From Thermotoga sp. Ku-13t (GTDB lineage Bacteria; Thermotogota; Thermotogae; Thermotogales; DSM-5069): DNA of 64,000 bases. This document shows, one piece after another, positions 1 to 64,000 of this stretch. The translations under genes were made by a program, and so were the position numbers. The stretch spans positions 181,810 through 245,809 of the forward strand of contig NZ_LNFY01000009.1 of the NCBI RefSeq assembly GCF_011057685.1, written 5' to 3'. A model generated the notes under the pieces. That model was not told the DNA's origin. It saw nothing but the letters and a program-made list of their open reading frames with translations, and searched no databases. Each line of letters begins with the position of its first letter. The stretch's first letter is position 1.

Positions 1-101
1 TCTGTCCTATCTGGTCCGTCGTTCTCTTCTACAAGCTTTCTCGGGAATTAAGATCAAAAGCAACATTCTACCGCGCAGGATTTTCATGCCTGCACCCCAA
101 C

Positions 102-1079
102 TCAATTTGATTCCGACGTGCTGGAAGGAGAAGAACACTCTTCCCAGATTTTGTTTATCTCATCCGCATGTTCCAGAAAAACTTTCAAAAGCTCCTGGGA
201 GAACTGCGCTCGGTTGGTCTTTTCGTCACCGTAGAGTATAACCTTCAAGGCTTCCTCACGGCTCACGGCTTTCTTGTAAGGTCTCTCTGAACGCAGAGCA
301 TCGTAGACGTCCACCAGACCCACAATCTGCGCCTCTATGGGGATCTCATCGCCTTTCAAACCGAAAGGATAGCCAGAACCGTCGTACCTTTCGTGGTGAT
401 AGAGGATTATGTTCCTGGCCACACTGAATCTTTCGTCGTTTTCGAAAAGGCTCGCACCTTGCACCGTGTGGGTTTTGACGATTTCGAACTCTTCTTTCGT
501 GAGTTTTCCCGGCTTGGTCAGGATCTCTTTTGGAACGAAGATCTTTCCTATATCGTGCAGCAGTGAGTACAGTTCGATTTGCCGGACCAGTTCGCTTGGA
601 AGATTGAGTTTCTCGGCTAAGAATCGAGAAAGCTTGCTCACTCTGACAACGTGCTTTCCCGTAGGTTCATCGAACTTTTCAACGATCATGTCCAGTTTTT
701 CCACGATCGCTCTGTACGCCTGTTCGATCTCATTCTCTTTTCTCTTAAGAATCTCGTAGGCTTCTTCGAGCTGGGACTGTGAGGCTTCAAGTTCGCTGTA
801 GCTGGCTTCGAGTTCCTGCATCTGTGATTCGATGATCGTGACCATGTCTGAAAGTTCGTTGATCATCATTTTGATTTCGTAAACATCATCTTCTACATGC
901 TCGAGCTCGAAGTGCCTTTTTGAAAGATAATCCTGCGCCGCCTTCGTGATCTTCTCGATGGGAGAAACCACTTTGTCCTTCAACGTCCTTCTGATCCTGC
1001 GACTGGCAAGGAAGTTCACAATGAACAGAGTTCCGAGAATACTCAGAGATGGGATGAGAGAAAAGATCAGATGCTTCAT
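102..1079 (-). CDS. HD-GYP phosphodiesterase part of a frameshifted sensor gene
   Basis: This is the C-terminal part of a membrane sensor with an HD-GYP output, a domain that hydrolyses cyclic-di-GMP. A membrane helix covers about residues 3-24, a HAMP-like and coiled-coil linker about 30-135, and the HD-GYP domain follows with HDIGK near 175-179 and the HHERYDGSGYP signature near 228-238. The ATG at 1079 is probably not a true start. In the same frame the sequence stays open upstream to at least 1190 and encodes the expected end of the sensor domain (ending GGTHVVVEHSF just before the methionine). The preceding sensor ORF, positions 1855-1148, is one frame off. The HD-GYP residues themselves are intact, so a shorter protein could still be made. 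Confidence 0.85.
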   Translation of the reverse strand: MKHLIFSLIPSLSILGTLFIVNFLASRRIRRTLKDKVVSPIEKITKAAQDYLSKRHFELEHVEDDVYEIKMMINELSDMVTIIESQMQELEASYSELEASQSQLEEAYEILKRKENEIEQAYRAIVEKLDMIVEKFDEPTGKHVVRVSKLSRFLAEKLNLPSELVRQIELYSLLHDIGKIFVPKEILTKPGKLTKEEFEIVKTHTVQGASLFENDERFSVARNIILYHHERYDGSGYPFGLKGDEIPIEAQIVGLVDVYDALRSERPYKKAVSREEALKVILYGDEKTNRAQFSQELLKVFLEHADEINKIWEECSSPSSTSESN

Positions 1080-1147
1080 GAAACTGTGTTCAACGACTAC
1101 GTGCGTTCCACCAATGGAAGCTTTGACGATGTAATGAGTTAAGCCAA

Positions 1148-1855
1148 TCAGGTGGGTCGTGACATCCTGTCTGGCCGATTTGGATTGAAGATGGCTTTGA
1201 TGCGGCCTTTCTTTGCGATGATTTGTCCTGTTTCATCCACGATGTAAGAACCGTCTGTGAGAAAGTTCTCTGCGAGACGGCTCGAAACCAGATCGATTCC
1301 AATCACGCCGAGTACCTCACCGTTTTCATCGAGTACGGCTTTCGCCACGGCGATCGCTGGCTCGTTCAGTATGGCATGCATGAAGGGCTTGACCACAACG
1401 TAAGTGTTAGGATTCTGAAGTGCGGCCTGGTACCAGGGTCGTTTCCTCGGATCGTACTCAGAACCGTAATCGTGATGCGGGTAAGAAAACATCCTTCCAT
1501 CGGTTCTTTCAAAGGCTGGATAGGCCACCAGGGGTGAGTAGCGATTGTATATTTCTTCGAGCGTTTTCAGAAGCTTTTCTTCATCCTGGAACAGATCTTT
1601 CTGCACAGCAAGAACACACAGAAGTTTGCCGAAGGAATCTATCCTGCTGGACCAGTTTTTTTCTAACTGCAACACGTGTGAAAGTTCTTGGTTGAGAAAA
1701 GATTGTTCATTCAATCTGAAGAGCGTGAAAAAGATGAGGATCGAGAGAACGCTGACGATAAGCGTTGCGAGACGAACAACGCGTTTTTCCAGAAAGTCTG
1801 CAAGTTTAGGAGGTTCACCAGATTTTTTCGAAGCTTGCCTGTTCTTCACGAACAC
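1148..1855 (-). CDS. dCache extracellular sensor domain, 5' part of the frameshifted HD-GYP gene
   Basis: The product has a basic cytoplasmic tail, a membrane helix at about residues 29-47 and then a double-Cache-type extracellular ligand-binding domain. A typical Cache signature (YDPRKRPWYQAA) lies near 135-146 and the distal Cache fold follows (VIGIDLVSS). It should continue through a second membrane helix into the HD-GYP domain at 102-1079. Instead the frame ends after SRPT, while the neighbouring frame carries the rest, which fits loss of one base somewhere in about 1150-1200. The start is GTG, ten bases after GAGGTGG. An extended -10 element lies upstream at 1879-1887. It is either a pseudogene or a sequencing indel. 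Confidence 0.8.
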   Translation of the reverse strand: MFVKNRQASKKSGEPPKLADFLEKRVVRLATLIVSVLSILIFFTLFRLNEQSFLNQELSHVLQLEKNWSSRIDSFGKLLCVLAVQKDLFQDEEKLLKTLEEIYNRYSPLVAYPAFERTDGRMFSYPHHDYGSEYDPRKRPWYQAALQNPNTYVVVKPFMHAILNEPAIAVAKAVLDENGEVLGVIGIDLVSSRLAENFLTDGSYIVDETGQIIAKKGRIKAIFNPNRPDRMSRPT

Positions 1856-1878
1856 GGTCGCGTTCCACCTCTGGGTTC

Positions 1879-1887
1879 ATTTTAGCA
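1879..1887 (-). promoter_or_regulatory. extended -10 promoter for the dCache/HD-GYP gene
   Basis: On the minus strand TGC TAAAAT forms an extended -10 element. No good -35 is present. It sits about 30 bases before the GTG at 1855 and back to back with the tRNA-Ser promoter. Confidence 0.5.
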
Positions 1888-1906
1888 TACCACTGGAAAA
1901 AGGCAC

Positions 1907-1936
1907 TTCCACAATCCGGGTCGGATGTGATATAAA
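1907..1936 (+). promoter_or_regulatory. promoter of tRNA-Ser(GGA)
   Basis: TTCCAC and TATAAA hexamers are separated by 18 bases, and the -10 ends 22 bases before the tRNA 5' end. Confidence 0.55.
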
Positions 1937-1958
1937 TAAAAATGCAGAGGATCGGATA

Positions 1959-2049
1959 GGAGAGGTGGCCGAGCGGACTAAGGCGCACGCCTGGAGAGCG
2001 TGTGGTGGTCAAAAGCCACCCGTGGGTTCAAATCCCACCCTCTCCGCCA
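1959..2049 (+). tRNA. tRNA-Ser, anticodon GGA
   Basis: A class II tRNA folds here. The acceptor arm GGAGAGG pairs with CCTCTCC, the discriminator is G, and the 3' CCA is encoded. The anticodon stem CACGC/GCGTG encloses loop CTGGAGA, giving anticodon GGA, which reads UCC and UCU. A long variable arm (GTGGTGGTC...GCCACC) and the T-arm GGGTTCAAATCCC follow. It has its own promoter and is followed at once by an intrinsic terminator. Confidence 0.97.
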
Positions 2050-2052
2050 GGT

Positions 2053-2076
2053 ACCGGGACGTCTGTCCCGGTTTTT
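2053..2076 (+). terminator. intrinsic terminator after tRNA-Ser
   Basis: The perfect stem ACCGGGAC/GTCCCGGT with a four-base GTCT loop is followed by a T run. It separates the tRNA from rimP, so rimP-nusA-fur must rely on read-through or on an unrecognised promoter. Confidence 0.85.
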
Positions 2077-2097
2077 CAGTAGTAAGGAGGCATTCGT

Positions 2098-2541
2098 ATG
2101 GACGTGCTGGACAGTATCAGACCCGAGATCGAGAAGATCTTGCAGAACATGGGCCTTGAACTTTTCGACATCTCTTTCAGGAAGGAGCGCGGCCGCTGGG
2201 TGCTCAGGATCGTCATCGACGATCCGAACGGATACGTCAGCATATCGCAGTGCGAGAGTGTATCTGTGAAGGTGTCCGATTATCTGGACCGCGAAGATCC
2301 CATTCCGCACAGTTACGTGCTCGAAGTTTCATCGCCTGGACTGGACAGACCGCTCCGGGGTCTGAACGATTACAGAAGGTTCGTCGGAAGACTCGCGAGG
2401 TTCTGGTTGACGGATGGTCAGGTGCATGTGGGCAGGATCGAGAGTGCGGAGGAAAGCCGGATCGTTTTGGACGTGTCTGGGGAGAAGGTTACGTTCAGGC
2501 CCGAGGATGTGAAACGCAGTCGGCTCGAAGTCGAATTTTAG
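2098..2541 (+). CDS. rimP: ribosome maturation factor RimP
   Basis: RimP is a cytoplasmic factor for 30S subunit maturation. The 147-residue length is normal for the family. The N-terminal alpha/beta domain contains the typical segment ending in IDDPNGYVSISQCESVS, followed by the family signature YVLEVSSPGLDRPL near residues 73-86, and a C-terminal SH3-like barrel. An AAGGAGG ribosome site precedes the ATG. The stop codon TAG overlaps the ribosome site of nusA, the classical rimP-nusA arrangement. Confidence 0.97.
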   Translation: MDVLDSIRPEIEKILQNMGLELFDISFRKERGRWVLRIVIDDPNGYVSISQCESVSVKVSDYLDREDPIPHSYVLEVSSPGLDRPLRGLNDYRRFVGRLARFWLTDGQVHVGRIESAEESRIVLDVSGEKVTFRPEDVKRSRLEVEF

Positions 2542-2553
2542 GAGGTGGCGATC

Positions 2554-3588
2554 ATGAACCTGAACCTTCTTGAAGCCCTAGAACAGCTTGAGGAAGAAAA
2601 GGGCATCTCGAAAGATGAAGTGATAGAAATCCTGGAAAAAGCGCTGGTGAGCGCTTACAGGAAGAACTTCGGTACGAGCAAGAACGTCGAGGTCAAGATA
2701 GACAGAATGACCGGAGACATACAGCTCTATCAGGTTTTCGACGTGGTGGAGAACGTGACTGACGAGCTGACTCAGATGAGTCTTGAAGAAGCGCGAAAGC
2801 TCGATCCTCTGGCAGACATCGGGAAGAAAGTCTACAAGAGGATAAACGTCAAGGAGTTCGGCAGGATCGCGGCGCAGACCGCCAAGCAGGTGTTGATACA
2901 GAGAATAAGAGAACTCGAGAAGGAAAGACAGTACGAGCATTACTCCGCGCTCGCCGGTGACGTGACCACCTGCGAAGCGATACGTGTCACACCGGACTGG
3001 GCCGATATCAGGGTGGGAAAGCTCGAGACGAGACTTTTGAAGAGAGACTGGATCCCTGGTGAGACGATCAGGCCGGGCGATCTGATAAAGGTTTACATCG
3101 TGGACGTGGTGAAGGACAAGAAAGGTCCGAAGATACTGGTGAGCCGGACTGTCCCTGAGTTCGTCACAGGTCTTCTCAAGCTTGAGGTTCCAGAGGTGGA
3201 GAACGGAATCGTTCAGGTGAAGGCCATCGCGAGGGAACCCGGTGTTCGCACCAAGGTGGGTGTGGTTTCGACCAACCCGCAGGTGGATCCCGTCGGTGCG
3301 TGCATCGGAGAAGGCGGAAGCAGGATCGCTGCGGTGTTGAGAGAACTCAAGGGTGAAAAGGTCGATGTGTTCAAATGGAGTGACGATCCGAAACAGCTCA
3401 TCGCGAACGCGCTCGCGCCTGCTTCGGTTGTGAGCGTCGAAATCCTTGATTCGGAGAGGAAGGCGGCCAGAGTCCTGGTACCACCGACGCAGCTGTCACT
3501 GGCGATCGGTAAGGGTGGACAGAACGCCAGGCTGGCGGCGAAAGTGACCGGGTGGAAGATAGACATAAAGCCCGTCATGAACGTGTGA
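2554..3588 (+). CDS. nusA: transcription termination/antitermination factor NusA
   Basis: NusA binds RNA polymerase and nascent RNA and modulates pausing, termination and antitermination. The 344-residue product has the N-terminal polymerase-binding domain (about 1-125), an S1 domain (about 130-200) and two KH domains (about 205-344; IGEGGSRIAAVLREL and IGKGGQNARLAA). It lacks the C-terminal acidic repeats of proteobacterial NusA. A GTG at 2545 is also in frame but lies inside the AGGAGGT ribosome site, so the ATG at 2554 is the better start. It lies directly behind rimP. Confidence 0.96.
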   Translation: MNLNLLEALEQLEEEKGISKDEVIEILEKALVSAYRKNFGTSKNVEVKIDRMTGDIQLYQVFDVVENVTDELTQMSLEEARKLDPLADIGKKVYKRINVKEFGRIAAQTAKQVLIQRIRELEKERQYEHYSALAGDVTTCEAIRVTPDWADIRVGKLETRLLKRDWIPGETIRPGDLIKVYIVDVVKDKKGPKILVSRTVPEFVTGLLKLEVPEVENGIVQVKAIAREPGVRTKVGVVSTNPQVDPVGACIGEGGSRIAAVLRELKGEKVDVFKWSDDPKQLIANALAPASVVSVEILDSERKAARVLVPPTQLSLAIGKGGQNARLAAKVTGWKIDIKPVMNV

Positions 3589-3601
3589 GGGGAGGTAAAA
3601 C

Positions 3602-4063
3602 ATGCTCTACGAATCGCTGAGAAAAGAATTGAGATCGAGGAAGTATAGAATGACTGCTCAGAGAGAGATCGTGTTGAGGGTCTTTGCCGAATCCGGTGAA
3701 AGGCATCTCGGCGCGGAGGATGTGTACAGGAAACTGCTGGAGAAGAGATACAGAATAAGCAAGGCGACCGTTTATAGAACCGTGGAGCTTTTGAGCAAAC
3801 TTGGTTTCTTGAGAAGGCTCGAGTTCGGTGAAGGCGTGTACCGCTACGAACTGGCCGCGCCGGATGCGGAGACGGTGCACCAGCACGTGATATGCAAAAG
3901 CTGTGGCGAAGTGCTGGAGATAGATGAGCAGCTCGTCAAGCAACTGGTGAAGAACGTTGAAAAACAAACAGGCTACACCGTGACGGATTACGATGTGAAG
4001 TTCTTCGGGCTCTGCCCGAAGTGCCAGAGTAAAAACAAAAGCAACGCGGAGGAGATCGAATAA
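3602..4063 (+). CDS. fur: Fur-family metal-responsive repressor
   Basis: This 153-residue protein has the Fur layout: a winged-helix DNA-binding domain at residues 1-85 (recognition segment ISKATVYRTVELLSKLG) and a dimerisation/metal domain after it. Structural zinc ligands are visible as CKSC (98, 101) and CPKC (138, 141), with the histidines of HQH near 93-95. It may sense iron or peroxide (PerR type); the sequence alone does not settle this. GGGGAGG precedes the ATG, 13 bases after nusA. Its last 76 bases overlap the 3' end of comEC on the other strand. Confidence 0.9.
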   Translation: MLYESLRKELRSRKYRMTAQREIVLRVFAESGERHLGAEDVYRKLLEKRYRISKATVYRTVELLSKLGFLRRLEFGEGVYRYELAAPDAETVHQHVICKSCGEVLEIDEQLVKQLVKNVEKQTGYTVTDYDVKFFGLCPKCQSKNKSNAEEIE

Positions 4064-5289
4064 AGCACGAAGTTACCAGACAGGTTCAAAAACTTCGAGG
4101 ACAGATCTATCAATCCCTGCAGAGACCAGAACAGGGGTGTGGCGCCGCGGATCAGCATGGCTGCGGCGCTCTGTAGATTCATCGTGAGCAGGAACATGAC
4201 GAGGACACACGCCCACAGGATCAATGTGGCGATCAGAATAGCTGGGATGCTGAACAGCGGGGCGAAGAGGTTCAACGTGGAAAAGAGTAGCAGAAACGGT
4301 GCCACGCCCGCAAGGGCGAGCAGGGAGATCAGAAGATTCTTGATCGCACCGTTCAGTTCCTTCAACCTCTCCTGGATCGCGACGAGGGTTGCGGCGGCTG
4401 AATAGCTCATAAGAAAAGATGGAGACAGAACCACGAAAGGTTCGAACAGAAGGTTCATCGTCGCAACCAGGCCTAGCAAATTCAACGGTTCTATGGGATA
4501 ATCGATCAGTCTGAAGAGGTTCCACACCGCCAGCATCGTCGCAGCCCTGAGCGCCGATGGAGAAGGTCCCGTCATGAGCGCGAACATGAAGGTCAACAGT
4601 GTAGACAGTGATCTGCGCACGAAGAGGCTGTGGGTGAAGAGCGATACGAGTAAATCGAACAGTGTGTAAACGATCCCAACGTGCAATCCAGAAACCGCAA
4701 ACAGGTGTGCCAGGCCACTCTTCCTCACCCTCTCAGCCTGGGACGCATCGAAGGAAGGATCCGAAAAGACGAGCGTGGAGAGCTGTTCGGCATAGTCTGG
4801 AACGCTCTCTTGAAAGAAATCGACGATCCTTCTTTTGAAGTCGATCAGCTTCGAATGGAGTTTCTCGAAACCTTCGTTTCCGTATCTCGTCGATGAACCG
4901 AAGTCTGCCTTCATCACCAGCGAGGGATAGGCGAACTGAAAACCGAGTCTTCCAACGGCATAGAATTTCTCGCCTGCCCGAATACCTTCGCTGTAGATTT
5001 TCACACTGTGCAGAATCTTCTTCCACTCGCCGTTCGAGAAGCCCTTGACGTTCGTGGCGATCACGTAGTTCGGCCTTTCCATCGTGGCGTAGCCCACGAT
5101 CTCGCAAGGTCCACTGATTCTCTGTATCGATGCGAGGAAGTTTCCAAGGCAGAAAAAGATGGCAAAGACGATCAGATGCCTCTTCTTGAAGAGCGACAAC
5201 AAGGCTGCCAAAAGAGTTAAAGGAAAGACTGGGGAGAGGATCACCCCAGTCGATAAACCGACGAACGCTGTGAGCCAGAAGAATTTCAT
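3988..5289 (-). CDS. comEC: ComEC/Rec2-type DNA uptake channel protein
   Basis: ComEC-type proteins form the inner-membrane channel for single-stranded DNA during natural transformation. This 433-residue version has an N-terminal hydrophobic region, a soluble OB-like segment (about 60-150) and a competence domain with many membrane helices. The competence domain carries the diagnostic HLFAVSGLHVGI motif near residue 190. It lacks the C-terminal metallo-beta-lactamase domain found in longer homologues. The start overlaps the apgM stop codon by four bases. A dprA gene also occurs in this window, so transformation is plausible. Confidence 0.88.
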   Translation of the reverse strand: MKFFWLTAFVGLSTGVILSPVFPLTLLAALLSLFKKRHLIVFAIFFCLGNFLASIQRISGPCEIVGYATMERPNYVIATNVKGFSNGEWKKILHSVKIYSEGIRAGEKFYAVGRLGFQFAYPSLVMKADFGSSTRYGNEGFEKLHSKLIDFKRRIVDFFQESVPDYAEQLSTLVFSDPSFDASQAERVRKSGLAHLFAVSGLHVGIVYTLFDLLVSLFTHSLFVRRSLSTLLTFMFALMTGPSPSALRAATMLAVWNLFRLIDYPIEPLNLLGLVATMNLLFEPFVVLSPSFLMSYSAAATLVAIQERLKELNGAIKNLLISLLALAGVAPFLLLFSTLNLFAPLFSIPAILIATLILWACVLVMFLLTMNLQSAAAMLIRGATPLFWSLQGLIDLSSKFLNLSGNFVLYSISSALLLFLLWHFGQSPKNFTS

Positions 5290-6494
5290 GCACCGAATTT
5301 TTCAAGCCTGAGCGCGTGTGCAAGCACCAGTCCCATCACGTCGACGGCGTAGATCGTTCCCAGACTCCCCCTGGCGCACTCGAATTCATCGAACGCGTTG
5401 CTCAGTCCTCTCCTCGTGTACCTCGAGTGGATCATCAGTGGTACGGGATGCCAGCTGTGCGCCTTCAGAGCCACCGGAGTGGAATGATCGCCCGTGACGA
5501 CGAACACGTCCGGCTTGAGCTCCAGCAGTGTCGGCAAGGCCTCATCGACCTCTTCGATGACGTGCACCTTCCCTTCGTAGTTACCGTCCTCTCCGTAGGA
5601 ATCCGTTTTTTTAACATGCACGTAGAAGAAATCGTAGTCGTTCCACACCTGTTTCAAAGTCTCGAACTCTTCTTTCACGGTGTTGCCCGTCTGAACGATT
5701 TGCATCCCGATGAGCTTCGCTATGCCTCTGTACATGGGGTATGTGGCGATCGCGGCGGCCTTCAGTTTGTAGACTTCCGGAAATTGTGGAAGCTTTGGAT
5801 ACTTCGAAAATCCTCTCATGAGGGCGCAGTTCATTTTCGGCTCGTCCGAGAGCACTCTTCTTATCTCATCGAGCAGTTTGTTCACGATGAGCGCAGTTTT
5901 CTCCGCCTCCTTCGCCAAAGCCTGCGTGTAGACGAAGGGTTTTCCCTCTTTCTGCGGGTCCGCATCGCTCAGCCTGTCGTCCAGTTCTTCGCCCGTGAGC
6001 TTCACCACGAACCTGTGCTCTTTTCCTGGGTAGAACGAGACCTTCACATCTTCGATGGACTGGATCGCTTTTGCCAGCTTCTTAACGACCTTCGAGCTTT
6101 CCTCCGTTGAAGGTCTGCCTGCCCTGCGATCGACGACGATATTCTCCCTGATCGTGGCGAAGTTCGCCCTCGCTACGACGTCCTTCTCACCCACCGGCAC
6201 GTCCGAACCGAGCGCTTCGAGTATGCCACGACCGATCTGGTACTTCACAGGATCGTAACCGAACAGTGCGAGGTGTCCCGGACCGCTTCCCGGTGTGATA
6301 CCGTGCATAACGGGGATCGTTTGACCGAGGTCCGATTCCTTCGCGAGCCTGTCGAGGTTAGGTTTTCTCGCGGCCTGAAGTGGTGTTTTACCGTTCTCTG
6401 CCGGGATGTCTCCCACTCCGTCCATGACAAGCAGAACGATCTTGGTGTTCGCAGCCTGAACCAGCTCACTCAGAAGTTGCTGTCTGTCGTACAC
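5286..6494 (-). CDS. apgM: cofactor-independent phosphoglycerate mutase, archaeal type
   Basis: ApgM interconverts 3- and 2-phosphoglycerate in glycolysis and belongs to the alkaline phosphatase superfamily. The 402-residue product has the metal motif VLLVMDGVGD near the start, GITPGSGPGHLALFGYDP, and the C-terminal metal ligands GDHSTP and KAHSWHPVP. A longer frame opens at 6527, but the GTG at 6494 sits behind TGGAGGTGATAAG and matches the usual family N-terminus. The start overlaps the end of the TPR gene by 25 bases, which suggests translational coupling. Confidence 0.95.
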   Translation of the reverse strand: MYDRQQLLSELVQAANTKIVLLVMDGVGDIPAENGKTPLQAARKPNLDRLAKESDLGQTIPVMHGITPGSGPGHLALFGYDPVKYQIGRGILEALGSDVPVGEKDVVARANFATIRENIVVDRRAGRPSTEESSKVVKKLAKAIQSIEDVKVSFYPGKEHRFVVKLTGEELDDRLSDADPQKEGKPFVYTQALAKEAEKTALIVNKLLDEIRRVLSDEPKMNCALMRGFSKYPKLPQFPEVYKLKAAAIATYPMYRGIAKLIGMQIVQTGNTVKEEFETLKQVWNDYDFFYVHVKKTDSYGEDGNYEGKVHVIEEVDEALPTLLELKPDVFVVTGDHSTPVALKAHSWHPVPLMIHSRYTRRGLSNAFDEFECARGSLGTIYAVDVMGLVLAHALRLEKFGA

Positions 6495-8128
6495 CTTATC
6501 ACCTCCAGAACGCTGGTAGAAAGACATTTCAGATTTTCATCCTTCATTGTGGTCACCTCATCGAGGGTTGGATCGGTTGATAGAACCTTCAGCAGTGTGA
6601 GGAACAGTCCGCTCGCTGTCGTGAAATCTCTGTTCTCTATCTCTTCGAGGGAGAAGGTTTCATCTTCGATCTGGGAGACTTTCCTCGCGAATTCCCAGTG
6701 GTACTCCTGAAGATCGTGCACCACATCGCTGATGTAAGATTCCAGATCGAATTCTGCATGAACCCCCACGTGCATCAAAAGCCTTGTCAGGGCTATCGCA
6801 ACGGCGAGCATGATGCCACTTGAGCAGAACGCGACCACCGCTCTGGTGACGTTCTTCTCCATCTGAACGGGATCTTCACTGCTTGCCAGGGCAACGGCGA
6901 GCAGGAATTTCACCCAGTTCGCATCGTCGATCTGCTCGTCCTGCATGGTCAAAAGGCCCTGCTTTATCATTCTCGCTCTCTCGCTGTCTGGAAACACGAA
7001 CGCGAGTCTCTGAAGGTTCAGCTCCCCCCGAACCATACACTTTTCGATCTTCGAAACCATCTCTTCAACGCACGCTGAGGACTTCAATCTGCCTTTCCAG
7101 AGCTTCAAAAAGTCGATCAACTCGTGGGCTTTGGTCTTGAACTGTTCTGGTACGTTCTCGAGCAATTCGATGGCCTTCTTTCTGTCAACGAAGAATGTGA
7201 GCAGTGCCCTGTTGTACTGGATGAAGGCCTCGTCGCTCAAGTTGCACGCTCTGTCTATCTGTTCTTTAGCTTCTTCGTAGAAGCCGAGCCGTCTGAGACA
7301 CAGCGCGTACTCGTTGAGCAGCACAGGATCTTCGGGGTTTTTCTCGATCAGCTTTTTGAAGATCTGCAACGCTTCGAAGTGCTTTCCGAGCCTCGAGAGT
7401 GTGTGGGTGAGGTTGAAGGCGCTTTCCAGATCCTCACTGTTCAACTCTAAGGCCTTCTTGAGTGCTTTCTCCGCCATGGAGTATTTCTGGAGCATGTTGC
7501 ACGCGACGCCCAGTCTTGCATGCGCGAGGTGGAAATTTGGGTCTTTCTGCGCGGCAACCTGGTAGAAATCACATGCGATCTTCGTTTCTCCCATCTCCAG
7601 ATAACAATCGCCAATCCTCACGACGGGCAAGAGGAACTGCTGGTCGAGCTCGTAAGCCTTCTGGTATTCTTCTATGGCATCTTCGAATTCTTTTCTGGCA
7701 CGTAGGATGTTCCCGAGTTCGTAGTGTGCGAGCGCGAAGTTTGGATTTCTCGAAATGCACGATCTCAGACAGATCTCCGCCATCTCGAACTCCCGTTTCT
7801 TGACGTAGATCAATCCTTTGAAGAAGTCGTACCTGTAATCCTTCGAGATCTTCCTAGCCCGCTCGACGTAGTCGTTCGCTGTGTCCAGATCGTCCACGTT
7901 CAGGGCGGCTTTCACTTTTTCGTAGTAGAAGTAGAGTAGGTAAGATTCGTAGTACGGATCCTTCGAGACGCTGTACTGCGCCTCGAGCCCGCGAACGATC
8001 ACGTCCAATGGTATTCGATCTTGATCCACGATCAAAGGCAAATCTTCGGCGAGAACCGGCAGCTTTATGGGAAGGTTCAGCTGTTTGGCACGGTCAGGTT
8101 TGAGCGGAAGATAGACTATCGCCTTTAT
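6470..8128 (-). CDS. tetratricopeptide-repeat protein with probable AUA start
   Basis: The protein is built of tetratricopeptide repeats over roughly residues 60-330 (for example AHYELGNILRARKEFEDAIE), with a helical C-terminal region; partners are unknown. The first conventional start codon is the TTG at 8041, which has no ribosome site. The frame is protein-like further upstream (KIKAIVYLPLKP), and an AGGAGGTG sits nine bases before an in-frame ATA at 8128. An ATC at 8134 is the alternative. The extension gives about 552 residues instead of 523. The start lies inside the 3' end of ylqF in another frame, and the end overlaps apgM. Confidence 0.75.
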   Translation of the reverse strand: MKAIVYLPLKPDRAKQLNLPIKLPVLAEDLPLIVDQDRIPLDVIVRGLEAQYSVSKDPYYESYLLYFYYEKVKAALNVDDLDTANDYVERARKISKDYRYDFFKGLIYVKKREFEMAEICLRSCISRNPNFALAHYELGNILRARKEFEDAIEEYQKAYELDQQFLLPVVRIGDCYLEMGETKIACDFYQVAAQKDPNFHLAHARLGVACNMLQKYSMAEKALKKALELNSEDLESAFNLTHTLSRLGKHFEALQIFKKLIEKNPEDPVLLNEYALCLRRLGFYEEAKEQIDRACNLSDEAFIQYNRALLTFFVDRKKAIELLENVPEQFKTKAHELIDFLKLWKGRLKSSACVEEMVSKIEKCMVRGELNLQRLAFVFPDSERARMIKQGLLTMQDEQIDDANWVKFLLAVALASSEDPVQMEKNVTRAVVAFCSSGIMLAVAIALTRLLMHVGVHAEFDLESYISDVVHDLQEYHWEFARKVSQIEDETFSLEEIENRDFTTASGLFLTLLKVLSTDPTLDEVTTMKDENLKCLSTSVLEVIRCTTDSNF

Positions 8129-8894
8129 CTTGATCCACCTCCTGTGGGGTTTCGAAACTGATCTTTCCGAATTTTGCCTGTGCGATACTGTTGAAGAAAT
8201 TGACTTTCGCTCTGTCTAAATCGGGTGCGCCACCTTTCAGCAGCATTCCCTTTTCGAGTGCGTACTTCTCCAGAAAGCTGTTGAGATCATGATCTTCGAT
8301 GCCCACAATGCTTGAGTATATCTGAAACGCGCGTTGCAGGACTTTCTCATCAACCATTTCGACGGTGAGGCTCCCGATCAGAAGCAGTTTCGCACCCAGC
8401 TCGACGCTCCAGAGTTCCGGTAAGAGCAGTCCCGGCGTGTCCAGCACTCTGAACAGACCTTCCACAGAGAACCACTGCAAAGATCTCGTGATGCCGGGCA
8501 CGGCACCCACCTGCGCCGAACGCTTGCCCTTGAGTTTGTTTATCAGAGTCGATTTTCCCACGTTTGGCACACCGACGACGACCAGGAGCGAACCTCTATC
8601 GACGTGTTTCGCAAGAAAATCTATCACTTTCTTTCTGTCCGTGTCTTTGTCGAACACGAAGACGGCCTCTTTCTGGTTCTGAAAGTGCTGTTTCCACAGC
8701 TCGGTCGTCTTCGCATCTGCCAGGTCAGATTTGCCGAGGAATATCAAATTCTTCTTCGCTTTCAAAGGCGCTCTGCTGTAAGATCGAGTGGCTAAAGGTG
8801 CCCGGGCATCGAGCAACTCTATGACCACATCGACGAGTTTGACGATTTTAGACAGCTGTTTCGACGCCTTGGCCATGTGACCTGGATACCACAT
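8094..8894 (-). CDS. rbgA: ribosome biogenesis GTPase YlqF/RbgA
   Basis: RbgA is a circularly permuted GTPase needed for late assembly of the 50S subunit. The permuted motif order is visible: G4 (LGKSDL), then G1 (GVPNVGKST), then G3 (DTPGLL). The 266-residue protein begins MWYPGHMAKA, the usual family N-terminus. The ATG at 8894 has a GGGAGGACGC ribosome site, so the longer frame from 8990 is rejected. Its last codons contain the ribosome site of the TPR gene. Confidence 0.95.
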   Translation of the reverse strand: MWYPGHMAKASKQLSKIVKLVDVVIELLDARAPLATRSYSRAPLKAKKNLIFLGKSDLADAKTTELWKQHFQNQKEAVFVFDKDTDRKKVIDFLAKHVDRGSLLVVVGVPNVGKSTLINKLKGKRSAQVGAVPGITRSLQWFSVEGLFRVLDTPGLLLPELWSVELGAKLLLIGSLTVEMVDEKVLQRAFQIYSSIVGIEDHDLNSFLEKYALEKGMLLKGGAPDLDRAKVNFFNSIAQAKFGKISFETPQEVDQDKGDSLSSAQT

Positions 8895-8912
8895 GCTGCG
8901 TCCTCCCAGAAG

Positions 8913-8921
8913 ATTGTAGCA
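8913..8921 (-). promoter_or_regulatory. extended -10 promoter for rbgA-TPR-apgM-comEC
   Basis: TGC TACAAT on the minus strand forms an extended -10 about 20 bases before the rbgA start. No clear -35 is present. Confidence 0.5.
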
Positions 8922-8927
8922 TCGTGG

Positions 8928-8936
8928 TGGTAGAAT
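8928..8936 (+). promoter_or_regulatory. extended -10 promoter for the glgD-to-ackA run
   Basis: TGG TAGAAT forms an extended -10 element 18 bases before the TTG start of glgD, divergent from the rbgA promoter. Confidence 0.5.
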
Positions 8937-8954
8937 AATCGCGGAGGGGTGTTT

Positions 8955-10061
8955 TTGAGAGTCCTCGGTTTGATTCTGGCGGGCGGGCACAGCGAATCCT
9001 TAGGACCACTCGTTTCAAAGCGTGCGAGCGCCGCACTACCGGTGTTCGGAAAGTATCGGGCCATCGATTTCACGCTGAGCAACATGGTCAATGCGAGCAT
9101 CAGAAAGGTTGGCGTTCTGACGCAGTACAACCCGAGGAGTTTGATGGACCACCTCGGTTCCGGCAAGGAATGGGACCTGGACAGGAAGAACGGAGGACTC
9201 TTCATCCTTCAGCCGTATGTGAGCGCGGAAGGCTCGTACTGGTACAAGGGCACGGCCGATGCCATCTTCCAGAACATGACGATACTGAGGCGTGGAGAGG
9301 AAGATTACGTGCTCATCGGTTCGGGAGACCACATATACAAGATAGATTTCACACAGGTCTTCAACTTCCACTTCTCGACCGGTGCGGACATCACACTCCT
9401 GGTGAAGTACCTGGATGAAACTTACGATCTGACTCAGTACGGCATCGTTCAGATGGAAGGACACAGGATCGTTTCGATAGAAGAAAAACCTCAGCATCCC
9501 AGGGGCAATCTGGCATTTCTGGGCATCTACTTCATGAACAAGTACCTTTTGATGGAACTGCTCTACAACTACGTGACGAAGGGTGAGAACGACCTGCTCA
9601 ACATAATCGTATCGCAGCTCGGAAGATTGAAGGTTCACGGTTACGTCTTAGAAGGTTACTGGAGGAACGTGAAGAAGGGTATCGACGAATACTTCAGGAT
9701 AAACATGGACGCACTGAAGAAGGAGATCAGGGATGAACTCTTCTACAAGTACGGTAAGGTCTACACGAAACTGAAAGATCTGCCACCACCGAAAATCGGT
9801 TCCAGCGCTGTCATAAAGAACAGCATCATCTCGGACGGTTGCATCGTCAACGGTCATGTGGAAAACTCCGTTCTTTTCAGAGGAGTTGTAGTCAAAGCTG
9901 GGGCTGTTGTGGAAAACGCTGTGGTGATGCAGGACACAGTGATCGAAGAGGGTGCCGTGGTGAAGAACGCGATTTTAGACAAGGAAGTGCTGATCAGACA
10001 GCAGGGAAGACTCGTTGGAAAGGAAAAGCTGGCCGTTATGGAAAAGAGGGCAGTCTTATGA
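8955..10061 (+). CDS. glgD: GlgD-type non-catalytic subunit of ADP-glucose pyrophosphorylase
   Basis: GlgD is a paralogue of GlgC that forms a heteromer with it and tunes ADP-glucose synthesis for glycogen. This 368-residue copy keeps the nucleotidyltransferase fold and a C-terminal left-handed helix. The GGxGxR nucleotide loop has become AGGHSESLG, and the conserved KPAVxFGGK segment is altered (AALPVFGK), which points to a regulatory subunit. The TTG at 8955 follows GGAGG by seven bases; a GTG at 8949 overlaps that site and is rejected. Its stop codon overlaps the ribosome site of glgC. Confidence 0.88.
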
Positions 10062-10071
10062 GGTGGTTCGT

Positions 10072-11334
10072 GTGAGACGTGTGCTGGCACTGATCCTTGC
10101 GGGTGGTCATGGGAAGAGGCTGGGTGTGCTCACGGAAAAGATCGCGAAGCCGGCGGTACCTTTCGGGGGAAAGTACAGGCTCATAGATTTCACGCTGAGC
10201 AACTGTGTCAATTCGGGAATATACCACGTCGGAGTGTTGACGCAATATAGACCACACCTTCTGATCAACCACATCGGTATCGGCAGGCCGTGGGACCTGG
10301 ACAGGAAGAAGGGTGGTTTGTTCGTTCTTCAACCTTACCTCGGCGGGGTCGCAGGATGGTACAAAGGAACGGCGGACGCGGTCTATCAGAACATCGAGTT
10401 CGTGGACGAAGTGAATCCAGAACGCGTGCTGATACTCTCAGGGGATCATGTGTACGCGATGGATTACAACGACATGCTGGATTTCCACATACTCAAGAAC
10501 GCCGAGGGGACCATCGCCTGCATGGAAGTTCCCTTAGATGAAGCGAGCAGGTTCGGGATCATGGTGACGGACGTAGAATCTCGCATCGTGGATTTCGAGG
10601 AGAAACCTGCCAAACCGAGATCCAACCTTGCTTCGCTCGGCATCTACGTTTTCAACTGGCCTTTCCTGAGAGAGTACCTCATAAAGGACGCCCAAGATGA
10701 GGGCAGTTCACACGATTTCGGTAAGGACATCATCCCGAGGATGATCAGAGAAGGCAGGCGCATCTTCGCATTCAGGTTCAACGGTTACTGGCGCGATGTG
10801 GGAACGATCAGATCGTACTGGGAGAGCAACCTCGAGCTCACAAGGCCCCTGCCTCCGTTGAACCTTTACGACAGGCACTGGAGGTTCTACACGCAGACCG
10901 AAGAGATGCCACCCGCTTACTGTGCTCCGGAGTCTAAAATTTCCAACTCCATCATCAGCGAAGGATGCGAGATACACGGAGTCGTTGAGAACAGCGTGCT
11001 GTTCCAGGGCGTTCACGTTGGAGAAGGGAGTGTCATCAAAAACAGCGTGGTCATGACCGGAACGATCATCGGGAGAAACTGTTTTATAGAGAACAGCATC
11101 GTAGCCGAGAGAGTGATCATCGCTGACAACGTGCAGATCGGTGTGGGAGAAGACGCACCCAGCAGTCTGGACCCGGAAGTTTACACGGGCCTGATCACCG
11201 TGATAGGTATGTACTCAAAAATTCCGGAAAACACACGAATCGGCAAAAACTGCGTCGTAGGCGTGGGTGTGACGGAACAGGACTTCACCTCGAAGGAGCT
11301 CCCTTCGGGCGGGTTCGTGCTCCACAGGGAGTGA
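10072..11334 (+). CDS. glgC: glucose-1-phosphate adenylyltransferase GlgC
   Basis: GlgC makes ADP-glucose from ATP and glucose-1-phosphate, the committed step of glycogen synthesis. The catalytic motifs are intact: [38 protein letters not shown] and [22 protein letters not shown]-terminal beta-helix with hexapeptide-like repeats follows residue 300. The GTG at 10072 has a GAGGTGG site seven bases upstream, giving 420 residues; the ATG at 10015 lies inside glgD and would add a non-homologous leader. Paired with glgD. Confidence 0.95.
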
Positions 11335-11340
11335 TCGGTT

Positions 11341-12381
11341 CTGGACTTTTACTTAGTGACTTACAGATTGAAGAGCAGGGTAACTGCCGAATTCGGTGTT
11401 GGATATTTCTTCGGTAAGAGCAACGACGCGCCCGAATACGATGTGTTCGTCGTTCCCACGAGACTGCTCAATCAGATCGTTCTGGATTTGAACGCCGACT
11501 ACAGCTCGTTCATGAAAGCCTTTGTACAGCAGAAGAACAAATTTTTCTCGCAGTATCCCGAGACCGAGGACATGTCCAGGGAACTGCTCAGTCATTTGAG
11601 GAGCACCATCAACATGCGAGGTCCACAGCTACTGGGCGCGGAGCTCACCGCGGCTGTGAGGGACAACGATGAGGAACTCGTCCGTTACATCGTTCAGGAA
11701 CTGTTCAAAGACTGGGCACCGAAGATCGAAGTTGACGTCTTTTTCAAGCAGGTGAGCTACGAGGACATCTCTGCCGAAAGCTACATGCAGCTGTGGGAAG
11801 ATTTCGAGGCCGAAGGGCTCGGTCAGTTGATGACGCGTCCCGACCTGGCCGATTATCCTGAGGTTTTTCCCCTTGTGGATCCAGTCCTCGGCAAGCCCCT
11901 TTCCGAGTTCGATCTGGGAGATACCGTGTTCTTCCTGATACTGAGCGTGAAGGACAAGGAAAAGCTTGAGAAGTTGAAACAAATGTATCCAAAACATTTT
12001 TCGCAGACGAGAGGCGTCGTTCCCCTGTCTGGTGCGCTCATCGGGAAAGAACTCGTCAAGGGTAAGAAGGGTGAATACTACCTGATAAAGGTCGATCTCG
12101 GGGAAGGATTGATCGGAAAGGGCCTGGTGCCGAAATCGATAAAGGTTATGGCGGATTACTCGAGATTTCAGGAAAAGGTTTCTTCCATGGCGAATGTCCA
12201 GCAAAACTGGGAACAGAAATTGAACGAGATGGTTTCTCAGCAACCTTCGCAGGCTCCCAAAGCGGAGGTGAAGATGACCTCACCGACAAAGGTCGGCAGT
12301 GGGGATTTCCTCATGGCGTTCCTGATAACGCTTTTGATAATCGGAATTCTGCTGATCGCGTCGTATTTCTTCCTGATATGA
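11341..12381 (+). CDS. conserved tail-anchored protein of unknown function
   Basis: I do not recognise a family. The protein is mostly soluble, with a proline- and glutamine-containing linker near residues 290-310 and a single membrane helix at the extreme C-terminus (FLITLLIIGILLIASYFFLI), so it is probably tail-anchored with a cytoplasmic body. A GTG at 11356 is the first conventional start but has no ribosome site. The CTG at 11341 lies nine bases after GGGAGTGA (shared with the glgC stop) and extends the N-terminus by LDFYL, so CTG is the likelier start. It overlaps the next gene by four bases (ATGA). Confidence 0.7.
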   Translation: MDFYLVTYRLKSRVTAEFGVGYFFGKSNDAPEYDVFVVPTRLLNQIVLDLNADYSSFMKAFVQQKNKFFSQYPETEDMSRELLSHLRSTINMRGPQLLGAELTAAVRDNDEELVRYIVQELFKDWAPKIEVDVFFKQVSYEDISAESYMQLWEDFEAEGLGQLMTRPDLADYPEVFPLVDPVLGKPLSEFDLGDTVFFLILSVKDKEKLEKLKQMYPKHFSQTRGVVPLSGALIGKELVKGKKGEYYLIKVDLGEGLIGKGLVPKSIKVMADYSRFQEKVSSMANVQQNWEQKLNEMVSQQPSQAPKAEVKMTSPTKVGSGDFLMAFLITLLIIGILLIASYFFLI

Positions 12382-12671
12382 AACACAGAATAGGCTTTAT
12401 TCTGCTCGACGCCATAGTGGGAATATGCGCTATTTCCATTACTGCATTGATGGTTTTTGCCTGGACGAAGAATCAAAGAAGCGTCGTGGATAGATTGTAC
12501 CTCTCAGATTTGGCGCACCGGACGGTCACGAACGTGATGGTGAGAGATATCGCAGGCTGTGGACAGCCTGAGGTGATCAACGGTTTTGAATTGACTCTGC
12601 GTGATGGTAAGATTGTGTTGAAGACCACTGATCGTGTTTTTGAATACGGGCGCGAAGGTGAGCCACGTTGA
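12378..12671 (+). CDS. prepilin-like short membrane protein
   Basis: This 97-residue protein starts with a short basic stretch, then GFILLDAIVG and a hydrophobic helix. It resembles a type IV prepilin N-terminus (G before F at the cleavage site), but has aspartate instead of the usual glutamate at position +5 of the mature form. A small soluble domain follows. Start and stop overlap both neighbours (ATGA upstream, four bases downstream), so it is co-translated with them. The pseudopilin assignment is tentative. Confidence 0.6.
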   Translation: MKHRIGFILLDAIVGICAISITALMVFAWTKNQRSVVDRLYLSDLAHRTVTNVMVRDIAGCGQPEVINGFELTLRDGKIVLKTTDRVFEYGREGEPR

Positions 12672-13561
12672 AGCTGAGATCGTCTGCGGGGACGCTGTAC
12701 AAACTTGGATTGAGGAAAGGTCCCTCTGAACCGATGAAAACGGCGTACCTGATGCTCGATGGTGTGTGCCAGTTCAACTGCAGCTACTGCACGCACGCCT
12801 CGACTGTTGGAAGATCTCCCTTCCTCAGCAGAGTTCTCTGGCCCGAGGTGGAAGATCCTTCGGTTTTTTTTGAGAGACTGAGCTGCAGCGATTTTGAGAG
12901 GATGTGTGTTCAGGTCGTTTCTTACAAAGGTTTCGAAACGGACCTGCTCGAACTCGTCGAACAGCTGAGAGATTTGAGAAAAGCCATATCGGTTTCTGTT
13001 CGCGTCACAGATGTCGAATTCGGTGAAAAATTGTTCGAAAGCGGTGTCGACAGGATCGGAATAGCGATAGATGTGGCGAACGAAGAGTTGTTCAGAAAGT
13101 ACAGAGGTGGGAACCTTCGAGAACTCAAACGGGTGATACAACAGCTTGCAAAGAATCATCCTGGAAGAATCACCACGCACCTCATCGTCGGTCTTGGTGA
13201 AAGCGACAGGGACCTGTTCGAAACGCTGCTCTGGCTGAGAGACATCTGTGTCGAAACCGCGCTGTTCGCTTTCATCCCTCTGAAAGCTACCCCTCTTGAG
13301 AACCATCCGAGGCCCTCTCTCGAAAGGTACAGAAAGGTTCAACTGGCGCGCTTTTTGATATACAGAGGACTCGAAAATTCGATCGAGTTCGAGAACGATT
13401 CCATCAGAGGTTTCAGGACTCTGCCAGACGATTTCAACAGGGCTTTCCTGACGAGTGGCTGTCCGGATTGTACCAGGCCTTATTACAACGAGAATCCATC
13501 AGGGCCCCTTTACAACGTACACAGTGAAGAAATGCTGAACTCGATGGAGGTGATAGGATGA
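12668..13561 (+). CDS. radical SAM protein encoded beside rnf
   Basis: The 297-residue protein has the radical SAM cluster motif CQFNCSYC near residues 37-44 (C-x3-C-x2-C). A second cysteine pair lies near the C-terminus in SGCPDCTRPYYNENPSG, perhaps for an auxiliary metal or iron-sulfur site. The core resembles biotin/lipoate-synthase-like radical SAM enzymes, but the substrate is unknown. It starts at TTG behind AAGGTGAG and overlaps both the prepilin-like gene and rnfC by four bases. Confidence 0.78.
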   Translation: MKLRSSAGTLYKLGLRKGPSEPMKTAYLMLDGVCQFNCSYCTHASTVGRSPFLSRVLWPEVEDPSVFFERLSCSDFERMCVQVVSYKGFETDLLELVEQLRDLRKAISVSVRVTDVEFGEKLFESGVDRIGIAIDVANEELFRKYRGGNLRELKRVIQQLAKNHPGRITTHLIVGLGESDRDLFETLLWLRDICVETALFAFIPLKATPLENHPRPSLERYRKVQLARFLIYRGLENSIEFENDSIRGFRTLPDDFNRAFLTSGCPDCTRPYYNENPSGPLYNVHSEEMLNSMEVIG

Positions 13562-14871
13562 AGTTTTTAACCTTCAAAGGTGGAACCCATCCTCCTGAGA
13601 AGAAAGAACTGGCGAAAGACAAAGCCATCGTGAGGATGGATCCACCGCAGTTCGTTTATGTGTTTCTGTCGAACCACGCCGGAGCTCCCGCAAAACCCGT
13701 CGTTAAGGAAGGAGATGTTGTGAAGACGGGACAGGTGATAGGCGAACCTGGAGGATTCGTCTCTGCGTATTTGCATTCGCCCGTGACTGGCGTGGTGAGA
13801 AAGATAGATAAGCTCTATCATCCCGTGCAGGGTAGGCCCATGGAGGTCGTTGTGATCGAAAGGACTGACGAAGATAGGTGGCAACTTCTCGAGCACTCAG
13901 ACTGGGAAACGCTCAGCAGAGAACAGCTCCTGGAGATCGTTAAAAAGGCGGGGATAGTTGGATTGGGAGGAGCGATGTTCCCAACGCACATCAAACTCAA
14001 TCCGCCCGCCGGAAAGACGATAGATACCTTCATCGTGAATGGAGCTGAGTGCGAACCATACCTGACGGTGGATCACAGGCTCATGCTCGAGAGGGCTGAA
14101 GATCTCGTGCTCGGTGTGAAGATAGTCAAGAAGATCCTCAACGCCAGGAAGGCTTACATCGGGATCGAATCGAACAAGATGGACGCGTACGAACATTTGA
14201 AGAAGGTCTGCGCCGACAGCGACGTGGAAGTGGTCCTGTTGAAGACCAAGTACCCCCAGGGGGCGGAAAAACAGCTCATCTACGCGATCACGCAGAGAAA
14301 GGTGCCGGTCGGAGGATTACCTATGGACGTTGGGGTGGTAGTGCAAAATGTTCAAACCGTCATCGCGATAAAGGAAGCGGTCGTTGACAGAAAACCGCTG
14401 ATCGAGCGTGCGTTGACGATAACCGGCGAAGCGATAAACAATCCAATGAACGTGGTCGCACGCATCGGTACAACGATCCAGCAGCTCGTGGACATCGCGG
14501 GTGGCATGAAGGAAGACGCCGAGAAACTGATCATGGGAGGTCCCATGACGGGCATCGCGGTGAACAGGCTCGACATCCCGATCCTCAAGGGTACATCCGG
14601 CGTCACCGTGCTCGCTCACGAGAAGGAACCGATCAAAAAACCCTGCATCAGGTGCACAAAATGCGTCGTTTCGTGCCCGATGGGATTGCAGCCTTATCTG
14701 CTCTATTTGCTGGGCAACAAGAAGAAGTACGATCAGGCGGTTGAGGAAGGCCTGATGGCCTGCATAGAGTGTGGTGTGTGCGCGTACGTGTGCCCATCGA
14801 AAATCGACCATGTCAGGGTCATAAAGCTCACCAAGAGGGTTTACCAGGCACTGAGAGGTGGTAAGAAATGA
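13558..14871 (+). CDS. rnfC: Rnf complex subunit RnfC
   Basis: RnfC is the peripheral NADH-side subunit of the Rnf complex, which couples electron transfer between ferredoxin and NAD to ion transport. This 437-residue protein has the FMN/NADH-binding core (GLGGAMFPTHIKL and NGAECEPYLTVDHR) and two [4Fe-4S] motifs near residues 363-374 (CIRCTKCVVSCP) and 402-413 (CIECGVCAYVCP). It heads the six rnf genes in the order C-D-G-E-A-B, each overlapping the next by four bases up to rnfA. Confidence 0.96.
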   Translation: MKFLTFKGGTHPPEKKELAKDKAIVRMDPPQFVYVFLSNHAGAPAKPVVKEGDVVKTGQVIGEPGGFVSAYLHSPVTGVVRKIDKLYHPVQGRPMEVVVIERTDEDRWQLLEHSDWETLSREQLLEIVKKAGIVGLGGAMFPTHIKLNPPAGKTIDTFIVNGAECEPYLTVDHRLMLERAEDLVLGVKIVKKILNARKAYIGIESNKMDAYEHLKKVCADSDVEVVLLKTKYPQGAEKQLIYAITQRKVPVGGLPMDVGVVVQNVQTVIAIKEAVVDRKPLIERALTITGEAINNPMNVVARIGTTIQQLVDIAGGMKEDAEKLIMGGPMTGIAVNRLDIPILKGTSGVTVLAHEKEPIKKPCIRCTKCVVSCPMGLQPYLLYLLGNKKKYDQAVEEGLMACIECGVCAYVCPSKIDHVRVIKLTKRVYQALRGGKK

Positions 14872-15842
14872 AACTGATCCAGAGTGATGCTCCACACATA
14901 AGGACGAAAGATTCTGTCAGGTCGATCATGCTGGACGTACTTCTGGCGCTCGCACCGGCTGTGGCTGTGGCGACGTTCTTCTTCGGCTGGTACGCGCTGT
15001 TCCTCTGCTTGTTCGGTGCGATAGTTGGAGAACTGATCGAGTGGTTCATCGTCAGAGTGCTGCGCGGGCAGAAAGACTTCAGCTTCGATTTCAGTGCGGC
15101 CGTGACGGGTCTGTTGCTCGCGATGAACCTTCCTCCTACCGCACCGTGGTGGTTGCTGCTGATAGGCCTTCTCGTTGCACTCGGCGTGGCCAAGCACGCC
15201 TTCGGTGGAATAGGTCAGAACATATTCAACCCTGCGCTCGTTGGAAGAATTTTCCTGCTGATATCATTCCCAACGTTGATGACCAGATGGGTTTCTCCGG
15301 TGAGAGGCTTCGCGAAATCCGTCTGGGATGCGATGACTTCCGCGACTGCCCTTGGAATCTTGAAAAATTCTGGTTTTTCGGCAGCCATCCAAAGGTTCAG
15401 TTACACGGACCTGTTCTTCGGAAACGTGGGCGGATGCATCGGTGAAACGAGTGCGTTTGTGCTCCTGCTCGGATTCATCTATCTGTTAATCAGAAAGCGT
15501 GTCAATCCCGTCATCCCTGCCACTTACATAGGTACCGTCCTTGCCTTTGCGAGCATCATGTACCTGGTGAATGCCGAAAAGTTTGGCACACCACTCTTCC
15601 ACATACTCAGCGGAGGACTTTTCCTCGGAGCTCTGTTCATGGCAACGGACATGGTGACCAGCCCGATGACCATCAAGGGCCAGGCGGTGTTCGGGATAGG
15701 TTGCGGCGTGGTGACGATGATCATCAGACTGTTCGCTGGATATCCTGAGGGTGTGTCGCTCGCAATTGTTTTGATGAATGCTCTGGTACCGCTCATCGAT
15801 CGAGCCTTCAAGCCGAAGATCTTCGGGGAGGTCAAAGTATGA
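14868..15842 (+). CDS. rnfD: Rnf complex subunit RnfD
   Basis: This integral membrane subunit has about nine helices and carries covalent FMN. The flavin attachment region is visible as MTSATALG near residue 163 (the S(T/A)AT type seen in NqrB/RnfD). The segment GGIGQNIFNPALVGR is characteristic. The length of 324 residues is normal. It overlaps rnfC and rnfG by four bases each. Confidence 0.95.
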   Translation: MKLIQSDAPHIRTKDSVRSIMLDVLLALAPAVAVATFFFGWYALFLCLFGAIVGELIEWFIVRVLRGQKDFSFDFSAAVTGLLLAMNLPPTAPWWLLLIGLLVALGVAKHAFGGIGQNIFNPALVGRIFLLISFPTLMTRWVSPVRGFAKSVWDAMTSATALGILKNSGFSAAIQRFSYTDLFFGNVGGCIGETSAFVLLLGFIYLLIRKRVNPVIPATYIGTVLAFASIMYLVNAEKFGTPLFHILSGGLFLGALFMATDMVTSPMTIKGQAVFGIGCGVVTMIIRLFAGYPEGVSLAIVLMNALVPLIDRAFKPKIFGEVKV

Positions 15843-16507
15843 AAGAATACATAAAAACTGGTCTCATATTGATGGTTTATTGTGTCGTTGCCGGACTCGC
15901 GCTCGGACTGGTCTATTGGGTAACCAAAGACAGGATCACGATGACGGAAGTTCAGGAAAAACTCGGTGCCGTCGAGCAGGTTCTCAAAGACGAATCAGGT
16001 AACTACATAGTCTCTCTGGATCAGCTCAGAGAGGCAGTCAGCAAGGCTGATCAGGAATCGAAGGTGATCTTCGAAAGTTCAGAGGGCAAGGTTTATTCTC
16101 CTGTTTATGAGTTCGATTCGGACCTTGGTAAAGTCTACGTGCTCACGGGTTCGAGTCTGGGATACGGTGGACCTGTGACGATCGTAGTGTGCTTCATAAA
16201 GAAGCCCGAAGGTTTCACACTGTTCTCTCTGAAGGTGACAGATTTCTCTCAGGAAACACCAGGCCTGGGAGCAAAGATAGGAGATGTAGAGATTCAGAAG
16301 AGGTTCTATCCCATGGAAGCTTCCGCGCTCACGAACGGTATCAGGGTCGACAAGGATGCGAATCTAACGCATCTTTCACCTGAAGAAGCGAAGAAGCAAG
16401 GTGTAGCAAAGGTGAGCGACGTGATGACGGGTGCAACGATCACGCCGCGTGCGGTGGCGAATGCGCTGAACGCGATGCTTCGTTATCTGTCGGGGGTGAA
16501 AGAATGA
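15839..16507 (+). CDS. rnfG: Rnf complex subunit RnfG
   Basis: RnfG is anchored by one N-terminal helix (about residues 8-27) with an extracytoplasmic FMN-binding domain. The flavinylation motif D(x)MTGATITP lies near residue 200, with threonine as the expected FMN attachment site. It also carries the usual ETPGLGAKI segment. No ApbE-type flavin transferase is encoded nearby, so that enzyme must lie elsewhere. Confidence 0.95.
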   Translation: MKEYIKTGLILMVYCVVAGLALGLVYWVTKDRITMTEVQEKLGAVEQVLKDESGNYIVSLDQLREAVSKADQESKVIFESSEGKVYSPVYEFDSDLGKVYVLTGSSLGYGGPVTIVVCFIKKPEGFTLFSLKVTDFSQETPGLGAKIGDVEIQKRFYPMEASALTNGIRVDKDANLTHLSPEEAKKQGVAKVSDVMTGATITPRAVANALNAMLRYLSGVKE

Positions 16508-17106
16508 GCCGAATGAAAGAGTTCACGAAAGGCTTCTTCAAGGAGAACGCTACGTACGTTCAGGTGCTGGGTATGTGTCCCACCCTCGCCGTGACTACGA
16601 ACGCGATCAACGGATTCGGTATGGGGCTTGCCGCCACTGCGGTTCTCACGATGTCCAACATCGTGATTTCTTCAATCAGAAAGGGTGTTCCTGCCAAGAT
16701 AAGGATTCCCATCTTCATAACTGTGATAGCAACCTTCGTCACCATAGTGGATCTGCTCATGCACGCGTTCATGTACGATCTATGGAAAGCGCTGGGCATT
16801 TTCATACCCTTGATAGTTGTCAACTGCATCATTATGGGACGTGCAGAAGCTTACGCATCGAAGAACGATGTGCTGAACTCGGCACTGGATGGACTGGGTG
16901 TGGGACTCGGTTTCACAGGTTCACTCGTGTTACTCGGTTCGATCAGAGAAATTCTTGGCAATGGAAGCATCTTCGGTATAAAACTGTGGAGCAACTTCAA
17001 CGTGTTCGCGATGGTACTTCCTCCCGGTGCTTACATGGCGCTGGGTTTGCTTGCAGCACTCTTCACCACCATCTCTCTGAAACGCAAGAGAGGTGAACAG
17101 AAATGA
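16504..17106 (+). CDS. rnfE: Rnf complex subunit RnfE
   Basis: RnfE is a 200-residue polytopic membrane subunit of the RnfA/RnfE (NqrD/NqrE) pair that forms the ion-translocating core. The typical segments LGMCPTLAVTTNAINGFGMG and a GRAEAYASKN loop are present, with about six helices. It overlaps rnfG and rnfA by four bases. Confidence 0.95.
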   Translation: MSRMKEFTKGFFKENATYVQVLGMCPTLAVTTNAINGFGMGLAATAVLTMSNIVISSIRKGVPAKIRIPIFITVIATFVTIVDLLMHAFMYDLWKALGIFIPLIVVNCIIMGRAEAYASKNDVLNSALDGLGVGLGFTGSLVLLGSIREILGNGSIFGIKLWSNFNVFAMVLPPGAYMALGLLAALFTTISLKRKRGEQK

Positions 17107-17678
17107 GAGTCTTTTTGATACTTTTCTCGGCACTTCTGATAAACAACTACGTGTTCATTCGGTTTTTAGGCATATGCCCGTTCCTGGGAGTTTCGAAGAA
17201 ACTGGATACCGCGGTTGGAATGGGCTTTGCGGCAACTTTCGTACTGGTGATGTCTTCTGTAATAACCTGGTTCGTCAACAAGCTTCTCGTTGTGGCGGGG
17301 CTCGAATTTCTCAGAACGGTTTCCTTCATCCTCGTCATTGCGACCTTCGTTCAGTTCGTTGAGTTCGTCATAAGGAAGAACAGTCCTTCACTGTACGAGG
17401 CACTTGGAATATACCTTCCGCTGATCACGACAAACTGTATCATCCTGGGTGTCGCGATATTGAACGCGCAGGCAAAATACAGCCTGCTCGAAGCGATCTT
17501 CCATGCGCTGGGAGCTGGCCTTGGTTTTCTCCTGGCTTTGGTGATCTTCGCAGGCATCAGAGAGAGGCTCGAGCTCTACGAACTCCCAAAGCCGTTCGAG
17601 GGACTTCCGATTGCCCTGATCCTTGCATCCATCATCTCCATGGCGTTCATGGGATTTCAGGGGCTCATAAAACTGTGA
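17103..17678 (+). CDS. rnfA: Rnf complex subunit RnfA
   Basis: RnfA is the membrane partner of RnfE, 191 residues with about six helices. The conserved LLINNYVFIRFLGICPFLG start and the TTNCIILGVAILN segment contain the membrane cysteines that bind an iron-sulfur cluster in NqrD/NqrE-type pairs. rnfB follows after nine bases. Confidence 0.95.
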   Translation: MRVFLILFSALLINNYVFIRFLGICPFLGVSKKLDTAVGMGFAATFVLVMSSVITWFVNKLLVVAGLEFLRTVSFILVIATFVQFVEFVIRKNSPSLYEALGIYLPLITTNCIILGVAILNAQAKYSLLEAIFHALGAGLGFLLALVIFAGIRERLELYELPKPFEGLPIALILASIISMAFMGFQGLIKL

Positions 17679-17687
17679 GGTGGTAAG

Positions 17688-17975
17688 ATGCTGATCGCTT
17701 ATTCAGCATTGCTCATGGCGATCCTCGGTTTTGCTTTCGGCACCTTTCTCGCTTATTCAGCGAAGAAGTTCGAAGTGAAAGAAGATCCGCGCGTAGAAAT
17801 GGTGAAGGCAGCCTTACCCGGTGTGAACTGTGGAGCGTGTGGTTATGCCGGTTGTGAGGCGTTCGCGAAAGCTGTTGTCGCTGGTAAGGTTACACCGGAC
17901 ATGTGCACCCCTGGTAGAGCGTCCGGCGTGGCCGAAAAGATAAAGGAGATTTTGAAACAGAATGCGCCCAGTTGA
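17688..17975 (+). CDS. rnfB: short RnfB-like subunit lacking ferredoxin domains
   Basis: RnfB normally receives electrons from ferredoxin and has a membrane helix, a four-cysteine [4Fe-4S] domain and a polyferredoxin tail. This copy has only the helix (residues 2-22) and the first cluster (C48, C51, C56, C73) and stops at residue 95. I see no CxxCxxCxxxCP motif in any frame of the following 300 bases, which encode dprA, so this is not a simple frameshift. A GTGAGGTGGTAAG ribosome site precedes the ATG. The missing ferredoxin-binding function may reside in another protein. Confidence 0.9.
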   Translation: MLIAYSALLMAILGFAFGTFLAYSAKKFEVKEDPRVEMVKAALPGVNCGACGYAGCEAFAKAVVAGKVTPDMCTPGRASGVAEKIKEILKQNAPS

Positions 17976-18981
17976 GATCTTCGCGCTCTGGAAGTTTGGA
18001 AAGTACGATCTTGAAACCCTAAAGAGCTTCAACGAAAAGTTTGAAAGCCTCGAAGAAGTGTCACAATCGAAACTCTTCGAATTTGAGCGCATCGACTTCG
18101 ATGCTGTGAGGAGATTCGCAGAAGAACAGCAGGAACTGGTTGAGAAAGCGAAAGCAAAAGTCATCAGCTTCTGGCATGAAGACTATCCACCGCTTCTGAG
18201 AGAATCTTCATCGGCTCCGGTGGCTCTTTTCTGCCTCGGCGACGAGAAACTTTTGAAAAGAGAGTGCGTTTCAATCGTCGGAACGCGCAGGATGACGAGT
18301 TATGGGAAGAAGATCGCACACGAAATAGCTTTCACAGCGGCGCGGGCGGGTCTGGTCGTGGTGAGTGGGCTCGCCTTCGGTATCGACAGTTGCGCTCACA
18401 GTGCCGCACTCGAAGCCGGTGGAAAGACGATCGCTGTGCTCGGAACCAGTGTTGACGTACCCTATCCGGCTTCGAACAGGAGGCTTTACGAAAGAATTGC
18501 TCAGGATGGATGTATCGTGAGTGAATTTCCCATGCAAACGAAAGCAGCAAAACAAAACTTTCCCGCGCGCAACAGGATCATCGCGGGTTTGAGTAGAGCC
18601 ACGATCGTCGTTGAAGCTCCAAAAGACAGTGGTGCGCTGATCACAGCGCAGTTTGCCGCGGACATGGGCAGAGACGTGTTCGCGGTGCCAGGTGATGTGG
18701 ATAGGGCTTCGAGTGAAGGTTGCAACTGGTTGTTGAAAGCTGGAGCGATACCACTCACATATCATTCAGAAATTCTGCAATATTACGGGCTCGATGGTCG
18801 CTTGGATCGTGAACAGGACGATTTCTTGAAGATCTTTTCTCAGGGCCCTCTCATGTTCGACGAGATAGTGGACATGCTGAAGGTTGATCCTACAGAGCTT
18901 TTAGTGAAACTGACCGAGTACGAACTGGACGGTAAATTGGTGAAGCTCGAAGATGGACGTTATCATATTGTGGGGAGGTAG
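17962..18981 (+). CDS. dprA: DNA processing protein DprA
   Basis: DprA loads RecA onto incoming single-stranded DNA during transformation. The 339-residue protein has the Rossmann-like core with SIVGTRRMTSYGKK, SGLAFGIDSCAH, NFPARNRIIAGLS and AVPGDVDR. A C-terminal winged helix (about 280-339) follows. It starts inside the end of rnfB (14-base overlap) and sits six bases before ackA. Confidence 0.95.
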   Translation: MRPVEIFALWKFGKYDLETLKSFNEKFESLEEVSQSKLFEFERIDFDAVRRFAEEQQELVEKAKAKVISFWHEDYPPLLRESSSAPVALFCLGDEKLLKRECVSIVGTRRMTSYGKKIAHEIAFTAARAGLVVVSGLAFGIDSCAHSAALEAGGKTIAVLGTSVDVPYPASNRRLYERIAQDGCIVSEFPMQTKAAKQNFPARNRIIAGLSRATIVVEAPKDSGALITAQFAADMGRDVFAVPGDVDRASSEGCNWLLKAGAIPLTYHSEILQYYGLDGRLDREQDDFLKIFSQGPLMFDEIVDMLKVDPTELLVKLTEYELDGKLVKLEDGRYHIVGR

Positions 18982-18987
18982 ATCGCG

Positions 18988-20208
18988 TTGAAGATACTCG
19001 TTGTGAACTGCGGTAGCTCTTCCATCAAGTATCAGTTCATTGACATGAACGGAGAGAAGGTCCTGTGCAAAGGGCTTGCGGAGAGAATAGGTATCGAAGG
19101 GAGCAGACTCGTGCACAGGGTGAACAACGACAAGCATGTCATCGAAAGATCCATGAAGGACCACGAAGAAGCGCTCAAGATCGTCCTGGAAGCACTGATC
19201 GATCCAGAAATTGGAGTCATCAAAAACCTTTCGGAGATCGATGCGGTTGGACACAGGGTCGTGCACGGTGGTGAAAAGTTCGCAAGTTCCGTTCTGATCG
19301 ACGATGAGGTGTTGAAGGTTCTGGAGGAGAACGTGCATCTGGCTCCGCTGCACAATCCACCCAACATAATGGGAATAAAGGCGATTCAGAAACTTCTGCC
19401 GAACGTTCCGAACGTCGGGGTTTTCGACACAGCGTTCCACCAGTCGATGCCGAAGAAGGCGTACCTTTACGGTTTGCCTTACGAACTGTACGAGAAGTAC
19501 AGGATCAGAAGATACGGCTTTCACGGGACAAGCCACAGGTACGTTTCGAAGAGGGCAGCCGAGATACTCGGCAGGGATTACTACGATTTCAAGGTGATCA
19601 CGTGCCATCTGGGAAACGGTGCCTCGATAGCGGCCATCAGGCACGGCAGATCCATCGACACCTCGATGGGTTTCACACCGCTCGAAGGTCTCGTCATGGG
19701 AACCAGGTGTGGCGACATCGACCCAGCGATCGTGATCTATCTGCAGCAGAATCTGGGTATGTCGGTCGAGAAGGTCTACGACCTGTTGAACAAGAAGAGT
19801 GGAATGCTGGGACTCACGAACAACCTCAGTTCTGACATGCGAGATATAGAAGACGCGGCGCAGGCGGGCAACGAGATCGCCCAGCTGGCTCTGGACATCT
19901 ACATATACAGGATCGCCAAGTACATCGGCGCCTACGCGGCGGCGATGAACGGGGTGGACGCGATAGTGTTCACCGCGGGTGTCGGCGAGAACTCACCCTA
20001 CGTCAGGGAAAAGGTCTGCGAATACCTTGGGTTCCTCGGAGTGAAGATCGACAAACAGTTGAACGATGTGAAGGGTGTGGAAAGGATCATCAGCACCCCA
20101 GATTCCAGAGTTGCCGTGCTGATAGTCCCCACCAACGAAGAGCTCGTCATCGCACGCGACACGAAGTACATAGTCGAGAACAGAGTGAGGGAACTCAGAC
20201 TCTTTTGA
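18988..20208 (+). CDS. ackA: acetate kinase
   Basis: AckA makes ATP and acetate from acetyl phosphate, the main substrate-level phosphorylation step of acetate-forming fermenters. Family motifs are intact: [12 protein letters not shown] at the N-terminus, [34 protein letters not shown] and [13 protein letters not shown]. The start is TTG behind GGGGAGGTAGATCGCG. The length of 406 residues is normal. It is the last gene of the 11-kb plus-strand run and is followed by a terminator lying inside the convergent methyltransferase gene. Confidence 0.97.
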
Positions 20209-20881
20209 GCACGATCGGGGGCTCGAGCTTCAGGCCGATGCCCCCGTTTTTGACACCTTCGATGATCGTCAGGATCGCGTCTCTTTTGGGATCGCCATAG
20301 ATTGGTATCAATCGTTTGGGTTGCAACTTCCGTTTGACGAACTCGCTCAGCCAGAACATCAGATGCTCACAGGACAGAACGAAGACGAATTTACCTCTGT
20401 TTCTCAGCAGGTACGCGGTGGCCTCCGCGAAAGATTCGGCCTCGTTGAAGTCTATCGATCTGGTTTCTCTCCTCAGCTTCAATGGACTCGGCATTCCCGT
20501 CAGGTGGTGAGGAGGATTCGACACGACGATGTCGAACTGCTCGGCGGAGAAAAGTTCTCTGACCTGAGCGCACGAGGCGTGGTGAACGAACATTCTGCCT
20601 TCGAGCGAGTTCATCTTCACCGTCTCGCGCGCCAGCCTGGCCAGAAGTTCGTTCCTTTCGATGCAGTGGACTTCAACGTCGTAGTTCATCGCGAGGTAGG
20701 CTGAGACTATGCCGGTTCCACAACCCAGCTCGACGATGCGATCTTTCCTTTTGGGCTTTGTATACCAAGCAAGCAGGCTGGACGCATGCGTGGGCCTGTG
20801 TTCTCTGCCAGCGTCCGGAACGAGAACGCATCTGAGGACATCCGGGTCGAAGTCATCTCTCAACGAACTCGACGATGCCAA
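20195..20881 (-). CDS. TrmN6-like N6-adenine methyltransferase
   Basis: This SAM-dependent methyltransferase has the SAM-binding motif [15 protein letters not shown] and a catalytic NPPH motif (NPPY type), in the style of tRNA1(Val) adenine-37 N6-methyltransferases (YfiC/TrmN6). The 228-residue length fits that family. The TTG at 20881 follows GGAGGG by ten bases inside the upstream gene; a TTG at 20863 lacks a ribosome site. It overlaps the beta-helix gene by 29 bases and its last codons overlap ackA by 14 bases. Confidence 0.8.
20216..20251 (+). terminator. intrinsic terminator after ackA
   Basis: The stem CGGGGGC/GCCCCCG encloses a 17-base loop and is followed by TTTTT. It lies within the 3' end of the convergent methyltransferase gene. 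Confidence 0.8.
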
Positions 20882-22427
20882 GTTTCGTCGTCCCTCCGAG
20901 GATCTGCGTTTTGGAGAACGTGAATCTGGTGTCTCTGAGCGAAAGCGCTCTCGTGCCTGCGAACACGGACGCGAAGCTGTCTATCACGGAATAACCGCTG
21001 GCGGAGAGGGCTACATCGGCGTTGATCTGTGAGCTTCTAACACGGAAGATCGAGAAATTGTCCACGCTCACTCCCGTTTTTCCACTGACCCAGCTGTCGA
21101 TGATCTCGAGGATTGAGAGATCCGACACAGATATCGCAGTCCCAGTCGAGGCGATCGAGCAGGAACTCATCCTCACACGAGAATTCTGTGAAACCTTCAG
21201 CTGCGACATCTTCGAATTCAAAATCATCATGTCGTGACAGTTAGAGATCTCCAGAACTTTGAAATTTGATGAATCTATCCAGATTTTTCTCGTGTTTTCC
21301 AGGTTCAGTCGATCTGCTCTGACGTTTTTCAGACCGAAGAGCAACGACCTGCTGATCCTCAGGTTCGTTCTCGACAGATCCACGTCCGAGAGCCAGACGG
21401 TTGTCGCACCATCTATCGAGACGTTCGTTTCTATCGTGGCACCCATCACGATCAATCTGCCAGAATCCACAACAGACAGGCTTCCAGGACCTATCAGTTT
21501 CGAACCGCTTTGCAGGACGAGTGTTCCGCGCACCAGCAGTTCGCAACCCGCGTTCAACCTCAGGGTGGAACCTGGATTGAGAACCACGGTTTGATCGGCT
21601 GGCACGACGACCTTACCGAAGATGCTGTGCTCAGACGAGAGTGAAAAACTGCTGTTGAGGTTCATGACGATGGGGCTTTGAAACTCTGTGAAATTCGTTT
21701 CTCCAACGTGCAACGCGGGGAAACTCTCGTTGCCCGCAGCGTCAAGATCGCACACGAAGGCGAACCGCTCTTTCAGCTCGCTCGATCTGGTTTCGTACGT
21801 CTGGATCGTTCCATCCTGTACAGTGTAGATCCTGTGAACACGGTTAGAAAGTATCCTCCCTTGTTTGAGCTGTGGTGAAGCTGGTGGTAGAGGAACGACG
21901 ACGAACCTGTAAGTTTGATCGACGATGTTTGAGCCGCTGTCTCTGCAGACGATCCTGAGTCTCCTTTCACCTGAATGCATGAAAAACGTATCCAATACCA
22001 GCCTGTTGTTTCCGGGAGGATCGATCCTCACCCCGTCCAGATAGACGCTGAAACGGAGCATCTGCGGTTCGTCCCAGTCATCCTCAACCGAAAGGTCCAG
22101 CACCAGTTTTCCCAATGGAACGTAACTTGGAACCTTCAACCTGACCGAGGGTGGCCTGTCCTTGCTCGCATCGATGTAGAGGTGTATCTTTTCGCCTCTG
22201 ACCTTGTCCTTGATGGGCGTCAGCACCAGCGTCGTGCTGTAGTTCTTCCTCCAGGGAATGACCAGCTCGGAAGTTGACAGAACACTCTTTTTGCCTTCCA
22301 TTTCTATCTCGACTTCGTCGTAATCATCGAACCCGAGGATGAACAGTTTTGATCCCTTGAACTGGTAACTCACCGAGGCGAGTAAAACACAGCTTGCCAG
22401 CAACAATAGGAAAGTGATCTTCTTCAT
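20853..22427 (-). CDS. secreted right-handed beta-helix protein
   Basis: The N-terminus MKKITFLLLLASCVLLAS is a clear signal peptide. Residues 20-230 look like beta-sandwich domains. From about residue 265 onward short regular strands with repeated hydrophobic, Ser/Asn and Asp positions (LRLNAGCELLVRG, SLSVVDSGRLIVMGATI) indicate a parallel beta-helix. The function is unknown; such proteins are often polysaccharide-active or part of the outer sheath. The start overlaps the stop of the ABC exporter gene (ATGA). Confidence 0.7.
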   Translation of the reverse strand: MKKITFLLLLASCVLLASVSYQFKGSKLFILGFDDYDEVEIEMEGKKSVLSTSELVIPWRKNYSTTLVLTPIKDKVRGEKIHLYIDASKDRPPSVRLKVPSYVPLGKLVLDLSVEDDWDEPQMLRFSVYLDGVRIDPPGNNRLVLDTFFMHSGERRLRIVCRDSGSNIVDQTYRFVVVPLPPASPQLKQGRILSNRVHRIYTVQDGTIQTYETRSSELKERFAFVCDLDAAGNESFPALHVGETNFTEFQSPIVMNLNSSFSLSSEHSIFGKVVVPADQTVVLNPGSTLRLNAGCELLVRGTLVLQSGSKLIGPGSLSVVDSGRLIVMGATIETNVSIDGATTVWLSDVDLSRTNLRISRSLLFGLKNVRADRLNLENTRKIWIDSSNFKVLEISNCHDMMILNSKMSQLKVSQNSRVRMSSCSIASTGTAISVSDLSILEIIDSWVSGKTGVSVDNFSIFRVRSSQINADVALSASGYSVIDSFASVFAGTRALSLRDTRFTFSKTQILGGTTKLGIVEFVER

Positions 22428-24151
22428 GTTGCGAGCTCCTCTTCGATCATCTGTCGTCTGAACATGCGCGCGTACAGTCCATCGAGGTTCATGAGCTGTT
22501 CGTGTGTGCCGATTTCAACGATCCTTCCCTCGTCGAGAACGATTATCAAATCGGCATCTCTCAGCACCTTCAACCTGTGCGTGATGATGATCATGGTTTT
22601 GTCTCTGAACTGATTCCTCAGCGAGTCTATGATCTTCTCCTCCGTTTCGGGATCAACCGCGGAGAGACAGTCGTCGAACACGAGCACATCCTTGTTGGTG
22701 TACAGCGCTCGAGCGATAGTAACCCTTTGCCTCTGTCCACCGGAAAGCGTGACACCCCTCTCGCCAACCACTGTGTCGTAACCTTCAGGGAATTTCATTA
22801 TCTCGTCGTGGATAGCAGCCAGCTTTGCACACGCGATGACCCTTTCCATGTCGATGCGTTCCTGCGCGAAGGCTATGTTTTTCTTTATCTGATCCGAGAA
22901 CAGGAAGGATTCCTGTGGCACGAAGGCTATCAAACTACGCACGTTTTCAGAGCTTATGTCGTTTATGTCCACATCGTTGATGAAAATCTTACCACGCTCG
23001 ACTGGATACAGTTTCGCGAGCAGTTTCACGATGGTGGACTTACCACTACCCACGGTGCCGACGATTCCCACCATTTCACCTTTCCTAATAGAAAAACTGA
23101 CGTTCTTCAGCACGTTCCTTTCGGTGTCAGGATATCTGTACGTGAGATCTTCAAACCTTACCGATTCGATGCGGTCTATCCTGACGGGATGTTTCGGCTC
23201 TTCAACCTGCGGCACTTCCTTCATCACCTGCATGATTCTCTTGTATGAAGCCCTACCACTCTGAACCACGTTCAGAACCCATCCCAGTGCCATCATGGGC
23301 CAGGTCAACATACCTAAATAAGAGTTGAAGGCGATGAACTCACCGAGGCTGACCTGACCGCGCACCACCATGGGACCGCCGAAGAGGAGCGCGAACACGT
23401 GTGCGAGAGAGGCCAAAAACGTCATCAAGGGGAAGAACACCGACGAGACCTTCGCAAGGGATACTCCTGCCCTGTAACTGTTCCAGGACCGGTTTTGGAA
23501 CATCTGTGAGAACTTGTCGTTCGCAGCGAAACTCTTGACGATCTTTATGCCTGAAATCGTTTCTTCAGTCAGCTCGCTCACTGCGGAAAACTGGTTCTGA
23601 ACTTCCATGAAGCGTTTGTGGATGATCCTTCCAAAGAAGAGTGCGACCAGCGCGAGTGCCGGTAAGGGGATGGATGCGAGCCAGGTCAGTTTCCAGCTGA
23701 CGGTTCGACCCATGAACAGAACGGTCATGACTGCCATGAAAGTAGCGTCGACCGTCATGACGACGCCCTGAGCGAGCGCCATTCTAACTGCCTGAAGGTC
23801 GTTCGTGAATCTGGCCATCAGATCGCCGCTCCTGGTCCTGTCGAAGAATCCTAAGGAGAGTGAGAGGAGTTTGTCGAACAGCACTCTTCGGGTGAGATAT
23901 TCGAAGCGCCTCGAATTGCCTATGATGAAGTACCTCCAGAGGAAACGCATGATGGCGATCGCGATCGCAATTCCAACGATCCAGCCAACCATCACCGTCA
24001 CGAAGTTCATCGAAGCTTGTGGGGATTTTAAGTGGTCCACCACCTTGCCTGTGAACCTTGGAATGTACAGCTGAAGGAGATCCACGATGATCAAAACCAG
24101 TATGCCGGCAAGGTATCGAGGCCAGTATTTCTTCACAAAATCTCTGAGCAC
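22424..24151 (-). CDS. half-size ABC exporter with degenerate catalytic site
   Basis: The 575-residue protein is an exporter half-transporter: a six-helix permease domain (about 1-310) fused to an ATPase domain with Walker A GTVGSGKST (365-373), LSGGQ (469-473), Walker B VLVFD (489-493) and an H-loop (THRLKVL). The residue after Walker B, normally the catalytic glutamate, is aspartate (D494). This is typical of the degenerate partner in heterodimeric exporters such as MdlA/BmrC and TM287. No second half-transporter is adjacent. It starts at GTG behind AAGGTGATGCT. Confidence 0.9.
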   Translation of the reverse strand: MLRDFVKKYWPRYLAGILVLIIVDLLQLYIPRFTGKVVDHLKSPQASMNFVTVMVGWIVGIAIAIAIMRFLWRYFIIGNSRRFEYLTRRVLFDKLLSLSLGFFDRTRSGDLMARFTNDLQAVRMALAQGVVMTVDATFMAVMTVLFMGRTVSWKLTWLASIPLPALALVALFFGRIIHKRFMEVQNQFSAVSELTEETISGIKIVKSFAANDKFSQMFQNRSWNSYRAGVSLAKVSSVFFPLMTFLASLAHVFALLFGGPMVVRGQVSLGEFIAFNSYLGMLTWPMMALGWVLNVVQSGRASYKRIMQVMKEVPQVEEPKHPVRIDRIESVRFEDLTYRYPDTERNVLKNVSFSIRKGEMVGIVGTVGSGKSTIVKLLAKLYPVERGKIFINDVDINDISSENVRSLIAFVPQESFLFSDQIKKNIAFAQERIDMERVIACAKLAAIHDEIMKFPEGYDTVVGERGVTLSGGQRQRVTIARALYTNKDVLVFDDCLSAVDPETEEKIIDSLRNQFRDKTMIIITHRLKVLRDADLIIVLDEGRIVEIGTHEQLMNLDGLYARMFRRQMIEEELAT

Positions 24152-24155
24152 AGCA

Positions 24156-25292
24156 TCACCTTCTAACGAACTTCCTCATTCTCTCGATTCCCTTGATCAG
24201 GTTTTCTTCGCTCGTCGCGAACGAAAGCCTTGCGAATCCAGGCGCGTTGAACGCAGAACCCGGTACCAGCGCCACGTGCGCTTCCTGCAACAGCTGTGTG
24301 CAGAAATTCACATCGTTATCATCGAACTCGCTCACGTTCACAAGCACGTAGAACGCTCCACTCGGTCTGACAAAACTGAACCCAGATTCTTCTAGGAGCT
24401 TGCAGACGAGGTCTCGCCTCTGTTTGAATTTTTTGAACATATAACTCGTATCCACCTCGAAGGCTTTGAGGGCTGCGTACTGGGCGATCGTGTTCACGTT
24501 CGAGGTGGTGTGCGCCTGTACCTTTGCGGCCGCTTTGGCGATCTCGATCGGTGCCACGAGGTAACCGACACGCCATCCGGTCATCGAATGGGATTTCGAA
24601 AACGCGTTCACGAGCGCGACGTTCTCTCCACCTGCGATGGCGTACATGGAGGCGTAATCATTATCGTACACCAGACAATCGTAGACCTCGTCAGACACAA
24701 TGAAGATGTTTTTCTCGATCGCCAGGGCGTGTATCTTCCTCAACAGCTGGGCATCGTACACGACGCCTGTGGGATTGTTCGGGCTGTTCAGCACGATCAC
24801 TTTCGTCCTGGGAGTGATGGCGCGTTCTATCTGTTCCACACTTGGTATGAAGTTGCTTTCAAAACTCGTCTTGACGTGCGCGGCGTTGCCACCCAGCATA
24901 CGAACCATCGGTTCGTAACTCACCCAGCAAGGATCTATGATCAGTACATCGTCGCCTTCTTCCACGAGTGCGGCGAGACAGTTGAAGATCGCCTGTTTCC
25001 CGCCGTTGGTCACGATGACTTGTTCTGGACTGCACCGCACGTTGTGTTTTTTCGAGACGTAGTCGGCGATCTTCTCTCTGAGCTGTGGGATTCCGGAAGA
25101 ATCTGTGTATTTCGTGAAACCGGCTTTCAGAGCTTCTATCGCCGCCTGGACGATGGGTTCAGGGGTTGGAAAGTCTGGCTCACCCGCCGTGAGGTTGACG
25201 ACGTCGATGCCTTTCTGTTTCATCGATTGTGCCAGCGCGTTGATTTCGAGGGTTTTAGAACCAGCGATGCCCTTGATCCTTTTTGAAATCAT
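24156..25292 (-). CDS. aspC: aspartate aminotransferase-like class I aminotransferase
   Basis: This PLP-dependent fold-type I aminotransferase of 378 residues probably transaminates aspartate or related amino acids. The PLP lysine lies in NAFSKSHSMTGWRVGYL near residue 231. Other family marks are LTAGEPDFPTP, NSPNNPTG and FARLSFATSEENL. A GGAGGAGTTGCACG site precedes the ATG. It lies between the MFS gene (16-base gap) and the ABC exporter gene (4-base gap). Exact substrate specificity cannot be read from the sequence. Confidence 0.88.
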   Translation of the reverse strand: MISKRIKGIAGSKTLEINALAQSMKQKGIDVVNLTAGEPDFPTPEPIVQAAIEALKAGFTKYTDSSGIPQLREKIADYVSKKHNVRCSPEQVIVTNGGKQAIFNCLAALVEEGDDVLIIDPCWVSYEPMVRMLGGNAAHVKTSFESNFIPSVEQIERAITPRTKVIVLNSPNNPTGVVYDAQLLRKIHALAIEKNIFIVSDEVYDCLVYDNDYASMYAIAGGENVALVNAFSKSHSMTGWRVGYLVAPIEIAKAAAKVQAHTTSNVNTIAQYAALKAFEVDTSYMFKKFKQRRDLVCKLLEESGFSFVRPSGAFYVLVNVSEFDDNDVNFCTQLLQEAHVALVPGSAFNAPGFARLSFATSEENLIKGIERMRKFVRR

Positions 25293-25308
25293 CGTGCAAC
25301 TCCTCCTC

Positions 25309-26565
25309 TCATTCTTCGGCTCTTTCTCCTCTTCTCACGAAGCCCATGGTCGTGTACGACAGAACCAGAAAGACTATGGAAAAGATGAACAGAGATCCAT
25401 AGCCAGTCAGATCTATGAAAGCACCTGCGAGCGGAGGCGCCACGATGTTGGCAGCCATCGAAAAGAAATAGTAAAGTCCTGTGTAGCCACCAACTTTTTC
25501 TGACCTGGTCATGTCGACCACCATGGGCAGAGAATTCACGTTCACCAGTGCCCAGCCAGCGCCACTGATGGCAAAGATCGCGTAGAACAAGTAGAGGAGT
25601 GTGCTCTTGGGAAGGAAACGTGACATCAAAACTGCCACCAGCAGGCACACGACCATGATAGTCAGTCCGAGCCTTATGGTTTTCTTTCTACCGAGCCTCG
25701 CACCTATGAAACCTGCAGGTAGTGCGAACACCATGAAGACAAGTGAGAACACGCCCAGAACGAGCGCCCCCGTGCTCTCGCCAATGTTCATGTGGAACTT
25801 CGCGTAACTGGTGAAGAAGGTCTCTACCGCGTTGAAACCGACGAACCAGAAAAAGATGGAAAGGAGCATCATCAGCAGACTCTTTTCCTCGGAAGCGAAC
25901 ACATCCTTCAGGTTTTCTACCAGCTCGGAGGAACCTTTCTTCATTGTTTCGATGACGTTCAATTTTTCCATCTTGGCCCTGTACTGTTCGGGTTCCTGGA
26001 TGAACATCACCACCAGCAGGTTGGCCAGCAGCATCAGCACAGCGCCCACGATGAAAGGATAGGCCTTGTTGGCATCATACAGGGGCTTACCTCCAAAGTA
26101 AGCCAGTAAGGCTCCGAGGCCTCCCATGAAGTTGATGATCCCGTTCGCCTGGCTTCGCTTTTCGGAAGGAGTTATGTCAGGCATGAACGCGATCAGGGGT
26201 GATCTGAACAGCGCCAAGGAGAAGTTCATCAAGATTATGACGAACATCATCAAAGCGAGAGAACCAGAGTCCTTGCAGAAAGGGATCAGCGCGAAGAACA
26301 TGGCACCCAGTGGAGCGCCCAGGAGTATGTACGGTTTTCTTCTTCCAAGCTTCGTCCTGGTCTGATCGCTCAGCGTGCCCATGTAGGGAAGCATGAAGAT
26401 CGCAAAGAGATTGTCGATGGTCATGATGAAGCCTATGATGAACGATGGCAGGGCGAAGTCTTTCAGAAAGATCGGAACATAGGCGTTATACAGTGGCCAC
26501 AGGACACTTATACCGAAGAACCCAAGCCCCAGAAGGTAAATCTTCCAGTATTTGAACTCTTTCAA
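25309..26565 (-). CDS. MFS transporter, GPH/SLC45-like
   Basis: This is an integral membrane transporter with about 12 helices. The loop between helices 2 and 3 reads GTLSDQTRTKLGRRKPYILLG, a signature shared by glycoside/SLC45-type MFS carriers, so a sugar or glycoside symporter is likely. The TTG at 26565 sits five bases after GGGGGTGA, which also contains the stop of the upstream gene; the open frame to 26688 runs through that gene and is rejected. The product has 418 residues. Confidence 0.82.
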   Translation of the reverse strand: MKEFKYWKIYLLGLGFFGISVLWPLYNAYVPIFLKDFALPSFIIGFIMTIDNLFAIFMLPYMGTLSDQTRTKLGRRKPYILLGAPLGAMFFALIPFCKDSGSLALMMFVIILMNFSLALFRSPLIAFMPDITPSEKRSQANGIINFMGGLGALLAYFGGKPLYDANKAYPFIVGAVLMLLANLLVVMFIQEPEQYRAKMEKLNVIETMKKGSSELVENLKDVFASEEKSLLMMLLSIFFWFVGFNAVETFFTSYAKFHMNIGESTGALVLGVFSLVFMVFALPAGFIGARLGRKKTIRLGLTIMVVCLLVAVLMSRFLPKSTLLYLFYAIFAISGAGWALVNVNSLPMVVDMTRSEKVGGYTGLYYFFSMAANIVAPPLAGAFIDLTGYGSLFIFSIVFLVLSYTTMGFVRRGERAEE

Positions 26566-26570
26566 CCGGC

Positions 26571-27371
26571 TCACCCCCAGATTTGCTCTCTCAGCCATTT
26601 CATCGTCCGCATCATGGATGGCCCATCGTGTATGAGGTTCTTTCCAGCCTCTATTGTGGATTCTATCAGTTTCATGTCCCAGTTCCAACCTCTCGATGCG
26701 ACGAGCTCTTGCGGGTCGATGGGATATTCAGGTTCATGAAAGAAAATGACGAACCTCGGTCTTCGTGAACTCACTTCGTCCAGAGGGGGTACGAAGAACG
26801 CTTCGTTGACGTTCGAAAAGATGTTTTTCAGTCCTGCGTATTCAATGACGTCGTTCACGAAGCTCATACCACCGACGGTTCTCAGATGCCTCCCGAACCA
26901 CAGCTCCACATAGGCGGAAGGTTTGTCTTGATAGGTTTCACAACCTTCCAAAAACACCCTCTGCCATTCCATGACCAGTTCACGCGCAGCTTCCACGTCG
27001 TTCAAAAGACCACCCAGCAGCACCACGTTCTCCCACACGCCGTTGATGCTCCTTGGCAAAGGCAGGACGAAGACGGGAAAACCCTTCTGGATCAGATCGA
27101 GCGCCAGCCTCAATTGAACACCCGTGGTCGTGAGGATCAGATCCGGTTCGAGCGATCTCAGTTTCGAAAGATCGACGTTCAGATAGTCTCCAACCACCTC
27201 GGCATTGAGGTTTCTCACGTACCGTGCACAGTACTTCGACACCCCCACCACGCGGCTGCCATAACCCATCTCAAAGATTGTTTCGGTGAATCCTGAGACC
27301 AGGCTCACGATTCTCTCGATTCTGTCGGAAAGTTCAACCTTTTGCATGAGAGGTTCGCAGTAGATCTTCAC
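26571..27371 (-). CDS. BtuF/TroA-like binding protein without signal peptide
   Basis: The 266-residue protein has the fold pattern of iron-siderophore or cobalamin binding proteins (RIVSLVSGFTETIFEMG at the N-terminus, then LRSLEPDLILTT). It lacks any signal peptide or lipobox: the chain begins MKIYCEPLMQKVELSDR. It is therefore probably cytoplasmic. No ABC permease or ATPase for uptake lies nearby. The GTG start is preceded by GAGGTGTAGTAC and follows the ferritin-VIT stop by three bases. Confidence 0.75.
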   Translation of the reverse strand: MKIYCEPLMQKVELSDRIERIVSLVSGFTETIFEMGYGSRVVGVSKYCARYVRNLNAEVVGDYLNVDLSKLRSLEPDLILTTTGVQLRLALDLIQKGFPVFVLPLPRSINGVWENVVLLGGLLNDVEAARELVMEWQRVFLEGCETYQDKPSAYVELWFGRHLRTVGGMSFVNDVIEYAGLKNIFSNVNEAFFVPPLDEVSSRRPRFVIFFHEPEYPIDPQELVASRGWNWDMKLIESTIEAGKNLIHDGPSMMRTMKWLREQIWG

Positions 27372-27374
27372 GTA

Positions 27375-28223
27375 CTACACCTCTATGTTGAAAAACTTTC
27401 GTGCCAGCAGCCCTATGAAGAACGAAACGGCCGCGACGCCCATGCTGATCGAGAGCATCTCCAGGAAGTTCTTCTTGAAGTTTTCTTCTTTGACCACGGA
27501 CACGAAGAAGGTGAAGACGAATATCACAAAAATCGCGTTCGCTATGGTCCAGCAGAGCGACACAATGGGACGGTTCAGAACGATGTATGGAAAGACCAGA
27601 AACAGTACCGTGATCAGGTACGCGATGCCGGTGTAGAGGGCGGACCTCAAAGGCTTCTTGTTTCCACCTTCAGACTTCCGCGACAGATAGTCCGATGCGG
27701 ACATGGAGAGTGCCGCGGCGAGTCCCGTGATGATACCGGACAGCGCCACTATCTTTGCGTTCTGTATCGCTAACGTTAAACCTGCGAGCGCGCCCGTCAG
27801 TTCCACGAGCGCGTCGTTCAGACCAAGAACCATCGAACCTATGTACTCGATCCTCTCTTCGTCTATAAGCTTGAGCAACAATTTTTCGTGTTCCTCTTCG
27901 TCGCTCAGCAGTTCCGTTTGCCCGATGTCGCTGTACTTTTTCTGAGCCTTTTCTTCGCTCTGCTCCATCAGCTTCAAGGTGAAGGTTATACCTAAAAGCT
28001 TCACGAGGAAAAGATAGAAAATCACCTTCCACCAGCTCGGTGTTATGTCGGTCTGCGTGAAGTTTTTCAGCTTCCTGTAGTGCGCCAGCTCATCTTTCGC
28101 GATCTTCGAGAGAACTTCTGAGTTCTTCTCATCCATTCTGGCAAGTTTTGAATAGACTATGTATTCAGTCATCTCTGCCTTCTGCATTTTTAAGAAGACG
28201 GCTTTATCATCGCTCGATCCCAA
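27375..28223 (-). CDS. ferritin-like/VIT1 membrane iron transporter
   Basis: The N-terminal 120 residues form a ferritin-like helical domain with carboxylate/histidine motifs (DELAHYRKL and DEEEHEKLL). The C-terminal part is a VIT1/CCC1-type iron/manganese transporter (MVLGLNDALVELTGALAGL and five helices). This resembles membrane-bound ferritin (MbfA) iron exporters. A TTG at 28223 lies behind GGGAGGGAAAAGT and is preferred to the ATG at 28238, which has no ribosome site. Its promoter diverges from the encapsulin operon. Confidence 0.85.
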   Translation of the reverse strand: MGSSDDKAVFLKMQKAEMTEYIVYSKLARMDEKNSEVLSKIAKDELAHYRKLKNFTQTDITPSWWKVIFYLFLVKLLGITFTLKLMEQSEEKAQKKYSDIGQTELLSDEEEHEKLLLKLIDEERIEYIGSMVLGLNDALVELTGALAGLTLAIQNAKIVALSGIITGLAAALSMSASDYLSRKSEGGNKKPLRSALYTGIAYLITVLFLVFPYIVLNRPIVSLCWTIANAIFVIFVFTFFVSVVKEENFKKNFLEMLSISMGVAAVSFFIGLLARKFFNIEV

Positions 28224-28242
28224 ACTTTTCCCTCCCATTCAA

Positions 28243-28271
28243 ATTCTAAATCTAATTCGTTGAACGAACAA
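28243..28271 (-). promoter_or_regulatory. promoter of the ferritin-VIT operon
   Basis: On the minus strand TTGTTC and TAGAAT are separated by 17 bases, about 20 bases before the TTG start. Confidence 0.6.
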
Positions 28272-28333
28272 CTCCAGGAGTCTGGAACCGTGTTTTTTCT
28301 CAAAGCCTAATGAATGATTTTGATCCATTTTTG

Positions 28334-28342
28334 TGTTAAAAT
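28334..28342 (+). promoter_or_regulatory. extended -10 promoter of the encapsulin operon
   Basis: TGT TAAAAT forms an extended -10 element 18 bases before the ATG of the ferritin-like cargo gene. Confidence 0.5.
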
Positions 28343-28359
28343 CGAGAAGGGGTGATAGA

Positions 28360-28701
28360 ATGCCTGAATTCGTCAATCCTTTCAGTGGAAAAGTTCCCGA
28401 CAGGAAGCTCACACTATCAGAACTCATCCGTGCCATAAGGTTGAACATCGCTGCCGAGCACGAAGCGGTCCATCAGTACATGGCGATCGCCGATGCGACG
28501 GATCATCCGCTGGCCAGAAAGGTCCTCATCGACATAGCCAACGAAGAGAGGGTGCACATCGGTGAGTTCACGAAGCTTCTGGACATACTCACGAAAGACG
28601 AAACCAAGTTCATGGAAGAAGGGTTCAAAGAGGTCGAACAACTAATGGCTGAAGGAGACGATGAGGAACCAACCGTTGGTTCGCTGAAAGAAGGTGATTG
28701 A
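28360..28701 (+). CDS. encapsulin-associated ferritin-like cargo protein
   Basis: This 113-residue protein is a short ferritin-like helical hairpin: IRLNIAAEHEAVHQYM followed by IANEERVHIGEF supplies the E, E, ExxH-type metal ligands. After an acidic linker the C-terminus reads EEPTVGSLKEGD. TVGSLK matches the known encapsulin cargo-loading peptide pattern (LTVGSLR-like). The ATG at 28360 has GAAGGGGTGATAGA upstream. It is translated just ahead of the shell gene (GTG two bases after TGA), so it is the likely iron-oxidising cargo. Confidence 0.88.
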   Translation: MPEFVNPFSGKVPDRKLTLSELIRAIRLNIAAEHEAVHQYMAIADATDHPLARKVLIDIANEERVHIGEFTKLLDILTKDETKFMEEGFKEVEQLMAEGDDEEPTVGSLKEGD

Positions 28702-28702
28702 C

Positions 28703-29488
28703 GTGGCGAACAGGTATTTGATGCAGGAAGAGGCACCAATAAGTGAGGAACTGTGGAAGCTGTTGAACGAATCCCTGCTGGAACTCGCGAAGGCGAACCT
28801 CACGGGAAGGAAGATTTTGAACCTCGTTGGACCGCTCGGTGTCGGTGTCAAGCAGGTTTCTTTTGCAGACGAAAAGCTTGAGAACGGTGTTTTCGTCTCG
28901 AAGAGTCTGCCACTCTACTATGTGCATAAAACGTTCGAGCTCTCCGTGAGGGATATCGCCGCGTTCGAAAGAGAAAAGGTCACGATCGATCTTTCGGATT
29001 TCACCAGGGCGGTGCTGGAATGTGTTCAATTCGAAGAGAAGCTGATCTTCCACGGCATAGCTGACCAGAAGGGGCTCTTGAGCCTAGCAAGTGTGGAAGT
29101 GAACTTGAGCGACTGGAAGAAGGTTGGTCAGGCGGCAGAGGACATAATTGCGGCGATCACGAAGCTGGATGAGGCGGGCTTTCACGGTCCTTATCTGCTC
29201 GCGCTGTCTCCTGACAGGTACAACAAACTGTTCAGAAGGTACGAAAGTGGCAACCAGACGGAGATGGAACACCTGCTCACGATGGTCAAAAAGATCTACA
29301 AGGCACCCATCTTGCAGAATTCCGGAGTGCTGATCTGCGATTCTCCGCTCTACGCTTCTCTGATCCTCGGTCAGGATCTGTCGATAGGTTTCATCGGTCC
29401 GAAGGACCACACTCTGGAGTTCTACGTTTCTGAGAGCGTAGCGTTGCTCGTGAAAGAACCCAGTTCGATATGCGCACTGAGGGGCTGA
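28703..29488 (+). CDS. encapsulin shell protein
   Basis: Encapsulins form HK97-fold protein shells around cargo enzymes. The 261-residue length and order of motifs fit: SEELWKLLNES near the N-terminus, LTGRKILNLVGPLG, KSLPL, FEEKLIFHG and the C-terminal LILGQDLSIGF with LEFYVSESVALLV. The GTG at 28703 lies five bases after AAGGTGA and right after the cargo stop codon; the frame from 28694 overlaps that site. The gene ends on a perfect palindromic terminator shared with csaB. Confidence 0.92.
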   Translation: MANRYLMQEEAPISEELWKLLNESLLELAKANLTGRKILNLVGPLGVGVKQVSFADEKLENGVFVSKSLPLYYVHKTFELSVRDIAAFEREKVTIDLSDFTRAVLECVQFEEKLIFHGIADQKGLLSLASVEVNLSDWKKVGQAAEDIIAAITKLDEAGFHGPYLLALSPDRYNKLFRRYESGNQTEMEHLLTMVKKIYKAPILQNSGVLICDSPLYASLILGQDLSIGFIGPKDHTLEFYVSESVALLVKEPSSICALRG

Positions 29489-29498
29489 TCAGCCCCTC
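29479..29498. terminator. shared palindromic terminator between encapsulin and csaB
   Basis: A 20-base perfect palindrome (eight-base arms GAGGGGCT around GATC) covers the stop codons of both convergent genes, which abut at 29488/29489. T-rich sequence follows in the plus direction, so it should end transcripts from the left; function from the right is less certain. Confidence 0.7.
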
Positions 29499-30487
29499 TT
29501 CTTTCTCCTCGAGATGGTTCTCAGAAGGTTGATCGCTTCCTGACGCATCTTCGTGAAATCTTCGATCATGTTCCTCGCTTCGAGCTTGATGTCTTTCAGC
29601 CTAACCATGGCGAGCACGATCTGCGCCGGGTCTTCTTTCAGGCAGAAACCTTCGTATTTAGGAAGGTATCTTTCGAGGAACCTCTTGCTCTTCGAGCTGT
29701 TCAGAGAAATGAACGGTGAGCCGGTCAGAGACGACAGAAGACAACCGTGCAGACGTTGCGATACAACGAGCGAGGAAGAAAGAAGGTCTTTCAAGGGTTC
29801 ATGGGAGACTGGCAGTCTGTATTTTTTTGCCATTTTCAGACACGCAGGCTCGTCCTGAGGGCTCAGTGGGACGAGGATGGGTTCGAAGCCATAGAGCTTC
29901 GCCGATTCTATTATCAGATCGAGGTCGAATTCTTTCTTCAGGCACAGACTGATTTTTTTCTGTTTCTCCTGAGGTTGTAGATATTCCACAGCCCCGATCG
30001 CAAGGTCTGTTCCGAGAAAAGCATTCTTCGCACCGACGAGTCTGGCGTACCTGTAACTCACCCTGTCGCGGGCGATGAAAAAAACGTTCTTGCTGCGCAG
30101 GATGTTCCTCACGAGGCATCTGGAGATCCCGTGCTTCAGAGGTCCCAGGCTGTTCGCAAGGAGCAGTACAGGTTTGTTTAAGATCAGCGCGGCGTAGATT
30201 ATGGAACAGTAGTAAATCAAACTCTTCAAGCTCGTTTCGTCCTGAAGGATTCCTCCTCCACCGCACACAATCACTTTGCTTCTCAGAATTGCTCCGAGAA
30301 CCTTTGCAGGGTTGAACCTGTCGATGGGAACTACGCCTGGCCGAGAGAAACTTCTGAGCTTTTCTTTTCTCAGCAGAAGATAGATCCTTTCAAAGCCTGC
30401 TTCTTTGAGGATTTTGATGCTCTCTTCGCAGAGCAGTTCGTCTCCAAGGTTGTCGTAGCCGTAATAACCGAACAACGTGGCTGTCAT
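29489..30487 (-). CDS. csaB: CsaB-like polysaccharide pyruvyl transferase
   Basis: The protein belongs to the polysaccharide pyruvyl transferase family and starts with the typical FGYYGYDNLGDELL motif. The mid-region has VIVCGGGGILQDETS, and a C-terminal SQRLHGCLLSSLTGSPF carries the conserved RLHG. CsaB adds ketal pyruvate to secondary wall polymers that anchor S-layer proteins, which would suit the sheath-bearing Thermotogales. The ATG at 30487 follows a GGGGAG site by ten bases. 332 residues. Confidence 0.85.
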   Translation of the reverse strand: MTATLFGYYGYDNLGDELLCEESIKILKEAGFERIYLLLRKEKLRSFSRPGVVPIDRFNPAKVLGAILRSKVIVCGGGGILQDETSLKSLIYYCSIIYAALILNKPVLLLANSLGPLKHGISRCLVRNILRSKNVFFIARDRVSYRYARLVGAKNAFLGTDLAIGAVEYLQPQEKQKKISLCLKKEFDLDLIIESAKLYGFEPILVPLSPQDEPACLKMAKKYRLPVSHEPLKDLLSSSLVVSQRLHGCLLSSLTGSPFISLNSSKSKRFLERYLPKYEGFCLKEDPAQIVLAMVRLKDIKLEARNMIEDFTKMRQEAINLLRTISRRKKRG

Positions 30488-30547
30488 CAAGGAAAAGCAT
30501 CTCCCCAGCGAGAACTATCAAGTGAATTATACCGGAGGTGTTCGGAG

Positions 30548-31294
30548 TTGATAAAGGCCCTGAACGATCGGATCGTCGTCATCGGTGCGGAAGGTTCATC
30601 GAACGTGACGGCTGTTTTGACTAAAGATGGCGTTGTCATAGTTGACACATCGCTTTTCCCGGAAAAAGCCCGGAAAGTGAAAGAGCTCGTGAACGACTTT
30701 TTCAAAAGGCCGATCGGTGTCGTTGTGAACACGCACTATCATCCAGATCACACCTTTGGAAACGTCGCTTTCGAAGAATTCAAAATAGTCTCGAGTGAGC
30801 TCACGAAGTCATTCATGGAATCGTTCGACGAAGAGTACCTGTCGAAGTTGCCATCGATCGATAAGATCGTCACCCCCAACTTCCTGTTCGATGAAGAATA
30901 CGAGGACAGGAACCTGCTGATCAAAAGGTTGGGTGGTCACACACCCGATTCTTCCATCATCTTCTTCAAGCAGGAAAGGCTCGTGGTCACGGGCGATCTG
31001 CTGTTCAACGGGTTTCATCCCGAAATCGTTGCCGACAGCGATCTGGATGCGTGGATCGACGCTTTGAAATTCATCGAGACGTTGAAACCAATCTGGATCG
31101 TTCCAGGTCACGGTGAGATCGCGAATACGGAGAGTCTCAGGGCGATGGAGCGTTATTTGATGAAAATGAAGAGGCTCATCGAGGGAGCTGTGAACCTTCA
31201 GGACGTCATGTCGGACGAGAATTTTTCGAAGAGGAAGTTTCCAGAGCTCTTCGGATGGAGCCTGGAGAACCTTCTGCATCAGCGCGGGAGCTGA
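30548..31294 (+). CDS. metallo-beta-lactamase-fold hydrolase
   Basis: The 248-residue protein has the di-metal motif THYHPDHTFGN near residue 61, followed by GGHTPDSS, VTGDLLFNG and PGHGEI. The layout is that of class B-type metallohydrolases (glyoxalase II/lactamase group); the substrate cannot be named. The TTG start sits seven bases after GGAGGTG. Its 3' end overlaps the convergent secreted-protein gene by 16 bases. Confidence 0.82.
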   Translation: MIKALNDRIVVIGAEGSSNVTAVLTKDGVVIVDTSLFPEKARKVKELVNDFFKRPIGVVVNTHYHPDHTFGNVAFEEFKIVSSELTKSFMESFDEEYLSKLPSIDKIVTPNFLFDEEYEDRNLLIKRLGGHTPDSSIIFFKQERLVVTGDLLFNGFHPEIVADSDLDAWIDALKFIETLKPIWIVPGHGEIANTESLRAMERYLMKMKRLIEGAVNLQDVMSDENFSKRKFPELFGWSLENLLHQRGS

Positions 31295-31878
31295 AAGTAA
31301 TCGTCTGTCCTCGCGTTGAGCACCAGTTTATTGATCTTCACGCTTATCTTCTCTTCTTCGGACGGGCTGAGTATCTCGATCGATTTCAACTGTGAGTCTC
31401 TGATTTCGAGTCTCACTTTGATGGGTTCTTCCACCTGCTGCGCCACGAGTTTTGAAAATGTCAGGACGAGATAGCCATCTTCCGACCTCACACCGACCAG
31501 AGGTGTTTGCAACAATCTGAGTGCTGACAGAACAGATTGCACTATGTAAACGGTTGGTATGTCGATAGTTTCAAAGTCTTGCGATGTTCCGGTGCCGAAC
31601 ACGAGCCTCTTGATGCGTGAGAGATACATGAACGACAGATTCGAAAGAAAATCTGGTTTCTTCACAAGAAAATAAAAGTCCTCAAGGTTCCTGACCACGA
31701 GCAAACAAGATGTGTAAAAAATCCTGTTTTCACCGTTCTGCTTTATTTCCGCCGTCAGATCGAAATCCACAACGAAGTCCCTGACGCCTGCCAGCTGCTC
31801 GACAAGATCGAAGAGATAGTTTGCGGAGAAAGAGAGTACCGAGCAAACGACGAGCAAAGCGGTGAAGTATTTTTTCAT
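31279..31878 (-). CDS. secreted LolA-like protein at the end of the flagellar operon
   Basis: MKKYFTALLVVCSVLSFSA is a signal peptide. The rest (about 180 residues) alternates strands and resembles the LolA/LppX-type outer-membrane lipoprotein carrier fold (VRDFVVDFDLTAEIKQNG), but identity is weak by eye. Its start overlaps the fliY stop by four bases, so it is co-translated with the motor switch genes. A role in envelope or flagellar assembly is only inference. Confidence 0.6.
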   Translation of the reverse strand: MKKYFTALLVVCSVLSFSANYLFDLVEQLAGVRDFVVDFDLTAEIKQNGENRIFYTSCLLVVRNLEDFYFLVKKPDFLSNLSFMYLSRIKRLVFGTGTSQDFETIDIPTVYIVQSVLSALRLLQTPLVGVRSEDGYLVLTFSKLVAQQVEEPIKVRLEIRDSQLKSIEILSPSEEEKISVKINKLVLNARTDDYFQLPR

Positions 31879-32876
31879 ACGCCGTTCGTTTCCCTTATTG
31901 AATAGAGTCTCTGCTTCGGACTCACTATTTCCGTGATCCTCACGCCGAAGTTTTCGTCTATGACGACAACCTCTCCGCGCGCTATCAACCGGCCGTTGAC
32001 AAGCACGTCCACAGGCTCACCGGTGAGTTTGTCCAGTTCTATGAGCGATCCGACCGTCAGATCCAAGACCTGCTTCAGGGTCATGCGCGCCCTGCCGAGT
32101 TCCACAACGATCTTCAAAGGCACATCGAAGAGCAGCTCGAGCTTCTGCTGGATCTCAGTTGGTTGCAACGGGACCTCCGCTTCAGCCGGTGTGAACTCTT
32201 CGAACTTCGCAGGCTGAACCTTGACTTTCTCTTGCTTCTTTTCTTTCGGAAAGAGCTTTTCGTTGACTTCTCTGAGGGCTGTCAGCTGTGCGAACAGCCA
32301 CAGACTGGACGGGGAAGAGTTTTCCATTTCCACCCGGCACTCAGCGCACACCAGGAGTTCTGTGGGATTGAAGAGCATGCTGATCTTTTCGATATCGTCC
32401 ACGGGCTTGATGTCGAGTTTTGCCAGAGAAACTTTGCCTTTCGCCTTTTCAGCCAGGAGCGTCAGGCTCGCACCGATCATCTGGTTCAACGCTTCGTTCA
32501 GTGCGCTGAGCTTTATATCGTCAATGTTCTGATCGGTGGGTTCACCCGAGCCACCCATCATGAGATCGACTATCCTCAGCACCAGCGACGCGGGCATCGC
32601 TATGGATATGTTCAGTTGCAAAGCTTCGCTGAGCTTGATGTTGGCAAGGACGATCCTTTCTGTCGCCTTTGTGATGAAGTCTTTCAGAGACGTCTGCGTT
32701 ACTTGAGCGATTTTTATCCGCGTTTCTCTCCCAACGATCATGCCGAGAGCGGAAGAAGCGGGATCGAAGATCAACGTGACTATGCTTTCTATCGTCTTCT
32801 TATCCTCTTCCGGGAGCGATTCTGAAAAGCTTTTCAGCAACGCGTCAAGTTCGTCCTGAGAGAGGAAATCGCTCAT
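31875..32876 (-). CDS. fliY: flagellar motor switch phosphatase FliY/FliN
   Basis: FliY is a C-ring protein and in many bacteria also a CheY-P phosphatase. The N-terminal CheY-binding-type peptide (SQDELDALL) is followed by a CheC/CheX-like domain (about 30-210), a charged linker and a C-terminal SpoA/FliN domain (about 245-330; FDVPLKIVVELGRARMTLKQ). It overlaps fliM by four bases. The length of 333 residues fits the CheC-FliN fusion form. Confidence 0.93.
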   Translation of the reverse strand: MSDFLSQDELDALLKSFSESLPEEDKKTIESIVTLIFDPASSALGMIVGRETRIKIAQVTQTSLKDFITKATERIVLANIKLSEALQLNISIAMPASLVLRIVDLMMGGSGEPTDQNIDDIKLSALNEALNQMIGASLTLLAEKAKGKVSLAKLDIKPVDDIEKISMLFNPTELLVCAECRVEMENSSPSSLWLFAQLTALREVNEKLFPKEKKQEKVKVQPAKFEEFTPAEAEVPLQPTEIQQKLELLFDVPLKIVVELGRARMTLKQVLDLTVGSLIELDKLTGEPVDVLVNGRLIARGEVVVIDENFGVRITEIVSPKQRLYSIRETNGV

Positions 32877-33856
32877 TCTTCCACCTCCGGTTCGATGATC
32901 TTGGTGATCCTCACAGCCCTGTAGCCTTTGTAAGTTCCGGGTCTCGCCAGAAACTTGGGCTTACCCTGAACGTTCACCACGATGTCTTCGTCTTTGTGGG
33001 ACTTCAATCTGATCACATCCCCAACTTCCAGTTCCAGCACTTCCCGCACCGTCAGAATCGCTTCGCCGAGCACCGCACTCAAAACGGTGCTCATCTGGTT
33101 CAGGTTGGTCAGCAGATCCTTTTGCAGTTTTTCGGAAATCTGTTCTTTCTTAGCCACCTTGAACCAGTTACGGGAACTCAATCGGTCCATGAACGGTTCC
33201 GTTAGAGATGACGGCCAGCATACGTTCATGAAACCTTCAGTCTTTCCAATGGTCAGGAAGAGGGAAACCAGAAGGACCATCTCGCTCGGCGGGGCTATCT
33301 GTACGAACTGCGGATTGTTCTCGATGCTCTCTATCGTCGGCGAGAAACTGAAGACGTCGCTCCATGCCTGTGCCAGGTTCGCAAGGATGTTCATGATCTC
33401 CTTTCTCATGATGCTTATCTCTATCTCTGAAGGGGGTCGCTTGACGTTCGGAATGCCAGGTCCTCCGAGGATCAGATCCAGGATCGTGTAAAACAGCTCG
33501 AGGTTCATTTCGAGAATCGCACTACCAGCAAATTCGGGAGCCGAAAAAACAACTATGAACGCTGGGGCTGGCAAAGACCTTATGAACTCTTCGTAGGTGA
33601 TCTGGTCTATGCTCGCCAGGTTTATGCTCACGAAGGTTCTCACTCTACCAGACAGGTAAGTTGAGACCGAGCGCGCGAAGTTCTCATGTATCATGTCGAA
33701 CACGCGGATGTGTTCCTTCGAAAATTTGCTTGGTCTTCTGAAATCGTAGACCTTGACCTTCTTTTCTTCCCGCTTAATTTCCTCGGCCGAGAGTTCTCCA
33801 GATTTCAGTGCCTGCAACAGCCGATCTATTTCATCCTGGCTGAGGATGTCGGACAA
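32873..33856 (-). CDS. fliM: flagellar motor switch protein FliM
   Basis: FliM is the C-ring protein that binds CheY-P. The N-terminal SQDEIDRLLQ peptide, the CheC-like middle (GRVRTFVSINLASIDQITYEEF; FIVVFSAPEF) and the C-terminal SpoA domain (LELEVGDVIRLKSHKDEDI) are all present in 327 residues. It lies between fliL (14-base gap) and fliY. Confidence 0.95.
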   Translation of the reverse strand: MSDILSQDEIDRLLQALKSGELSAEEIKREEKKVKVYDFRRPSKFSKEHIRVFDMIHENFARSVSTYLSGRVRTFVSINLASIDQITYEEFIRSLPAPAFIVVFSAPEFAGSAILEMNLELFYTILDLILGGPGIPNVKRPPSEIEISIMRKEIMNILANLAQAWSDVFSFSPTIESIENNPQFVQIAPPSEMVLLVSLFLTIGKTEGFMNVCWPSSLTEPFMDRLSSRNWFKVAKKEQISEKLQKDLLTNLNQMSTVLSAVLGEAILTVREVLELEVGDVIRLKSHKDEDIVVNVQGKPKFLARPGTYKGYRAVRITKIIEPEVEE

Positions 33857-33870
33857 GCACCATCACCCCT

Positions 33871-34374
33871 TCACTCGACGGAGCTGATGGCCTTTATGTA
33901 CAGATAGACCCCTATGACTCCGAGCCTTTCTCTCTCACCCGTGAACCCGGTGACCTCGTTCACCATGGCTCGTATCTGTTTCTTGAGCAGTTCTATGCCT
34001 GCGGCCGTGTTGAGCTCCGATTTCTCCTTGCTCAGGAATATGAGCATGAGACTGTCCATGATCATGTCTCTGCGCTCCGCGATCGCGGCCCGGCACGCAT
34101 CGCTCGCCACCGTCAACGTTAAAGAATCTATCACGGCCACTTCCTTTCCACCCTTGAGCATGAACGTTGTGTAGGTGCCGGGTTGAATGACCACTGCCTT
34201 GATCTCGGTTGGGGCTTGCTGAACTGTTTGCTGTTTTGGCTGTGTCAGGTTCGTGCCCAGCAGCATGATCGTGACAGCGGTTGCACCAATGGCAACAACG
34301 GCCGGAACGATGATCGACATCAGTAAACCACCTATGCCCCTCTTCTTGGTTTCCTTGACCTCTTCGTCAGCCAC
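33871..34374 (-). CDS. fliL: flagellar basal body-associated protein FliL
   Basis: FliL is a single-pass inner membrane protein near the stator. A 20-residue cytoplasmic tail, one helix (about 20-40) and a periplasmic domain of about 120 residues are seen, ending in the usual LKKQIRAMVNEVTG pattern. It starts at GTG seven bases after AGGTGATG-type sequence, ten bases behind motB. 167 residues. Confidence 0.88.
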   Translation of the reverse strand: MADEEVKETKKRGIGGLLMSIIVPAVVAIGATAVTIMLLGTNLTQPKQQTVQQAPTEIKAVVIQPGTYTTFMLKGGKEVAVIDSLTLTVASDACRAAIAERRDMIMDSLMLIFLSKEKSELNTAAGIELLKKQIRAMVNEVTGFTGERERLGVIGVYLYIKAISSVE

Positions 34375-34384
34375 TCGTCATCAC

Positions 34385-35254
34385 CTACTTTGCCCTCTCG
34401 CGTTTTATGAGTATGTCTATCCTGCGGTAAACGTTCCGCAACTGGTTCAGACGGGCTTCGTAACGATTATCCAGCTCGCTCATCGAGGCTGTGTACTGCT
34501 CTCTCGAGATCTCTCCGGCTCTGAATTTTTCCAGGAGCAGGTTCCTTTCGATCTCTATTTCTTTCTGGAGAGTCTCTATCTCTTTTCTTATCGGCCAGTC
34601 TCCCATTCCTATAGGGTAGAACCTCTGAGGATCGTAGAAGTAGTCCGGGTCAAACCTGCCCGCCCTGACGTCTGCCAGTCTTTCAACAGCCCTGCGACGT
34701 TTCAATTCGTCCGTAAAAAATTGTATAACACTCGCGGCCCTCGCACTGCTCAAATGCCAGTTCGAAACGTAGATGGAATCTGCCGGGACCGGCCGATCGT
34801 CGGCATAGCCATAAACCTGTATCACGTTCGTCGTGTGCTCGATGATCAGAGAACCAATCCTTCCGAGCAACGTCTTCGCCTCGATTGTGAGCTTGGCACT
34901 CGCGGGCTCGAAGAACGCCATGTCCTGCATGATTATGACCGTACCTTCGTCCCTTTCCTGTATCGTGATCTTGCCCTTGTATTCTTCGGCGATCCTCATG
35001 AGTTCTTCGTAAACTCCCCGTCTTGAGGTGATGAGGGGTTCCTCTGCCAGGCTCTTTCCGCCCGTCAGAACGCTCGGTGGCATTCCCGTGAGAGGTGATC
35101 TCAGACCGACAGTGATCTGCTGGAACTTTCCGGGACTTATTGTGGACATGGAGAACAAAAGCACGAAGAACGTCAAAAGCAGTGTCACCATGTCACCGTA
35201 GGTGGTGAGCCAGCTCGCCTTCGGTGCCTCGTAGCTTCTCTTCTTTCGAGGCAT
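34385..35254 (-). CDS. motB: flagellar motor stator protein MotB with enlarged OmpA-like domain
   Basis: MotB anchors the stator to peptidoglycan. The single helix starts after WLTTYGD and carries the proton/sodium-binding aspartate at residue 21. The OmpA-like domain (about 105-289) has GYADDRP, SNWHLSSARA and RRIDILI. About 50 mostly charged helical residues (roughly 223-275, including EISREQY) are inserted before the final RRIDI motif, and a smaller insert precedes RFYPIGMGD. It follows motA with a one-base overlap. Confidence 0.9.
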   Translation of the reverse strand: MPRKKRSYEAPKASWLTTYGDMVTLLLTFFVLLFSMSTISPGKFQQITVGLRSPLTGMPPSVLTGGKSLAEEPLITSRRGVYEELMRIAEEYKGKITIQERDEGTVIIMQDMAFFEPASAKLTIEAKTLLGRIGSLIIEHTTNVIQVYGYADDRPVPADSIYVSNWHLSSARAASVIQFFTDELKRRRAVERLADVRAGRFDPDYFYDPQRFYPIGMGDWPIRKEIETLQKEIEIERNLLLEKFRAGEISREQYTASMSELDNRYEARLNQLRNVYRRIDILIKRERAK

Positions 35255-36042
35255 CAGGCAGCCTCCCTGCCGAGCGAAGCCTCGTAGGCCGCCTTTTCTT
35301 CAGCGGTGAGGAAGGATTTGAGCTTTTCTTCCAGAATCCTCGGGTTTTCTCCTGCCTGAATGGAGAGCACGCCCTCGAGGATCATCTGTTTCTGTCTCAG
35401 AATCTTTATCGCCCTCCTTCCGAGCTTCTCACCCATAGGTAAGAACACGGCGTTCGAGAGGATCGAACCGTAGAAGGTCGTGACCAGCGCGACAGACATG
35501 TTCGGCCCTATGGTTTCTGGGTTGTTCAAAGTCCTCAACATACCTATCAGACCGATGAGCGTTCCTATCATTCCGTACGCGGGGGCAAAAGATCCTGCCG
35601 AATCCATCATCGCCTTGTTCGCCATGAGGTCTTCTTCTATGAGGTCCATCTCGGCTTCCATCATGCTCTTCAAAAGTTCAGGATCCGTACCATCTATCAC
35701 CAGCTGCAACGCTTTTTTCATGAAAGGATCATCGATCTCGTTCAGGTTCTCTTCCAGGGAGAGCAAGCCTTCCCTTCTCGCCTTCTCCGAAAAAGACACG
35801 AGCGTTCTCACGAGTCCGATGTTGTCGATCTTTGGTTCTTTGAACGTGGACATGATCACACTGAGGATTCTAAAGCTTCTTTCCTTAGGGTGCGAGGCGA
35901 TCGTGGAGGCCAACGCGCCGCCGATCGTTATGAACACGGATGGCAGGTCCACGAAGGCGGATGGAGCAGATTTTCCGATGAATATGCCAAAGAATATCAT
36001 TCCGAAGGCCATCAACACTCCAAGGACCGTCGAAAGATCCAC
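35254..36042 (-). CDS. motA: flagellar motor stator protein MotA
   Basis: MotA forms the ion-conducting stator ring. Four helices are visible at about 5-22, 30-50, 150-172 and 183-203. The segment SFAPAYGMIGTLIGLIGML and the cytoplasmic loop between helices 2 and 3 are typical. The length of 262 residues is normal. It lies directly behind flbD. Confidence 0.94.
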   Translation of the reverse strand: MDLSTVLGVLMAFGMIFFGIFIGKSAPSAFVDLPSVFITIGGALASTIASHPKERSFRILSVIMSTFKEPKIDNIGLVRTLVSFSEKARREGLLSLEENLNEIDDPFMKKALQLVIDGTDPELLKSMMEAEMDLIEEDLMANKAMMDSAGSFAPAYGMIGTLIGLIGMLRTLNNPETIGPNMSVALVTTFYGSILSNAVFLPMGEKLGRRAIKILRQKQMILEGVLSIQAGENPRILEEKLKSFLTAEEKAAYEASLGREAA

Positions 36043-36045
36043 ACC

Positions 36046-36270
36046 TCATCCCTCCCTCTCGTGAGGGATATACCTGAGCAAATCGAGCACCGGATAGGCT
36101 TGCTTTTTGTATTCTATCACTCGGCGGACGACCTCTTCGACGCTTTCTTGCACGATGTATTTTTTGCCGTTGAAGAGCGTTATCGTCGTGTCCGGTAGGG
36201 CTTCAACTGTTTCTATCATCTCGGCGTTGAGCACGAACCTCTGGCCCTTGAGGCGCGTCAGCCAGATCAT
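36046..36270 (-). CDS. flbD: FlbD-family flagellar protein
   Basis: This 74-residue protein matches the small FlbD family (IWLTRLKGQRFVLNAEMIE at the N-terminus; TITLFNGKKYIVQE). It commonly lies between flgE and motA in spirochaetes, Firmicutes and Thermotogae, as here. The function is not well established. The stop is three bases from motA. Confidence 0.9.
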   Translation of the reverse strand: MIWLTRLKGQRFVLNAEMIETVEALPDTTITLFNGKKYIVQESVEEVVRRVIEYKKQAYPVLDLLRYIPHEREG

Positions 36271-36281
36271 CGCGCATCACC

Positions 36282-37952
36282 TTATCTCCTCAGTGCAACG
36301 AGTTCGCCGAGTATGGTGTCGGCGGTGGTTATGACCCTCGCGTTCGCCTGAAATCCCCTCTGAGCGATGATCATCCGTGTGAACTCTTCCGCGAGATCCA
36401 CGTTCGACATCTCGAGCGCGCCAGGGATGAGTGTGCCTCTGCCACCACTTCCCGCGGTCCCTATCTGTGCCAGTCCACTGTTCGCAGACGGTAGATACAG
36501 CGAGTTGCCAACCTCAGTCAATCCCGCAGGGTTGTTGAAGACCGCGAGCGCTATCTGTCCGAGTACATCGGTCAAACCGTTGCTGAAGGTGCCTATTATC
36601 TCACCGTTCTCGTTTATGGCGAAAGATTGCAACATTCCCAGGGCGTTTCCGTTCTGCCAGGTGAACGAAGCGCTGTTGGCGCCGGCGAACTGGGTGAGTG
36701 CTGTAAGATCGAGGTTGATCTTCACAGTGCCATCACCCATGTGTGAGGCGTCGAACTGGATGGTTCTCATTTCGGTGTTGCCGACGGTGAAGTCAGTTCC
36801 ATCCCAGTTGAAACCGTACATGACCGTGATGCGTCCAGAATCGTTGAAGTTGATGATACCACCTGCATAGTCTTCGTTGCTGTTGGCATCGATATAAGTT
36901 ATGGGTTCACCGCTCGCTGTATAAACTCTCCAGATCCACGCGTTGTTCATGCTGTTGAACTTTCCGAGTCTGATGAACTCGATGTACAGAGAATACGGAT
37001 TTCCGAGCGTGTCGTAGACCTGAACTGCGGTCACGTACCTTGGACTGTTGAACTGCGCCGTGACAAAGTTGGAAGGATTGTCGGATTCGTAGAATCTGAT
37101 CTCACCGGCGGTGGGGATGGTGATCTCGGCACCAGTACCAATGCTTGTTATTTCACTTCCTGTTCCTCCGGTTTCTACTGCAGCTTCGACCACCCTTCCA
37201 AACTGGTTGATCACGATGTAACCACTGGCGATCTGGTTGTTGCTTTCATCGTACACCTTCCAGGTGTATCTCTGATTCTCCGCGAACGGATCGTCCTGAG
37301 CTTCGATGTCAACCTCAGTTTTTGAAAAGACAAACCTCACCGTGTGCTGTTTACCCTTGTCGTCCGTGACGGTCATGGAAAAAGGAAGTATTCCAGAAGT
37401 TGAGTTCAAATTACCTTCCATCCTCGCAGCGGTCGTTGCCCTCGCTGGCATGGTCATTCCCGCACTTATGACTATGTCTCCTATTGGCTGGTTCGTGTCG
37501 ACGTAGCGTGAGCCTGTGATCGGATCCTGTATGGCGCGCCAGCCCTGAACCTTCAAGCCTGTAGAGGCATGGATCAGCGTGCCGTTCATGTCCACGTCGA
37601 GCGCTCCGGCGCGCGTGTAGTAATAACCGCGACCATCGCTGAGCACGAAGAACCCATCACCCTGTATCGCGAGATCGAGTTTTCTACCCGTGTTCTGGAA
37701 CGAGCCCTGCGTCATAACCTTGTCCACGGTTGCGAGCTGTGAACCGAGCCCAATCTGTATCGGGTTGGTACCTCCAACGTTGTTCTGTGGGGCGCGTGCG
37801 GCCTTCAGAGTTTGGAGCAAAGCGGTTTGAAAGGTGACGCGCGAACCTTTAAAACCAACAGTGTTGACGTTGGAGATGTTGTTACCGATCACATCCAGTT
37901 CGTACTGGAAGTTTCTCATACCAGAAACGCCACTGAACATCGAGCGCATCAT
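36282..37952 (-). CDS. flgE: flagellar hook protein FlgE
   Basis: FlgE polymerises into the hook. The N-terminal rod/hook signature (GNNISNVNTVGFKGSRVTF, about 24-42) and the C-terminal EMSNVDLAEEFTRMI followed by QRGFQANARVITTAD are intact. The middle (about 150-430) is the variable surface domain. The length of 556 residues is larger than enteric FlgE but usual in this phylum. Confidence 0.95.
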   Translation of the reverse strand: MMRSMFSGVSGMRNFQYELDVIGNNISNVNTVGFKGSRVTFQTALLQTLKAARAPQNNVGGTNPIQIGLGSQLATVDKVMTQGSFQNTGRKLDLAIQGDGFFVLSDGRGYYYTRAGALDVDMNGTLIHASTGLKVQGWRAIQDPITGSRYVDTNQPIGDIVISAGMTMPARATTAARMEGNLNSTSGILPFSMTVTDDKGKQHTVRFVFSKTEVDIEAQDDPFAENQRYTWKVYDESNNQIASGYIVINQFGRVVEAAVETGGTGSEITSIGTGAEITIPTAGEIRFYESDNPSNFVTAQFNSPRYVTAVQVYDTLGNPYSLYIEFIRLGKFNSMNNAWIWRVYTASGEPITYIDANSNEDYAGGIINFNDSGRITVMYGFNWDGTDFTVGNTEMRTIQFDASHMGDGTVKINLDLTALTQFAGANSASFTWQNGNALGMLQSFAINENGEIIGTFSNGLTDVLGQIALAVFNNPAGLTEVGNSLYLPSANSGLAQIGTAGSGGRGTLIPGALEMSNVDLAEEFTRMIIAQRGFQANARVITTADTILGELVALRR

Positions 37953-37958
37953 GGTGAT

Positions 37959-38621
37959 TCATCCCTCCTGTGAAATTTCGATAACGGATGTCAAGGGATA
38001 CTCTCTTCCGCTCACGTACACGAAGATCTGGTTGTTTTTGAATTTGACAGACTCCACAACGCCTGCTTGCACACCGCCTATCGTCACTTCACCGCTCGAG
38101 GTGATCTTGCTCACCGTGTAGGTGTAGGTGCCATCGGCTACGGGGAAGCCTGAATCGTCCTTCGCATCCCACACGTAGGCGTGAACGCCCACATCGAGCA
38201 CGCCGCTCGTAGCTTGCTTAACGAGGTTTCCGTTCGAGTCGTAGATCCTGACAACTACGGGTGCTTTTTCGTCGAGCTCGAACACGATGCTTTCAGCTTG
38301 CTGATTGGACACGATGATCTGGTTCGACTGCACCACGACGTGTTTTCCGATCAGCGAAGCGGCCTGTGCCTGGAGTGCTCCCTGCTGAAGCTTCAAGAAA
38401 TCCTGTATGGACTTGGTCATGTTGGTGATCTGTTCGAGCGTGGAGAACTGGGTGAGCTGTGCGATGAACTCTCTGTTCTCCATGGGTTCCAGAGGGTTCT
38501 GGTTCTTGAGCTGTGTGACGAGTAAAAGCAGGAACGCGTTTTTGTCCAGTTCTTTGCTCGCCGTTCGCTGAGAAGAAACGTAGAAACTGGTGTAAGGATC
38601 AATCGGATTTATCATCTTCAT
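37959..38621 (-). CDS. flgD: flagellar hook assembly protein FlgD
   Basis: FlgD is the hook cap that scaffolds FlgE assembly. The N-terminal FLLLLVTQLKNQNPLEPMENREF segment is diagnostic, and the C-terminal FlgD Ig/Tudor-like part (VRIYDSNGNLV ... YVWDAKDDSGFPVADGTY) follows. 220 residues. Its start lies inside the end of fliK (23-base overlap). Confidence 0.94.
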   Translation of the reverse strand: MKMINPIDPYTSFYVSSQRTASKELDKNAFLLLLVTQLKNQNPLEPMENREFIAQLTQFSTLEQITNMTKSIQDFLKLQQGALQAQAASLIGKHVVVQSNQIIVSNQQAESIVFELDEKAPVVVRIYDSNGNLVKQATSGVLDVGVHAYVWDAKDDSGFPVADGTYTYTVSKITSSGEVTIGGVQAGVVESVKFKNNQIFVYVSGREYPLTSVIEISQEG

Positions 38622-40617
38622 CGCCCTCCCTATGTCTTTGCTGGCGCTGTTGCTGGTCTTCGAACTGCTGATTCTGCTCCTTTTCTTCGCCGGTCTGTTC
38701 CTGTTCGAACCTCGGGTTCATCCTGACTTCGATCTGCTCGACCTTGAAACCTAGACTGGATAGTCTGGAGATCAATTCCTTAGAACTGTTTTCGATGAGT
38801 TCTCTGGCTTCCGGTGTGGAAACTTTCATGAGGATGGTCAATCTGTCCTGCTGTTTGACGAGCTCTATTTCGAGCTTTCCGAGCGATGGTGGTGAAAGCT
38901 GAATTTCGGCCTTCTCCGTGAAAGTGTCTCTGAGCTGTTTGATCGTTTCAACGATGGTTTGAAGATTGTCAGAGCCTTGTTCTCGCTCCACTCTCAGAAC
39001 CACCTGATCGATGCTTTTTTCTTCAACTTTGATGTGCTGAATGGCTGGCTGTTCATGTTCGTAGGCTTTCTTCGCCAGCTTGCTGTTCAGAGCTTCCTTC
39101 AGCTGTTCGGCACTCTCGATCCTTTCGGTTTTCACCTGGAGCGGTTCCTGATCGATCTGTTTGATCTCTTTCGCGATTGTGAGCTTGAAGGTCTCTATCT
39201 TGATCGGCTCTGTGACTTTGATCGTCTCCGGAAGTTCCCGTTTCACGTGCCTGAGCTGGGTCGGTTCGCTGCTCACTTTTTCCACGTAGCGAGAAAGGTT
39301 GTCGACAATCAACCTCACCTGTGTAGCGCTCAGTACTGCCACGGGCTGGGTTTTAGATTGAACGAGTGAGGGACCTGTTTTCGTTGAAGAATCGCTCTTC
39401 ACACCGTTCGATTCGATCTGAACCTGCTGTGCGAAGAGCACGATCCTGTGTCCAGCCGGCTTGATCATTTCTGCTTCTATAGACTCGCTCTCGGGTTTCG
39501 TATCTGAAGTTTTTGGGATGTTCTGTATCGAGGCTTTCTTCAAAAGCTGGTTCTGTTCGGTCTCTTTCTCTCCCTTCAGCTCAATCGGGTGGTTTTTCAC
39601 CTTCAACCGATTCTCTGAAAAGACCGTTGTCAGGTTTTCCTGTCGCGATGATAGTGATTGTGTGAAAAGCTTGGATATCGCTTGTTCATTCGGTGAATTC
39701 ACATGCATGGGGATGTTGAATGAATTTGCCTGAACTTTTGTATCTTCGGCTTGCGTTTGGATCAGCGTGAGGTTTTGCTGCCGGATCGGCGTGTCGTTTT
39801 CAGCCAGAACGCTCTTTCTTACTTGCAACAGATCAACAGCGTGGTGAGTTTCACGAATGGTGAAATTTTGAACGTTTCGATCCGAAGTTTCTTTTTTCTG
39901 CGAAGCAGAGCCAGTCTGGGCAAACTGGAACGCTTCAGCACTGCTCTGGTTCACGGTTGTTCTCTGCATGTTTGAAGTATCGTTACTTGAAAACTGAGAT
40001 GTTTGTTTTTGCACATCGGCCGGCTTCAAAATCTTTGCGTTGTGAACGAGATCACGTTTTAACTGCAAGGCAAACTCGATCCTTTCATTTCGGGAAGACT
40101 CAGGATCGGACAATCTGGCCGAATCGACATTTTCTGAATCCTTTTTCTGTTCCGACGCATTGTGATCGTCGCTCGGTGGCTTTATGGAAGAAACTGTTCC
40201 CATCTGGTTCGATCGGTTCTGCACCGTGGAGACGTTGTCTTTTGAAAGTTGAACAGTGCGGTTTGCTTCGTTCTGGACCGGATCGTTCCTAGCTTTAGCA
40301 GCAGTCTTATCCAGATATTCTTTCGAGCCCTGATCCGTGATTGTTTTGAGAATCAGAGCGTCAGCCTGTTTAGAGATATCTTCTACCGTTACAGAGTTCG
40401 AAGGCTTCACATCGTTCTGTAGAACCGGTGGAGTGGTTTTCTTCGAATCTTCCTGTATCGATCCCTGTGCGTTCAAAGCGTTTTGCAGCGTGAAGAAGCC
40501 TTCGTTCTGCTGGTTCATGATCCTCTGCTGAACAAGTTTCAAAACTTCTGCAAAGGAGATTGAACCTTTCTTGGCGAAATTGTTATTCTCGACAACGATC
40601 TGCATTTGCTCGTTCAC
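38599..40617 (-). CDS. fliK: flagellar hook-length control protein FliK
   Basis: FliK measures hook length and triggers the export switch. The 672-residue protein has a long low-complexity, Q/N/S/K-rich region up to about 540. The conserved hook-length domain follows (AEIQLSPPSLGKLEIELVKQ and LSSLGFKVEQIEVRM). The C-terminus is very Q/E/R-rich. Sequence composition in the middle differs from its neighbours, as is usual for FliK. It lies between the motE-like gene and flgD. Confidence 0.9.
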   Translation of the reverse strand: MNEQMQIVVENNNFAKKGSISFAEVLKLVQQRIMNQQNEGFFTLQNALNAQGSIQEDSKKTTPPVLQNDVKPSNSVTVEDISKQADALILKTITDQGSKEYLDKTAAKARNDPVQNEANRTVQLSKDNVSTVQNRSNQMGTVSSIKPPSDDHNASEQKKDSENVDSARLSDPESSRNERIEFALQLKRDLVHNAKILKPADVQKQTSQFSSNDTSNMQRTTVNQSSAEAFQFAQTGSASQKKETSDRNVQNFTIRETHHAVDLLQVRKSVLAENDTPIRQQNLTLIQTQAEDTKVQANSFNIPMHVNSPNEQAISKLFTQSLSSRQENLTTVFSENRLKVKNHPIELKGEKETEQNQLLKKASIQNIPKTSDTKPESESIEAEMIKPAGHRIVLFAQQVQIESNGVKSDSSTKTGPSLVQSKTQPVAVLSATQVRLIVDNLSRYVEKVSSEPTQLRHVKRELPETIKVTEPIKIETFKLTIAKEIKQIDQEPLQVKTERIESAEQLKEALNSKLAKKAYEHEQPAIQHIKVEEKSIDQVVLRVEREQGSDNLQTIVETIKQLRDTFTEKAEIQLSPPSLGKLEIELVKQQDRLTILMKVSTPEARELIENSSKELISRLSSLGFKVEQIEVRMNPRFEQEQTGEEKEQNQQFEDQQQRQQRHREGDEDDKSD

Positions 40618-40628
40618 AGGTTGGGGTC

Positions 40629-41621
40629 TTATAGGCTCACCCCCCGAGCGACGAGTCTCTGGAACAGCTGCTCGTTGCGATCTTTCAGCTTTTTCATCAG
40701 TTCCTTGATGCGCTCAGGCTGGAGTTTGGAAAACAACACCATCACAGCGTTCTCATCGAGTGATAATGATTCGACCATGTCGAGTATTTCCTCGTCACTC
40801 AGCTGTCTGAGGAACTCGATGGACAGTGTCTGGATCGTGCTCGCTTCGATCAAAGAAGAAAGCTGAGCGTTGATCTGTTTCTGTTTTTCCTCGAGCTGCT
40901 TGTTCAGCTCGGCAAGTCCCTTGCTTATCATCTCAAAGCTGGCAATGTTGTTCATGATTTCGGCAGCTTTGTTCGGGTTCAACTTTCCAAGTTCGGTGAT
41001 CACATCCGCTCGAGTAGTTGCATCGAGCCTTAAAAGTGCCAGAGCGATGGACTCAACGGAGTAACTCTCGCTCGCCAGAACTGGAGCGATCGCTGCAGGA
41101 TCTGCACTCGCGATGGTCTGAGAGACCTTCTCAACGTCTTCGGGAGTTTGCGTCTTTCTCAGTGCAACTTCGAGTTGAAGGTTTTTCTCCTCCCAGGTTC
41201 TTTTCATCTCGAGAACCAGTCTTCTTTCGGCCTCGATATTCTGCCTTTCTTTTTCGAGCTGTTCTCTTTCCTGTTTGAGTTGCTGTAACATCTGCTGCAC
41301 CCTCTCTGTGGTGGCGCTCGCCATCCTTTCGAAATACTGCGAAGGCAGAAGAATCTGCAACGGTTCGTACTTGATGAATCTGTTCACGTAGGGTATCCTC
41401 GAAAGGAGGAAAGAAATATAGCTTCTCCAATCTTCTATCGGTCTTATCCCAAGACCCTGAAGCCTCTGAAATTCGAAAGCGAAATAACCGTACACCAGTA
41501 TGGTGAAGCCTATAATGAGCACTATGGCGAGCGCCTTCAAAAACGCCCGCAGTTTGCCTTTTTTCTTCTCTTTCTCTGGCAGAATCGATCCTCCCAGGAA
41601 ATTCTTCTCTGAACCCTCCAT
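40629..41621 (-). CDS. MotE-like membrane protein heading the flagellar operon
   Basis: The 330-residue protein has an N-terminal membrane helix (about 28-48), a long coiled coil (about 100-160, repeats of E, K, Q and R) and a C-terminal helical domain resembling the MgtE N-terminal/MotE domain (LDATTRADVITELGKLNPNKAAEIM; SLDENAVMVLFSKLQPERIKELM). MotE-type proteins act as chaperones for motor proteins in some bacteria. It is the first gene of the run that contains fliK-flgD-flgE-motAB, with TAGGAG before the ATG. Confidence 0.72.
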   Translation of the reverse strand: MEGSEKNFLGGSILPEKEKKKGKLRAFLKALAIVLIIGFTILVYGYFAFEFQRLQGLGIRPIEDWRSYISFLLSRIPYVNRFIKYEPLQILLPSQYFERMASATTERVQQMLQQLKQEREQLEKERQNIEAERRLVLEMKRTWEEKNLQLEVALRKTQTPEDVEKVSQTIASADPAAIAPVLASESYSVESIALALLRLDATTRADVITELGKLNPNKAAEIMNNIASFEMISKGLAELNKQLEEKQKQINAQLSSLIEASTIQTLSIEFLRQLSDEEILDMVESLSLDENAVMVLFSKLQPERIKELMKKLKDRNEQLFQRLVARGVSL

Positions 41622-41698
41622 CGACTCCTAACACCAGCCTTGACAACGCTGATTCGTGTTTTCTTTCGGTCGCGGAGCGTGGTATGGTATTTAGTGTA

Positions 41699-42601
41699 AT
41701 GAACGTTCGCGGGGTGGTTCTTACGGTCGGCGTGCTCGATCTCGGTTCGAATTCGTTCATACTGCTCGTTCAGGAAGGAGAGCGAACGGTACTCGAAGAA
41801 GTTTACGAAGTGGGGTTGAGATCTGTCGAAGATGAAGAAGAAGCTTTCAGGCTTGCGAGCCGGGTAATATCTCAGATCAAAACGAGGTTTTCTGATGTTC
41901 CTCTCTACGCTTTCGGAACGGCCGTGTTTCGCGAAAGGCCTGCGCTGTTCGAAAAGATCCTCAGAGCGTTCGATCTCAACGGGCAGATCTTGCCTGAAGA
42001 GGACGAGGCTTATTTCACATACATGAGCGTGGATCCGAGTTTCGAGAAGGACATCACGGTGTTCGACCTCGGTGGGGGAAGTTTGGAGATCGTCAGGAAG
42101 GATTGGTTCGTGAGTCTTCCGCTGGGAACACACGTTCTGAACCGTTTGTTTAATCTTTCATTGCCGGACGTTCCCCAGTTCTACGAGGCGGTGAAACACG
42201 TTGAGAGCAGGCTGCCAGATTTCGAAAACCCCGTTGGCATAGGAGGTTCCTTCGTTGCGATCGCCGCACTGAAAAACGGCGCGTGGGATCTGAAAACGCT
42301 CGATGGGATCGTCCTGAACCAGGCCGATGTTGAATCTGTCTTCGAGCGACTGAAAGGTAACACACTGGAGCAGGTCAGAGACTGGAAAGTGATCCCCACA
42401 GGGAGAGAAAGGACGATCGTGGCAGGATGTGCTGTGGCGCTGGCAATAACAAAGCGTGAACCAATGGTTGTGTCGGCGAAAGGTTTCAGGCACACGCTAG
42501 CGAGGATGCTGGAAAGAGGAGGGATCGAAAGACCCTGGCGTGCCCGGGGAGATTTGAACTCCCGACCTCCAGATCCGCAGTCTGGCGCTCTATCCAGCTG
42601 A
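41699..42601 (+). CDS. Ppx/GppA-like phosphatase running into tRNA-Arg
   Basis: The protein has an actin-like ATPase fold of the exopolyphosphatase/pppGpp phosphohydrolase family: VLDLGSNSFILLV near the N-terminus, FGTAVFRE, and FDLGGGSLEIV. The start is uncertain: the ATG at 41699 lacks a ribosome site, and the GTG at 41732 has GGGGTGG 14 bases upstream. The last 22 codons are antisense to tRNA-Arg, and the family part ends near GFRHTLARML, so the final residues are tRNA-derived. About 300 residues; substrate unproven. Confidence 0.75.
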   Translation: MNVRGVVLTVGVLDLGSNSFILLVQEGERTVLEEVYEVGLRSVEDEEEAFRLASRVISQIKTRFSDVPLYAFGTAVFRERPALFEKILRAFDLNGQILPEEDEAYFTYMSVDPSFEKDITVFDLGGGSLEIVRKDWFVSLPLGTHVLNRLFNLSLPDVPQFYEAVKHVESRLPDFENPVGIGGSFVAIAALKNGAWDLKTLDGIVLNQADVESVFERLKGNTLEQVRDWKVIPTGRERTIVAGCAVALAITKREPMVVSAKGFRHTLARMLERGGIERPWRARGDLNSRPPDPQSGALSS

Positions 42602-42612
42602 GCTACGGGCAC
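42536..42612 (-). tRNA. tRNA-Arg, anticodon GCG
   Basis: On the minus strand the acceptor arms GTGCCCG/CGGGCAC, D-arm, anticodon stem CCAGA/TCTGG and T-arm CGGGAGTTCAAATCTCCC fold correctly, with CCA encoded. The loop CTGCGGA gives anticodon GCG, reading CGC/CGU without the usual A34-to-inosine ACG form. It follows tRNA-Ser(GCT) by four bases and overlaps the 3' end of the Ppx-like ORF on the plus strand. Confidence 0.96.
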
Positions 42613-42616
42613 GCAC

Positions 42617-42709
<93 letters not shown>

Positions 42710-42721
42710 AAGCCAACTCTC

Positions 42722-42749
42722 ATTATAATATAACTTCAAGAAATTGCAA
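42722..42749 (-). promoter_or_regulatory. promoter of the tRNA-Ser/tRNA-Arg unit
   Basis: TTGCAA and a perfect TATAAT are separated by 16 bases on the minus strand, 13 bases before the tRNA-Ser 5' end. Confidence 0.75.
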
Positions 42750-42770
42750 GTGAAGAACTCCATCTTCCTT

Positions 42771-44174
42771 TCATTTTGCTGAATAATGTTCCTTCATTTG
42801 CTTGTTGAACGGCAGGTTCATTATCTCATCGAGTACCATCTGCACCTGTTGGTAGGACCTGGTTCTGACGTCCCTCAACAGGATTTCTTCGAGCACTCTC
42901 CTGTCGCCAGAGATGAATGCCTCCAGTGCCCATTCCATTTTCAGAACCCTCGGGAGTAAATAGAACTTCAGTATCCTTTCAGTCAATGGTGGATCGATTT
43001 TTTCAGGATGGATTCCATTCTCATCGACGATCACGGGAACTTCCACCACAACGTCATCTGCCAGGTAGGGGATTGTACCTCTGTTCTCAACGTTCAGAAC
43101 GAGCCGCGTTTTTTCACCGTTCACGATGGCGTTGATGAACGGAACGTGTTGTTCGACGCTTTCACCTCTGATAGGGAATATTTCCGGCCATACTCGAGTC
43201 AAACATATCGAAGGGTCGTCCTCCACCTGCTTTGCGAGCTCAATCAGTTTTCTTCTGGTTTCTCTCAGCTGTTCGTAGAACCTGGGCCTCTCGATTTCGT
43301 TGTCTATACTGCCGTGCTCGCCGTACCATCTTCTCTTCGTCTCCAGATCGAAATGGTATTTCCACCCACCCGATCTGACCGTATCGCCGATGGGGTACAT
43401 GCCGTAGAATCTGTACATGTCTATCGCCGCAGGAGAAAAGTCCAGGTCCCAGGGGCTTTTCGATTTCCAGCTCTTCGCGTTCTTCTCGATCCACTCGTCC
43501 AGGATAGGATAGGCGTCTTTTCCGTCGTATCTGAACCTGTTCAGGAATATCGCGTGGTTCACTCCTGCGACCTGCCAGTCGAGTCTGTCGATGTCGAGTC
43601 CAATCGTTCTGGCGATGTTGAACACGTGTGCGTATCCGTGGCACAGGCCAACGATCCTGACTCTGGTCTGTCGTTTAACGAGTTGCGTTATTTCAAAAAC
43701 CGGGTTCGAAGTTTGAAGCAGCCACGCATCCGGTGCGACTCGTTCGACAGTCTTAGCTATTTCCAGGTTCATCTTCAAGTGGTTGTAGTTCGAGAGCGTG
43801 TAATAATCCGAGACCATGTTCAGCCCGTCGTTGTCTATGCCCCTGTAATAGCCATGTTTTTCTCCGATTTGCCTCACAATCTCGTACTGAACGTAACCAT
43901 CTTCGTGCCCTTTGGCCCGCGCGAGCGCCGTGTTTATCACAAATTGTGCTCCTTCGAGTGCACGTTCGAGATCACCGGCGCTTTCCACCTCGAACTCCGC
44001 GCCGAGTTCGTCTAAATACTTTCTCACAAGAATATGCGTGGCTTTCAGTCTTTCTTCATCTATGTCCATTAGAATCAGCTTTGAGCCGTAAAGTTTTTTC
44101 TGGGTGGCGAGATCCCCAACCAGTTTTATGGTGTACCGAACACTTCCAGCACCGACAAAAACGATCTTCAGCAT
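42771..44174 (-). CDS. GH4 NAD-dependent glycosidase, Agu4B-like (alpha-glucuronidase type)
   Basis: GH4 enzymes use NAD and Mn2+ to cleave glycosides by a redox mechanism. The N-terminal dinucleotide fold (IVFVGAGSVRYTIKL), TSNPVFEITQLV, the metal-ligand motif CHGY (CHGx class) and GVNHAIFLNRFRY are visible, with GIDNEIERPRF further on. By recall the sequence is closest to the Thermotoga Agu4B-type protein, so alpha-glucuronidase activity is likelier than alpha-glucosidase. 467 residues. A GGGGGAACGAGTA site precedes the ATG. Confidence 0.88.
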   Translation of the reverse strand: MLKIVFVGAGSVRYTIKLVGDLATQKKLYGSKLILMDIDEERLKATHILVRKYLDELGAEFEVESAGDLERALEGAQFVINTALARAKGHEDGYVQYEIVRQIGEKHGYYRGIDNDGLNMVSDYYTLSNYNHLKMNLEIAKTVERVAPDAWLLQTSNPVFEITQLVKRQTRVRIVGLCHGYAHVFNIARTIGLDIDRLDWQVAGVNHAIFLNRFRYDGKDAYPILDEWIEKNAKSWKSKSPWDLDFSPAAIDMYRFYGMYPIGDTVRSGGWKYHFDLETKRRWYGEHGSIDNEIERPRFYEQLRETRRKLIELAKQVEDDPSICLTRVWPEIFPIRGESVEQHVPFINAIVNGEKTRLVLNVENRGTIPYLADDVVVEVPVIVDENGIHPEKIDPPLTERILKFYLLPRVLKMEWALEAFISGDRRVLEEILLRDVRTRSYQQVQMVLDEIMNLPFNKQMKEHYSAK

Positions 44175-44212
44175 TACTCGTTCCCCCAGAAGATGGTTTC
44201 ATCACGGTAGGC

Positions 44213-44221
44213 ATTTTAACA
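44213..44221 (-). promoter_or_regulatory. extended -10 promoter of the GH4 gene
   Basis: TGT TAAAAT on the minus strand is an extended -10 about 40 bases before the GH4 ATG. No clear -35. Confidence 0.45.
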
Positions 44222-44260
44222 TGTGGAACGTCTTCAATTTCACGAAGAGGTGAGAGAAGT

Positions 44261-45319
44261 TCAATTGCTCACGACGATCTTCGAACGGCCCTTCTTGGCC
44301 ATGTAAAGTCTTTCGTCTGAAAGGCGCATCAGTTCGGCCAGTTCACCACCGTCTTCCGGAAAAGAGGCGATGCCGACGGACGCACTCAAATCGAAAACGA
44401 GATCTCCCACTTTTATGGGTTCTTCTATAGCCTTTATGAGCCTTTCTGCGAGGAGCTTTGCCTTTGGTTTTGAACAGTCGTACGCCAGTATCACGAACTC
44501 GTCTCCCCCGAACCTCGATACCATGTCGCTCGATCTCACATACCTTTCGAGCCTGCCGGCGACGCGTTTCAAAACCTCATCTCCTGTGTAATGCCCGTAC
44601 AGATCGTTCACACTCTTGAACTTGTCAAGGTCGAGGAACAGAACACTCAGCGTTTTTTCTTCTCTCTTAGCAAGCAAAAGCATCTTCTCGGCGAACTCTT
44701 CGAACATTCTCCTGTTTGGAAGTCCCGTCAGAGCATCGTGGTAGGACATGTATTCAAGCAGCCGGTTCTTTTCCATGAGTTTTCTTTCGAGTTCGAGCCT
44801 TTTGAAGATCAAACCGAGCAGATTTGCGAGCATCCTGGTGATGATGACAGAGTTACTGTCAAACGCCTCGCCGCTTTCAAAATTGTCCAGATTCAGCACC
44901 AGCCTGAGTTCACCTGCGACTCTCACGGGTATGACGAGTGTGGATTTTACTTTTCTTAGGCTGCCGGCTTCCTTCAACACTTCGAGCCATTCATCCTTCA
45001 CAACAGTTTCGTCGAACGCAATTACGTCGTCCCTGACGAGAATAACATGATCCTTATCCTTTCCAACCCAGATTTCTTCCTCTTCAACGCTGAAGCTGAT
45101 TTTCTTGAGTTGTTCGAGATCGTACCCAACCGCCGCAACGTATTTGAATCTGCCCTCTTCTTTCACGAGTATCGAACCGGCCTGGGCGCCGGGTACAATC
45201 CTGATGGACTTTTCCAAGGTTTTTTGGTAAACATCCTCTGTTTGCTCGTTCAGGAGCATCGATGCTATCGCGCCTAATTCTCTGAATACCTCCACGCATG
45301 CTTCAAGATTTTTTGACAT
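44261..45319 (-). CDS. GAF-GGDEF diguanylate cyclase
   Basis: The product should make cyclic-di-GMP from two GTP. A GAF-type sensory domain covers about residues 20-160 (PGAQAGSILVKEEGRFKYVAAVGYD). The GGDEF domain covers about 190-350, with an intact RFGGDEF active site. An RSSD inhibitory site lies five residues before GGDEF, suggesting product feedback inhibition. It has no membrane helix, so it is cytosolic. It begins two bases after the stop of the HD-GYP gene, pairing synthesis and breakdown. Confidence 0.92.
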   Translation of the reverse strand: MSKNLEACVEVFRELGAIASMLLNEQTEDVYQKTLEKSIRIVPGAQAGSILVKEEGRFKYVAAVGYDLEQLKKISFSVEEEEIWVGKDKDHVILVRDDVIAFDETVVKDEWLEVLKEAGSLRKVKSTLVIPVRVAGELRLVLNLDNFESGEAFDSNSVIITRMLANLLGLIFKRLELERKLMEKNRLLEYMSYHDALTGLPNRRMFEEFAEKMLLLAKREEKTLSVLFLDLDKFKSVNDLYGHYTGDEVLKRVAGRLERYVRSSDMVSRFGGDEFVILAYDCSKPKAKLLAERLIKAIEEPIKVGDLVFDLSASVGIASFPEDGGELAELMRLSDERLYMAKKGRSKIVVSN

Positions 45320-45321
45320 AC

Positions 45322-46092
45322 TTATTCCCAGCCCTTCTTTTCGACGATTCTCAAAAAGACTCCCACAACCTTCGGGTCGAACTGTTTATTGACATCTTCT
45401 TTGATGTATTCTATCGCCTGCTGTTCTGGCCACGCCTTTCGGTAGGGCCTGTCGTGTGTGAGAGCGTCGTACACGTCCACAACAGCGAAAATTCTCGCAG
45501 CGAGGGGAATTTCTTCTTTTTTCAACCCTCTTGGATAACCGGTTCCGTCGTACCTTTCATGGTGACAGTAGGGTATATTGAGCGCCGGTTTGAGATATTC
45601 GATTTTGGAGAGCATTTCGTATGCGTAAACCGGATGCATTTTCATTATTTTCCACTCCTCATCACTCAACCTGCCAAGTTTCCGCAGTATATGATCGAGA
45701 ACCGCCAATTTACCTATGTCGTGTAGGAGCGCTCCTCTGTAGACATGGACGAGCTCTTCTTCGTTCATGAACTCCTTCGCGATTTCAACGGTCAATGCCG
45801 CTATCCTTTTGCTGTGTCCCTCCGTTTCTTCATCCCTCAAGTCTATCGCATAGACCAGAGCTTCGATGGTTTCATCGTACGCCTTGAACAACTCAATGTT
45901 GGTTTTTTCGAGCTTTTCGATCATGAAGACTCGTTCTATCGCTATGGCCACCTGTTGAGTAATACCTATCCGCCTCGAGCCTGTGCACCTCGCGGTTCTG
46001 GAAGCGATCGTTTGTGTGAACCTATCCGTCAAACCCTTTCCGAGAGAGTATATCAGAACTTTCTTGTTGGGATCGAACAGCAGGACCGCCAC
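45322..46092 (-). CDS. HD-GYP phosphodiesterase with collapsed GAF region
   Basis: The C-terminal HD-GYP domain is intact (HDIGK and HHERYDGTGYPRGL). The N-terminal GAF domain is not: after VAVLLFDPNKKVLIYSLGKG the sequence reads RFTQTIASRTARC and jumps to QQVAIAIERVF, the usual end of a GAF domain, so much of its middle is missing or scrambled. The natural N-terminal continuation lies in another frame just upstream (46093-46235). The GTG start at 46092 is therefore a leftover start. The catalytic part might still work. Confidence 0.75.
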   Translation of the reverse strand: MAVLLFDPNKKVLIYSLGKGLTDRFTQTIASRTARCTGSRRIGITQQVAIAIERVFMIEKLEKTNIELFKAYDETIEALVYAIDLRDEETEGHSKRIAALTVEIAKEFMNEEELVHVYRGALLHDIGKLAVLDHILRKLGRLSDEEWKIMKMHPVYAYEMLSKIEYLKPALNIPYCHHERYDGTGYPRGLKKEEIPLAARIFAVVDVYDALTHDRPYRKAWPEQQAIEYIKEDVNKQFDPKVVGVFLRIVEKKGWE

Positions 46093-46238
46093 AACGTCGG
46101 CTCTGACACGTTCAGGCTTTCTTTCAGGTTCGTCGACGTGAGGATCGCTCTATCAATCCTCTGTACAGATTGAAGCTTCTGAAAATTGTTCTTCAGGTTC
46201 TCGAACAGTCTTGCGTCCTGCAGAGTCACGAGGAGCTA
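46093..46238 (-). pseudogene. 5' remnant of the degraded GAF/HD-GYP gene
   Basis: The third minus-strand frame encodes LQDARLFENLKNNFQKLQSV then QRIDRAILTSTNLKESLNV, which is the standard linker and GAF entry of such sensors, before losing frame about 20 bases upstream of the HD-GYP ORF. A stop lies at 46236-46238 and the rest of the original 5' region is absent, replaced by the end of the H-NOX chemoreceptor gene. Confidence 0.6.
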
Positions 46239-46275
46239 AGAATAGAGAATCTCGAAAATCACCGAACTGTGAGGA

Positions 46276-48096
46276 TCACAGGATCATCCCTTCGAAATTT
46301 TCCTTTATCATCGAGAGCAACTTGATCGTTTCGTTCACGCTGTCGAGCACGACTTTGAGTTGCGCAAAGAAGTTCTGTATCGAAGAACTTATCTCTTCTG
46401 CCGTCGCGGAGCTCTCTTCGGAGATCGCGAGCAAATTCTGAATGCTGCTCGTTATGCTGTTGAGTTTGCCAGCTTGCTCGTTCAGGGTGTCTATCAACTC
46501 GTTGAGTTTGCGCGATATGCTGGAGATCACGTTGCTGGATTCTTTGTTTTTCTCGGAGCTTTCCAGCAGCCTGCTTGATTGTTCTTTCATCTCGTTGAAC
46601 TCTGACTGAATGGTTTGAACCAGTCTGTCGATACCAGTGTTTATGGACGAGAGGAATTCGGCTATCTTCGAAGAAGAATTTCGACTCTCCTCGGCGAGCT
46701 TTCTTATCTCGTCTGCCACCACAGCGAAGCCTCTTCCCGCTTCCCCACTCCTCGCAGCTTCTATAGCCGCATTGAGTGCCAGCAGGTTGGTCTGTTCCGC
46801 GATGCTCGACACGGTCGCCGCAACTTGCATGATCATACCAGCCTGTTCCTGTAACTTTTTTGCTTCTTCCACGAGGTTGGAGAACCTCTGACTCATTTTG
46901 ACTATGCCGTCTGCGGATTGCTCAACATTGTCCGCCGAACGGACGATCAGTGAAACGGCTTCGTTGAGAGATTTCACGATCTGCGTTTGTTCAGATATGA
47001 TCGAAGTGATGGTTTCAACGTTCGACGTCACCGCGTTCGAGATTCTCTCGGTGTCGTTGCTTATCTGCACCGCTGTGTTGGCTATCTCGTTCGAAAGTGC
47101 ACCCATAGTGTCGAGCTGTTCTCTCATGCTGTTCACCGCATCTATCACCTTTGACGAGTAGGTGCTTATCTCCTGGATGTCACCGGATATTCCCAGGAAC
47201 ACTTCCTTTATCTTCTCCACAGAATCGTTCAAGCTTTCAGAAAGATCGGAGAATTCTTTCACGTTGCCGATCGAAACGGGGCTATCGAAGTTTTTCCTGG
47301 AGATCAACCCCACAGCTTCTCTCAGGACCTTCAAACCTTTTTCCAGACCTTTGACGTCAAAAAACATCAAAGCAGAAATTCCCAGGGCGCTGATGATCGA
47401 TCTGCTGAGATTCCCAGCTGGTACGAAGGTGAAAACGAGGAACACAATGAGAAAACTGAACAACGGGATCATCAGCACGTGGATGGGAAGGATCGATTTG
47501 ATGAATCCGAAACCCAAAATCGTCAGGCTCCTGAGCTTTTCGAATCTTCCGTACGCTTTTGTCGCCTCTATTTCAACTTCGAGGAAGTTCTTTCCGCCGT
47601 CGCTGCCATCCTGTAAAACTCTGTACTTTATTGGATCGTTGAAGAATTCAGAAGCTGCTTCCATCAGACCCAGAAAGTAATTTTTGAAATTTCTCCTCGA
47701 TTCGTACCTCACGATCGCTCTGTGGGAATCGACCAGTTTGAAGAAGACTCTCGGTGGCGTCGCACCCTTGATCCTTCTTGTCAGCACCCTATGAACCGCG
47801 TCCATCGCGGCCATGAATGAAAGGAAGCTCGATTTCTTGAAATATTCAGGGTAGTGTTCGAAGAACGTCCTCAGATTTTCCTTACCCGTTCGATACCAGA
47901 GTTCCTCGTAGGTGAGATTTTTCATCGTTGCCAGTTCCTTCGACATGTTCACGGGTAAATCGTCCGGCACGTCTTCGACGGGCTTGTAGAAAGTGTCGAG
48001 CGGTACACCGTACTTTTCCTTCAACCTTTTCACGGTCTCTGCTCCGAACATTCTGGACCAGGTCTGCAACCAAACGTTGACGATGAAACCTTTCAT
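46276..48096 (-). CDS. H-NOX (haem) methyl-accepting chemotaxis protein
   Basis: The cytosolic N-terminal 180 residues form a haem-binding H-NOX domain fused to two membrane helices (about 215-260) and a chemoreceptor signalling domain with the hairpin tip [40 protein letters not shown]. Haem-pocket residues are all in place: proximal H102, P115, Y131/S133/R135 (YxSxR), and distal W9, N74 and Y140. Their numbering equals that of the O2-binding H-NOX of Thermoanaerobacter. An oxygen-sensing chemoreceptor is therefore inferred. GGGAGGGAAAGAGC precedes the ATG; the HD-GYP gene lies 22 bases upstream. Confidence 0.93.
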
Positions 48097-48118
48097 GCTC
48101 TTTCCCTCCCGGAAAGAT

Positions 48119-49432
48119 TCAGATTCGTTCCAGTTCCAGGTTGATCATCCGGCTCACTTCATCAGTATTCTCGTAGAACAGCTCTTCAAACACGTGCTTG
48201 AAGGAGATTTGTTCCTTGAGGTCGTAGTTGCGGGCTATTTCCTTGAGCTTTTCAAAGATGTCAGCATCGAGTTTACCGTGTTCGACCTCTTTTTCGATCA
48301 CCCCGAGCGCTTCTTCGATGGTCAACGCGTTTCGGTATGGTCTTTCCTCCACGAGCGCAGAAAAAACATCGCAGATCTGGATCATTTTCTGGTGGTAAAG
48401 CAACTGTTCATCTGTCAATCCGAGAGGATAACCGCTTCCATCGAGTCTCTCGTGGTGCGCCGCACCGATGATGGAAAAAACTCTAAGGCCTGCACGCTCC
48501 AGCATGTAGTACGTATCGACCACATGCCTTTTCATGATCACGAGTTCTTCAGAATTGAGTCTGCTTCTTTTGTGCAGTATGCTGAGTGGAGTCTTAATTT
48601 TTCCTATGTCGTGAAGCAGGGCAGATGTGATGATCAAAGTTACGTCTGCGTCTCCCAGGGTTTCTTCATTGAGTATTTCCGCCACCCTGGTGCAGGCGAA
48701 GGTATGGTTTCTCGTGTACGGGCTGCGAAAGTCCAGCAAGGTGGCCATTATTCTGGCGAGCTGTTTGAAATCTGTAATGTCCAGTCTCTGGTCGGAATCG
48801 AAGCACAGATCATCGTCGATGATTATAGAATTCGTGCGCACATCCAGCAATAGATCGATCGCGGCTTTCCTCACCTCGTCCAGTATGCCTGCATCTTTCT
48901 TGATCGAAGAAATCAGATCAGCGAAGAACTCTGCGTCCAGTTCTTTGTTCGTCTCTTCTTGTTTCAGGGTGGCGAGCGAGATCAAATCGGCCGTTTTGAT
49001 GCTGTTGGACAGAAGGATCAGATCATCGTCTTCCTTTATCTTTTGAAAAGGTGTGTGGTGATAGAGAATGGCCCTCGCACAGACGGGACAGAAAGGTTTA
49101 CTCTGGCGCGCTATCATGTAGGAGATGATTGAGTGCTGATCGTGCCTGTCAAACGTTATCACTATCCTTTCTAAGTCTGGAACCCTTCTGAACATGTCGG
49201 CGAACAGTTCGTAATTTTCGACCGACGCCTTCAAAACTAATCCGAGGTCATGGAACAGGCCTGAAAAATAAGTGTTATCTCTATTGTAAGGAAGGTCCAA
49301 CCTCTCTGCGATTTTCATCGTTAATTTTGCTACCTGCACGGAATGTTTCACAAAGTACCTGTATTCTAAGACTCTCATTTCATTGAAAAGCATGACGAAA
49401 GATTTGAGAGGTACTTTGATCGTGAGATCCAC
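48119..49432 (-). CDS. tandem HD / HD-GYP phosphodiesterase
   Basis: The 437-residue protein has an N-terminal HD-type domain (about 25-180: [25 protein letters not shown], with a CPVC pair) and a C-terminal HD-GYP domain (about 230-410: [19 protein letters not shown]). It probably breaks down cyclic-di-GMP. No signal peptide or membrane helix is present. It starts at GTG behind GAGGTGAGAAGGC and is followed by the H-NOX chemoreceptor gene, so both may share one promoter at 49464-49492. Confidence 0.88.
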
Positions 49433-49463
49433 GCCTTCTCACCTCAATCCTCTATCTACGTTT

Positions 49464-49492
49464 ATTCTAACATGTACGGTTCTTTTCGTCAC
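49464..49492 (-). promoter_or_regulatory. promoter of the HD-GYP / H-NOX chemoreceptor unit
   Basis: GTGACG and TAGAAT are separated by 17 bases on the minus strand, about 30 bases before the GTG at 49432. Confidence 0.5.
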
Positions 49493-49587
49493 TTGGTATG
49501 GAGATTCTCCATAAAAAAGTCGAACCCTTTCATGGGCGCAATTCTTTCAGACCACTCACAATGTTGTCGAGCTTTTTTAGTGTTCTT

Positions 49588-49616
49588 TTGATCTGTTGAA
49601 ATACCGTGGTTAAAAT
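49588..49616 (+). promoter_or_regulatory. promoter of zwf-pgl
   Basis: TTGATC and TAAAAT are separated by 17 bases, 18 bases before the TTG start of zwf. The rest of 49433-49587 holds only the divergent promoter and no gene that I can support. Confidence 0.7.
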
Positions 49617-49633
49617 AGAATCGAGGTGGAATC

Positions 49634-51142
49634 TTGGGCTGTCGAGTTGAGCCGAAAAATTGTCCCGGGAACGTGGTCACGGATCTGAGTTGTTTTCCAA
49701 GGGTGAACGAACCTTTCGGCATGATCATATTCGGTGCATCGGGAGACCTCACGAAGAGAAAGCTCATACCCGCGCTGAGCAATCTGTTCAGGGCGAACGT
49801 TCTTCCGAAAGATTTCTTCGTACTCGGTGCGGCGAGAACTGAGATGTCGGACGAAGATTTCAGGCAGCGTTTGAAACTGGACGCCGAGTTTTCCAGCAGA
49901 TGTTACTACGTACCGATCGATTATCGAAGCGAAGAGAGCTTCAAGCAGCTGAAAAATTTTCTGGAAAAGATTTTGAAAGGAACGCATGCGAAGACATTGA
50001 TATTCTATTTAGCTGTCCCTCCTGATGTCTACGTTCCGATCATCGAAAATCTCTGTAGGGTTGGTCTGAACAGTGAAGAGAATCCCAAAACAAGAATCGT
50101 GATAGAAAAGCCGTTCGGCAAAGATTTGAATTCCGCACAGATGCTTGAGGAGACGCTTCAAAAATCGTTCAGGGAACATCAGATCTACAGGATAGATCAT
50201 TATCTCGGGAAAGAAACGGTGCAGAACATCCTCGTGTTCAGATTCGCCAACTTCATCTTCGAAGAGATCTGGAACAACAAGTTCGTGGACCACGTTCAAA
50301 TAACGATTGCGGAAGACATCGGTGTGGAACACAGAGCCGGTTATTTCGAAACCACCGGCCTGTTGAGGGACATGTTCCAGAACCACATGCTTCAGTTGCT
50401 CGCCCTGGTCGCGATGGAACCACCCGCGAATTTCAACGCTGAAAGTTTCAGAGATGAGAGGATCAAACTCCTCAGATCCATAAGGCCCTTCAAAGTGGAG
50501 GAACTGGAAAAATGGATCGTCAGGGGCCAGTACGGTTCGAACGTGATCGATGGAAAGTACATCCCTTCCTACAGAGAAGAACCCGGTGTGGCTCCGGATT
50601 CGAACGTCGAGACCTTCGTTGCTATGAAATTGTTCATAGACAACTGGAGATGGAGCGGTGTACCATTCTATCTGCGCTCGGGAAAAAGGCTCGCAAAGAA
50701 AATAACACAGATTGCCGTGATCTTCAAGAAGGTTCCGCACCTGGTGTTTTCAAACCTTTCCGTTGAACAGATCGAACCGAACGCTATTGTCTTCACGATA
50801 CAGCCGAACGAAGGCATATCCCTGTGCTTCCAGCTCAAACGCCCCTGCCCCGGAATGGTTCCACAGCTGCTCAGCATGGATTTCAAATACGAAGATTACT
50901 TCGGTGTGAAGCTCCCGGACGCTTACGAAAGATTGATCCTGGACGTTTTACTGGGCGATCCAACGCTGTTCATGAGGAAGGACGATCTGGAAGTTTCCTG
51001 GAGGTTGCTCGATCCAGTTCTGAAGGCGTGGGAGAGAGAACCAGAGCGTTTCGTGCCCGAAATCTATAGGGCCGGCACCTGGGGACCAGAGAAAGCCGAT
51101 GAATTGATAGAAAGAGACGGTAGGCGATGGCTAGGACCGTGA
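49634..51142 (+). CDS. zwf: glucose-6-phosphate dehydrogenase
   Basis: Zwf oxidises glucose-6-phosphate to the lactone, yielding NADPH. The 502-residue protein has the nucleotide-binding motif [14 protein letters not shown] near residue 32, the substrate-binding RIDHYLGKE segment, and the usual [24 protein letters not shown] region. The start is TTG five bases after GAGGTGG. The end overlaps pgl by 16 bases, so the first two steps of the oxidative pentose phosphate route are coupled. Confidence 0.96.
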
Positions 51143-51792
51143 TCTACCTTCTGGATGAAGGATTCGCCGAGTTCGTGGCGAACACGGTTTTCGAAAGACT
51201 CAGATCTTTGCTCTCGGAAAAAGAAAAGATCTTCATCGTTCTGGCGGGTGGTAAGACTCCGATCCCTGTTTATGAAACCCTTACCAAGCTCAGTTTGCCG
51301 TGGGAGAGGATATATTTCTTTCTCAGTGATGAAAGGTACGTGCCGCTCGATTCTGAACAGAGCAATTTCAAAGTGATCAGTGGAGCACTTTTTGGGAAAG
51401 TCCCTATTCCGAAGGAGAACATCCATTTTGTCGATACGAGTTTACCTTTGGAACGATCTGCAGAGAAGTACGAAAGGGAAATAATGAACATCACCGACCA
51501 CTTCGACGTGTGCATCCTCGGTATGGGACTGGACGGCCATGTTGCTTCGATCTTCGATGTGGAACTCGGCAAGAGTGAAAGATGGGTGGTCACAACCCCG
51601 GCCACGGGTGATCCTCACGTTCCAAGGATTTCGCTGACTTTCAGCGCTCTGAACAGTGCAGAGTACATTTTTTTCGTGATCGGAGGAGAAGAGAAAAAGA
51701 AAAGGCTCACCGAGGTCTTGCTCGACAGACCAATCCCAGCAAGTTACGTTCGTGGAAAATGGGAAACGGTGTGGTTCGTGTCCGAAAGGTGA
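51127..51792 (+). CDS. pgl: 6-phosphogluconolactonase
   Basis: Pgl hydrolyses 6-phosphogluconolactone made by Zwf. The 221-residue protein matches the NagB-like fold family: [43 protein letters not shown] and [10 protein letters not shown] are all present. It begins inside the last codons of zwf. A separate promoter follows it for rubrerythrin. Confidence 0.95.
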
Positions 51793-51840
51793 ACTTCGAT
51801 CGTTTGAACATTGAAAAGGTTCCATTCGGAAAAAATGTAT

Positions 51841-51846
51841 TATAAT
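51841..51846 (+). promoter_or_regulatory. -10 element of the rbr-sor-rubredoxin operon
   Basis: A perfect TATAAT lies 31 bases before the rubrerythrin GTG. No convincing -35 is found, so an activator may be needed. Confidence 0.55.
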
Positions 51847-51877
51847 CAAATTGAGAAAGCCTTCAGGGGGTGATCTT

Positions 51878-52390
51878 GTGAGGGAGATGACGAAGAAGTT
51901 CCTCGAGGACGCCTTCGCGGGAGAAAGCATGGCACACATGAAGTATCTCATCTTCGCAGACGAAGCCGAACAGAAAGGGCTCAAGAAACTCGCGAACCTG
52001 TTCAGAGCCATCGCTTATGCTGAATTTGTCCATGCACGGAATCATTACAGAGAACTTGGAAAAATCTACAGGGAAATGCCTGAGAACGTGCAGCAGTGCA
52101 TCGATGGCGAAACGTTCGAGATCAACGAGATGTATCCTGTTTACAACACAGTAGCACAGTTCCAGCAGGAGAAAGGTGCGGAGAGAAGCACGAAGTTCGC
52201 CTGGGAAGCTGAGAAGATCCATGCGGAGATGTACAAGAAAGCGAAGCAGCTCGTCGAAAAGAAAGAAGACTATCCAGCCGCGAAGATCTACATCTGTTCT
52301 GTCTGTGGCCACACGATCGAGAACGAACCACCCGAGAAATGCCCGGTCTGTGGGGCATCGAAGAACTCCTACAGGGAGTTTTCCGTTTGA
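51878..52390 (+). CDS. rbr: rubrerythrin
   Basis: Rubrerythrin reduces hydrogen peroxide. The 170-residue protein has a ferritin-like di-iron domain (FAGESMAHMKYLIFADEAE; AIAYAEFVHARNHY; EAEKIHAEMY) and a C-terminal rubredoxin-like domain with two CxxC pairs (ICSVCGHTIE; KCPVCGASK). The GTG at 51878 follows GGGGGTGATCTT; the ATG at 51851 lies upstream of that site and is rejected. It is first in the operon with superoxide reductase and rubredoxin. Confidence 0.95.
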   Translation: MREMTKKFLEDAFAGESMAHMKYLIFADEAEQKGLKKLANLFRAIAYAEFVHARNHYRELGKIYREMPENVQQCIDGETFEINEMYPVYNTVAQFQQEKGAERSTKFAWEAEKIHAEMYKKAKQLVEKKEDYPAAKIYICSVCGHTIENEPPEKCPVCGASKNSYREFSV

Positions 52391-52402
52391 GGAGGGGAAA
52401 GC

Positions 52403-52798
52403 ATGAAACTGGCAGATTTCATCAAGAGTGAAGATTTCAAGAAAGAAAAGCACGTTCCGGTCATCGAGGCACCCGAGAAGGTAAAGAAGAACGAACCAGT
52501 CCAAATCACGGTCACCGTTGGGAAAGAGATTCCGCATCCAAACACGACGGAGCATCACATCAGATGGATCCAGGTCTTTTTCCAGCCAGATGGTGATCCC
52601 TACGTTTACGAGGTGGGAAAGTACGAGTTCAGCGCGCATGGTGAGTCCGTCCAGGGTCCGAACACAGGCGCAGTTTACACAGAACCTGTTGTGGTGAGCA
52701 AACTGAAGCTGAACAGATCTGGAACGATATTGGCGCTGTCTTATTGCAATATACACGGTCTTTGGGAAAGCAACAAGAAGATCGTCGTTGAAGGATGA
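52403..52798 (+). CDS. sor: superoxide reductase (neelaredoxin)
   Basis: The enzyme reduces superoxide to peroxide at a single Fe(His)4Cys site. Ligands are visible: H17 in KHVPVIE, H45 and the HH pair near 51-52 (TEHHIRW), and C115/H118 in SYCNIHGLW. At 131 residues it lacks the N-terminal desulforedoxin domain, so it is the one-iron type. GGAGGGGAAAGC precedes the ATG. It lies 12 bases after rubrerythrin. Confidence 0.95.
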   Translation: MKLADFIKSEDFKKEKHVPVIEAPEKVKKNEPVQITVTVGKEIPHPNTTEHHIRWIQVFFQPDGDPYVYEVGKYEFSAHGESVQGPNTGAVYTEPVVVSKLKLNRSGTILALSYCNIHGLWESNKKIVVEG

Positions 52799-52807
52799 GG
52801 TGGAAAC

Positions 52808-52969
52808 ATGAAGAAGTATCGCTGTATGCTGTGCGGTTACATCTACGATCCAGAAGCGGGCGATCCAGATTCCAACGTGCCTCCGGGAACACCTTTCGAG
52901 GCGTTGCCGGACGATTGGGTCTGCCCGCTGTGCGGAGCTTCGAAAGATCAGTTCGAGCCGGTTGAATAA
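52808..52969 (+). CDS. rub: rubredoxin
   Basis: This 53-residue electron carrier has two CxxC pairs (C6/C9 and C39/C42) that bind one iron. The typical sequence runs [17 protein letters not shown] and then [17 protein letters not shown]. It starts at ATG behind GAGGTGGAAAC and ends with TAA before a strong terminator. It can donate electrons to rubrerythrin, superoxide reductase and the flavodiiron protein; its reductase and the flavodiiron protein lie 1.4-4 kb downstream. Confidence 0.97.
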
Positions 52970-53015
52970 ACGTGTTGATTGCGTCGATCGAATCAAGGTG
53001 TCTTTCATAAAAATG

Positions 53016-53039
53016 AAGCCCCCGCGAGGGGGCTTTTTT
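53016..53039 (+). terminator. intrinsic terminator after rubredoxin
   Basis: Stem AAGCCCCC/GGGGGCTT with loop GCGA is followed by a T6 run. Confidence 0.93.
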
Positions 53040-53056
53040 GAAGGAGGGAAAGGTCT

Positions 53057-54355
53057 GTGGAGCATAAAGAAAAGGTGGAACTTTTCAAGACCATTTTGAA
53101 AAAACTCCATCAGGGTGAGAGCATCGAATCTCTGAAGAGAGAGTTCGGCGAAATCATTTCCAGGCTTTCACCTTTCGAGATACCCGCGATCGAGCAGGAA
53201 CTCCTCAGGGAAGGCGAGATAACGGTGAGAGACATCGTGAAGATGTGCGACCTTCACGTGGAACTGTTCAGGGGAGCAGTGAGCGGGGCAGCGAGGGAGA
53301 TCGAGAAACTTCCCCAGGGTCATCCTCTGAGGAACCTGTTCGAAGAAAACAAAGAAATCCTGAAAGATTCAGAAGCGCTCTCTCTGCTGGCTTCGACTGC
53401 TTTTTCAGTTCCTGAAGGAGAAAAGAGAAACGAATTTTTGAGCAGGTTGAAGGAACTTTTGAGACAGATGAGGAACATAGGGTTCACACATTACACGAAA
53501 GAAGAGATGCTTGTATTCCCTTATCTGGAAAGAAGAGGGATCACCGCAGTGCCGAGCGTCCTCTGGTCCAAGCACGACGAGATAAGGTTAAAGATAAAAG
53601 TGGTTCTGGATCTGTACGAAACTTCAGAAGATGAAGAACGTCTGAGGAAAGAATCGCTCGAGCTGTCACGCATGGTGGCGGACATGGTCTTCAGGGAGAA
53701 CAACATCCTCTATTCCACTTTGCTGGTGCTCCTTTCGGAAGGTGAGTGGGCTGCTGTGAGCCAGTTCGAAGAGGAGATCGGCTTCTACAAGATCGATGTG
53801 AAGAGAGAATGGCAACCGTCGCAGAAACCGTTGTTACCGTTCGAGATAGACCCCAAGGTGGACGAAGAAACCTACCGAAAAATGCCGGAAGAAGTCAGAA
53901 GAGTCGTCGGTACACTCACCCCAGACAACTACGTGGTCCGTAAAGAAAACGATCTCGAATTTGAAAATGGTTTTCTCAACGTTGAAGAACTCGAAACCAT
54001 CTTCAGAACCCTGCCAATGGACATCACTTTCATCGATAATAACGACAGGGTCAGGTTCTTCTCACACGGCCAGAGGATATTCCACAGGGCCGCCACGGTC
54101 ATAGGAAGACCCGTTCAGTTCTGCCATCCACCGAGGAGCGTGCACATCGTCAACAAGATCTTGAAATCCTTCAAAGAGGGAAGAAAGCAGGTGGCGGAGT
54201 TCTGGATAAACCTCGGTGGAAGGCTGGTTCACATAAGATACTTCCCGGTTCATGGCAGAAACGGCGAATATATAGGAACACTGGAACTCGTCCAGGACGT
54301 CACCGACATCAAAAAGCTTGAAGGTGAAAAGAGGTTGTTGGACTGGAAAGACTGA
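53057..54355 (+). CDS. DUF438-hemerythrin-PAS protein
   Basis: The 432-residue protein has an N-terminal DUF438-type helical domain (about 1-75), a hemerythrin HHE-like helical domain (about 85-240, with H in GHPLRNLF, THYTKEE and KHDEIR) and a C-terminal PAS domain (about 305-425, FIDNNDRVRFFS ... ELVQDVTDIKKLE). It may bind O2, NO or iron and signal through the PAS domain, but no output domain is present. The GTG start has GGAGGGAAAGGTCT upstream. It lies behind the rubredoxin terminator without an obvious promoter. Confidence 0.85.
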   Translation: MEHKEKVELFKTILKKLHQGESIESLKREFGEIISRLSPFEIPAIEQELLREGEITVRDIVKMCDLHVELFRGAVSGAAREIEKLPQGHPLRNLFEENKEILKDSEALSLLASTAFSVPEGEKRNEFLSRLKELLRQMRNIGFTHYTKEEMLVFPYLERRGITAVPSVLWSKHDEIRLKIKVVLDLYETSEDEERLRKESLELSRMVADMVFRENNILYSTLLVLLSEGEWAAVSQFEEEIGFYKIDVKREWQPSQKPLLPFEIDPKVDEETYRKMPEEVRRVVGTLTPDNYVVRKENDLEFENGFLNVEELETIFRTLPMDITFIDNNDRVRFFSHGQRIFHRAATVIGRPVQFCHPPRSVHIVNKILKSFKEGRKQVAEFWINLGGRLVHIRYFPVHGRNGEYIGTLELVQDVTDIKKLEGEKRLLDWKD

Positions 54356-54375
54356 TTATAAATTTTTCAGTCCAA
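54338..54375. terminator. hairpin between convergent DUF438 and rubredoxin reductase genes
   Basis: TTGGACTG pairs with CAGTCCAA across a 22-base loop containing a T6 run. It overlaps both 3' ends. Weaker than the other terminators and with a long loop. Confidence 0.35.
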
Positions 54376-55446
54376 TTCTTTTCTGAGCCTCTCTTCCCAC
54401 ACACGGGCTTTGTTGATATCCTCGAGAACAACGACACCGACGATGCGACCGTCCTCATAAAAAGCTCTGGTGTGTTCGTCTATCCACCTGGGCTCACCTT
54501 CGAGGCGGCCAAGGATCGCCACCGGCAGGTCAGCGAATTTGAAGTAGGAAGATCTGAACTGAAAGTCGAATTCGTCGGAGAGTCCGTTCAGAATGTTCGC
54601 CAGCACCTTTGCCTGGTCCATGGCCGCCTTTGCCGTGCCCGAAATGATCCCCTCGAATTCGGCGCAGTCTCCTAAGGCATAAACGTTCGGCAGAGACGTT
54701 CTGAATTTTTTGTCGACGAGAACGCCTCTATTCACTTTCAGACCACTTTCCCTCGCGAGCTCGATCTCTGGAACGATACCGATCGCGCAGAGTATCAACC
54801 TTGCGGGGATCTCTTCTTTGTCCGTCACGAGGATGTCTTTCTCTATCCTTTCGATGTCCCTGCCGAGGAAGAACTCAACATTGTAGCTTTCGAGCCTTTC
54901 TTTTATCCTCTCGGTCAGCTCCTTCTCAAGGTTAAGCAGAGAGTTTGTCTTCTCAACCACCTTGATTCTGTAGCCTTTTTTCGCAAGGTTCCCGGCCAGT
55001 TCCAGTCCGATGAAGCCCGCCCCAACGATCAACAGTTCTTTCTCTTTTTCGAGCCTTTCTTTCAACCTCTCTGCATCCTGCCAGGTTCTCAATGTGAGTA
55101 TGTTCTCCGCGCCGGGCACTGGTATCCTTCGGGCCCTGGCGCCCGTTGCAAGCACGAGCACATCGAAACTCAGAGCACCCGCGTCGGTGTGAAGGATCTT
55201 ATTTTCGGCGTCGATCCTTCTCGCTTCCGTCTTGAGGAGCAGCTCTATGCGGTTCTTCCTGTACCAGTCCAGCGAATACGGAAACAGCTGTGACTTATCG
55301 ACGTCTCCCGCCACGTAGTGGCTCATCATGGGCTTGACGTAGTAAGGTATTTCTTCTTTCTCAACGATCGTCAAATCGTGTTCTTTCGCCAGACGTTTCG
55401 CGAGTTCCACCCCACCGGCTCCGTTCCCAACGATCACGACTTTCAT
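54367..55446 (-). CDS. nror: NAD(P)H:rubredoxin oxidoreductase-like flavoprotein
   Basis: This 359-residue FAD/NAD(P)-binding enzyme has VVIVGNGAGGVELA at the N-terminus, LVLATGARARRIP, the second dinucleotide motif LLIVGAGFIGLELAGNL and VYALGDCAEF. Its size and lack of a redox-active CxxC fit the NADH:rubredoxin reductase group. It follows the flavodiiron gene directly. The ATG at 55446 is spaced eight bases from GGAG; a GTG at 55455 is closer to the upstream stop and less likely. It probably feeds electrons to rubredoxin for O2 reduction. Confidence 0.85.
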   Translation of the reverse strand: MKVVIVGNGAGGVELAKRLAKEHDLTIVEKEEIPYYVKPMMSHYVAGDVDKSQLFPYSLDWYRKNRIELLLKTEARRIDAENKILHTDAGALSFDVLVLATGARARRIPVPGAENILTLRTWQDAERLKERLEKEKELLIVGAGFIGLELAGNLAKKGYRIKVVEKTNSLLNLEKELTERIKERLESYNVEFFLGRDIERIEKDILVTDKEEIPARLILCAIGIVPEIELARESGLKVNRGVLVDKKFRTSLPNVYALGDCAEFEGIISGTAKAAMDQAKVLANILNGLSDEFDFQFRSSYFKFADLPVAILGRLEGEPRWIDEHTRAFYEDGRIVGVVVLEDINKARVWEERLRKELD

Positions 55447-55451
55447 ACCCT

Positions 55452-56648
55452 TCACTCCAGTTCCTTCAAAAGTGCTTCTATCGCCTGCTTCATTTTTTCT
55501 TCATCGATTTTGCCACCTTTCGTTTCGACGAACGACACGAACTTGAATTTCGAATCTTTCAAGATTTTTTTCACCGTGAGTTCGACGGACGCCGCCCAGC
55601 CGTGAACGCCGAAGAAGAGCACGGGTTTTTCGTAGTTCGCCTTGTCCATGATCTCGTAGAGGACGTATCTCATCTTGGGATGGATGTCGGCTTCGTAGGT
55701 CGAAACACCGAACACAAGCGCGCGACTGTCGGGCACATCTTTCAAGATTTCACTCACGGGAGAGTCATGTTGATCGGTGAATCTATAAACAACAAGATTG
55801 AATCCCTTTTCCCTCAGCGTGTCCAAGACTTTGTTCATCACGTTCTCGACGAAGCCGTACATGGAATCGTAAACGACGAGGATTTTCCTTTTTTGAGCCA
55901 CGCCGTTTGCGACGTTCACATAATGTTGCAGAAGTCTTTGAGGATCTTTCTTCCATATCAGTCCGTGGCCGGGCAACAGAGCTTTTATGTCAAGGCTCGA
56001 TAATTTCTTCGCCCCCTCCAGGATGTAGCCTTTGTAATGTCCTATCACGGTCACGATGTATTTGGTCACGTACGGAAGATACTCCTCCACAGTTCTTTCG
56101 TCCGAATCGTCGATGGCTGATGGTAAAGAATAACCTCCTCCAACGTCGCAACCGAACAGAACGCCGTCCAGATAGGTCACCATCGTGTCAGGCCAGTGCA
56201 ACCAGGGAGTCATGACGAAACGGAAGGTTTTTTCACCAATTTGCATCTGCTGGTTGTCCGAGACTGCTTCCACGTTAGTGATGTTGTAAAAGCTTTCAAG
56301 AAGCTTCTTGGCGAAGTTCGAAGCGATCACCTTCGCTCTGTTCTTGTTCGCGTTCAGGATACCAGGAAGCGTTCCACTGTGGTCCGGTTCGGTGTGGTTG
56401 ACGATGATGTGTGTGATATCCTTTGGATCGATGAGGTTCGAAAGCGCTTTGAGGAAATCGTTGCTGTAGCTTTCTTTCCAGCCATCGATCAAAACGTTTG
56501 CACCGTTCAGTTTCACAAGATAAGCGTTGTAGCTGATACCCTCTGGGATGTCCCAGCTGGCCTCGAAGTATTTGATTTTTTCGTCGTCGATCCTCAGAAG
56601 ATAAACCTCTGGATCGGTGAAAATCCTTTCGATCCAAACCTTTGCCAT
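55452..56648 (-). CDS. fprA: flavodiiron protein (oxygen/NO reductase)
   Basis: Flavodiiron proteins reduce O2 to water or NO to N2O. The 398-residue product has a lactamase-like di-iron domain with ligands in NHTEPDHSG, PWLHWPDTM, FGCDVGGGY and LPGHGLIW. A C-terminal flavodoxin domain follows (VVYDSMYGFVENVMNKV; VFGVSTYEADIHPKM). The ATG at 56648 sits behind AGGAAGGTGTGACG, so the frame from 56672 is rejected. Electrons should come from NADH through the next gene and rubredoxin. Confidence 0.95.
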   Translation of the reverse strand: MAKVWIERIFTDPEVYLLRIDDEKIKYFEASWDIPEGISYNAYLVKLNGANVLIDGWKESYSNDFLKALSNLIDPKDITHIIVNHTEPDHSGTLPGILNANKNRAKVIASNFAKKLLESFYNITNVEAVSDNQQMQIGEKTFRFVMTPWLHWPDTMVTYLDGVLFGCDVGGGYSLPSAIDDSDERTVEEYLPYVTKYIVTVIGHYKGYILEGAKKLSSLDIKALLPGHGLIWKKDPQRLLQHYVNVANGVAQKRKILVVYDSMYGFVENVMNKVLDTLREKGFNLVVYRFTDQHDSPVSEILKDVPDSRALVFGVSTYEADIHPKMRYVLYEIMDKANYEKPVLFFGVHGWAASVELTVKKILKDSKFKFVSFVETKGGKIDEEKMKQAIEALLKELE

Positions 56649-56673
56649 CGTCACACCTTCCTTTCTGGTCATT

Positions 56674-57438
56674 TCACAGATTCAGAGAAAAATCGACCTT
56701 TCCATGGCCCATGTTGAAACTCTGACCCAGGGCCAGCACCGTTGCGAGTTCTATCGGAAGATCACGGCTCACGATCTTCTCGATCGTCTTTTTCACATCG
56801 TAAACGACCCTCACCAGTTCGAACTGTACCACACCTTTTTCCACGCGCGCGATCATGTAAGAAGCCCTCGGATCTGCATCTTTCGGCCGTCCCACACTTC
56901 CCGGATTCACGAACAGTTTTCCAAAGGCGTACTTCACCATGGGAAGATGGGTGTGTCCCATCACGATGACATCTTCTGAAACGGCCTGAACGATCTCTCT
57001 CAACCTGTTTGCAGATGTATCCGGTTTGATGTATTCGAGCAGCTCGTTCAGGGGACTTCCATGGACCAGAAGAAACTTCACGTTTTCCACTTCGAAAGAA
57101 AGTCTTTTCGGGAGGGATCGCAGAAACTTTTTCACCTCTTCGGAAGTATGTTCTATGGTCCAGTTCAGCGAGATGTCTCCAACTTCTGTTTCTCTTCCTG
57201 GAGAGTAACTGCAACCACAGCTGCTTTTGGAATAGCCGACCGCATCGTCGTAGTTTCCCATGATGCTTTTGATACTTCTTTTTTCAAATTCTCTAACCAC
57301 CTCTTCGGGATCGGGACCGTACCCCACAAGGTCCCCAAGGCAGTAGATTTCGTCCACGTTCCTTTTTTCGATGTCTTCGAGAACAGCCGTCAACGCCTCT
57401 AAGTTGGCGTGAACGTCTCCCAGAAAAGCGAGGAGCAT
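56674..57438 (-). CDS. calcineurin-like metallophosphoesterase
   Basis: The 254-residue protein has the YfcE/MJ0936-like pattern: FLGDVHANLEALTAVL, CLGDLVGYGPDPEEV, IMGNYDDAVGY, LVHGSP and VMGHTHLPM, which supply the di-metal ligands. A CGC pair near residue 75 is unusual. The substrate is unknown; a phosphodiester or nucleotide is likely. It is the first gene of the unit with fprA and nror, read from an extended -10 at 57456-57464. Confidence 0.85.
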   Translation of the reverse strand: MLLAFLGDVHANLEALTAVLEDIEKRNVDEIYCLGDLVGYGPDPEEVVREFEKRSIKSIMGNYDDAVGYSKSSCGCSYSPGRETEVGDISLNWTIEHTSEEVKKFLRSLPKRLSFEVENVKFLLVHGSPLNELLEYIKPDTSANRLREIVQAVSEDVIVMGHTHLPMVKYAFGKLFVNPGSVGRPKDADPRASYMIARVEKGVVQFELVRVVYDVKKTIEKIVSRDLPIELATVLALGQSFNMGHGKVDFSLNL

Positions 57439-57455
57439 CCTTTCACCCCAAGTTC

Positions 57456-57464
57456 AATATAGCA
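57456..57464 (-). promoter_or_regulatory. extended -10 promoter of phosphoesterase-fprA-nror
   Basis: TGC TATATT on the minus strand is an extended -10, 18 bases before the ATG at 57438. Confidence 0.5.
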
Positions 57465-57540
57465 GATTTGTGTTTCCATTACTTTATAGATTGGAAGACG
57501 AACAAGGAAAACTTTGGCGAGCCCACTTTAGCAAGCGAAA

Positions 57541-57562
57541 CCTGTGCATCTATCCTGTGCAT
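57541..57562. repeat. short direct repeat in the divergent control region
   Basis: CCTGTGCAT occurs twice, at 57541-57549 and 57554-57562, with a 13-base period. The second copy lies where the -35 of the GGDEF gene would be. It could be an operator. Confidence 0.4.
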
Positions 57563-57575
57563 GAAGTGTTTTCTG

Positions 57576-57584
57576 TGATATATT
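57576..57584 (+). promoter_or_regulatory. extended -10 promoter of the membrane GGDEF gene
   Basis: TGA TATATT forms an extended -10, 18 bases before the TTG at 57603. Confidence 0.45.
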
Positions 57585-57602
57585 TTTCTCAGGTGGTTAG
57601 TG

Positions 57603-58877
57603 TTGAAAAATATCCTTAAAAAGTTTGCAATCATCGCTGTTTGTACGGCGATCTTCATTGCTTTGTTTTTTGTCGCCCGGAAGAACTATCTGCTGTACCA
57701 TTCGATCATAGAGTTCTTTGCGATATTCACGGGCTTATCGATCAGTCTGGTTTCGTTTGCAACACGCGGGTTCAACCAGAACAGGATCTTCATGAAGTTT
57801 GGGATCGTTTATCTCTTCGTTCCGATCGTTGACTTTCTCCACACGCTCGCGTACAAGGGAATGGATGTTTTTCGGAACTGGACTGCGAACCAACCCACCC
57901 AGTTCTGGATAGTAGGCAGATCGCTCGAGGTACTGGGATTTTTTCTCATCCTGTTCTTTCCGAAAATCACCGAGCGAGTGCTGTTCTTTCTGTTTAGTTC
58001 ATTAACGACTCTCTTGATTTCTGCAGTCTGGCTCGGATTCTTTCCAGATTGTTTCATCGAAGGTTCTGGTCTCACAGTTTTCAAGATAGCCATGGAATAC
58101 GTCATTGTTTCTGTCCTTCTGCTCGTACTGATCAAGTGCATAAAAAGCAGGGATGCTTCGATTTCTGCGTTTCGAAGGTCAATCGTATTGGCGATCATCT
58201 TCACAATCCTCGGCGAGCTTTCCTTCACGCTGTATGTGGATGTTTATGGCTTTTTCAACTTTCTCGGACACGTGTTCAGGTTCGTCTCTTATCTGGTGAT
58301 TTTGAACGGTGTCATTGTAAATTCGTTGAAAGATCCCATTCAATCTCTGCTCATAGAGCTCAACAGGGAAAAGGAACATCTCGAGAAAGTGGCGCGCCGT
58401 GACACTCTCACGGACCTTTTCAACAGGGCATACTTCAACGAGTGGATTCAGAGACAGGTCGATCATGCCTCACTCTGTAAGGTCCCACTGTCTTTCATCA
58501 TGATCGATGTTGACGATTTCAAAAAGATCAACGATTCTTTTGGGCATCTCACTGGTGACAAGGTGCTCAGGACCGTCGCCAGGTGCATCGCCAGTTCGAT
58601 TCGTTCTTCCGATTTTCCCGCACGTTACGGCGGTGATGAGTTCATCGTCGTGCTTCACGATGTCAGCGAAAAGCAGGCTGAACAGATCGCTCAGAGAATA
58701 AGAGAAAAAGTCGTAGCTTCGAAAGAACTTGGGTTGAACGTGGACATCAGCTACGGCGTGGCTGAACTTGAGCCAGGGGTCGATTATTTGAAAGCCCTTC
58801 ATAAGGCCGACGAGGCGATGTACAGAATGAAAAAATCGAAAACGGCGTTTCCAGAGATTCAGACAGAAAAACCGTAG
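57603..58877 (+). CDS. membrane diguanylate cyclase (MASE3-like sensor, GGDEF)
   Basis: An N-terminal sensor of seven or eight membrane helices (about 5-245; FLHTLAYKGMDVFRNW suggests MASE3) is joined by a short linker to a GGDEF domain (about 260-415). The active site ARYGGDEF is intact and an RSSD inhibitory site lies five residues before it. The TTG at 57603 follows AGGTGG by six bases and is preferred to the GTG at 57600. Its 3' end overlaps the convergent radical SAM gene by 19 bases. Confidence 0.87.
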   Translation: MKNILKKFAIIAVCTAIFIALFFVARKNYLLYHSIIEFFAIFTGLSISLVSFATRGFNQNRIFMKFGIVYLFVPIVDFLHTLAYKGMDVFRNWTANQPTQFWIVGRSLEVLGFFLILFFPKITERVLFFLFSSLTTLLISAVWLGFFPDCFIEGSGLTVFKIAMEYVIVSVLLLVLIKCIKSRDASISAFRRSIVLAIIFTILGELSFTLYVDVYGFFNFLGHVFRFVSYLVILNGVIVNSLKDPIQSLLIELNREKEHLEKVARRDTLTDLFNRAYFNEWIQRQVDHASLCKVPLSFIMIDVDDFKKINDSFGHLTGDKVLRTVARCIASSIRSSDFPARYGGDEFIVVLHDVSEKQAEQIAQRIREKVVASKELGLNVDISYGVAELEPGVDYLKALHKADEAMYRMKKSKTAFPEIQTEKP

Positions 58878-60079
58878 GCCGACTCCTGGCGGTTCTTCAG
58901 AATTTTTATCAAGAAGGGAACACCACGTTTAAAAATCAGTCTCGGTATTGAGTAAACGTGGTAGTAAGCTTTGAAAAGCAGATTTCTCAACTGGGATGGG
59001 GAAAACTTTGGATGCTCAAAGACGAGGTGCGTTCCGTCGAACAGTGAAAAGTCTCTCGTGAGAATCTTATTTTTCAGCCTTTCGTACAATCTCGTTCCAG
59101 GATAGGGGGTCAGGATCGAGAACTGCACTATCTCTGCTCCCAGTTTTTTCGCAAACTTGATGGTCTTCATGATAGTTTCCTTCGTGTCGCTCAAAGCGCC
59201 CAGAACGAAACTTGCGAACAGATCGATCCTGTACTTTTTCAAAAGTCGCGCGACATCGAAAGCGATCGAGCTCGAAAGCCCTTTTTTATATTCCTTCAAT
59301 GTCTCATCCTGCGCGCTCTCAAATCCGACAAAGAGCATTCTGCAGCCAGCTCTTGACATCGCTTCGAGTAAATCTTCTCTTTTGAACAGTTGATCCGCCC
59401 TTGCAAACGCCCACCAGTACAGGCACAAACCGTGTTTCAGCATTTCTTCACACAGCCTGATCGTTCTTTTCGTGTTGAGCGTGAAATCGTCATCGAAGAA
59501 TATTACTGAACCATATCCCATTTTCTTGATGAGTTTCAATTCTTCCAACACGTTTTCCACGCTTCTCTCCCTGATCTTTTTACCCATGAACTGCGAGGCA
59601 CTGCAAAATTCACAATCGTAGGGACAACCTCGCGATGTGACGACGCTCGTTGCAGGTCGACCACAGAACTTGGTCCTGTAGAACTTCAGATTGCTTCTGT
59701 CCGGGAAGGGAAGCTCGTCGAGATTTGATACGAACTTTGCAGGCTTTACAAATATCTCACCATCAACCAGATAGGCGAGGCCATCCAAATGGGGATGAAT
59801 TTCTTTGCGTTCGAGCGACTCGATCAATCGAAGAAAGGTGTGTTCTCCCTCTTTGAGGATCACATAATCGCAGATTCCTTCTCTAAGTATAGTATCGTAT
59901 TCTGCCGGAGCGTGTGGACCTCCGAGTACAACGACAATCCCGTGCTGTCTTGCCCTCAACGCGATCTGTTTGGCAAAGGGGAATCTCGGAGTGTCCGTCG
60001 ATACGCCCACCACGTCGAAGCTCGAATAGTTGAAGTTTCGCCAATCAAATTGTTGAACGTTCATATCCACAAGGACCAC
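58859..60079 (-). CDS. B12-binding radical SAM protein, main part
   Basis: This part carries most of the cobalamin-binding domain (VGVSTDTPRFPFAKQIALRA ... VVLGGPHAPAEYD) and the radical SAM domain with CPYDCEFC (C-x3-C-x2-C) near residue 153. The protein type acts on lipids, hopanoids, cofactors or peptides; the substrate is unknown. The first conserved segment, the N-terminal strand and loop (MKILLLNPPYRGYY), lies in another frame at 60061-60195, so the GTG at 60079 is an artificial start. One base appears to be missing near 60080-60100. Confidence 0.82.
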   Translation of the reverse strand: MVLVDMNVQQFDWRNFNYSSFDVVGVSTDTPRFPFAKQIALRARQHGIVVVLGGPHAPAEYDTILREGICDYVILKEGEHTFLRLIESLERKEIHPHLDGLAYLVDGEIFVKPAKFVSNLDELPFPDRSNLKFYRTKFCGRPATSVVTSRGCPYDCEFCSASQFMGKKIRERSVENVLEELKLIKKMGYGSVIFFDDDFTLNTKRTIRLCEEMLKHGLCLYWWAFARADQLFKREDLLEAMSRAGCRMLFVGFESAQDETLKEYKKGLSSSIAFDVARLLKKYRIDLFASFVLGALSDTKETIMKTIKFAKKLGAEIVQFSILTPYPGTRLYERLKNKILTRDFSLFDGTHLVFEHPKFSPSQLRNLLFKAYYHVYSIPRLIFKRGVPFLIKILKNRQESAYGFSV

Positions 60080-60195
60080 TGAGTGTGATGGTTCTTTAGA
60101 ACCGAGCTGATGTACATCAAACCCAAGGGTGGATAAACTATCCCGAGCCTGTGGTAATAACCCCTGTAGGGTGGATTGAGCAAGAGAATCTTCAT
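60061..60195 (-). pseudogene. 5' fragment of the B12-radical SAM gene
   Basis: The ATG at 60195 follows GAGGGGAAACGC and encodes MKILLLNPPYRGYYHRLGIV then YPPLGLMYISSVLK, a standard B12-binding N-terminus. The frame then ends at TGA after WSLWI, while the main ORF continues in the next frame with SVVLVDMN. The two parts join without a gap if one base is restored. Confidence 0.75.
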
Positions 60196-60456
60196 GCGTT
60201 TCCCCTCAAAAATTCTATCAGAGACACCAGGAAGCGTATCTCTTTGAGAAATTGCTGGCGTCGTTGCTTCGATATAAAACATCTCATGAAAGTTTCGGCG
60301 TCCTCTGCGTTTAGACTTCAAAACGTAAGAACCACGATAAAGTTCACAATGGTCTGAGAATGTGCAGGAAACACACGAAGCGTTATCAGTTGAAAGGTGG
60401 GCCTTGAATGCGATCTCGAGAAAGAAGATCACGAAAGAACGAAATTTATCACACAA
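60196..60456 (-). other. intergenic stretch with an in-phase small ORF
   Basis: Between the peroxiredoxin-nitroreductase stop and the radical SAM start, one minus-strand frame is open from a TTG at 60456 (SD-like AGGTGG inside the upstream gene) through to the radical SAM ATG. It contains a CVSCTFSDHC cysteine cluster but matches no family I know. I do not call it a gene. Confidence 0.25.
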
Positions 60457-61411
60457 GCTGCACCACCTGTGAGAGCGGCACTCTGTTCCTCGGGCTGTTT
60501 TCAGCTTCGAGATGCTTTTCGCTCAGCTGGTCGAACTTTCCCCATTTCCCGATGGCGATCAGCGTCACGATGCTTCCATCTATGCCGAACGATTCCTTCA
60601 CCTTGATGGGGTCGTAGCCAGCCACGGGGTGTGCCACCAGGCCCATCTGCGTCGCCTGAATTAGAAGAAAGCCAACGGCCAGACCCGTGTCGAACCAGGC
60701 ATATTTTCTGTCATCGCTCAGCTGACAATCGAGTTCGTCCTTCGTGTAAACGATCGTTATCGCTGGTGCGTACTTCATCCAGTAATTACCCCCGGACAAC
60801 GCTTCGTGGAGTTTTTCGAGATTCTCCTTCGTTCTCACCACCAGAAACCTCCAGGGCTGTTTGTTCGCGCACGATGGAGCGAGATGCGCAGCTTCGAAGA
60901 GCTTGAGAAGTTTTTCATCTTCGACAGGATCAGTTCTCAAACCTCGAAAGGCCCTTCTCTGAAGGATCGATGGATTGATCGAAAAATCCTCTTCTTTGAT
61001 CTTCCTGTAAGCTTCGAGAACCTCTTGTGCGTGACCGTCGATTCTCACACCGATCCATTCTTTTCTGATCCTTCCCCATGGATCGATGATGAACGTCGAG
61101 CGGATCAGCTTTCCATCCTTCACGATTCCGAGTTTTTCCGCCAGCTCTTGCTTCGGATCGGAGAGCAGGATGAATTTTAATCCGTACTTTTTTCTGAAAG
61201 AGGCCAGTACCTGGGTGGAATCTGGAGAAACTGCCACGATGTGTCCGTCGAACTCATCGAAGAGCTCGTTGAACTGCTGCGCTTCCATAGTGCAGCCGGA
61301 AGTTCCGGCTTTCGGATAGAAATACATCACCCAGTAGTCTCCAAGGAGGTTCTGGTTGGTAAAGGAACGATCGTTGTCATCCGTGAGGGAAAATTCCACC
61401 AACTTTTTCAT
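60449..61411 (-). CDS. fused peroxiredoxin-nitroreductase
   Basis: The N-terminal half (about 1-145) is a PrxQ/BCP-type peroxiredoxin with the peroxidatic site region [17 protein letters not shown]. The C-terminal half (about 150-320) is a FMN nitroreductase-like domain ([39 protein letters not shown]). Such Prx-Ntr chimaeras are known from Thermotoga; the flavin domain is thought to recycle the peroxidase. ATG at 61411 overlaps the preceding stop by four bases. It follows the 2-oxoacid oxidoreductase genes in one operon. Confidence 0.93.
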
Positions 61412-62244
61412 ACCTCCAACCCCCTCAGGGCAACGGGAGTTTTGTCGTTCCTGTAGGGAACCAACTGTTCTTCGAAGATCGGTTTGTTCGGATTTTTGTA
61501 AATGATACCGAGCGCGAATTTGTCAGTTTCAGTCGCAACTTTGAATGCTAGCTCTCTGTCCGTGGGATTGTAACTGTCCGGGAGAATGTAGGTGTTCTGC
61601 CTGTACCACTCGTAAGTGTTCACCTTGTTGAAGGAAACGCAAGGCTGAAACACGTCCACCAGCGCATAACCTCTGTGCTGGATCGCCTGCTTGAAGATTT
61701 CCACCGTCAGATCAAGGTAGCCCGAAAAGGTGCGCGCTACGAAGGATGCGTCCATGGCCACGGCAACAGCTATGGGATTGAAAGGATCGACGTGCACGCC
61801 ATCGATCTGGAGTGTGGTGATCTGTCCCCTCGGTGTGGTGGGAGACGCCTGACCCTTGGTGAGGCCGTATATCTGGTTGTTATGCACGATGTTGGTTATA
61901 TCGGGATTCCTCCTGATCGTGTGAATGAAGTGGTTTCCTCCCTCACCATACGTGCAACCATCACCGCTTTCCGCGATCACGACCAGCTCAGGATTGACCA
62001 TCTTTATCGCAACGGCCGCCGGTAAGGACCTTCCATGTAGTCCATTGAACATATGTGCTTTCACGTACTGTGGCATCTTCGCTGCCTGCCCTATTCCAGA
62101 GACGATGACGACTTTCTGTGGCGGCAGATTCAGCTGGGCGAGAGCCATCTTCAACGCGCGTATGATGCCGAAATTTCCACAACCGGGGCACCACGCGATG
62201 TCTGCATTTGGAATGTCGTAATCTTCTGGTCTGAACATGCTCAC
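61408..62244 (-). CDS. korB: 2-oxoacid:ferredoxin oxidoreductase beta subunit
   Basis: The beta subunit binds thiamine pyrophosphate and an iron-sulfur cluster. The 278-residue protein shows CPGCGNFG (19-25), the TPP motif [15 protein letters not shown] (about 92-106) and [17 protein letters not shown]. It lacks a ferredoxin-like delta domain. The start overlaps the alpha subunit gene by four bases. Electrons would go to ferredoxin and could reach the Rnf complex. The substrate (2-oxoglutarate, pyruvate or branched) is not fixed by sequence. Confidence 0.93.
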
Positions 62245-63923
62245 ACCCCCAGTTTCTCTCGAACGGCTTTCACAATTTGTTCGACGGAGTAGGGAAATCC
62301 GTCGTATTTCAGAATCCTCTCCGGTGTGTCGATGCAGAAAGTCTGTTTTATCAAGTTTGCGAGCTGTCCTGTGGCGTTTTGCTCGATAAAGATGATCCTT
62401 CTGGCTTTCTCAAAGTACGTTCCTGCCACGGGTGGCACGGGATAGACCTGGGAAAAGTGAAGGTGAGCGATTCGAGGTTCGTTGAGGATCTTCAGAGCCT
62501 CCTCAACGACGAGATAGGTCGATCCCCAGCTCACGATGAGAGTTTCGTAGTCATCGGGACCAGAGAATTTTGGCGGAACGGATTCTTCGATTATTTTCTT
62601 CATCTTCCTGAGCCTTTTTTCTACCATCGTTCGTCTCACGAGAGCGCTCTCAGTGATGTGGCCGAATTCGTCGTGTTCGTCGCTGTCGACCCTCACCAGC
62701 CCTTCGCCGTAACCTGGGATGCCTCTCGGGGAAATACCATCTTCGGTGACTTCATATCTGCGATAGTTTGAATCCGTTTTGATGACGTATCTTTCCATCG
62801 GAACGCTTTTCAACTCATCGACCAAATAATAAGAGTCGAGCAGGTACTGATCCGTCAGAACGAACACAGGAATTTGAAATTTGTCCGCGATGTTGAAGGC
62901 CCGAGCCGTCAACTCGTAGGCTTCTTCTATGCTACCCGGTGCGTAAACCACGCGGGGAAATTCGCCGTGACCTGCATACAATACCAGATTGAGATCGGCC
63001 TGTTCGGTGCGAGTAGGAAGACCCGTGGCAGGTCCTGGCCTCTGACCCAGGTGAACCACGATAGGCGTTTCAATCATACCTGCCAGACTGATCGCTTCAC
63101 ACATGAGTGCGAAACCCCCACCTGATGTCGTCACCATTCCTCTGGCTCCTGCGTACCACGCGGCGATGGTCATGTTCGCAGCCGCGATCTCATCTTCCGC
63201 CTGTTCTACCAGTATTCCGTGCTCTCTGGCGAGTTTCGCGAGCTCGGTGAAGACAGCCGTGGAGGGCGACATGGGGTATGAGGAGACGAAGTTACAGCCA
63301 CCCGCCACGGCACCAAGTGCCACAGCGAGGGAACCATTCAAAAGTCTCTTGTCCTTGACCTCTTCACACTTTCTCAGTTCGAGCTTCAGTCCGAGTGATC
63401 TTCCGATCTCGTAACCCTTCAGCGCTGATGAAACATTGACATCGATCAGCTGCTTCGATTTTCCGGAGAAGTATTTTTCTATGTTCTTCGAGACGGCTTC
63501 CACATCGAGATTCATGATGCCGGCGAGCACCCCAATTGCGACAGAGTTCGCATAGATTTTGTTTCCAAAGCTTTCAGCGATCTTCGAAAACTCTACGACC
63601 ACATGGTTGGGTTCATCTCTGACGAACTTCTCTTCTCCGAGAACGATCGTTGAAGGGGTCATCCTCCATCTGTGCCTTTCGATGGCGTTCTCGTTCAGCA
63701 CCAGAAGCAGATCGACGCGGTCGATGTTGGCGTACACAGGTTTGCACGAAATCCTGAGTGTTGTGGAATTGTTACCCCCTCGAACGCGCGACATGTACTC
63801 TTTCGTCGCGAACACGTAAAGACCGGAGTCCTTGACGATCGCCGTAAGCACCTGTTCGACCGTCTGAATTCCCTGTCCCGCCGCACCACTTATGAGGACG
63901 CTGACTTCTTCGAGTGGTTGCAT
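62241..63923 (-). CDS. korA: 2-oxoacid:ferredoxin oxidoreductase gamma-alpha fusion subunit
   Basis: The 560-residue subunit fuses a gamma domain (about 1-190; [21 protein letters not shown]) to an alpha domain (about 195-560; [45 protein letters not shown]). This fused layout is the KorA/oxoacid type. With korB it forms a two-subunit enzyme; no delta ferredoxin subunit is encoded beside it in this window. The ATG is at 63923, behind GGGGGTGTAAAA. The bases 63924-64000 hold only its upstream region. Confidence 0.93.
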
Positions 63924-64000
63924 TTTTACACCCCCAGTATGTCTTAGGAAGATTCAATTTTATTTTAGCATTTAAGGTGAAATTAAAGTTATGCTCTTCG

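Follow-up and report, generated by a model that had tools for sequence, protein, structure and literature searches.

What would an anaerobic thermophile do with an oxygen-binding haem receptor, and where would the haem come from if the cell appears unable to make it? The question is raised by a chemoreceptor gene of Thermotoga sp. Ku-13t, a member of a Pseudothermotoga-type family of the Thermotogota, which lies in the 64,000-nucleotide stretch of DNA analysed here (the window). A single open frame on the minus strand (46276..48096) encodes a 606 aa protein that the initial annotation described as an H-NOX domain fused to two membrane helices and a chemoreceptor tip, a layout borne out by Pfam searches and a Kyte-Doolittle scan. 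The H-NOX domain spans residues 1-178 (47563..48096, minus strand), with Pfam HNOB matching residues 2-159 at 7.4e-39 (135.1 bits against a cut-off of 25.5) and covering 162 of 163 profile positions. Two adjoining membrane segments follow at approximately residues 201-228 and 230-251 (47344..47496, minus strand), essentially without a periplasmic domain, and then an MCP signalling domain at residues 395-555 (46432..46914, minus strand; MCPsignal 1e-33, 117 bits), with its canonical hairpin tip at 437-468. Because the two hydrophobic segments adjoin with practically no loop, we predict that the H-NOX sensor is cytoplasmic and that nothing sizeable is exposed outside. By profile search this is the only H-NOX copy in the genome. 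CheA is encoded in the same genome (G000:C10), and the window carries a run of flagellar genes (FliM/FliN-type, FliM, FliL, MotB, MotA, FlgE, FlgD and FliK; 31875..40617, minus strand).

Ten residues had been proposed to form or line the haem pocket (I5, W9, N74, H102, P115, Y131, S133, R135, Y140 and L144), and all ten fall at the claimed, equivalent alignment positions. Across 41 aligned homologues, W9, N74, H102, P115, Y131, S133, R135 and Y140 are invariant, while I5 and L144 are not. The alignment thus contains the proximal H102, P115 and the Y-x-S-x-R haem-propionate motif that mark the H-NOX family, as well as the distal Y140 backed by W9 and N74 that marks its O2-type (Tt-like) members. 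In the prototype Tt H-NOX, the O2 triad described in the literature consists of Trp9 and Asn74 together with Tyr140 (PMC7356049). A PDB sequence search with the receptor matched only Thermoanaerobacter/Caldanaerobacter H-NOX entries, the best at 1.8e-31. Structure prediction, suggested as a check in the initial annotation, was run with AlphaFold2 on the alignment of 41 homologues, and the model was compared with the PDB by Foldseek. The H-NOX domain was modelled at a mean pLDDT of 92.2, and Tt H-NOX (1u4h) ranked first with a TM score of 0.93, whereas NO-type H-NOX and guanylate cyclase scored at most 0.82; the top 45 matches were all H-NOX proteins or H-NOX-bearing chains of guanylate cyclase. 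The conserved residues and the Tt-like predicted fold uphold the assignment of an oxygen-type H-NOX domain on a chemoreceptor.

Among the closest known systems is the Tar4-type H-NOX chemoreceptor (PDB 1u4h and 1xbn) of Caldanaerobacter subterraneus, formerly Thermoanaerobacter tengcongensis. The Ku-13t protein shares with it domain order, length, haem ligand, the Y-S-R motif, W9/N74/Y140, I5 and L144 in addition to the predicted fold; however, the two are about 33% identical and the Thermotogota copies form a clade of their own. The neighbours also differ, as the Thermotogota genes have an HD/HD-GYP gene upstream (in the window's family) or rubrerythrin and superoxide reductase genes downstream (in family f10), and the short stretch examined around the Caldanaerobacter gene showed no such O2-defence genes. 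The NO-type H-NOX proteins of the facultative anaerobes Shewanella and Nostoc and the beta subunit of soluble guanylate cyclase have the same fold and haem-holding motifs, but are more distant from the Ku-13t domain (TM about 0.75-0.82, about 20% identity) and, to our knowledge, neither possess the distal tyrosine nor act as chemoreceptors. Among aerotaxis receptors, the Aer2-type and globin-coupled ones likewise join a soluble haem sensor to an MCP tip, but their sensors have PAS or globin folds rather than H-NOX; the Aer2 model matches the Ku-13t receptor in the shared MCP part only (residues 312-577).

The search across Thermotogae that the initial annotation had called for was extended to 103 Thermotogota and 398 Bacillota genomes, and found H-NOX in 46 and 40 of them, respectively. 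Judged by its sequence, the Ku-13t receptor is not unique; it belongs to the known O2-type H-NOX chemoreceptors, which are widespread in the Thermotogota. All but one of the 46 copies read from Thermotogota relatives are fused to a chemoreceptor, and the fused copies all keep W9, N74, H102, P115, Y-S-R and Y140, two of them being incomplete (one at a contig end, one with a frame break). The same residues, triad included, occur in 34/34 fused Bacillota copies read, a few of which are identical, and the triad is absent from two standalone Bacillota copies. Among the copies read, fusion to a chemoreceptor is accompanied by the O2 triad without exception, and none of the three standalone H-NOX proteins from the two phyla has kept it. 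The one standalone copy found in the Thermotogota (G004; L056:3537-4058, G004:C269) carries Leu at position 9 and Phe at position 140, and it clusters with the standalone H-NOX proteins of Bacillota.

Maximum-likelihood analysis places all 46 fused Thermotogota copies, the window's among them, in one clade (support 100/99) with family-level structure. The gene is thus long established in the phylum and did not reach it recently from the sampled Bacillota. H-NOX was found in 45 of 79 CheA-positive Thermotogota genomes versus 1 of 24 CheA-negative ones, and that single genome is only 60% complete; these counts ignore phylogeny. A receptor type usually discussed from one Firmicute example now extends across a phylum of anaerobic, mostly thermophilic bacteria. 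The open-access literature has treated the H-NOX chemoreceptor of Thermotogota little, with one passing mention of Thermotogae found. As a separate observation, one family f10 genome (G046) carries, besides a normal H-NOX chemoreceptor elsewhere, a second and divergent one (L068:8137-9966, G046:C4) on a long branch, with M at positions 5 and 144.

The window was also said to be rich in O2-reduction genes, and this holds for a cluster at 51851-56672. It comprises a rubrerythrin-like protein (51851..52390, plus strand; NCBIfam nigerythrin/rubrerythrin matches below cut-off), a neelaredoxin-type superoxide reductase (52403..52798, plus strand; TIGR00332 at 1.2e-32, over cut-off), a DUF438-hemerythrin-PAS protein identified by profile search (53057..54355, plus strand), an NADH:rubredoxin-oxidoreductase-like flavoprotein (54367..55455, minus strand; best NCBIfam match NorW at 1.1e-55, below cut-off) and an FprA-type flavodiiron protein (55452..56672, minus strand; flavorubredoxin at 7.2e-51, below the equivalog cut-off). 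The hemerythrin-PAS protein inside this cluster may be a further sensor of O2 or redox state, one that works without haem. The rubrerythrin and neelaredoxin genes lie 3.7 kb from the receptor gene in the window. The arrangement is tighter in family f10, where in nine genomes the H-NOX receptor gene is followed downstream, after a gap of 92-148 bp and in the same orientation, by rubrerythrin and then neelaredoxin, with a flavodiiron protein next in one of the nine. Outside family f10 this link is seen only in the looser form of the window and its sister genome G058; it is absent from the neighbourhoods of 36/46 Thermotogota relatives, some of them cut by contig ends, and was not found at Bacillota H-NOX loci, most of which were seen with only 1.5 kb flanks. 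The genomic context, especially the rubrerythrin and superoxide reductase neighbours in family f10, supports O2 sensing. Through this link to O2 defence, an O2-sensor role that is undemonstrated in the prototype becomes testable.

The evidence supports the presence of a predicted O2-type H-NOX chemoreceptor in a flagellar, CheA-bearing member of the Thermotogota near O2-defence genes, and the receptor probably lets this anaerobe detect O2 through a haem group. We consider it reasonably likely that the protein works as a membrane-anchored receptor through which haem-bound O2 signals by way of MCP and CheA to the flagella, so that the anaerobe leaves O2 while defence proteins remove it. By analogy with the Tt prototype, H102 and the Y-x-S-x-R motif of the cytoplasmic H-NOX domain would hold ferrous haem, and O2 would be hydrogen-bonded by Y140 with the support of W9 and N74. 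Bound O2 would change the shape of the haem and the domain, and this change could be relayed by the two-helix anchor to the MCP tip, to CheA and to the flagellar motor. We speculate that the response would be repulsion, so that the cell swims out of oxygenated zones while O2 is removed by rubrerythrin, superoxide reductase and flavodiiron proteins. The haem itself would presumably be scavenged, given the apparent inability of the cell to synthesize it.

The ligand in vivo could instead be NO (or CO), with the Y140 pocket binding NO tightly as well and the O2 complex being a by-property. NO, CO and O2 all bind to the Tt prototype, for which O2 sensing is presumed but stated to be not yet demonstrated (PMC9814294). 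We nevertheless regard NO or CO as an unlikely ligand, since W9/N74/Y140 are strictly kept in the fused copies but not in the standalone ones, and since the neighbours are rubrerythrin and superoxide reductase rather than NO-specific genes. The neighbours are not fully decisive between the two gases, as FprA-type proteins can reduce NO as well as O2.

The cofactor raises a second alternative, that the pocket holds no haem b in nature and that the protein is a receptor for haem or porphyrin availability, carries another tetrapyrrole or is mostly apo-protein. HemB is absent from the Ku-13t genome, which is 99.5% complete, and from 99/103 Thermotogota; HemC is likewise absent from Ku-13t and was found in the same four genomes as HemB, and ferrochelatase in 0/103 genomes. 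As every haem route we know of requires HemB and HemC, de novo haem synthesis looks impossible in Ku-13t, and with ferrochelatase missing too, haem loading of the receptor in vivo is not guaranteed. A HemW-like protein (TIGR00539) was set aside, being present in 103/103 genomes and hence uninformative. The gap in HemB and ferrochelatase recurs in one genome of Caldanaerobacter subterraneus, the species of the prototype, whose H-NOX structures in the PDB are of recombinant protein and so do not settle haem loading in the native cell. Absence of HemB was rejected as a general correlate of H-NOX, given that 27 of 40 H-NOX-positive Bacillota have HemB versus 224 of 398 overall. Cytochrome bd, a further potential haem user, was over cut-off in no H-NOX-bearing Thermotogota genome. 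Against these gaps stands the invariance of the O2 triad and of H102, P115 and Y-S-R, implying that selection maintains a site for a metal tetrapyrrole that binds O2; haem scavenging, too, is established in haem auxotrophs of other kinds. Together this makes a pocket without haem b improbable in our judgement.

Given the gene complement of the cell, the receptor has to work with scavenged haem, with some other cofactor or with no cofactor at all; since the invariant haem ligands suggest that the domain holds a metal tetrapyrrole, scavenged haem is the best inference. Our preferred reading, O2 sensing through haem, would then mean that an apparent haem auxotroph carries a haem-based O2 receptor, which gives the protein added interest. 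It raises the question of how organisms with no recognisable haem pathway, the species of the textbook prototype included, load such a receptor. More tentatively, and with somewhat less than even confidence, we hypothesize that this is an old, phylum-wide haem O2 receptor in bacteria that do not make haem, which would work only with the haem of other organisms, so that its signal would reflect both O2 and the supply of outside haem reaching it by an import and delivery route. No open-access paper was found that mentions H-NOX, haem synthesis and Caldanaerobacter together.

The initial annotation placed the receptor next to HD-GYP and GGDEF genes, which is correct for two of its neighbours. Upstream by 22 nt lies a gene for a 437 aa protein with HD (HDOD-like) and HD-GYP domains (48119..49432, minus strand; HD_5 at 2.9e-29), a probable co-transcribed partner of the receptor as judged from the gene arrangement, and a diguanylate cyclase with GAF-like and GGDEF domains is encoded at 44261..45319 (minus strand; GGDEF at 5.6e-46). 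The downstream HD-GYP gene (45322-46092) is a decayed remnant of a PAS/GAF-type gene, the remnant as a whole spanning 45322..46256 on the minus strand; by comparison with sister genome G058 (L031), where an intact gene encodes 766 aa, about 1.4 kb of the N-terminal half is gone and the frame is broken. A main output through c-di-GMP with the upstream HD/HD-GYP protein, rather than through chemotaxis, is very improbable, for although most family f1 genomes, as well as G092 of family f3, have a full-length orthologue immediately upstream of the H-NOX gene (overlapping or up to 24 nt away), it is not beside the H-NOX gene in families f2 or f10, the canonical MCP tip is kept and CheA co-occurs.

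Among the Thermotogota, cytochrome bd exceeds the cut-off in just four genomes, all of one genus that has no H-NOX. The presence of subunit I of this oxidase (L128 and L129; G008 and G009) in genomes that yielded neither HemB nor HemC nor ferrochelatase points to another apparent haem user that does not synthesize haem.
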